Shown here one piece after another: positions 1 to 35,442 of a stretch of 35,442 nucleotides of DNA. The stretch comes from Clostridiales bacterium (GTDB lineage: Bacteria > Bacillota > Clostridia > Christensenellales > Aristaeellaceae): assembly GCA_022769795.1 (NCBI GenBank), contig JALEIQ010000027.1, positions 1 to 35,442 of the forward strand. Reading direction: 5' to 3'. The notes beneath the pieces are model-generated. The model saw only the letters and a list, made by a program, of their open reading frames with translations. It had not been told where the DNA came from and ran no database searches. Both the position numbers and the translations under genes were made by a program. The first letter of the stretch is position 1; each line of letters starts with the position of its first letter.

Positions 1-684
1 GGATGGAGCCGCAGGCTCTGTCCGGGGCGAGGGTGCCGCGACCGCGACGCCTATTTCGCCATGTGGGCGCACCAGATCAAAGTACCCATTGCCGCCATGC
101 GGCTTTTGCTGCAAAGCGAGCCGGGCAACCACAGCACAGCCCTTGGGGCGGAGCTGTTCAAAGTGGAGCAGTATGTGGATATGGCGCTTGGATACGCGCG
201 CCTGAACGGCCCCAGCACGGATTTTGTGCTGCGCACCTGCGATGTGAACGCCGTCATGGTGCGCACCGCCCGCCGCTTCGCGCCCCTGTTTATTCAAAAG
301 AAGCTGAAGCTGGATTATCAGCCCACCGCACTTACCGCGCTCACGGATGAGAAGTGGCTGGGCTTCGTGCTGGAACAGCTTTTGAGCAACGCCGTCAAAT
401 ACACCTCTCGCGGCAGCGTAACCCTGCGCGCCGACGAGCAGGCGCAAGCGGTGATCGTGGAGGATACCGGCATCGGGATCGCCCCGGAGGATTTGCCCCG
501 CGTGTTCGACCACGGCTTCACCGGCCTCAATGGCCGCGAGGATAAGCGCGCCACGGGCATCGGCCTGTACCTGAGCAAGCGCATCCTGGATAAGCTGGGC
601 CACGGCGTCCGTATCGAATCCGAGGTGGGCCGCGGCACGCGGGTAACAGTTTTGCTCAAGCGGGATCCGCTGGAAGCGGAGTAA
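1..684 (+). CDS. Sensor histidine kinase, C-terminal part (5' truncated by window edge), BceS/GraS-like
   Basis: Frame 1 is open from base 1. H-box AHQIKVPIAAMRLLLQ, N-box EQLLSNAVKYT, G1 VEDTGIGIAPEDLPRVFDHGFTG, G2 ATGIGLYLSKRI. Confidence 0.93.
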   Translation, partial: GWSRRLCPGRGCRDRDAYFAMWAHQIKVPIAAMRLLLQSEPGNHSTALGAELFKVEQYVDMALGYARLNGPSTDFVLRTCDVNAVMVRTARRFAPLFIQKKLKLDYQPTALTALTDEKWLGFVLEQLLSNAVKYTSRGSVTLRADEQAQAVIVEDTGIGIAPEDLPRVFDHGFTGLNGREDKRATGIGLYLSKRILDKLGHGVRIESEVGRGTRVTVLLKRDPLEAE

Positions 685-717
685 CCCGATTTCGCCGCAC
701 AAAGGAGGGTTTTTCCC

Positions 718-1686
718 ATGGAACCGATGGTCAGTGTCTGCTGCGCGGCTTATAACCACGCGCCCTACATCGCGCAGGCCCTGGATAGCTTTCTGGCCCA
801 GCAAACGGATCTCCCCATCGAAATTCTTGTTCACGACGACGCCTCCGCCGATGGCACCGATCGCATCCTGCGGGATTACGCCGCCCGCTTTCCCGATGTC
901 GTCAAGCCCCTGTTTGAAACCGAAAACCAGTATAGCAAAGGCGTGGCGATTGACCCCACGTTCAATTACAGCCGGGCCAGGGGCAAATATATCGCCCTGT
1001 GCGAGGGCGACGATTATTGGTGCGACCCTCACAAGCTCAAGCGCCAGGTGGAATATATGGAGGCCCATCCCGATTGCACGTTCTGCTTTACCAACGGCTA
1101 CATTGAGGATGTAAGCGGCGGCGCGCCTCGCCGCGAGTTTCTTCCCTACAGCGCCAAGGACGCGCCAGCCTGCTACGCCGCCACGCACGCCTATACCCTT
1201 GGCGATATGTGCGAGCTCAATTTCGCGCCTACCGCGTCGTTTCTGTTTCCGCGCGCGGCGCTTGCGCGCATGCCGCAAAGCTACTGGAACAAGACCTGCC
1301 CGCACGGCGATTTGAAGCTGCGCCTGTTTATGACCGCGGCGGGCTATGGAGCCTACCTGCACGCCTACACCTGCGTATACCGGGAAAACGTGCGAACCGG
1401 GGCCATGAGCCAGTGGTCGCGCGAGGCGGGAAAGCGCGTGTACGAGCGCAGCCAAAGCGTTGTGGAAATGCTCGGCGATGTGGACGAATTTGCAAAAAAG
1501 CGGTATACTGAACAGGTCGGGCGCTTCCGTGACTGGTATATCTATGTGATGCTGTGGAACGCCCCCTCCATGCGCGTGCTCCGCCAGCCGGACGCGCGGC
1601 GCGTATACCGCGCCCTGCCGGTTGGGCAGCGCGTGAAATACCGCTTGAAGCACCTTCTGGAACCGCTTCGCCGCCCGCGCGGCTAA
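718..1686 (+). CDS. Glycosyltransferase family 2
   Basis: N-terminal MVSVCCAAYNHAPYIAQALDSFLAQQ...EILVHDDASADGT and CEGDDYW (DXD-like). RBS AAAGGAGGG upstream. Confidence 0.92.
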   Translation: MEPMVSVCCAAYNHAPYIAQALDSFLAQQTDLPIEILVHDDASADGTDRILRDYAARFPDVVKPLFETENQYSKGVAIDPTFNYSRARGKYIALCEGDDYWCDPHKLKRQVEYMEAHPDCTFCFTNGYIEDVSGGAPRREFLPYSAKDAPACYAATHAYTLGDMCELNFAPTASFLFPRAALARMPQSYWNKTCPHGDLKLRLFMTAAGYGAYLHAYTCVYRENVRTGAMSQWSREAGKRVYERSQSVVEMLGDVDEFAKKRYTEQVGRFRDWYIYVMLWNAPSMRVLRQPDARRVYRALPVGQRVKYRLKHLLEPLRRPRG

Positions 1687-1706
1687 CCAGGGAAGGGATA
1701 CTTGCT

Positions 1707-2816
1707 ATGCGCATCAACGTTACCCGTAGCTCCATGCCCGGCTTTGAGGAATACTGCCGGGAAATACGCAGCCTGTGGGATTCCCACTGGCTTACCAACA
1801 ACGGCGAAAAACTTATCAGCCTGCAAAAGCAGTTGGGCGAATACCTGCATACGCAGCATGTTTCGCTGTTCAGCAACGGCCACCTGGCGCTGGAAGCGCT
1901 GCTGGCCGCGCTGGATTTACAGGGCGAGGTAATCACCACGCCGTTCACCTTTGCCTCCACCACGCACGCCATCGTGCGCAAGGGGCTTACCCCGGTGTTC
2001 TGCGATATTCGTGAAAGCGATTATACCCTCGATCCCGATTTGCTGGAATCCCTTATCACGGAGCGCACCTGCGCTATTTTGCCCGTGCATGTGTATGGCT
2101 GCCTGTGCGATGTGCAGCGTATTCAGGCGATTGCGGACAGGCATGGCCTGCCTGTGATCTACGACGCGGCGCATGCCTTTGGCGTAAAGCTGGGCGGCGT
2201 GCCAGCCGCCTGCTTCGGCCTGGCCAGCATGTTCAGCTTTCACGCCACAAAGGTGTTCCATACCATTGAGGGCGGCGCGGTGACCACGCAAAGCCAGGCG
2301 CTTTGCGAAAAGCTTCAGTTGGAGCGCAACTTTGGCATCACCGGGCCGGACGACGTGGTAAGCGTGGGCGGCAACGCCAAAATGAACGAGTTCCAGGCCG
2401 CCATGGGCATATGCAACCTGCGCCACCTGGACGGCGAGATTGCCGCGCGCGGGCATGTGCACGAAGCCTATACGGCCCAGCTTGAGGGGCTTGAGGGGCT
2501 GCGCCTGCCGCCCGCGCAGCCGGGCGTGGAAAGCAACTATGCCTATTTCCCCGTGGTGTTCGCGGGCGGGCGGGCCGTGCGCGACGCGGTGTGCGAGGCG
2601 CTTGCCGAGGAGAGCGTATACGCGCGCAAATACTTCTATCCCCTGATTACGGATTACGAATGCTACCGTGGAAGGCCCGGCTTTGATACGCGGCGTGTGC
2701 CCATAGCCCACCGCATATCGGACAGCGTGGTCACGCTGCCCCTGTACCCCAGCCTTTCGGACGAGGATGTTGCGCTCATCTGCGGCGTTATCCGCCGGGT
2801 GCTCTCCCGTGGCTGA
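1707..2816 (+). CDS. DegT/DnrJ/EryC1/StrS family PLP-dependent aminotransferase (nucleotide-sugar aminotransferase)
   Basis: VIYDAAHAFGVK and SFHATKVFHTIEGGAV (PLP lysine region). Start trimmed from the ORF track to ATG 1707. Confidence 0.92.
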   Translation: MRINVTRSSMPGFEEYCREIRSLWDSHWLTNNGEKLISLQKQLGEYLHTQHVSLFSNGHLALEALLAALDLQGEVITTPFTFASTTHAIVRKGLTPVFCDIRESDYTLDPDLLESLITERTCAILPVHVYGCLCDVQRIQAIADRHGLPVIYDAAHAFGVKLGGVPAACFGLASMFSFHATKVFHTIEGGAVTTQSQALCEKLQLERNFGITGPDDVVSVGGNAKMNEFQAAMGICNLRHLDGEIAARGHVHEAYTAQLEGLEGLRLPPAQPGVESNYAYFPVVFAGGRAVRDAVCEALAEESVYARKYFYPLITDYECYRGRPGFDTRRVPIAHRISDSVVTLPLYPSLSDEDVALICGVIRRVLSRG

Positions 2817-4281
2817 CACACGCGGCCGCAAGGCCGCCTCCTCCTTTCTGTTCAAGCTTGTGGAAAGCCTGGGCATGCAGGGCATTTCCTTTGTGGTCAG
2901 CATCGTTTTGGGCCGTCTGCTGGATCCGTCGGATTACGGCGTGCTCACCCTCCTTACGGTGTTCATCGCCGTTTCGCAGGTGTTTGTGCAAAGCGGGCTC
3001 AACACGGCGCTCATCCAAAAAAAGGACGTGGATGAAACAGACCTGTCCTCCGTATTTTACGTAAGTCTGGGCGTGGCGGCGGCGCTGTACGCGCTTTTGT
3101 ACGCGCTTGCCCCCGCCATCGGCGCGTATTTCGCCATGCCGCAGCTGGCGCCCGTGCTGCGGGTGCTGGCGCTGGTGCTTTTGCCCGGCGCGCTTACGTC
3201 TGTGCAAAACGCGGTGGTGGCCCGGCAAATGGCCTTTCGCAGGCTGATGCTGGCAAGCCTGGCCACAACCGTGCTGTCCGGCGCGGTGGGAATTAGCATG
3301 GCGACGGCGGGCCTGGGGTACTGGGCGTTGGTAGGGCAGCAGCTTACCAGCCAGACAAGCCTGGCCTGCCTGCTGCTTGTGATGATCAAATGGCGGCCCC
3401 GCCGGCTGTTTTCCTGGCCGCGCGTTCGCGGGCTGATTGCCTTTGGCTGGAAGCTGCTGGCCTCCAGCCTGCTGGAAACCGGCTACAACAACCTGCGCAC
3501 CGCCGTAATCGGCAAAAGGTTTTCCCAGGATACGCTGGGATTTTATAACCGCGGCAAGCAGTTTCCGGAGCTGATGATGAACGCGGTAAACGGCTCCATT
3601 CAAAGCGTGATGCTGCCCGTGCTTGCCGAAAAGCAGGAGGACGTGTCGCGCATGAAGCAGATGATGCGGCGCTCCGTGATGGTATCCAGCTTTTTGGTGC
3701 TGCCGATGATGGCAGGCCTGGCGGCGGTTGCCGCGCCGCTGGTGGAGCTGCTGCTTACCGAGAAATGGCTGCCCTGCGTGCCGTTTCTGCAAATCTGCTG
3801 CGTTGATTTTGCGTTCTACCCCATCCACACGGCCAATTTGCAGGCCATCAACGCCATGGGCCGCAGCGATGTGTTTCTCAAGCTGGAGCTGATCAAAAAA
3901 AGCTATGGGCTGGTCATTTTAGCCGTGACCGTGTTCTGCTTTGACAGCGTTCTGGCCATTGCCTGGGGCGCTGTGGCAAGCACGCTGCTTTCCGCCGTGG
4001 TCAACGCCGCGCCCAACCGCAGGCTGCTTGGCTACGGCTATCTGGAGCAGATGCGGGATGTGCTGCCCTCCATGGCGCTGGCGGCGGTCATGTTTGCCGC
4101 CGTATCGGCCCTGGGGCGGCTGCCGCTTGCGCCGCTTATGCTGCTGGCCGTCCAGGTGCTTGTGGGAATCGCGGTATACGGCGGGCTGGCGCTGCTGTTT
4201 CGCATGGAAAGCCTGCGCTATCTGCTGGATATGTTAAAGCGCCTGCTTGGCAGGCGCGCAGCCGGGAGGGAAACGGTATGA
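2809..4281 (+). CDS. Lipopolysaccharide/polysaccharide flippase-like (Wzx/MATE-MOP superfamily) membrane protein
   Basis: GTG start at 2809 overlaps the upstream stop. Multi-TM protein with N-terminal SSFLFKLVESLGMQGISFVVSIVLGRLLDPSDYGVLTLL, typical of the Wzx/RfbX family. Confidence 0.9.
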   Translation: MADTRGRKAASSFLFKLVESLGMQGISFVVSIVLGRLLDPSDYGVLTLLTVFIAVSQVFVQSGLNTALIQKKDVDETDLSSVFYVSLGVAAALYALLYALAPAIGAYFAMPQLAPVLRVLALVLLPGALTSVQNAVVARQMAFRRLMLASLATTVLSGAVGISMATAGLGYWALVGQQLTSQTSLACLLLVMIKWRPRRLFSWPRVRGLIAFGWKLLASSLLETGYNNLRTAVIGKRFSQDTLGFYNRGKQFPELMMNAVNGSIQSVMLPVLAEKQEDVSRMKQMMRRSVMVSSFLVLPMMAGLAAVAAPLVELLLTEKWLPCVPFLQICCVDFAFYPIHTANLQAINAMGRSDVFLKLELIKKSYGLVILAVTVFCFDSVLAIAWGAVASTLLSAVVNAAPNRRLLGYGYLEQMRDVLPSMALAAVMFAAVSALGRLPLAPLMLLAVQVLVGIAVYGGLALLFRMESLRYLLDMLKRLLGRRAAGRETV

Positions 4282-5222
4282 CGGTCACGCTGGTCACATC
4301 CGCAGGTTCGGCCTCCGCTTCGGCGGTGATTGAACGCTTGCACGCCCTGGGGCATCGGGTGGCGGCATGCAACATCTATCCGCGGGAATGGAACCAGGCC
4401 TGCATGGAGGCCGACGCTTTCTTTCAGGCTGTGCCCGCCTCCGACGCGCGGGCCTATACCGCGCAGCTTGAGGACGAGGTAAGGCGCGAGGGAATCCGTT
4501 ACCTCATCCCCCTCACGGATGTGGAGGTGGATGTGCTCTGCGCCCAAAAGGCCCGCTTTGCCGCGCTGGGCTGCACCATATGCGTACCCGACGAGCCCTG
4601 CGCGCGCCTGTGCCGCGACAAGCTCAAGATGGCGCAGGCCTTGCAGCAGGATGGCGTATGCCGCACCATTCCTACCTTTTCGCCCTATGAGGAATCGGAT
4701 TTTTCCTTTCCGCTCATGCTCAAGCCCCTTCATGGCCGCAGCAGCCAGGGTCAGGCCGTGGTACGCGGCAGGGAGGCGCTTCTTTCCGCCCTCTCCGCGC
4801 GGGATGATTACATCGCGCAGCCGTTTTTGGACGGCCCCGTTTATACCGTGGACGTGGCGCGCGACCGCTTTGGCCATGTGCAGGCGCTGGCCCGGCTGGA
4901 GCTGCTGCGCACGGTAAACGGCCTTGGCACCACGGTGCGCGTGCTTCCCGGCCATCCGCTGGAGGACGTGTGCGCCCGCATCGCCGCGCGCGCGGGCGTG
5001 GTAGGCGTGGTAAACATGGAGTTCATTGAGCACGACGGCGAATATTGGTTTTTGGAGGTCAACCCCCGCTTCTCCGGCGGGCTGGGCTTCAGCGTAACGG
5101 CTGGGGTGGATTTTCCCGCGCTGAACATCCGCTGCCATGCGGGCGAGGCCATTGGCGCGCGCGCGGAGGCGCGCGCCTGCGTAATGACGCGCAGCATCTC
5201 GCCAATCGTTACCGCCGAATAA
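4278..5222 (+). CDS. ATP-grasp domain protein (carbamoyl-phosphate-synthase-like/PylC-like)
   Basis: ATGA overlap with the upstream gene. Rossmann-like N-terminus TLVTSAGSASASAVIERL, FPLMLKPLHGRSSQG, and ATP-grasp C-terminal GVVNMEFIEHDGEYWFLEVNPRFSGG. Confidence 0.88.
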   Translation: MTVTLVTSAGSASASAVIERLHALGHRVAACNIYPREWNQACMEADAFFQAVPASDARAYTAQLEDEVRREGIRYLIPLTDVEVDVLCAQKARFAALGCTICVPDEPCARLCRDKLKMAQALQQDGVCRTIPTFSPYEESDFSFPLMLKPLHGRSSQGQAVVRGREALLSALSARDDYIAQPFLDGPVYTVDVARDRFGHVQALARLELLRTVNGLGTTVRVLPGHPLEDVCARIAARAGVVGVVNMEFIEHDGEYWFLEVNPRFSGGLGFSVTAGVDFPALNIRCHAGEAIGARAEARACVMTRSISPIVTAE

Positions 5223-5246
5223 TCCATTTTACGAAAGGAGCCCGCC

Positions 5247-6590
5247 ATGCGCATCGCTCAGATCAATGTTACCGCCACGCTCAGCACCGGCCGTATCGCC
5301 GTCGCGCTGTGCCGCACGGCTATCGAGGCCGGTCACCGCGCGCTGCTATGCCATTCGCGCGAGCACGCCCCGGGCGATATTCCCAGCCTGCGCATCGGCA
5401 ACAAGCCCGATCTCTATGTGCATTTGGGCCTGGCCAGGCTAACCGACCGGGCGGGCTTTTTCAGCCGCTTGGCAACCAAAAAGCTCATCCGCCAGTTGGA
5501 AGCCTTCAAGCCGGATCTGATTCACCTGCACAACCTGCACGGCTACTATTTGCATCTGCCTACGCTGTTTCGCTACCTGAAGGAAAAGGATTTGCCCGTG
5601 GTATGGACCCTGCACGACTGCTGGGCCTATACCGGCCATTGCGCCTACTATACCCTGGCCCGCAACGCGCCGCCGCTAAGGGAAGCCAAACGCCGCCGCG
5701 CCGCGCAGGAGACCCTTGGCTGCGACCGCTGGCAGGGCGGTTGCGGGCATTGCGTGCTCAAGCACGCCTATCCCGCCAGTTGGCTGCTAGATCAAAGCGC
5801 GCGCAACTGGCGGGAGAAGCGGCAGTTGTTTTGCGGGCTCAAGCATATGGTGCTGGCCACCCCCAGCGAATGGCTTCGGGACGAGGCGCTGCATTCCTTT
5901 TTGGGCGGCTATCCCATCTATACGCTACCCAACGGCATTGACCTTGAAGCCTTCCAGCCCTGCATGGACGAGCAGTTCATGCGCGACGTGGTCAAGTTTT
6001 ACGGCCTGGAAAACACCGGCGGGCGCAAGTTGGTGTTGAGCGTGGCCGCCGTATGGGACGAGCGCAAGGGACTTGAGGACCTGATCGCGCTGGGAGAGGC
6101 GCTTGGGCCCGAGTACTGCGTAGCCGCCGTTGGCCTGGACGAATACCAGCTCGCCGCCCTGCCCAAGGGCACGGTGATGGGCGTGAAGCGCACCGGCAAC
6201 CTCAAGGATTTGTGCGCCCTGTATACCGCCGCCGACCTGTACGTGAGCGCCAGCCATGAGGAAAGCATGGGCATGACGCTGCTGGAAGCGCTGGCCTGCG
6301 GCACGCAGGTGCTTTGCTACGACGCCACCGCCATGCCCGAGATCGTAACAGGCGATGTGGGCGAGGTTGTTCCTTTGGGGGACGTTCCCGCCATGGCGGC
6401 GGCCGTGCGCCGCCTGTGCCAGGCCCCGCGCAGCGCGGCGGCCTGCCGTGCCCGCGCCGCCGCTTATGAGGCCTCCAAGTGCTTTGGCGCATACCTGCGC
6501 CTGTATGAAAACATGTATCGCCACAGCCCGGCCTATGAGCGCGCCGTGCAAAGCGCGCGGGAAAAGGCGCGGCCAACTGTCGAAGATTGA
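5247..6590 (+). CDS. Glycosyltransferase family 4
   Basis: DLIHLHNLHGYYLHL, TLHDCWAYTGHC, VSASHEESMGMTLLEALACGTQVLCYDATAMPEIV. RBS GAAAGGAG. Confidence 0.92.
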   Translation: MRIAQINVTATLSTGRIAVALCRTAIEAGHRALLCHSREHAPGDIPSLRIGNKPDLYVHLGLARLTDRAGFFSRLATKKLIRQLEAFKPDLIHLHNLHGYYLHLPTLFRYLKEKDLPVVWTLHDCWAYTGHCAYYTLARNAPPLREAKRRRAAQETLGCDRWQGGCGHCVLKHAYPASWLLDQSARNWREKRQLFCGLKHMVLATPSEWLRDEALHSFLGGYPIYTLPNGIDLEAFQPCMDEQFMRDVVKFYGLENTGGRKLVLSVAAVWDERKGLEDLIALGEALGPEYCVAAVGLDEYQLAALPKGTVMGVKRTGNLKDLCALYTAADLYVSASHEESMGMTLLEALACGTQVLCYDATAMPEIVTGDVGEVVPLGDVPAMAAAVRRLCQAPRSAAACRARAAAYEASKCFGAYLRLYENMYRHSPAYERAVQSAREKARPTVED

Positions 6591-6620
6591 ACGATGCTTG
6601 CGAAAGGACGGGGAAATCGC

Positions 6621-8666
6621 ATGCCGGTTTTGAAACGTTTCGCGCTGGCGCTTAGCTGCCTTATCGGGCTTATGCTGCTTTCCGCCTGCGGCATGCCGGA
6701 AAACCTGAGCGCCCTCCTTTCAGCCCCAAAGGAGGCCTCCGGGCCCGATTTGCGGCTGCTGGACTGGCCCGAGGTGGAATCCGCGCCCACCGCCGTCCAG
6801 GAGCCGGGCGGTGAAGGCGTGCTGCGCGTGGATTTGTGGCTGGATGCCTCGCAGGTGATGGGCGGCATCAGCCCTAATGAAACGGGCCTGTACCCCCATT
6901 TCAGCCGCAAGTACCGCGAGGGGGGCTTTCATTACCGCCTTGGCAACACCGTGGGCATGTACGAGGGCGTGCTGCGCGGCATGCTGGCCGCGGCGGAAGG
7001 CTCGCGCACGCGCATCCTGCGCTATGGCAACGAGCGCCTGCCGGACGATTATCTTGCGGCGCAGGGCGTGGCGGGAGAAAACGCCACAGCCAGCGAGCTG
7101 CGCTCGCTGCGGCGTGATATGCTCACCTATGCCATCGATCCCATGCCCACCGTGTTTTCGGAATTTTCCGCCGAGGATATGTCCGGCAGCTTTTACAGCC
7201 TGGGTTCCCCCGCCATGGAGCGCGTTTCGCGGCTTGCGCCTGAAATGCTGGAAAACCCGGAAAAGGCGGATGCGATGGCTGCGGCGGTTTCGGCGCAGCG
7301 CTCGTCCATTGAGGCGGGAGGCGGTGGCGCGCTGCTGGCCGTGGGCGACGATACGGACTATCCGCTCTTATACGCGCTGGACAACCTGGATTTGACCCGC
7401 TTATCCGTCATTGTGTGCGACCCCGCCGCCATCCGCAGGTTAAGTGGCGTTTCGGCGGACGGCACGCCCGTTGACTATGTGCAAAGCCTGCTGGAAGAAC
7501 GCGGTGTGTTTGACGCGGGCCTTTGCGTTGGGCTGTACGCCTTTACGCTGGATTATATGGGGCAGATGGGCAGCTTTGGCGCGGCTGATTTTAGCGAGCC
7601 CGTTTTGTGGGGCAAGCTGAGCTATAGCACCAAAAGGCAGGCCATCCAGGGCGCTCTGCCCATGCCGCGCACGCTCCTGTGCCTGGTGGTGGGCGCGCCC
7701 GACCAGGTGGAGGCGTATACCGAGGCGCTGAACGCGCAGCTTAGCGCCTCTCCCGCGCTGCGGGAGCTCAGAGGCCCTGAAAAGGGCGAGCTGGTCTATA
7801 CCCAAAACGGCGAAACCGTCACGCAGCAGCCCTTCTCCTTCGCGTACCGCTATTTGCAGATTGAACGCCCCACCCTATCCTGCCATACCCAGCATACGGC
7901 CGGAGCCGTACTCTCCTGCGAGGATGGGCATATTTCCACAGAAGGCAGCCTGTCCACGCTCACGCTTGAGCCAGCGGACGGCGGCGTGCCGCCCGATTGC
8001 ACGCTCACCCTTATGCTTCCGCAGAGCAGCCTGCCGGGCGGGCTGGACAAGGCGCTCGACAGCCTTGTAGATTCCGGCGCCAGCGTGCAGGCCGCGCTGC
8101 TGCTCACCCAGGAGCTGCCCATCACCGGGGATACGCCCGCGAATGGACAAGCGCTTCCGCTGCGCGACAAGCTGTATGTATTCACCCGTGAGGATGCGGC
8201 CTTCCAAAGCGGCGAGGCCCCCAACCCCTTCCGGCTGACCGGCCTGCGTCAGAACGGCGGCGCGCTGGAGGCCGAGGTTTCCGTCAGCGGTTCCCTGCTG
8301 CGCCCCGGCTATTACCGCGTGCTGCTCACCGCCAGCCTGCCCGGAAACCAGCTAGGCTGGGAAAACGCCCCCTGGGTGGACGAGCTGAACGTAACCCTCA
8401 CCAACGAGCAGATTTCCGAATGGGAAAGCTTTACTCAGCTCATTACCCAATATGACCGCGATACCCCCAGCGTGCCCCGGCAGTTTCAGCACGCCTGGGG
8501 CGCGGCCACGGACAGCGCCTATCACGGCATGCCCATTCCGGACTTTCCGCCCGTGATGCGCGCGCCCGGCTTGAGCGAGCTGGTCAGCCAGCTCCGCGCC
8601 GCCGCCACGGTGGACAGCCTGCCGCTGATTCGCTATGTGTTTGATGTATTCGTCACGGGTTCGTAA
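6621..8666 (+). CDS. Predicted lipoprotein with a degenerate vWA-like motif, unknown function
   Basis: Signal peptide plus lipobox MPVLKRFALALSCLIGLMLLSAC; LRVDLWLDASQVMGG resembles a degenerate MIDAS (DxSxS-like). ATG 6621 chosen over the tracked 6594. Confidence 0.75.
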   Translation: MPVLKRFALALSCLIGLMLLSACGMPENLSALLSAPKEASGPDLRLLDWPEVESAPTAVQEPGGEGVLRVDLWLDASQVMGGISPNETGLYPHFSRKYREGGFHYRLGNTVGMYEGVLRGMLAAAEGSRTRILRYGNERLPDDYLAAQGVAGENATASELRSLRRDMLTYAIDPMPTVFSEFSAEDMSGSFYSLGSPAMERVSRLAPEMLENPEKADAMAAAVSAQRSSIEAGGGGALLAVGDDTDYPLLYALDNLDLTRLSVIVCDPAAIRRLSGVSADGTPVDYVQSLLEERGVFDAGLCVGLYAFTLDYMGQMGSFGAADFSEPVLWGKLSYSTKRQAIQGALPMPRTLLCLVVGAPDQVEAYTEALNAQLSASPALRELRGPEKGELVYTQNGETVTQQPFSFAYRYLQIERPTLSCHTQHTAGAVLSCEDGHISTEGSLSTLTLEPADGGVPPDCTLTLMLPQSSLPGGLDKALDSLVDSGASVQAALLLTQELPITGDTPANGQALPLRDKLYVFTREDAAFQSGEAPNPFRLTGLRQNGGALEAEVSVSGSLLRPGYYRVLLTASLPGNQLGWENAPWVDELNVTLTNEQISEWESFTQLITQYDRDTPSVPRQFQHAWGAATDSAYHGMPIPDFPPVMRAPGLSELVSQLRAAATVDSLPLIRYVFDVFVTGS

Positions 8667-8678
8667 GGAGGGGAAAGC

Positions 8679-9302
8679 ATGGCAGCCGCCGCGCGCCGCA
8701 TACGCATACGCCGCACAAACCGTCTGAAATGCCTGGTATGCTACCTGGTGTGCTTTGCTTTGCCGGTTTTGTGGCAGTTTATCGGGCTTTGGCTGATTTA
8801 TCCCTATAAGCTGGCCGCTACTGCGCCCAACGCGGCGGCGGCGCTTGCACGCCTTGCGCCCCTGCCGGCCCTCGCAAACCTGGCGCAGCGCTGCACGGCG
8901 GCGGCGGACGCCGCTCCCCAGGCCGTGCGCGCTGCCATGGCCGCCCGCGAGCAAAGCTGGCTGGCCCTTGTTGCCGCGTGCGCACTGGCCGCATGGCTGG
9001 TAACGCTCATTGCGCAGCTCATTTGGCGCGGCGTGAACCATAAGCCCACGCAGGCGGCGCGCGCCACGCAGGCCGCCATACTGGCTTACCGGCTGAATAT
9101 GCTGGTCATCTGGCTGTGCAACGCGGCCTTCGCGGCGGCGCTGTGGTTCCTTGGCGCCAGGCAAATCGCCGGCTTTGCCCAATGGGATGCGCTGTGCTAC
9201 TTTGGCGTATACCTTCTGAACCCTCTGGCGGCAATCTGCGTATCCCGCCTGGCCGCGCCGCCCACGCTAAGCGCAAGGCACGGCTTTTTCAAGCGCTTGT
9301 AA
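8679..9302 (+). CDS. Predicted integral membrane protein (about 4 TM), unknown function
   Basis: Hydrophobic segments CLVCYLVCFALPVLWQFIGLWLIY, LALVAACALAAWLVTLIAQLIW, MLVIWLCNAAFAAALWFLGA, YFGVYLLNPLAAICVSRLA. RBS TAAGGAGGGG. Confidence 0.75.
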   Translation: MAAAARRIRIRRTNRLKCLVCYLVCFALPVLWQFIGLWLIYPYKLAATAPNAAAALARLAPLPALANLAQRCTAAADAAPQAVRAAMAAREQSWLALVAACALAAWLVTLIAQLIWRGVNHKPTQAARATQAAILAYRLNMLVIWLCNAAFAAALWFLGARQIAGFAQWDALCYFGVYLLNPLAAICVSRLAAPPTLSARHGFFKRL

Positions 9303-9314
9303 GGAGGTGCGTAT

Positions 9315-10940
9315 ATGGGCTGCTATGTGATCGCCGTGGGCGGCACGGGCAATAAGGTGCTGGAAGGCATGGTTTACGCCGCCTGCGCGGACGCCTTTTA
9401 TACCCTGGACAGTCTTGGCAGGCGCAAGCCCATTCCCATGCTTACCATGCTTTCGGTGGATGTGGACGCTGCCTGCGGCAACACCACCCGCGCAAAGCGC
9501 GCCGCGGAATACTACGAGCAGGTGCGCAAGGCCTTTGACGCGGCGCCCATCGCCCACCGCTGCTTTCACACGCGCCTCTCGCTGAACCGCTGGAGCATGA
9601 ACCTGAGCCGCCGCGCCGCCTCCATAAAGCAGATGGCGCAAAGCCACGGCGCGGATCAGCTGCTTGCCCGCGCTCTGTTCACCTCTACGGAGGCCAATCT
9701 GGAATATAGCGAGGGCTTTCGCGGCCATCCGGATTTGGGCGTATTGTTCTTTTCCGATCTGCTGGGCTCGCTGGAGGAGGCGCGCGCCCAGGGCCTGCCG
9801 GATGAGCTCAACAGCCTGATCGACTGCATGGAAGACGACCTGGCGCGCGGCGGCGAGGTGCGCCTGCTGCTGGTTGGCAGCATTTTCGGCGGCACGGGAG
9901 CCAGCGGCATTCCCGCCCTGAGCAAGTATTTGAACGCCCGTTTTGCCGCAAGCCGCGAGCGCTTTATCATGGGCGCGGCGCTGATGCTGCCCTATTACAG
10001 CGTGCCCGCCTCCGGGGTGGATACCGGCCGTGAAATTGCCGTGGACAGCGGCGAGTTCCTGGACAAAGCCCGCACGGCGCTGCAATATTACGGCATGGAA
10101 GGCATGATCCGCGACGGGGAGGAGGATACGCGCGGCATTTTTGACGCCGCCTATCTGCTGGGCCTGCCGCCTGAGCACTTTGTGTCCACGCGCGTGTATT
10201 CCACCGGCTCCCAAAGCCAGGAGAACGACGCGCACATGCTGGAATGGATGGCCGCGCGCTGCGCCGCCCGCTTTTTCCGCACGGGCTTTCGCGGGGCGGA
10301 CGCCGCCCATATCGACTGCTACTATTACCAGTGCCACAGCCCGCGCTTTGGCTGGGACAGCTTTGACGCGGAGGCGGCGCTCTATCGCGCCCGCTATGGC
10401 GCGCTGCTCAAGTCGGCGGCCGTGTTTTTCAGCGAATGCTATCCCACGCTGCGCGGGGTGTTCGCCGGCAGCGACCGGCGGGGCGCTCGCGTAGGGTACG
10501 TTGCCGCCTATTTTCACCGGCTTGGGCGCTTCACGGCCTCCCAGCGGGCGCTGTTAAGCGCGCTCCTGGAGGCGCTGTACCACCTTTTCGCCTTCTATAC
10601 AAACTGGCTGCACCAGGTGCTCTACACGCTTCCGCCCGCCATGCGCGGCGCGGAGGGCGAGCCTGGCCGCCTGCCCCAAAACGCCCTGCTGGACGCATCT
10701 GTGATGGACGCTCTGCACAGCATTCTTTCGGCCAACGGCTCCGGCGCGGAAGCCAACCGCGCCTGCCAGCAGGCGCAGCAGGGGCTGGCAAAGCTGGTAA
10801 AGGGCGGCGCGCCGGACCGCTATACCATGGAGCGTGTCATCAGCGCGCTCAACGGCGGCTCCGCCGTTGGTTCCGGCCCGGAGGCGGCCTTCGCCAGCTA
10901 TTTAGGCACGCTGCTTTCCGCCGTAATGGATAATGATTAG
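9315..10940 (+). CDS. Tubulin-like (Tubulin_2 / FtsZ-like) protein
   Basis: N-terminal MGCYVIAVGGTGNKVLEGMVY (Rossmann/T1-like loop) and LLLVGSIFGGTGASGIPALSKYL (tubulin/FtsZ GGTGSG-like T4 signature). RBS AAGGAGG. Confidence 0.8.
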   Translation: MGCYVIAVGGTGNKVLEGMVYAACADAFYTLDSLGRRKPIPMLTMLSVDVDAACGNTTRAKRAAEYYEQVRKAFDAAPIAHRCFHTRLSLNRWSMNLSRRAASIKQMAQSHGADQLLARALFTSTEANLEYSEGFRGHPDLGVLFFSDLLGSLEEARAQGLPDELNSLIDCMEDDLARGGEVRLLLVGSIFGGTGASGIPALSKYLNARFAASRERFIMGAALMLPYYSVPASGVDTGREIAVDSGEFLDKARTALQYYGMEGMIRDGEEDTRGIFDAAYLLGLPPEHFVSTRVYSTGSQSQENDAHMLEWMAARCAARFFRTGFRGADAAHIDCYYYQCHSPRFGWDSFDAEAALYRARYGALLKSAAVFFSECYPTLRGVFAGSDRRGARVGYVAAYFHRLGRFTASQRALLSALLEALYHLFAFYTNWLHQVLYTLPPAMRGAEGEPGRLPQNALLDASVMDALHSILSANGSGAEANRACQQAQQGLAKLVKGGAPDRYTMERVISALNGGSAVGSGPEAAFASYLGTLLSAVMDND

Positions 10941-10962
10941 ACAGCCGAAAGGAGGGGATTGT

Positions 10963-13900
10963 ATGCGCCGCGATCAAAAGCAGGCCCTGGATCAGGAAAC
11001 GCCCTATCTTACGCTGCTGCCGCCAATGGACGAGGGCTTTCACACGGGCTACCACACGCAGCCCGGCATTGTGAGCGACCATAACCAGCGTCCGCGCGAA
11101 TGGCTGGAAAGCCTGGCGCGCTACATGCGCACGCCGGGAAACGACGTAAGCTATTCCATTCCCAGTGTGCTTAGCGGCGAACAGCAGCTGCGCCGCCTTG
11201 CGCGCATAGCCTCCTCGCGCGCCCTGGCGCACCCCAGGCTTTTGGAATATCGGGCCGTGCTCGCCCTGCTTTTGCTGTGGGATACCTGGCCCAGGGACGA
11301 TAGCTGGCCTTCTCTGGAGCTTATTTCCCTGGGCGGCGAAACCGCCCTTTCCATGAGCGTGCTGGCGGCGCTACCCGCCCGGCGTGCGGAGGACGGGCTG
11401 TGGGTGTTTACGCTGCGCGCCCCCGGGGCCGCGGCCCAACCCCAGCCTATCGCGCTGCTTTCGCGCGATATGGCCGTTGTGCCCGCCGCCAACCCCGGCG
11501 ACCTGAGCTCCCTGCTGCCGCCCTGCGTTACCTGGTATGACCGCGCGCGCCAATGCTATCTGGAGCCCTGCCCCCTCCTGTGCGAGCGCGACGCGGCGAT
11601 TCTAAGCGCGCGCCTGCGCATGCTGCAAGCGCTCAACGAGCAGCCCGCCCTGCACAGCCCGCTCTATTCCCCGAACGCGGAGCTCTGCGCGGTGCTTTCC
11701 GCCTTTGTGGACGAGCTTGCGCTCGCCCGCAGGCCCTGGCGCGATAAGCTGGAGCGGGCGGATGAAAGCGCCCTGCGTTCGTTGCGCCTGCGCCTGCTGG
11801 GCGCATATGCGCCGGGCCTTTCTGCGATCTCCTCCGGCACGCAAATGGTTTCCGCCGGTGCCTTCGCGCCCGGCGAGAACCCCCTGCTTCGCGTATTCCT
11901 GCGGGAAAGCGTTCCCGAAATTCGCGGCGGCTCAACCCTTCTATACACGCTTGAGGGCGAGCCCTTTGCCTGCGCCTCCGACGCTTATGGCGTGGAGCCC
12001 GCGCGCACGCCTAACGAGCAGCAAACGCTTGACCGGCTTGAAAAGGAGCTTTCCCTTTTGGAGCGGAACGAACCCGCCTGGCGGCTGCAAGCCGCCGGGG
12101 CCCTGCGCGGCCTTGCGCGGGAGGTAAAGGACAGGCCCGGCCTATGGCCGCAGCTCCCGCGGCTGCTGTCCGCCTGGGCGCATGAGCTGGAAAGCCAGCC
12201 CGCGCCCGCCAGCCGTGTTCTCACCCTGTCCTATCCGCTGGAGGCCCAGCCCGCCGCGCTGCAACACATTCTGGCCTCCATGTTCGGCTCCATGGACGCG
12301 GCGGCGGCCTCGCAGCCCTTCGCGGACTGCCTGCTGCTTGCGCAGGGCCAGCCGCCCTTTGATAGCGCCGCCCTAAACGAGCGTTGCCGCGTAGAGCACA
12401 ACGGCGCGGCCTGCTATGCCATTCCCCCGCTTTCTCCGCAGCTGTGCGCATGGCTGACCGCACGCGCGGAGGAAGCGCCCGAAACGGCGCCCGTTCTTGA
12501 AACCGGCAGCCTGTCGTTTTCCTCTGTCAGCGATGGCAAGGCCATTCTCGCTTCCTTCCGCCTTTCCTGCCGCCTGCCCGGGGATGAGGCCTGCCGCGTA
12601 AGCGCCGTTACCTTCCAGCGCGCCTATACGCTGTCCGGTCAGGCGCAAAGCGGCGCGGCTATCCTGCTGCCGGAGGCTTCTGTGCCGCAAATCACGCTTT
12701 GGCCCAGGGCGCACTTTGCCCCCGGCCTGTGGAAGCAATATTTCATCCATGCCCACGCGCCAGGCAGCCTGGAGGTGTGGGGGCTTTCCAGCGGCGGTTG
12801 GCGGCAGGGAACGCCGTTCAACCGCGAAACCGGCGCCTGGCAAACCGTATGCACCGACCGCTTTCCTTCCTTTGTGGCGCTTCGTCAGGGAGGCCTGTCC
12901 CTGGGCGCGGTGCCGTGCTGCATACCGCTTCATCATATCAAGCATGAGCCCGTCGCCGTTGCCGCCATCGACTTTGGCAGTATCTCCACCACGGTCATGC
13001 TGCGCCAGGGCGAGCGCGTCCAGCCCGCCGTGCTGCCGGAATGCATGCATGCCCGGCTGCTGGGGCGCACGCCCGACGCGGACGTTTTGCGTGAGGAATT
13101 GCTGCCCCAGGATGTTCTGCTGCCCAACGCGCCCGTGGAGGCAACCTACTACAGCGTGATGGACATGTTCCGGGATCAGCCGGAGGCATGGAACGCCGTG
13201 TTGACGGACGGGCACATCTATTACCACAGCTCGCTGGGCCAGTTGATTGAAAAGGCCGCGGGCACGCTGTACTACGACCTGAAATGGGGCGGAGAGCCCT
13301 ATTCCCTGCGCTGCCTGCGCCTATTTTTGAAGCAGGTGATGACGCAGGCCTCCCTCAGCGCGCGGCTGTGGGGCTCGCCCAGCGTTTCCTGGCGCGTATC
13401 CATGCCCAACGCCATGCCCCCTCACAAGCAGGAGGCCTATCTTGAGCTGATGCGCGGCCTGGCGCGCGAGGTGGCCGCCGAAACGGGCCTTCCCCTTTCC
13501 CCAGACGGCCCCGCCGTGCTTTACGCCACCGAAAACCAGGCCGACGGCCTGTACTTTTTAAGCCGCAGCGAGGCCAACGCCCACAGCGGATACCTGAACC
13601 TGGATATCGGAGGAAGCACGACCGATCTTAGCCTGTGGCTGTGCAACGCCACCCATGCCACGATTGAATGCTCGCTGAGGCTTGGCTGTAGGCAAATGCT
13701 GTTTGATTCCCTGGGAGAAAATCATCTTGCCGACCTTGAAACGGATTTTTCCCAGGGCTCGGCAGCGCTTGCCGGGGCTGTGCGGCAAACGTCAGCCGCC
13801 CTGCGCCGGGAAAGCGCAACCGTGCGCGGCCGCCTGAAGTGCATGTTCCTGATGGACGACCTGTTTGCCGCCTATGCCCAGGATATCCGCGAGGCCATGG

Positions 13901-14523
13901 CGGTTTCCCGTTCCACCGGGCGCATCGGCTACGTGGAAAGCCTGCTCCTGTTTGAAATCGGCTTCCTGTACTATCTCTCCGGCGAGGTGCTGCACCGTGC
14001 CTGGCAGGACGAGGAGCTTCGTCCCCTGCTGCCGGAGCGCATGGCCCTGTGCATTGCGGGCAATGGCGGCCAGCTCGTCAAAATCTTCACGGACGAGCAG
14101 CAAACCCGCCTGTGCTCGCTGGCCCTATCCCGCCTGGAGGACGGCCATCCGCTGCGCGTGGTGCTGCCCATTCAAAGCCGCCATCCCAAGCAGGAGGTGG
14201 CGCGCGGCCTCCTGTGCCCGGACGCGCCGCTTAGCAGCGCTATCCAGGGGCTGGAGCGTTGGAACGGCACGCGCGCCTTTGGCGAAAGCGAGAGAGAGAA
14301 CCTTTTGCTCGGCTACCTTCCGCTGTTCTACCGCGTGTTTCCTCAGGCGGCGAACCGCCTAATGCCCAACGCCTTTGAAGGCGCAAACGGCGATGCGCTC
14401 ACCGCCACGGCTGCCATGGAGCTGGACACCATTTTTGAAAATGAAAAGCCACGCACCCCGGAGGATGACATGGCGATGTATGTGCGCTGCTTTATGCATT
14501 TGAAGCGGCTTTGGCGCTTATAG
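10963..14523 (+). CDS. Large protein (1186 aa) with C-terminal actin/Hsp70-like (ASKHA) ATPase domain
   Basis: PHOSPHATE1-like VAAIDFGSISTTVML (about aa 665), PHOSPHATE2-like YLNLDIGGSTTDLSLWL (about aa 877), adenosine-like ALCIAGNGGQLVKIF (about aa 1027). ATG 10963 follows AAAGGAGGGG. Confidence 0.78.
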   Translation: MRRDQKQALDQETPYLTLLPPMDEGFHTGYHTQPGIVSDHNQRPREWLESLARYMRTPGNDVSYSIPSVLSGEQQLRRLARIASSRALAHPRLLEYRAVLALLLLWDTWPRDDSWPSLELISLGGETALSMSVLAALPARRAEDGLWVFTLRAPGAAAQPQPIALLSRDMAVVPAANPGDLSSLLPPCVTWYDRARQCYLEPCPLLCERDAAILSARLRMLQALNEQPALHSPLYSPNAELCAVLSAFVDELALARRPWRDKLERADESALRSLRLRLLGAYAPGLSAISSGTQMVSAGAFAPGENPLLRVFLRESVPEIRGGSTLLYTLEGEPFACASDAYGVEPARTPNEQQTLDRLEKELSLLERNEPAWRLQAAGALRGLAREVKDRPGLWPQLPRLLSAWAHELESQPAPASRVLTLSYPLEAQPAALQHILASMFGSMDAAAASQPFADCLLLAQGQPPFDSAALNERCRVEHNGAACYAIPPLSPQLCAWLTARAEEAPETAPVLETGSLSFSSVSDGKAILASFRLSCRLPGDEACRVSAVTFQRAYTLSGQAQSGAAILLPEASVPQITLWPRAHFAPGLWKQYFIHAHAPGSLEVWGLSSGGWRQGTPFNRETGAWQTVCTDRFPSFVALRQGGLSLGAVPCCIPLHHIKHEPVAVAAIDFGSISTTVMLRQGERVQPAVLPECMHARLLGRTPDADVLREELLPQDVLLPNAPVEATYYSVMDMFRDQPEAWNAVLTDGHIYYHSSLGQLIEKAAGTLYYDLKWGGEPYSLRCLRLFLKQVMTQASLSARLWGSPSVSWRVSMPNAMPPHKQEAYLELMRGLAREVAAETGLPLSPDGPAVLYATENQADGLYFLSRSEANAHSGYLNLDIGGSTTDLSLWLCNATHATIECSLRLGCRQMLFDSLGENHLADLETDFSQGSAALAGAVRQTSAALRRESATVRGRLKCMFLMDDLFAAYAQDIREAMAVSRSTGRIGYVESLLLFEIGFLYYLSGEVLHRAWQDEELRPLLPERMALCIAGNGGQLVKIFTDEQQTRLCSLALSRLEDGHPLRVVLPIQSRHPKQEVARGLLCPDAPLSSAIQGLERWNGTRAFGESERENLLLGYLPLFYRVFPQAANRLMPNAFEGANGDALTATAAMELDTIFENEKPRTPEDDMAMYVRCFMHLKRLWRL

Positions 14524-14609
14524 AGCGCTTGGGAGCCAAAAACAAGGGCGGTGTGCAGGGGCCAACGCCCCAAAAGCCCTGCGCCGCAGCGCTTTTTCAA
14601 GAGAGCAAC

Positions 14610-14633
14610 GCGCCAGCCCAAACGGGCTGGCGC
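14610..14633. repeat. Hairpin repeat copy 1, GCGCCAGCCC-AAAC-GGGCTGGCGC
   Basis: Perfect 10-bp inverted repeat with 4-nt loop. Confidence 0.9.
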
Positions 14634-14673
14634 CAGACTGTTGATAAACCTCATAGATACGCAAAGAGCCGCA

Positions 14674-14697
14674 GCGCCAGCCCAGACGGGGTGGCGC
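14674..14697. repeat. Hairpin repeat copy 2, GCGCCAGCCC-AGAC-GGGGTGGCGC
   Basis: Same unit as copy 1 with one stem mismatch and one loop change. Confidence 0.88.
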
Positions 14698-14753
14698 GTC
14701 TCTCGCTTGAAAGCGCTGCGGCGTAAGGCTTTGGGGCTCCGCCCCAAACCCCG

Positions 14754-14774
14754 GCAGGGGCATAATGCCCCTGC
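14754..14774. repeat. Palindrome GCAGGGGCATAATGCCCCTGC followed on + by accccgttcttttt
   Basis: Direct inverted repeat. The downstream T-rich stretch makes a + strand terminator possible but unproven. Confidence 0.6.
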
Positions 14775-14801
14775 ACCCCGTTCTTTTTCGACGGCCTGAA
14801 T

Positions 14802-14825
14802 GCGCCAGCCCAAACGGGCTGGCGC
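14802..14825. repeat. Hairpin repeat copy 3, GCGCCAGCCC-AAAC-GGGCTGGCGC
   Basis: Identical to copy 1 over 24 nt. Confidence 0.9.
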
Positions 14826-14847
14826 GCACTGTACCTGCCTTTTGGAC

Positions 14848-15273
14848 TCACAGGTACGCCTTCATGCGTTCCACATTGCTTTCCTGCGCTTTCAGCAGCC
14901 TTTTGCCCAGGCCGCGCGCCGCTTCGTCCCGCCCCTGATAGTCGTTCAGATGGCGAATGGTCTTTACAATGCCCATCGTGGTGCCCTGTACCATCATTTC
15001 CGCGATTTTGCTTCGGGAATCGTCCAGCGCCAGTTGACCCATGCTCATCATTTCAGAGGAGATGCGCGCCATCGTCCCCACGCCGCCGGGCGTATCGCCC
15101 GCCTGGCGAATCATGCCGTCCGCCTCTTTGCGGATATGGCCGTATTCCTCATGCTCGCGCCCCAGTTCCTCCCTGAGCTCGCCCCCGGCGCGTTCCCGCA
15201 CCGTTTCAATGCCCTGGCAGCCCATATCCGCCGTTTTGTAGATGTATTGCAGCAGCTCCATTTCCGGCAACAT
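14848..15273 (-). CDS. Conserved-looking hypothetical protein, small and helical (about 141 aa)
   Basis: MLPEMELLQYIYKTADMGCQGIETV...; good RBS (GAGGTGAGGA) before ATG 15273; predominantly charged/helical composition. Confidence 0.7.
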   Translation of the reverse strand: MLPEMELLQYIYKTADMGCQGIETVRERAGGELREELGREHEEYGHIRKEADGMIRQAGDTPGGVGTMARISSEMMSMGQLALDDSRSKIAEMMVQGTTMGIVKTIRHLNDYQGRDEAARGLGKRLLKAQESNVERMKAYL

Positions 15274-15355
15274 CAATCCTCACCTCACGGGCAGTATGCC
15301 CGAAGGCGCGTTTTTGTATGCCTGCGTTATCCAAGCGCCGCGCGAAATGCCCTGT

Positions 15356-16849
15356 TTATTTTGTTTCCACCCAGGCCCTGCTGCGCTCCACCGCGCGGTG
15401 CCAGCCATACAGCACCAGTTCGCGGTCGCTGCCGGACATGCGGGGCTGGAAGGTTAAATCGGGCCGTACCATGGAGGCGGCCTCCTCCTTGCTTTGGTAT
15501 ACACCAGCGCCCAGTCCGGCCAACAGCGCCGCGCCCAGCGCGGTGGTTTCCAGCACAACCGGCCTTACCACCGGCACGCCCAGCACATCGGCCTGAAACT
15601 GCATCATAAAGCCGTTGGCGCTTGCGCCGCCGTCCACGTTCATATGGCGCGGCATGCGGCTGCCGCGATCCGCCACCATCGCGCGGAACAAATCGCAGCT
15701 CTGGTAGCATATGGCCTCCAGCGCGGCGCGCACGATATGCGCGCGGTTGGTGCCGCGCGTCATGCCCACAATGGTGCCCCGGCTATACATATCCCAATAC
15801 GGCGCGCCCAGGCCCGTAAAGGCGGGCACCAGAAACACGCCCGCCGTATCGGGTACGCTTTCGGCCAGCTGCTCGCTTTCGGCGGCGGTTTGAATCAGGC
15901 CCATCTCGTCGCGCAGCCATTGTACGGTGGCGCCGCCCATAAACACGCTGCCCTCCAGCGCGTAGGTCGGCCTGCCATTTAAGCGCCAGGCCATGGTGGT
16001 CAGCAGCCCGTTGTTGCTTTCCACTGGCACCTCTCCGGTGTTCATCAGCATAAAGCAGCCGGTGCCATAGGTGTTTTTCACCATGCCGGGCTCAAAGCAC
16101 GCCTGGCCAAACAGCGACGCATGCTGATCTCCCGCCATGGCCGCCACGGGAATGGGCCTGCCCAGAATCTCCGGCCTCAGGTTGCCGATTACCTGCGCGG
16201 TATCCATCACCTGCGGCAGCACAGTTCGCGGAATGTTCAGCATTTCAAGCAGTTCGCTGTCCCACTCCTGCGTGCGCAGGTTAAACAGCATGGTGCGCCC
16301 CGCGTTGGTCGCGTCCGTCACATGAGGACGCCCCTCCACCAGGTTCCATGCCAGGAAGGAATCCACCGTGCCAAAGCATAGCTCGCCGCGCTCCGCCCGC
16401 TCGTGCAGGTTCAGCGTATCCAGCAAATACGCCAGCTTCGTGCCGCTGAAATACGCGTCGGGCACAAGGCCGGTCTTTTGGCGGATCATTTCGCTGCGGC
16501 CCTCTTTCACAAGGCGCTCCACATAGGGCGCGGTGCGGCGGCACTGCCATACGATGGCGTTGTGCACGCATTGCCCCGTGGCCTTCTCCCACAGGAGGGT
16601 GGTTTCCCGCTGGTTGGTAATGCCGATGGCGGCGATATCGCGCACGTCCACCCCGCTCATCTTGACCGCCTTTTGTAGCGCCTCCACCTGTGTGTTGAGG
16701 ATGTCGTCCGGGTCGTGCTCCACCCAGCCGGGCTGGGGATAATGCTGCTTGAACTCAATGGCGTGCGAAGCCAGCGTTTGCCCATGCTCGTCAAACACGA
16801 TGGCCCGGCTGGAGGTGGTTCCCTGATCCAACGCTACCAAAATACGCAT
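15356..16849 (-). CDS. glpK: Glycerol kinase
   Basis: MRILVALDQGTTSSRAIVFDEHGQ, GITNQRETTLLWEKATG, MAGDQHASLFGQACFEPGMVKNTYGTGCF. Confidence 0.97.
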   Translation of the reverse strand: MRILVALDQGTTSSRAIVFDEHGQTLASHAIEFKQHYPQPGWVEHDPDDILNTQVEALQKAVKMSGVDVRDIAAIGITNQRETTLLWEKATGQCVHNAIVWQCRRTAPYVERLVKEGRSEMIRQKTGLVPDAYFSGTKLAYLLDTLNLHERAERGELCFGTVDSFLAWNLVEGRPHVTDATNAGRTMLFNLRTQEWDSELLEMLNIPRTVLPQVMDTAQVIGNLRPEILGRPIPVAAMAGDQHASLFGQACFEPGMVKNTYGTGCFMLMNTGEVPVESNNGLLTTMAWRLNGRPTYALEGSVFMGGATVQWLRDEMGLIQTAAESEQLAESVPDTAGVFLVPAFTGLGAPYWDMYSRGTIVGMTRGTNRAHIVRAALEAICYQSCDLFRAMVADRGSRMPRHMNVDGGASANGFMMQFQADVLGVPVVRPVVLETTALGAALLAGLGAGVYQSKEEAASMVRPDLTFQPRMSGSDRELVLYGWHRAVERSRAWVETK

Positions 16850-16851
16850 GC

Positions 16852-18342
16852 TTAAGCCTCCGTTTCCAAAAATAATGCTTCCTTACGCCGCGCCATCTCC
16901 TCAACGCGGTCAATATATACGCTCACATTGCTCACATTGGGTGCGCGCACAATGCGCAGCTCCCTGTCCGGAAAAACCCGCTTGCTGATAGCGCCCGCCC
17001 CCATGGCCAAAATGGAGGTATTCTCCTCCATAATGTCCACGTTGTACAGGCACGCCGTGCCCGGACGGGCGTAGCCCACGTTTTGCTGCTGGCCCGCCAT
17101 ATACTTTTGGCGGTACAGATAATAGGGCCTCAGGCCCAGGCTGCTTGCCGCCTGCTCGCCCAGGCGCACCATCCCGGCTGCGGTATCGCCCTCCGGCAGG
17201 GGGTAACGCTCCAGGTTCAGGCGGCTGGAACGCTTAATCGCCAGCGTGTGCACCGTAAGGCTGTCAGGCCGCAGGCGCACAACGGCCTCCATGGTACGCG
17301 CAAAGGCGGCGATATCCTCCCCCGGCAGCCCGGCGATCACATCCATGTTGATATCGGCAAAGCCAAGCTCCCGCGCCAGCAAAAACGCTTCCTCCGTCTG
17401 CGCCGCGGTATGGTCACGCCCAATGGCGCGCAGGGTTTCGTCGTTCATGGTCTGCGGGTTGATGCTGATGCGCCCAACGCCTAGCCGCCTGAGCGTTTCA
17501 AGCTTGCCCCGCGTGATGGTATCGGGCCTGCCCGCTTCCACGGTGTATTCCCGCGCGCCCGGGAACAGGCGCATGGTTTCCTCCATCAGGCGGGCAAAGG
17601 CGCCTTCATCCAGCGCGGACGGCGTGCCCCCGCCCACATACAGGGCGCGCAGACGCAACCCCGTTCGAGAAAGCAGCTTCGCGCCCCGGCGCATTTCGTA
17701 GAAAAGCGCGTCCAGATAGGGCGGGATCAGCTTGCCCTTTCCCACGGCCTCCCCCGGAAAGGAGCAGTAGGCGCAGCGCGTGCGGCAAAACGGGATGGAC
17801 AGATACACATCCGCCTCCTCCGGGCTGGGCGCGGGCAGCTTTTGCTGCTCGAGCACAATGCGCCTGAGCAGCTCCGCCTTTTCATCGCTCACGTCAAAGG
17901 TATCCTGAAGGTAGCGCACGGCATCGTCCATCGCGCGCCCTTCGGCCAGGGCCTGGTACAGCAGGCGCGTGGGCCGTATGCCCGTAAGCGAGCCCCAGGG
18001 GGGCCGCCTGCCCGTAAGCTGCCTGAGCAGGCCATACAGCGTCTTTTTGCAAAGGCGCTTGCGCACGCGCTTCAAGGCCACCGCAAAATGGCCGTCCTCC
18101 TCCGAAAAGGCGCCGGCCTTCGGAAGCGTTACACACAGCACGCAGCTTTGGCCGCGAAAATCAAATTGGCTGCGCGCGTTGCCGCCGGCATCCTCCGTAT
18201 ACGTGTGGATAAGCGGCTCCGCGCCCGGCGCGTCCTCGTTTACCCAATAGCCGTCCACGGCGAAAAACAGCTTCAAAACGTCGCACAGGTCGTTGGCAAA
18301 GCCCGCGAGCGGCGTATGAAGCGCAATGCTTACATGTTCCAT
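16852..18342 (-). CDS. hemZ: Radical SAM coproporphyrinogen III dehydrogenase-like protein (HemZ)
   Basis: VYLSIPFCRTRCAYCSFPG (CX3CX2C), LYVGGGTPSALD, RISINPQTMNDETLRAIGR; HemZ-style N-terminal extension. Confidence 0.88.
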   Translation of the reverse strand: MEHVSIALHTPLAGFANDLCDVLKLFFAVDGYWVNEDAPGAEPLIHTYTEDAGGNARSQFDFRGQSCVLCVTLPKAGAFSEEDGHFAVALKRVRKRLCKKTLYGLLRQLTGRRPPWGSLTGIRPTRLLYQALAEGRAMDDAVRYLQDTFDVSDEKAELLRRIVLEQQKLPAPSPEEADVYLSIPFCRTRCAYCSFPGEAVGKGKLIPPYLDALFYEMRRGAKLLSRTGLRLRALYVGGGTPSALDEGAFARLMEETMRLFPGAREYTVEAGRPDTITRGKLETLRRLGVGRISINPQTMNDETLRAIGRDHTAAQTEEAFLLARELGFADINMDVIAGLPGEDIAAFARTMEAVVRLRPDSLTVHTLAIKRSSRLNLERYPLPEGDTAAGMVRLGEQAASSLGLRPYYLYRQKYMAGQQQNVGYARPGTACLYNVDIMEENTSILAMGAGAISKRVFPDRELRIVRAPNVSNVSVYIDRVEEMARRKEALFLETEA

Positions 18343-18347
18343 TCCTC

Positions 18348-18971
18348 TTATGCCTCCGTGCGGTCGCGGCCCACGCTTCCCGGCCCGTCATGCCCGGGAT
18401 AGGCGGTCTGCCTGGGCGAAAGATGATACAGCGCGCGCAGCGATTCGCGCAACTGGCTGAAGCTGCCGTCCGGAAAATCCGTGCGGCCATAGCCGTGGGC
18501 AAACAGCGTGTCGCCCGTAAGCACACCCTGGTTCTCAGGCAGGAGATAGCACACGCTGCCCACGCTGTGGCCGGGCGTGTGTAGCACGCCAATGTCCATG
18601 CCCGCCAGCCGGAGCGTTTCGCCCCCGCAAAGCGGCTCGGGCCGGGTATACGCGGCCCCCTCGCGTCCGAACAGGCGCGCCATGTTGGAAACGCAATCCC
18701 TTAGCTTGGGAATATCCGCCTCATGCACATACAACGGAATGCCAAAATGACCGCACACCGCGTCCACCGCGCCGATGTGATCCCAATGCGCGTGCGTCAA
18801 AAGCACCGCGGCGGGCCTGCGCTCCCCCACCTTGCGGATGATGCGCTCCGCCTCCGCCCCGGGATCCACAATCACGCATTCCCCCGTCTGCGTGTTTTCA
18901 ACAATGTAGCAATTTTCCTCAATATCGCCAACAGGAAGGCGTTCCACACGGATTGCAGGCATCGCGCTCAA
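18348..18971 (-). CDS. MBL-fold metallohydrolase (glyoxalase II-like)
   Basis: LLTHAHWDHIGAVDAV, HTPGHSVGSVCYLL, LTGDTLFAHGYGRTDFPDGS. Confidence 0.94.
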   Translation of the reverse strand: MSAMPAIRVERLPVGDIEENCYIVENTQTGECVIVDPGAEAERIIRKVGERRPAAVLLTHAHWDHIGAVDAVCGHFGIPLYVHEADIPKLRDCVSNMARLFGREGAAYTRPEPLCGGETLRLAGMDIGVLHTPGHSVGSVCYLLPENQGVLTGDTLFAHGYGRTDFPDGSFSQLRESLRALYHLSPRQTAYPGHDGPGSVGRDRTEA

Positions 18972-18983
18972 GCGCCCCTTTCC

Positions 18984-19433
18984 TCAAAACAGCTTGCGGG
19001 AATCCAGCAAAATGGTCACCGGCCCGTCGTTTACCAGGCTCACCTTCATATCCGCGCCAAACACGCCCGTGTCCACGCGAATTCCCTGCTCCCGCCATTC
19101 CCTCACCAGCGCCTCGTACATGGGATTTGCCTTTTCGGGACGGGCAGCCGTGATAAAGCTGGGCCTGCGTCCGCCGCGCGCGTCCCCCAGCAGCGTAAAC
19201 TGGCTTACGGCCAAAATCTCCCCGCCCACGTCCTTGAGGGAAAGATTCATCTTTCCGTTCTCATCCTCAAACACGCGCAAATTGGGCACCTTCTCGGCAA
19301 TATAGCGCCTGTCCGCCTCGGTATCCCCGGTTTCCACGCCTATCAGCGCCAAAAAGCCTCGTCCAATACTTCCAACCGTTTCGCCGTTTACGCGAACGCA
19401 GGCTTCCGTCACCCGTTGAACGACCGCGCGCAT
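18984..19433 (-). CDS. dtd: D-aminoacyl-tRNA deacylase
   Basis: [49 protein letters not shown]. Start trimmed to ATG 19433. Confidence 0.96.
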
Positions 19434-19449
19434 GCTTACCAACCTCCCG

Positions 19450-20961
19450 TTAAATCAGCCGCAGCAAAAGCCTGCCCCGGCTGTCCTCCGCCACAAGCTC
19501 ATAGTTGTTTCCGATGTAGTCAATCGTATCATCCGTCAAAATACCGCGGTAGTTTTCCACGTCGCGGTTCAGCAGGATGGCCTGAATCTCGTTTTCCATC
19601 AAAAAGGCTTCAAAGTCGTGCTCCAAATCCGCGCCTACGTTATCCATCACAAAGCCAATCACGTTATAGTACTTATAGGCGGGCTGCAGCCCCGTGTACC
19701 AGTACCATTCCGGTGAAACGCCTATGGAATAGACCGAATCCGCGCACTCCTCCAATTCCGGCAACAGCTCCCGCTGGTACGCGGCAAACTGCTCCTGCGC
19801 CTGCCGCTCCGCCGCCGCGTTTTGCGGGGTGAGCGCGCACGCAGCCGGTACCAAAACCACAACCGCCAGCGCCGCGGCGATTGCGCCCTGCGCCCAGGCA
19901 AGCCGCGGCTTCCAAGCGCGCACAGCGCCCAAAACCGCGCTCAGCGCCAACAGCGCCGCCAGCACGGTGCTGGCAATCTCCATCATCAAATGCTGGAAAA
20001 AGCCCGTTCCCGCAATATAGCCCACCAGCAGGTTGGCCAGCATCAAAGCTGCCGTATAGCCTATGAGCATACCCTCGCGCCGGGCAGCCGCCCCGCGGCG
20101 CAAAAGCAGGCGCATAACAAGCGCACCCACGGTATACAATACGGGCTTCAGGCTTTCCCAGCCGTAGGCGTGGGTGATTAAGTACAGGCGCATTTCCCAA
20201 AAGTCCACATTTTTGGCCGTGCCCACATGCACAAAGTTGTTCAGAATGTACTCCGTAAACATGGGCCCAACCGCGTCCATGCGCCACAGATAGGCAAATA
20301 CCGGAAGCGAAACCGCCGCAATCCCCGCCAAAAACTTGAGCGCCTCTTTCCAAAAGCCGCGCCTGGTTTTGATCACATACCCGGCGTAAAACAGCGCCGT
20401 CACGCCCAGGCCCAAAATATCGCTGATTTTAATCAGCGCGACCGCGCCCACAGAAACGCCCAGCCAAAACGCGCGCAGCCTTTCGCCCGAGGTTTGGCCG
20501 GTGCATACGTGCACCATCACCGCCACGCCCACCAGCAGGAAGAACAGGTCGTATTCCTCGCAGTACTTCGCGCCCACGTTTTGCACATACACCCAGACAG
20601 GAACCACCGCGCATAGAATGCAGCGTTTATCGCCCGTCAGCCAGCGTGCCATACGCAAAATCAGCACGCAGCCGCCCAGCGTCATAAGCAGTTCCAGCAC
20701 ATAAACGCCCGCCGTGCCTTCCACAATCATCTGCGGCAGCATCATCATTAAAAAGAACAGCGGCCCCTTGTTTTCCGTAATATCCACGTAGGGCGTCATA
20801 CCCTGCGCCATGCCGCGCCCCATGCACATAAAGATTCCGTTATCTGAGCTAATCTGCCCAAATACCGGGTTATTCGCAAAGCCTCCCAGGCACACGAGCA
20901 GCACAACCAGCAGGCAGGCAATCTTCTGCGCCAGATAGCCGCGTTCTTTTACCTTTGTCAT
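19450..20961 (-). CDS. Multi-TM membrane protein, GT39/ArnT-like glycosyltransferase
   Basis: Many TM segments; [21 protein letters not shown] motif typical of GT39-like integral membrane transferases. Confidence 0.75.
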
Positions 20962-20990
20962 GCACATTCCTCACTTTTGTACGCAACCTG

Positions 20991-23189
20991 TCAGGTGGAA
21001 CCGCGGTAAACCTCAATAATATCGCTGCGCTTGTGAAGCTGGGCAAACACCCTGTCCAACTGCTCGCGGCTTTTGACCTGGATAACCATGGTAATGTTGC
21101 ACGTCTTTTTCTTTTCATCCCGCTTGGCAGATACGGCCACAATAGGCACGTCCATATTGCCAATGCACAGGGCCAGCTCGCCCAGCAGGCTCACATGATC
21201 GTATGCGATGATATTGATGGAGGCGTTGAAGTCCGCCAGCTCGTTGGTGCCCGCCCAGCTTACCTCTACCATGCGCTCCTGCTCGGAGTTGGTGGCGTTC
21301 ACGCAATCGGCCTTATGCACCGTAACGCCGCGCCCCCGGGTGATGTAGCCAACAATCTCATCGCCTGGCACGGGGTTGCAGCAGCGAGCAAAGCGCACCA
21401 GCATGCCGCTTTCCCCCTTCACATACACGCCGTGCGTGGGCTTGCCCAGGTGGCTTTGCGCCTCCTCGTGCGTAACCTCCTGCACCTTGGGCAGCACGGG
21501 GGTTTCCGCCTTGCGCTGCTCCTCCAGCAGGCGGCTGATCACATAGGCGCTGGCAATGCCGCCATACCCCACCGCGCCGTAAATATCGTTAAGCTCGGAA
21601 AAGGCATAGCGCTTCAAAATACCGTCGTAATACTCCGGCTTGGTCAGCGAGGAAAGCGCCACGCCGCGGCGCTTGGCCTCCTTCTCCAGCAGGTCGCGGC
21701 CCTTGATTACGTTTTCTCCCCGAAGCTCGCGCTTCAAAAACTGGCGGATTTTGGCCTTGGCCTGCTGGGTTTTCACCACGCGCAGCCAATCCGTGCCCGG
21801 CCCCTTAGAATTGGGTGAGGTGATAATCTCCACCCGGTCGCCGGTTTGCAGCTCGGTTTCCAGGGGTACGATGCGCCCGTTCACCTTTGCGCCCACGCAA
21901 TGGTTTCCCACGCCGGAATGGATGCGGTAGGCAAAATCGATAGGCGTTGCGCCGCGCTGCATGCTCACAATATCGCCCTTGGGGGTAAACAGCAGCACTT
22001 CCTCGCTGAACAGGTCGGTTTTGAGCGAATCAATGAACTCCTGGCTGTCGCGCGTATCTCCCTGCCAGTCCAAAATCTGCCTGAGCCAGTAGAGCTTGTT
22101 ATCCAGGTCGCCGCCCGCGCCGCCGCCCTCCTTATAGCGCCAGTGCGCCGCCACGCCAAACTCCGCCACGCGGTGCATTTCCCATGTGCGAATTTGAATT
22201 TCAAAGGGGAAGGGCATTTTGCGCCCGCCGATCACGGTGGTGTGCAGGCTTTGGTACATGTTGCCCTTGGGCACGCTGATATAGTCCTTGAAGCGACCCG
22301 GAATCTGATTCCACAGCGTGTGCACGATGCCAAGCACGGTGTAGCAGTCCTGCACGCTGTCCACCAGCACGCGCACGGCGATCAGGTCATAAATTTGATC
22401 GAAGGTTTTGCCCTGGCCCTTCATTTTTTTATAGATGGAATACAAATGCTTGGGCCTGCCGTCCATCTCGTAATGGATGTGCTGCGCGTCCAGCTTTTCA
22501 GACAGCTCGGAGATGACCATGCGGATGTTTTCCTCGCGCTCGGTGCGCCTGAGGCCCACCTTCTGCGCAATATCATGGAACGCCTCCGGGTCGATATACT
22601 TAAAGCTCAGGTCCTCAAGCTCGGACTTGATGGAGTTGATGCCAAGCCTGTGCGCCAGCGGGGCGTAGATATCCAGCGTTTCATGCGCGATGGCCTTTTG
22701 CCGCTCCTCCGGCTGAAAGCGCAGGGTGCGCATGTTGTGCAGCCTGTCCGCCAGCTTAATCACCACCACGCGGATATCCTTGCTCATGGCCAAAATCATC
22801 TTGCGCAGGCTTTCGGCCTTCTGCTCCTCGCGGTTGGTAAAGTCCAGCTTGTCAAGCTTGGTTACGCCATCCACCAGCTGGGCCACCTCGTCGCCAAACT
22901 CGGCGCGCAGGGTATCCAGCGTGATATCCTTGCAATCCTCAACGGTATCGTGCAAAAATCCCGCCGCAATGGTCGGCGCGTCAATCATCAAATCCGTAAG
23001 GATGCTTGCCACGGATACCGGGTGGATGAAATACGGCTCGCCGCTTTTGCGCACCTGTCCCCTGTGCGCGTTTTCGGCGAACTCATACGCCTTTTTCACC
23101 AGTTGGCAGCCCTCGCCCGGATGGTGCTTTTCAACCCTTGCCAGCATCTTTTCCAGGGGCATGCATTCGTTGGTTATGTAGGTAAGCAT
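20991..23189 (-). CDS. relA: Bifunctional (p)ppGpp synthetase/hydrolase (RelA/SpoT)
   Basis: HD domain GFLHDTVEDCKDITL, synthetase RVLVDSVQDCYTVLGIVHTLW...FKDYISVPKGNMYQSLHTTV, TGS and ACT regions. Confidence 0.97.
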   Translation of the reverse strand: MLTYITNECMPLEKMLARVEKHHPGEGCQLVKKAYEFAENAHRGQVRKSGEPYFIHPVSVASILTDLMIDAPTIAAGFLHDTVEDCKDITLDTLRAEFGDEVAQLVDGVTKLDKLDFTNREEQKAESLRKMILAMSKDIRVVVIKLADRLHNMRTLRFQPEERQKAIAHETLDIYAPLAHRLGINSIKSELEDLSFKYIDPEAFHDIAQKVGLRRTEREENIRMVISELSEKLDAQHIHYEMDGRPKHLYSIYKKMKGQGKTFDQIYDLIAVRVLVDSVQDCYTVLGIVHTLWNQIPGRFKDYISVPKGNMYQSLHTTVIGGRKMPFPFEIQIRTWEMHRVAEFGVAAHWRYKEGGGAGGDLDNKLYWLRQILDWQGDTRDSQEFIDSLKTDLFSEEVLLFTPKGDIVSMQRGATPIDFAYRIHSGVGNHCVGAKVNGRIVPLETELQTGDRVEIITSPNSKGPGTDWLRVVKTQQAKAKIRQFLKRELRGENVIKGRDLLEKEAKRRGVALSSLTKPEYYDGILKRYAFSELNDIYGAVGYGGIASAYVISRLLEEQRKAETPVLPKVQEVTHEEAQSHLGKPTHGVYVKGESGMLVRFARCCNPVPGDEIVGYITRGRGVTVHKADCVNATNSEQERMVEVSWAGTNELADFNASINIIAYDHVSLLGELALCIGNMDVPIVAVSAKRDEKKKTCNITMVIQVKSREQLDRVFAQLHKRSDIIEVYRGST

Positions 23190-23222
23190 TCTGGTGACAC
23201 CTCCTTAACCGAGTACCTGCCC

Positions 23223-23960
23223 TCAGCCAATATGCTTCACATACGTATACAGCGTATCGGTAATGGTCGCGCCCGCGTTTACATACACGCGAAGCACCTT
23301 GGCGTTGTTGCTCACGATGGTGGAGGTTAGCCGCTTGCAATCGTGCGTGAAGCAGGTATCCAGCGTCTTTTTGTGCAAAAGCGCGCCCATGCCTCGGTCA
23401 TTCTTTTCGTCGTACATGCCCATCAGCACGGGATCAACCGTGCTTTCGTCCTTGCGGCAAATCACAAAAAAGCCGATGGGCTTTTCTCCGCTTAGCACCT
23501 CGTAAAGATAGCCGCCGCCAGCAAGCATGGAACGCAGCCAGTTGGCATAGCGTCTGCCGCCCTTTTCCACGCCGAACGCGGGGTCTATGCTCACGCGGTC
23601 GCTCACAAACACGCCCTCTCGGATGCGCTCATAAACGCGCTGGCGCTCGCTTTCCTCCGTGCGCAGCGCCACGCTTAGTCCCCGGTCAAACCGAGCGATG
23701 GAGGCGGGCATGTGGTACTCGTCCCGGCGAATCATCACATGGAACACCATTTCCACGAACGTGTAGCCCAAATTGCCCAGCCCAAAAAGAAGCTGCTGGC
23801 AGTTGACCGGGGTTTTCAGCACAATATATTGCGCGCCCTGCGCAATCAGCCGCGCTTCCTCCGCGCACACGTCCTGGGGTGTATCCTGCGCGTCCAGCAT
23901 AAGCTCATAGGCGTCTACGCCAAGGTTTTCAAGCTCCCAAACCGCATGCGTCGTTTTCAT
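23223..23960 (-). CDS. GNAT-like N-acetyltransferase
   Basis: Layout resembles WecD/sugar-amine GNATs: YLYEVLSGEKPIGFFVI...MGMYDEKNDRGMGALLHKKTL...STIVSNNAKVLRVYVNAGA. Overlaps the upstream GT2 by 32 bp. Confidence 0.72.
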   Translation of the reverse strand: MKTTHAVWELENLGVDAYELMLDAQDTPQDVCAEEARLIAQGAQYIVLKTPVNCQQLLFGLGNLGYTFVEMVFHVMIRRDEYHMPASIARFDRGLSVALRTEESERQRVYERIREGVFVSDRVSIDPAFGVEKGGRRYANWLRSMLAGGGYLYEVLSGEKPIGFFVICRKDESTVDPVLMGMYDEKNDRGMGALLHKKTLDTCFTHDCKRLTSTIVSNNAKVLRVYVNAGATITDTLYTYVKHIG

Positions 23961-24942
23961 GCGCGCTCACCTCGCTTTGTTCCTCCGCCTTTGGGATGGC
24001 CGCATCTCCGCCGCGCGTGACGCTGCGCACCACGTACTGCGGCTGGCGGTTGATGCTAAGATAAATACGGCCGATGTATTCGCCCAGCACGCCAATCAGG
24101 GCAATGATAAACCCGCCCAGGAAAAGCATCACGGAAATGGTGCTGGCCCAGCCGGCCTGCATGTTGGGGTTGCACAGCTTGCTCACCACCGTAACCAGCG
24201 CCGACAGAATGCCCACGACGGCCGTAATCCAGCCAACATAGCTGGCAAAGCGCAGCGGCTTGATGGAAAAGGCCGTTACGCCGTTGAGCCATAAGCCCAT
24301 CAGCTTTTTCAGGCTGTACCCGCTGCTGCCCTCCAGCCGCGCACGGTGCTGAATGGGCACGTTGGCATAGCTGCCCACGCTTTGCAAAAGCAGCCCCGTC
24401 ACATACGGGAAGGGATTGGGGTAGGCCAGGGCGCTGTCCACCACAAAGCGGCGGCAGGCATAATAGCTGTTGGCCACCAAATCCTTGGGCTGGCCAAAGA
24501 AATAATGGTTGCAGGCGGTGTTGAAGCGACTGCCCAGATTGCGGAAGCCCGTTTGCTTGCGGTTTTCGTACTGGGCAAACACGATGTCATAGCCCTCCCG
24601 CACCTTATCGATCAGCTTGAAGCACTCGTTCGCGGGGGTCTGGCCGTCGTCGTCCAGGCAAACGACGATATCGCCCTTGACCTGATGGAAGCCCGCCATT
24701 ACCGCGCTGTGCTGCCCAAAATTCCGCGACAGATCCACAAACACCACGGAAGGATATTCCGCGCAAAGCCCGCGGATTACCCGCGCCGTATCGTCCGGGC
24801 TCCCGTCGTTCACAAGGATGATCTCATGGTCGTATTCATCCCGGCGGGTATCCAGCGTATCGGTAAGCTCGCGCACGACCGCCCCAATGGTGCGCGCCGA
24901 GCGGTAGCAGGGAATGACGAAGGAAAGCAGGGGTTTGGGCAT
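23929..24942 (-). CDS. Glycosyltransferase family 2, polyprenyl-phosphate type (DPM1/ArnC/GtrB-like) with C-terminal TM helices
   Basis: LLSFVIPCYRSARTIGAVVRELTD, EIILVNDGSPDDT, VCLDDDGQTPANE, two C-terminal TM segments ending LGEYIGRIYLSINRQPQYVV. ATG 24942 with GAGGTG RBS. Confidence 0.94.
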   Translation of the reverse strand: MPKPLLSFVIPCYRSARTIGAVVRELTDTLDTRRDEYDHEIILVNDGSPDDTARVIRGLCAEYPSVVFVDLSRNFGQHSAVMAGFHQVKGDIVVCLDDDGQTPANECFKLIDKVREGYDIVFAQYENRKQTGFRNLGSRFNTACNHYFFGQPKDLVANSYYACRRFVVDSALAYPNPFPYVTGLLLQSVGSYANVPIQHRARLEGSSGYSLKKLMGLWLNGVTAFSIKPLRFASYVGWITAVVGILSALVTVVSKLCNPNMQAGWASTISVMLFLGGFIIALIGVLGEYIGRIYLSINRQPQYVVRSVTRGGDAAIPKAEEQSEVSAHENDACGLGA

Positions 24943-24959
24943 AGAGGCACCTCGTTTCA

Positions 24960-26156
24960 TCAAATGGCCAAAATGCGGCGGCTCATGGTACGAATCAGGT
25001 CGTAACCGTCCCATGTGAGGGAAAAATCCATCGTGTGGCCCACAGGCGCGATGCGGTCGATACCGTAGAGCGCGTTTTCCCGCACAAAGCGCACAAGCGC
25101 TTCCTTATCCAGTCCGATATAGGAAAGCGTCTGATATTTCCGCTCCACCACGGGAATCAGCGCGTCCAGCGTTTCCGCCGCATACTCCACAAAGAAGCCG
25201 CCCGCGCAGCGGTGCGCGTCGATTTCCCCGGGCAGCGCGTCCACCTCCACGCGCACGGCCGTGTTATCCGGCATGGGAACGAACCTGGCTCCCGGCAGCG
25301 CGATGGCGGCGCGGCAGGCGGCGGTCAGCTTGTCCACCGCCACCACGGGCTCCATGGGATAGCGCGGGGCCGCGTAGGCATGCACAGCCTGCCAGAAGCG
25401 CTCCTGGGCCTGCGCGACCGTATCCCCCGCGCCCAGCCAGTAAATCAGCCGGGGCGATGTGCAGGCGTTCTGGTCGCTAAGGTACGTATCGTTGTAAAAG
25501 TCCTGTGCCATGCGTTTTTGCCGGGCCTCGTCCATATCCAGCACGCTTTGCGCGTTTATGGCCAGCAGGCTGTAGCGGTCGGCAAAGGTTATCTCCACGG
25601 CGCGCGGAGGCAGGGGCGCGGTACGCACGCGGCGCACGGTTTCATCCCCGCCCCAGATGACGCGCACATCACAGGCGGCGCTCAGTTGTTCGGTTATGTC
25701 CTGGCGCTCGCGGGGGTAGATGATTACGCTCACATACGGCGCCAGCGCGGCGTGCTCGCCCTCCAACAGGCGGCTGATGGCCCGGCATACGATGCGCGTC
25801 TGCTCAAAATCCCGGCTGGAAGCCTTCACAATGCAGGCGTTTCCCGCCAGCAGCGCCGATACCAGGGAATAAGCGAAGTTGATGGGCACGTTGCTGGGCG
25901 CGATATGGAAGCTCACGCCCCGACCAATGCGGCTATCCAGCGCCCCGGCATATTCCTCGCGCAGCGCCTCCAGATGCGCCCTGCGGCAAAAGAAGCCGAA
26001 GGTAACCACATCCGGGTAGGCGCGCGCCTGCTTGTGCGCCAGCAGGGCGGCGCTCAGATCGCCCAGAAAGGCCAAAACTGCGCCATCAAAGGGCTTGAGC
26101 GGCCTTGCGCCGCCCACATCCGCGCCACAGAGGCGCTCAAACGGTTCGTTGCTCAT
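24960..26156 (-). CDS. Acyl-CoA (acyl-protein) reductase, LuxC-like
   Basis: LuxC features: VSFHIAPSNVPINFAYSLVSALLAGNACIVKASSRDFEQTRIV and SDQNACTSPRLIYWLG (active-site Cys context). Start trimmed to ATG 26156. Confidence 0.88.
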   Translation of the reverse strand: MSNEPFERLCGADVGGARPLKPFDGAVLAFLGDLSAALLAHKQARAYPDVVTFGFFCRRAHLEALREEYAGALDSRIGRGVSFHIAPSNVPINFAYSLVSALLAGNACIVKASSRDFEQTRIVCRAISRLLEGEHAALAPYVSVIIYPRERQDITEQLSAACDVRVIWGGDETVRRVRTAPLPPRAVEITFADRYSLLAINAQSVLDMDEARQKRMAQDFYNDTYLSDQNACTSPRLIYWLGAGDTVAQAQERFWQAVHAYAAPRYPMEPVVAVDKLTAACRAAIALPGARFVPMPDNTAVRVEVDALPGEIDAHRCAGGFFVEYAAETLDALIPVVERKYQTLSYIGLDKEALVRFVRENALYGIDRIAPVGHTMDFSLTWDGYDLIRTMSRRILAI

Positions 26157-27222
26157 AGGTATCGCTGCACCCCCGCACCTCGGCGCGCTTGATGCGCCCC
26201 ACAATTTCAAAGTACTTTCCCTTGCGGCCGCAGGGGCAATCGTCCTCGCCCAGAATGCGGCCCTCGTCCTCGGTAAGCAGAATATGGCCGGGATAGCTGC
26301 GCGGCAGCAGGCTGGATACCTGAATCAGGCCCAGTTCCCCCACGTCCGCCACGGAAAAATCCCCACCCCGCCGGATGGTGATATCCGACCACACGGGCGC
26401 ATGCAAATGCCCATGCTCGCACTCCATATAGATGGTTCCGGTCTGCTCCACCATGCCATAGTAATTATGCACGCGCGTAAGCCCGCAGGTTTCAAGCAGC
26501 TCGCGCTTGAACTGCTCGGTGGTAATGTGCCGGTCGCTCAGCTTTTTCCAGCCGCCGCCGTGTACCAGAACGCCGTTGCTTAAATCCGGCGTCCATTCCT
26601 GTTTGCGCAGCTCGGCCAGGAAGTGCTGCCAAATCATAAACGTAAAGCCAAACAGAAAAATCTTCTCGCCCGCGTGCTTCTCCAGAAAGGCCTTCAGGCC
26701 CTCCGCATCCAGCCGCATGTTCTCGTCCAGGGCAAACATCCTGTCCCTGGCAAACATGCTGAACCCCAAAATTCCCGCTCCCCGCGCCGAAAACATCGCC
26801 CGGTTTTGAATGACCGCGCTGGTGTCCAGGATAATCATGGGCAAACGCTGCTTGCCGATGAATTCGCTCATGATGCGGCTTAACACCTTGCTTTGCAGGG
26901 CGCTGGTTTCGCGATCCAAAAAGATTCGGCTCACCTGCTGGCCCGTGGTTCCGGAGGAGGTCATGGTGCGGTTGAGTGCCTCCTGCGGCACACTTTTTAG
27001 CGCATACTCCTTAAACAGGCGCACCGGCAGAAAGGGCAGCTCCTCAAACGCACCGGCAGCCTCCGCATCCGCGCCCCAGGCGGCCAGCATGCGCGCATAC
27101 TCCGGGCAATGCTCCGCGTGAAAGCGCGTAAGCTCCTTCAGCTCCCGCGTAAGGAACGCGTGCTTCTTAGCATGTTCCCACTCGTAAGCGGGCAGGGCGG
27201 GCAATTCGTTTACATCATACAT
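26137..27222 (-). CDS. LuxE/acyl-protein synthetase family
   Basis: MTSSGTTGQQVSRIFLDRETS, GGGWKKLSD, CPCGRKGKYFEIVGRIKRAEVRGCSDTYE. Confidence 0.9.
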   Translation of the reverse strand: MYDVNELPALPAYEWEHAKKHAFLTRELKELTRFHAEHCPEYARMLAAWGADAEAAGAFEELPFLPVRLFKEYALKSVPQEALNRTMTSSGTTGQQVSRIFLDRETSALQSKVLSRIMSEFIGKQRLPMIILDTSAVIQNRAMFSARGAGILGFSMFARDRMFALDENMRLDAEGLKAFLEKHAGEKIFLFGFTFMIWQHFLAELRKQEWTPDLSNGVLVHGGGWKKLSDRHITTEQFKRELLETCGLTRVHNYYGMVEQTGTIYMECEHGHLHAPVWSDITIRRGGDFSVADVGELGLIQVSSLLPRSYPGHILLTEDEGRILGEDDCPCGRKGKYFEIVGRIKRAEVRGCSDTYEQRTV

Positions 27223-28621
27223 GGTATTTCTCCAGCTCGCGGTACAGGGTTTTGCCCGACTCGTTCTTGGGAATTTCGGCAAGGTACTGGATATGGAAGC
27301 CGCTTAGGTTCAGCCCCGTCTTTTCCGATAGCCACACGCGCATCTCCGGCAGCGCCTGCTCGTCCGTGGCAAAGATCATCAAATGGTCGTCGCGACCCGC
27401 GCAGGCGCATTCCACGGCGGGGAAGGCCGCCTTGAGCAGGCGCTCCGCCTCGTCCAGGTTCACGCGGTTGCCATACATTTTCAGGAAACGCTTCTTGCGG
27501 CCCACGATGGTAAAGTAGCCGTCCTCGTCCATTTGGGCCATATCGCCCGTATCCAGCACGCCGCCGCGTTCGTCGCCCTTTTCCAGATCGCCGGCGCAGG
27601 CGGCGTAGCCCAGGGTGACATTCTCGCCATAGTAGCGCAGCTCGCCCGTTACATACGGCTCGCTGATCGTTTCGCCCTGCGTGCCAATCAGCTCAAAGCG
27701 CCCGCCGGGGATGGCGACGCCCATAGCTCCCGCCTTTTCCAGGCTCTTTTCCCACGGCAGATAGGCCATGCGGGCCGTGGCCTCGCACTGGCCATACATC
27801 ACTACGAAATGGCGGCCCGTATCCCTGCACCACTCGGCAAAGCGGGTATGGAGCTGGGGCAGCAGCTTGCCGCCAGCCTGGGTCATGGTGCGCAGGCTGG
27901 GAAGCTGCATGCGGGTAAAGCGCATGCGATCCAGCATCTCATAGGTGTAGGGCACGCCGCCGAAGCTGGTGGCCTCCTCGCGGCGGAAGAAATCCCAGAA
28001 ATCGCGCTGGGCGATGCCCTTTTCCGTGAGCAGCACCGTCGCGCCCACATCCAGATGCGTGGTGAGAATGCTAAGGCCATAGGTGTAGTTCATGGGCAGG
28101 GTGGTGATAGCGCGCTCCTGTGCCGTCAGCTCCAAATACTCCACAATGCTGTTCGTATTGGCGCGGATGTTTTGATAGCTCTGGCGCACAAATTTGGGGC
28201 TGCCGGTGGAACCGCTGGTGGTAAGCAGGAGCGCCAGCTCCGGGTACAGCCGCGTCTGCGCGCCCCACGGCGTTTTCAAAAGCCGGTAGCCCAGGCGCTC
28301 GTATACGCATTCGCATCCCTCATGCGCATAGTCCTCCGGCGCCCACAGATAGGCCGGGCGGTACGCCCTGTACAATTCCTCAAAAAGCTGTGCGTCTATC
28401 CCGGCGTTCAGCAAAGCGGGCACAATGCCGCCTTGCACAAAGGCCGTGTAGCCCAGCACGCTTCCCAGGGTGTTGCGGCACAGGCAAAACGCCAGGCAGC
28501 GCCCGCCGGCGGCGGCGCTAAGCGCCGCGCCCTCCCGCTCAAGCTGTGCATAGGTAAGGGTTTGCCCCGCCTCGTCCTTGAGGGCTACCGCGTCGCCGAA
28601 GCGGTCAAATCTCCACATCAT
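27215..28621 (-). CDS. AMP-dependent synthetase/ligase (acyl-activating enzyme)
   Basis: LLLTTSGSTGSPKFVRQSY, FVVMYGQCEATARMAYLP, GVLDTGDMAQMDEDGYFTIVGRKKRFLKMYGNRVNLDEAE. Overlaps the acp end. Confidence 0.93.
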   Translation of the reverse strand: MMWRFDRFGDAVALKDEAGQTLTYAQLEREGAALSAAAGGRCLAFCLCRNTLGSVLGYTAFVQGGIVPALLNAGIDAQLFEELYRAYRPAYLWAPEDYAHEGCECVYERLGYRLLKTPWGAQTRLYPELALLLTTSGSTGSPKFVRQSYQNIRANTNSIVEYLELTAQERAITTLPMNYTYGLSILTTHLDVGATVLLTEKGIAQRDFWDFFRREEATSFGGVPYTYEMLDRMRFTRMQLPSLRTMTQAGGKLLPQLHTRFAEWCRDTGRHFVVMYGQCEATARMAYLPWEKSLEKAGAMGVAIPGGRFELIGTQGETISEPYVTGELRYYGENVTLGYAACAGDLEKGDERGGVLDTGDMAQMDEDGYFTIVGRKKRFLKMYGNRVNLDEAERLLKAAFPAVECACAGRDDHLMIFATDEQALPEMRVWLSEKTGLNLSGFHIQYLAEIPKNESGKTLYRELEKYHV

Positions 28622-28841
28622 ATTTGCGAAGAATCTCCTTTCCCTTTTCAAACGAGCTCAGGTCGATAATATCGTCCATATCCACCATAATGCCAAACGC
28701 GTCCTCCAGCGCGGCAATCAGTGTCATATGGCCCACGCTGTCCCACTGGCTGCTCTCGCCGTATTTGAGGGCAGGCACCTCGTTTTCGGGCACCTCCAAA
28801 GCCTCCGCAAACGCCTTTACATACTTTTCCAAATTCGTCAT
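28605..28841 (-). CDS. Acyl carrier protein
   Basis: 78 aa; phosphopantetheine-attachment context SSQWDSVGHMTLIAALEDAFGIMVDMDDI. Confidence 0.92.
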   Translation of the reverse strand: MTNLEKYVKAFAEALEVPENEVPALKYGESSQWDSVGHMTLIAALEDAFGIMVDMDDIIDLSSFEKGKEILRKYDVEI

Positions 28842-28867
28842 TGCAATCGCTCCTTTCTATGATTCCT

Positions 28868-29611
28868 TCACAGAATGCCGCCGTCCACCCGCCACACCTG
28901 GCCGGTCACATAGCTGGCCATATCGCTGGCCAGGAAGGCCGCCACATTGGCAATCTCCTCCGGCCGTGCCTTGCGGTGCATAAGGATTTTGGCAAGCTGC
29001 GCCTCGGTCACCTTTTCGCTCAGGCCGCTCACCAAATCCGTATCGGTCAGTCCCGGAGCCAAGGCGTTTGCGCGTATGCCCAGGCTGATCAGCTCGCGCG
29101 CCATCTTTTTGGTGGCGGCGATCACCGCCGCCTTGGAGGCCGAATAGTCCAGGCGGCTGTCGCCGTCGATACCGGCAATGCTGGCGACGTTCACCACAGC
29201 GCCCGTTTTCCCGCGCGCCATCAGGCGCGTTGCCAGGCGGCTTACCTCCACCATGGCGAAAAAGTTTACGTCAAATATCCGGCGCATGTCCGCCTCGCTG
29301 GTCATTTGAAACATGCGATCCTCGCCCATCACGCCTGCGTTGTTCATCAGCACGTGCAGGGGCTGCTTGTCCGCCATCACCTGACGGAACGCCTCCTTGA
29401 TGGCCGCGGTATCGCTCAGCTCGCAATACACGGGCTTTATCCACACGCCATAGCGCTGGGCAAGCTCGCTCAGGCGCGCCTCGAAGGCTTCATCCGGCTT
29501 GCGGGCAAAGGCCCATACATTGGCCCCCTCGCGCGCAAACACCTCGACCGCCGCGGCCCCAATGCCGCGCGCCGCGCCGGTAATCAGCGCGTTTTTGCCA
29601 TTGAGCAGCAT
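28868..29611 (-). CDS. SDR-family oxidoreductase (FabG-like)
   Basis: NALITGAARGIGAAAVEVF, MNNAGVMGE, LDYSASKAAVIAATKKMARE, C-terminal VTGQVWRVDGGIL. Confidence 0.95.
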   Translation of the reverse strand: MLLNGKNALITGAARGIGAAAVEVFAREGANVWAFARKPDEAFEARLSELAQRYGVWIKPVYCELSDTAAIKEAFRQVMADKQPLHVLMNNAGVMGEDRMFQMTSEADMRRIFDVNFFAMVEVSRLATRLMARGKTGAVVNVASIAGIDGDSRLDYSASKAAVIAATKKMARELISLGIRANALAPGLTDTDLVSGLSEKVTEAQLAKILMHRKARPEEIANVAAFLASDMASYVTGQVWRVDGGIL

Positions 29612-29612
29612 G

Positions 29613-31130
29613 CTATTCCTCCTCCGCAGCGGTCACGCGCTGCTTTTCGTAATACTCCCCGTACAGGTGGAGCACATAGTCCAATGAGCCGCTGTTGAGC
29701 GCGTCGCCCATGAACGCCTCGGGAATCTCCTCCACGGGGGCCATTACCGGCTCGGTCTGTTCGGGATCATTCATGCTTTCGTCCCGCGCGTCCATGGCCG
29801 CGTCATACGCCGCGGCCTCGCCATTAAGGAGGGAACGCAGCGCGCTGCCGGAGGCCATGTTCTGCGCCCCGGGCTCAAGGCTGCCCTCGGGATGATAGCA
29901 TACGCAGCCAACAACCAGCAAAACCACCGCCGCCGCGAACGCGCCAATGCGCATGCCATCCTTCTTTGCGGTGCCGATGGCCGGGAAGGCGGCGCGCCCG
30001 TCCAGCCTGCGCTGGCCCCAGCCCATCCAATACAGCGCCAGCGCGCAGCTCATAAGCACAAAGGTATAGAAGTAGGTGTTCAGCGCGCGGCCGTCGCCCA
30101 GGTAGTTCCCGGTGTACAGCGTAGGCGCGAGCTGGGCGCAGAACAGGCACACGCACAGCACCGTCGTCCAAATCGGGTGATTGAAGCGATACGGGCTGCC
30201 GCGCAGCGCCTCGCTAAGCTGCCAGGCCACCATGCACCATACCACCAGCAGCGGCAGCGAAAACCAGTTGCCCATCAGCGCCAGGCCAAAGTAAAAGGCC
30301 TGCAAAACCGCCATCGGCGCGCTCATGCCGCCGCGCAGGGTCTTGGCGCGCACGGCGTTGCCCGGCGCAACCATGCTGAATACAAAGCATGCAAGCAGCA
30401 GCATAAACAGCGCAAGCTCTCCTACCCGCTCGCGCCGCTTGCGCACAAAGGCGCGCAGCACCAGCACAGCGTCCGCCAGCGCCGCAAACAGCAGCGTGGA
30501 ATACTTGGCTCCGCCCAAAATCACCGTCAGAATAACCAGGAGCGCGTATAGCGCCGCCTTCGCGCCCTTGCGCCGCGCGTTTTCAAAGCCGATAAGCACG
30601 CCCAGGCGCGTAAGCATCACCGACCACATCAGCGTGTACGCCACGCCGCCGTTGAACCAGAAAAACGCCTCGCTCATTTCCGGCACAAACTGTACCATCA
30701 CAAAGGCCACCGCGCAAAACGCCATCCAGAACGTGGGGCCGTCGGCATGAAGGGTGCGCACCAACACCTGCTTTAGGAAAAACCACAGCGCAAACAGAAA
30801 GAACGTAAGCAGCAGCGCGGTGGTAATCCAGTAGAGGTGCTCGCCAAACAGCGCGGGCTGCAAGGCGCTGATAAAGGAGGTCGCATAGGTGCCCTCCCAG
30901 GTATCGCGGATGCCCACGGTGTTGCGGATGGCCGCCTTGACGGTTTCCAGCACGCTGCCGGTGGAACGCCACGCGTCATGCGTGAGAATGGAAAAGCCAA
31001 AATCGTCATAGCAGGCATGGTTGTAAACCGAAAGCGCGTACAGCGGCATCAGGCTAATCAGGAGCGCGGCCACGCACAGCCATGCCAGCGCCCTGTTGGA
31101 CACGTTTCGCTTCATCAGGCCGTTCTTCAT
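29613..31130 (-). CDS. Multi-TM membrane protein, DUF6056-like (putative glycan-modifying transferase)
   Basis: Multiple TM; YNHACYDDFGFS near the N-terminus and EAFFWFNGGVAYTLMWS; paralogous to the next gene. Confidence 0.75.
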   Translation of the reverse strand: MKNGLMKRNVSNRALAWLCVAALLISLMPLYALSVYNHACYDDFGFSILTHDAWRSTGSVLETVKAAIRNTVGIRDTWEGTYATSFISALQPALFGEHLYWITTALLLTFFLFALWFFLKQVLVRTLHADGPTFWMAFCAVAFVMVQFVPEMSEAFFWFNGGVAYTLMWSVMLTRLGVLIGFENARRKGAKAALYALLVILTVILGGAKYSTLLFAALADAVLVLRAFVRKRRERVGELALFMLLLACFVFSMVAPGNAVRAKTLRGGMSAPMAVLQAFYFGLALMGNWFSLPLLVVWCMVAWQLSEALRGSPYRFNHPIWTTVLCVCLFCAQLAPTLYTGNYLGDGRALNTYFYTFVLMSCALALYWMGWGQRRLDGRAAFPAIGTAKKDGMRIGAFAAAVVLLVVGCVCYHPEGSLEPGAQNMASGSALRSLLNGEAAAYDAAMDARDESMNDPEQTEPVMAPVEEIPEAFMGDALNSGSLDYVLHLYGEYYEKQRVTAAEEE

Positions 31131-32632
31131 GGAGCCGCCGCCTCCCCCTCAATCCGAATGGCTTCCTTACCATAGTACAGGCACAGCGATGGCCGCGCGT
31201 CGTATTCCGCGCCCGGCGTGAGAAGGTCGTCCATAAACACATCTGGCACGGCGGTCAGCGGCTTTAACGTGACCACGGGCTGGGAAGCGTCGTTGAGCAG
31301 CTTTTCGCGCTGCGTCATTTCAAGATCATACTGCCTGGCCTCGCCCGTTGCAATGGAAAGCGCCGCGCTGATTCCGTTCAGGTTCTGCACGCCATAAAGC
31401 GCTTCCCCCTCCGGCTTTACGCCCAAGCATCCCACGCCCAGCAGGCATGCGCTTGCCAGCAGCAGCGCGCCATAGCCGCGCGCCGTAAGCGCGGGCAGGC
31501 TCCACTCCTTTAGATGCCTGGCGGCAAAGCCCAGCAGATAATACGCATACAGGAACCAAAGCACCACAAAGCTTTGGAAATAGGTATTCACAATGCGCCC
31601 CGCGCCAATGCCCGCAATCGAATACAGCGGCGGGGTAAGCTGCGTGCAGTACACCGCCGTAAGCAGCCCCAGCGCAAGCCAGGGATGGCGGAAGGAAAAG
31701 CGGCTGCGCCCGGCCGCCCCGTACAGAAGCGGCGCCACCGCCAGCGTAACGGCAATCAGCGGCAGGCGGATATAGCCGCCCATCTGCGCCACGCCATAAT
31801 ACAGCGATTGCGCAATCGCCTTTACCGCCGAGCCGTGATAGCCGATCCTGTCCGCACGCACCGCGTTGCCGGGAGCGGACATGCTATACGCAAAGCAAAT
31901 CAGGAACAGCGCAAACAGCGCCGCAAAGCAGGCCCTTTTGGCATTCCTGCGCACAAAGGCAGCCGCCGTTGCCAGCCCCAGCATACAAAGTCCAAACAGC
32001 CCGCCGCCATAGCTGCCGCCGCCAAGCAGCACCATAAGCACGCACAGCGCGGCCATCAGCGCCGCCAAGGAAGCGCGGTTCCCGCTTAGGCACAGGCGAA
32101 TGAGCAGCGCCGCCGCCAGCGCCATAAGCGAGTAGATAAACGTATTGCCCACGCCGCCGTTGAACCAGTAGAACGCCTCGCCCGCATCGGGCATAAGCTG
32201 TAGCATGAGCGCGACGGCCAGGCAGCCCAGGCTTGCGCGCGCCCCGCCATCCAGCCCCAGCGCGCCAAACGCCGTGGAAAACAAAAACAGGAAGCACACG
32301 ATAAACGCCGTCAGCAAAAAGAAGGAGCTCAAAAAATACCATTCTTCAGAGAACACGCCCGGCTGCAAATTGCTCAAAAGCGTACCCGTGTAGGTGCCCT
32401 GCCAGGTCATGCGGGTATTGCGCGCAGCCTGCCACGCGGCGCTGAGCGCCGCGCCCAGGCTGCCCGTTTGCTGCCAGGCATGGCGCACCGGGGCCGAAAA
32501 GCCGTAATCGTCGTAATTGGGATGGTTATACGGCGCAATGGCGTTCAGCGGAAGCGAGCTGAGCACAAGCGCCGCAACGCAGCCCCACATAAGCAGCCGC
32601 TTCACGCGGTCAAGGCCCTCCGACTTTTTCAT
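31127..32632 (-). CDS. Multi-TM membrane protein, DUF6056-like, paralog of adjacent gene
   Basis: YNHPNYDDYGFSAPVRHAWQQTGS, GEAFYWFNGGVGNTFIYS, same layout as 29613-31130; overlaps it by 4 bp. Confidence 0.75.
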   Translation of the reverse strand: MKKSEGLDRVKRLLMWGCVAALVLSSLPLNAIAPYNHPNYDDYGFSAPVRHAWQQTGSLGAALSAAWQAARNTRMTWQGTYTGTLLSNLQPGVFSEEWYFLSSFFLLTAFIVCFLFLFSTAFGALGLDGGARASLGCLAVALMLQLMPDAGEAFYWFNGGVGNTFIYSLMALAAALLIRLCLSGNRASLAALMAALCVLMVLLGGGSYGGGLFGLCMLGLATAAAFVRRNAKRACFAALFALFLICFAYSMSAPGNAVRADRIGYHGSAVKAIAQSLYYGVAQMGGYIRLPLIAVTLAVAPLLYGAAGRSRFSFRHPWLALGLLTAVYCTQLTPPLYSIAGIGAGRIVNTYFQSFVVLWFLYAYYLLGFAARHLKEWSLPALTARGYGALLLASACLLGVGCLGVKPEGEALYGVQNLNGISAALSIATGEARQYDLEMTQREKLLNDASQPVVTLKPLTAVPDVFMDDLLTPGAEYDARPSLCLYYGKEAIRIEGEAAAP

Positions 32633-32681
32633 AGCCATCCCCCTTTCTGCGCGAAATCAGCATACAGCATACCAAGTTTAG

Positions 32682-32687
32682 ATTATA
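32682..32687 (-). promoter_or_regulatory. Candidate extended -10 box (TGc TATAAT) for the long minus-strand gene array
   Basis: Minus strand reads ...acaTGCTATAATctaaac; the -35 is poor. About 45 bp upstream of the 32632 start. Confidence 0.55.
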
Positions 32688-32767
32688 GCATGTTTCGCCT
32701 AAAAATGCCACACCCACATAAAAGCCATGCGGCCGGAGCCGGGCTTTCCGGAATCCGCCACGGAGCC

Positions 32768-32806
32768 AAAAAAGCGGATGGCCAGGAGCGCGCTCCCGCC
32801 ATCCGC
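32768..32806 (-). terminator. Intrinsic terminator downstream of icd
   Basis: Minus strand GCGGATGGC-(gggagcgcgctcctg)-GCCATCCGC followed by TTTTTT; nested inner palindrome ggagcgcgctcc. Confidence 0.9.
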
Positions 32807-32824
32807 CTGTATTCCGCAAAATCC

Positions 32825-34027
32825 TTACATTGCCTGCATCGTAGCGGCAATCGCGTCCAAAAACGCGTCGCTGTTCAGCGCCGTGGCCTCGCCTTCATAA
32901 AGCGCCACAAGATCCTTGGTCATCCTTCCGCTTTCAATCGTGGCGATGGTGGCTGCCTCCAGCCTGTCCGCAAAGGCGCACAACTCCTTGAGGCCGTCCA
33001 GCTCGCCGCGCTTGCGCAAAGCGCCCGTCCAGGCAAAAATCGTAGCCACCGGATTGGTGCTGGTTTCCTCGCCCTTCAAATAGCGGTAGTAATGCCGGGT
33101 TACCGTGCCGTGCGCCGCCTCGTACTCAAACTGGCCGTTGGGCGAAACCAGCACGCTGGTCATCATGGCCAGGCTGCCAAAGGCCGTGGCGACCATATCG
33201 CTCATCACGTCGCCATCGTAGTTTTTCAGCGCCCAGATGAAGCCGCCCTCGCTGCGAATCACGCGGGCCACGGCGTCGTCAATCAGCGTGTAGAAATACT
33301 CGATGCCCGCCGCCTCAAACGCCGCCTTGTACTGCGTTTCATACAATGCGGCAAAAACATCCTTGAAGCGGTGATCGTAGGTTTTGGATATGGTATCCTT
33401 GGTGGAGAACCACAAATCCTGCTTCACGTCCAGCGCATAGCGAAAGCAGCTATGCGCGAAGGAGGCGATGCTTTGATCGGTGTTGTGCTGGCCCTGCACC
33501 ACGCCGGGGCCCTCGAACGCCATAATGGTTTGGCGGCTCTGCGTTCCGTCCGGAGAGGTGAAGCACAGCTCCGCCCTGCCCGGGCCCGGCACGCGGTACT
33601 CGGTGCTTTTATACACGTCGCCATAGGCGTGGCGGGCGATGGTAATGGGCTTCTTCCAGTTGCGCACGCAGGGCGAAATGCCCTTTACAAGCACCGGCGC
33701 GCGAAATACCGTGCCGTCCAGAATGGCGCGGATGGTGGCGTTGGGGCTTTTCCACATTTGCTTCAGGTTATATTCCTCCACGCGCTGCGCGTTGGGGGTG
33801 ATGGTGGCGCACTTCACCGCCACGCCATATTTCAGCGTGGCTTCGGCGCTCTCTACCGTTACGCGGTCGTCGGTTTCATCGCGGTGCTTCAGGCCCAAAT
33901 CATAATACTCGGTTTTCAGCTCGACATAGGGCAAAAGCAGCTTTTCCTTGATCTTTTGCCACAAAATACGCGTCATTTCGTCGCCGTCCATTTCCACAAG
34001 CGGCGTAAGCATGGATATTTTCTGCAT
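32825..34027 (-). CDS. icd: NADP-dependent isocitrate dehydrogenase (eukaryotic-like/type II homodimer family)
   Basis: [72 protein letters not shown]. Start trimmed to ATG 34027 after AAGGAAG. Confidence 0.95.
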
Positions 34028-34070
34028 GAATTTTGTCTTCCTTTTTACGTAGTTGCATTCGCACAAATTC

Positions 34071-34099
34071 ATTGTACCGGGTCGCGTGGCGCTTTGCAA
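34071..34099 (-). promoter_or_regulatory. Candidate sigma-A promoter for icd: TTGCAA-N17-TACAAT
   Basis: Minus strand hexamers at 34094-34099 and 34071-34076, 17-bp spacer. Confidence 0.65.
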
Positions 34100-34145
34100 G
34101 GCGGAAACAGCAAAAGAACAGCGCGGTTTTCGGGCCGCAAGGGGC

Positions 34146-34174
34146 TTGACCAACCGGCCCCGGCAAAATATACT
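34146..34174 (+). promoter_or_regulatory. Candidate sigma-A promoter for tcdA: TTGACC-N17-TATACT
   Basis: Hexamers at 34146-34151 and 34169-34174, 17-bp spacer, about 39 bp upstream of ATG 34213. Confidence 0.75.
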
Positions 34175-34212
34175 GAAAGCCGTAAAACGCCTTTTGATTC
34201 GGAGGAATTCCA

Positions 34213-34974
34213 ATGACCGTTTCCCGTAAGGAACGCCTGAACCGAACCGCTCTTTTGCTCTCGCCGGACGAACTGGAAAGGCTGAAAAACGCCCACGTGC
34301 TGCTTCTTGGCCTTGGGGGCGTGGGCAGCTACGCAGCCGAAGCGCTCGCGCGAAGCGGAATCGGCAGGCTTACAATCGTCGATCACGATACGGTGTCGCC
34401 CTCCAATTTGAACCGTCAGCTGCCCGCGCTTGCCAGCACCATTGGCAAAGCGAAAACGGACGTGATGGCGAACCGGCTGCGCGACGCCGCGCCGGATTTG
34501 CTTTTGGAAGCCATCGACGCGTTTTATCTTCCGGAATCGCCCGTGCCCATTCCCCCGGATTGCGACGTGGTTGTGGACGCGATCGATACCATAAGCGCCA
34601 AGCTTCACCTGGCCCAAGAATGCCAAAGGCGCGGCGTTGCGCTGGTTAGCTGCATGGGCATGGGCAACCGTCTGGACCCCACGCAAATCCGCATTGGGGA
34701 CATTTACGAAACCTCCGGCTGCCCGCTGTGCCGCGTAATGCGCCGCGAGCTTCGCAAGCGCGGCGTCGAGGCGCTGCGCTGCGTATACTCGCTGGAAAAG
34801 GCCCTTCCTCCCCTTTCGCCCGCGCCTGAAACCCGCGAGCAAAAATCCCCCGGCCGCGCCGCGCCAGGCTCGGTAAGCTTTGTGCCGCCGGTCGCGGGCC
34901 TTTATCTGGCCTATGAGGCCGTGCGCCTGCTTCTTGGCGGCGAGGAATCCGGGAAGATCGCAAAACAAGGATAG
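34213..34974 (+). CDS. tcdA: tRNA threonylcarbamoyladenosine dehydratase (ThiF/HesA-family E1-like)
   Basis: [83 protein letters not shown]. Confidence 0.95.
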
Positions 34975-35047
34975 CTTTTTCCCGCATTCCATGGTAAAAT
35001 AACGCATATCCGGCGTGGAAAGCGCTGAAATGCTTGGAGGGTTCATC

Positions 35048-35442
35048 GTGAATAAGGACATCATCATCATTGGCGGTGGTGTTGTTGGATGCGCCGTGGC
35101 AAGGCTGTTGTCGCGGTATGAGGCGGACGTTGCCCTGCTGGAAGGCGGAAGCGATGTGGCCGAAGGCGCCAGCAAAGCCAACAGCGGCATCGTACACGCC
35201 GGCTTCGACGCAAAGCCCGGCACGCTCAAGGCAAGGCTGAACGTGGAGGGAGCCAGGATGTACCCCTCCCTGTGCGCCGAGGTGGACGCGCCCTATGGCC
35301 AGCCCGGCGCAATGGTGCTGGCCTTCAGCGACGAGGAGCGCGCCCATGTTGAAAAGCTGTACGCGCAGGGCGTTCAAAACGGCGTGCCCGATTTGCGCGT
35401 GATTGAGAGGGAGGAAGTTCTTTCCCTGGAGCCCAATGTAAA
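35048..35442 (+). CDS. NAD(P)/FAD-dependent oxidoreductase (GlpA-like), 3' truncated by window edge
   Basis: GTG start after TTGGAGGG; VNKDIIIIGGGVVGCAVARLLSRYEADVALLEGGSDVAEGASKANSGIVHAGFDAKPGTLKARL. Confidence 0.88.
   Translation, partial: MNKDIIIIGGGVVGCAVARLLSRYEADVALLEGGSDVAEGASKANSGIVHAGFDAKPGTLKARLNVEGARMYPSLCAEVDAPYGQPGAMVLAFSDEERAHVEKLYAQGVQNGVPDLRVIEREEVLSLEPNV

Follow-up and report, generated by a model that had tools for sequence, protein, structure and literature searches.

What might a bacterium do with a locus that encodes a tubulin-like and an actin-like protein beside a lipoprotein and a membrane protein? As a rule, proteins of the tubulin fold and those of the actin fold serve different cytoskeletons; FtsZ and FtsA are the familiar case of the two working as a pair. 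We analyzed a 35,442-nucleotide stretch of DNA (hereafter the window), which is an entire contig of a 2.85-Mb metagenome-assembled genome (MAG) from a Clostridiales bacterium. On its plus strand lie, in order, genes for an exported lipoprotein (6621-8666; 681 aa, or 690 aa from an in-frame ATG at 6594), a four-TM integral membrane protein (8679-9302; 207 aa), a Tubulin_2/FtsZ-like-1 protein (9315-10940; 541 aa), and a large ASKHA protein (10963-14523; 1186 aa, or 1196 aa from an in-frame ATG at 10933). The gaps between them are 12, 12, and 22 bp, and AAGGAGG-type ribosome-binding sites precede genes 2, 3, and 4, in agreement with the original prediction of a same-strand set with gaps of 12-22 bp and strong ribosome-binding sites. 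Searching the four proteins against NCBIfam, PADLOC, and Pfam gave no match except Tubulin_2.

The original prediction also called for a check of whether the same four genes recur around homologs of the tubulin-like protein, and they do. Of 424 relatives confirmed for this protein the best 80 were kept, and 32 of their loci carry the lipoprotein, TM, tubulin-like, and ASKHA genes on one strand and in that order, with 24 in Bacillota, two each in Bacteroidota, Cyanobacteriota, and Calditrichota, and one each in Nitrospirota and Acidobacteriota. An ASKHA match lies beside the tubulin-like gene in 56 of these best 80 loci; because the loci were gathered through the tubulin-like gene, the sample is uninformative about ASKHA genes that occur elsewhere without it. 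Several cyanobacteria have the lipoprotein gene on the opposite strand, a short way upstream, and the same gene set, mostly named hypothetical, occurs on two cyanobacterial plasmids whose genes had been called independently (NC_014503.1, NZ_CP016476.1). As gene order is conserved across phyla, chance clustering of the four genes is excluded, and we conclude that they are a conserved, almost unannotated module present in at least six phyla. In this set of 80, the nearest relatives come from Clostridia MAGs, Candidatus Limiplasma pullicola among them. Within the window's family, the tubulin-like gene was found in 30 and the ASKHA gene in 44 of 150 genomes, and the module is patchily distributed in the order (8 of 297 genomes), the genomes compared being mostly incomplete MAGs. 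We also observed some 20 loci, mostly from Selenomonadaceae, with a tubulin-like gene, usually a TM gene, and no ASKHA match nearby (L131, L133, L135, L137, L139, L142-L144, L147-L149, L151, L152, L154, L156, L157, L159, L163, L165, L173); at L137 a protein-kinase-like ORF, identified by eye, lies upstream instead. The two plasmids that carry the module (L233, L234) are mobilizable.

The product of gene 3 has the tubulin/FtsZ-type loops that had been read from its sequence, GGTGNK (T1) at residues 9-14 and GGTGASG (T4) at 192-198. All 31 aligned members match Pfam Tubulin_2 (PF13809) with E <= 0.01 (best 1e-11), and the window protein alone reaches 24.6 bits (E = 1.8e-5), just below the curated cut-off of 27 bits. 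The T1 GG.G and T4 FGGTGA motifs are invariant in the 31 members, across phyla. By Pfam matching and loop conservation, gene 3 is thus a member of the Tubulin_2 (FtsZ-like-1) family with a predicted tubulin fold. Its match to PF00091 was under the cut-off (E = 0.17), its profile had no significant similarity to FtsZ in an hhalign comparison with three FtsZ sequences, and the same profile returned nothing meaningful from PDB sequences. The protein was absent from the phage collection searched.

Gene 4 encodes a protein with a phosphate-1 motif (DFGSIST, residues 670-676), a phosphate-2 motif (DIGGSTTD, 881-888), and an adenosine motif (AGNGG), with an ATPase core at about 660-1090. The key motif residues (DFG...T in phosphate-1, D.G in phosphate-2, and those of the adenosine motif) are invariant across 48 members. 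A structure model (pLDDT 87.2) gave 50 listed PDB matches in Foldseek, all of the Hsp70 type with probability 1.00 (best E = 2.8e-8), and relatives of the protein have weak MreB/FtsA Pfam matches. The ASKHA assignment, made originally from phosphate motifs, is upheld by the model, and the large protein is a predicted ATPase of the Hsp70/actin fold. For its first 640 residues no family assignment was obtained. SrfB of enterobacteria, which we took to be a candidate ASKHA relative, was rejected, with no Pfam match in support of the kinship and nothing on point in a literature search. In one locus (L098:6443-9628, G002:C27) the ASKHA frame contains three in-frame TAG stops, indicating either a decayed gene or TAG recoding, and in some cyanobacteria the ASKHA profile also matches another ORF downstream (L136:14892-16913, L161:15412-16905, L171:16317-16904).

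The first two genes would provide the envelope parts. The lipobox noted originally (LSAC) places the lipidated cysteine at Cys23, which is invariant across 38 relatives. The signal peptide and lipobox are followed by an alpha/beta domain (about residues 66-376), a beta-sandwich, and C-terminal helices. Most distant relatives have a MIDAS-type pattern, D-x-T/S-x-S-M-x-G-F/Y, and a later V-x-x-T-D; the window lipoprotein has a vWA/MIDAS-like counterpart, LDASQVMGG at 74-82 and VIVCD at 263-267, in which the last MIDAS serine is absent, one MIDAS serine having been lost in the window clade. Compared by hhalign with 12 vWA domains, the lipoprotein profile scored 68% (E = 4.9e-5), and three controls scored below 1%. 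The structure model (pLDDT 88.6, pTM 0.85) had no PDB match in Foldseek, so the vWA assignment rests on motif and profile; the protein had no Pfam match, and its profile found nothing meaningful among PDB sequences. With this moderate profile support, the exported domain is probably vWA-like. The 207-aa protein has the four hydrophobic segments expected of it, and most relatives conserve its gene immediately ahead of the tubulin-like one.

Gene fusions tie the tubulin-like and ASKHA proteins to each other. Every one of the six genomes sampled from one genus (group D, L081-L086) has a single 1720-1760-aa ORF, in which residues 2 to ~633 are a degenerate tubulin-like part (profile E down to 4.5e-40) and residues ~670-1650 an ASKHA part; in G107, a genome of another genus, the N-terminal ASKHA region alone is fused to the tubulin-like protein. 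These fusions point to two parts that are probably in contact. In 20 genomes of the family, from groups B and D, tubulin-ASKHA is kept and the lipoprotein gene was found nowhere in the genome; three lipoprotein matches, each spanning about 55 positions at the end with the signal peptide, were taken as chance. Most of these 20 genomes have T1 and T4 loops that are eroded or lost altogether. Group B shows a relaxed ASKHA phosphate-2 motif, and the ASKHA motifs are better preserved in the fusions. Loop erosion in lineages without the lipoprotein suggests that nucleotide use matters most where the membrane parts are present, but G107, which lacks the lipoprotein and retains intact tubulin loops, is a counter-example, so the coupling of loops to lipoprotein is not strict. 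Loss of the lipoprotein and decay may have been a single evolutionary event or several; an AU test did not reject one clade (p = 0.22).

In the window, the module follows genes for surface polysaccharide. A glycosyltransferase gene (GT4/GT1; 5247-6590, plus strand) lies directly upstream of the lipoprotein gene and is preceded on the same strand, at 718-5222, by genes for a GT2, a DegT aminotransferase, a polysaccharide flippase-like protein (Polysacc_synt_3), and an ATP-grasp protein. Because the glycosyltransferase gene ends at 6590, 30 bp before the module and on the same strand, the operon probably starts farther upstream. The surface-polysaccharide genes are probably context rather than module members. 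Several genomes of the window genus likewise have a GT4 glycosyltransferase gene immediately before the lipoprotein gene, with the module following surface-polysaccharide genes, and in groups B and D the module follows sugar transferase, nucleotidyltransferase, and epimerase genes. The original prediction is partly upheld. It is supported on the protein families, their recurrence, and the exported lipoprotein, and neither of the outcomes named as refuting it came about, the tubulin fold being judged by Pfam and loop conservation; a cytoskeletal role and a link from the outside lipoprotein to the cytoplasmic folds remain predictions. It missed the probable vWA-like domain, the tubulin-ASKHA fusions, and this glycan-gene context.

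The genes after the ASKHA gene vary in other phyla, with Hsp70 in Bacteroidota and Calditrichota and coiled-coil or lipoprotein genes in cyanobacteria. A MotA/OmpA (ZorA/ZorB-like) pair follows the ASKHA gene in a Phascolarctobacterium and a Pyrinomonadaceae genome. We observed MotA/ExbB-like and OmpA/MotB-like (ZorA/ZorB-like) genes at the module tail in L134:13803-16255 and L172:13969-16467, and a true Hsp70 gene directly after the ASKHA gene in L153, L155, L168, and L177 (PF00012, 1e-82 in L155), followed by a 670-750-aa protein in three of these four. The window locus has no ZorA/ZorB. Its own genome encodes a ZorA/ZorB-like MotA-OmpA pair on another contig, C205 (L226:731-3040), unlinked to the module; we dropped this pair as a motor partner, because 139 of the 150 family genomes have an OmpA/MotB-like match, whether or not they carry the module.

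Parts of this picture were already known. Makarova and Koonin (2010) defined FtsZl1 (Tubulin_2, PF13809) and its vWA neighbors and proposed a role in membrane remodeling (PMC2875224). As in our module, Tubulin_2 is encoded there beside membrane proteins, and beside a vWA protein whose counterpart in the module is probably vWA-like, but the partners named in the main text are P-loop GTPases, protein kinases, and OmpA proteins, with neither an ASKHA protein nor a fixed four-gene core. None of these three partners was found among the Pfam-scanned neighboring genes of the window, although they are frequent companions of FtsZl1 rather than a strict requirement. In Synechocystis PCC 6803, interruption of sll0445 (Tubulin_2), sll0446 (FtsA-like), or sll0447 impaired phototaxis in all three cases, and the three proteins co-fractionated with pilus assembly proteins (PMC9880817, 2021). 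Photosystem II fluorescence was altered in the same mutants (PMC9880817), and so the phototaxis phenotype may be indirect. Like motility genes, sll0445 and sll0446 have been linked to the regulators SYCRP1 and LexA (PMC2633013, PMC4759255, PMC12313861). Judged by domain content and gene order, sll0445 and sll0446 look like module orthologues: their cluster, sll0443-sll0449, has adjacent Tubulin_2 and actin-fold genes, and other cyanobacteria sampled carry the whole module, including the lipoprotein and TM genes. The Synechocystis cluster differs in having extra downstream genes, PMC9880817 gives no mechanism, and the window lineage, unlike Synechocystis, is non-photosynthetic Clostridia. The original statement, that no characterized system with this exact composition was recognized, was too strong, given these published mutants. 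Beyond the FtsZl1-vWA association of 2010 and the mutants of 2021, we found no paper on the four-gene core across phyla, on the fusion, or on a mechanism, the 2010 paper being covered by its main text.

We propose, with a probability of roughly 0.55, that the products of the four genes work together as a single envelope-associated machine, driven by NTPs and serving surface functions. We infer its topology, interactions, polymerization, and output as follows. The lipoprotein would display a vWA-like domain for binding on the outer side of the cytoplasmic membrane, with the 4-TM protein as its membrane partner. At the inner membrane face the Tubulin_2 GTPase would assemble, and the ASKHA ATPase would bind it directly, as an ATP-dependent switch or a co-polymer. 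Assembly, and through it the behavior or export of surface structures, would depend on the GTP and ATP state, with a motility or pilus function as the output in cyanobacteria and surface polysaccharide in the window lineage.

The Synechocystis results could also mean that the module is an accessory of the type IV pilus that positions or powers its assembly, a reading favored by impaired phototaxis, by co-fractionation with pilus assembly proteins, and by the motility regulators that govern sll0445 and sll0446. However, several module genomes, including G106, G126, and G144 (window genus), have no strong match to the T2SSE pilus ATPase, and the best true PilB-like matches fall in genera without the module, in both cases among incomplete MAGs. 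Because of the missing ATPase matches, we take the output to be a surface function in general rather than one of pili only; a type IV pilus as a module requirement was dropped on this survey, and an accessory role appears unlikely. We give somewhat less credence to a conflict or defense system of the type built from GTPase, tubulin, vWA, and HSP70 (Kaur et al. 2020), with assemblies of tubulin and HSP70 as the effectors against invaders. Tubulin, extracellular vWA, and HSP70 families do co-occur near the membrane in the GAP1-N2 DO-GTPase systems (PMC7159879), and ZorA/ZorB-like or Hsp70 genes follow the module in some other phyla. Yet the DO-GTPase, FNIII protein, and effector of those systems are all missing from the module, the DO-GTPase (PF19993) is absent from the window's own genome and gave no match above the cut-off in any of nine module genomes, and PADLOC returned nothing for the four proteins. 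The module core is, moreover, stable rather than variable across phyla, and the cyanobacterial counterpart mutants show a motility phenotype without infection.

Least probable, in our judgment, is a second FtsZ-FtsA-like pair in division or shape, in which the tubulin-like protein would form the filament and the ASKHA protein would be the adaptor that ties it to the membrane. The likeness is one of analogy: tubulin-fold and actin-fold genes lie together beside membrane proteins, as the FtsZ-FtsA pair acts at the membrane, and FtsA provides the nearest solved sequences to the ASKHA protein by profile, if weakly. But the module's ASKHA protein is about 1190 aa, with the 640-aa N-terminal part that lacks an assignment, and separate proteins would supply the membrane link. 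In addition, canonical FtsZ is already encoded separately in the window's own genome, the profile comparison with three FtsZ sequences was not significant, the patchiness within the order is unlike that of a division protein, and the Synechocystis interruption mutants are viable.

The envelope-associated machine may be taken a step further. More tentatively, and as a possibility that we would not yet bet on, it could be a trans-envelope cytomotive machine, widespread and ancient, whose tubulin-fold GTPase and actin-fold ATPase act together in one complex and either control an external vWA lipoprotein or are controlled by it, with the 4-TM protein as the linker. If true, this would be a second, unrelated pair of tubulin and actin folds that has a lipoprotein and a membrane subunit of its own, and so a new class of envelope machine, spread across at least six phyla in genes still annotated mostly as 'hypothetical protein'. 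The Synechocystis mutants make the module testable at once in a model organism. Beyond the module, the window's minus strand (14848-31130) carries unrelated genes, among them those for an FGGY kinase, a radical SAM protein, a metallo-beta-lactamase-fold protein, D-Tyr-tRNA deacylase, RelA/SpoT, and a LuxC acyl-CoA reductase.
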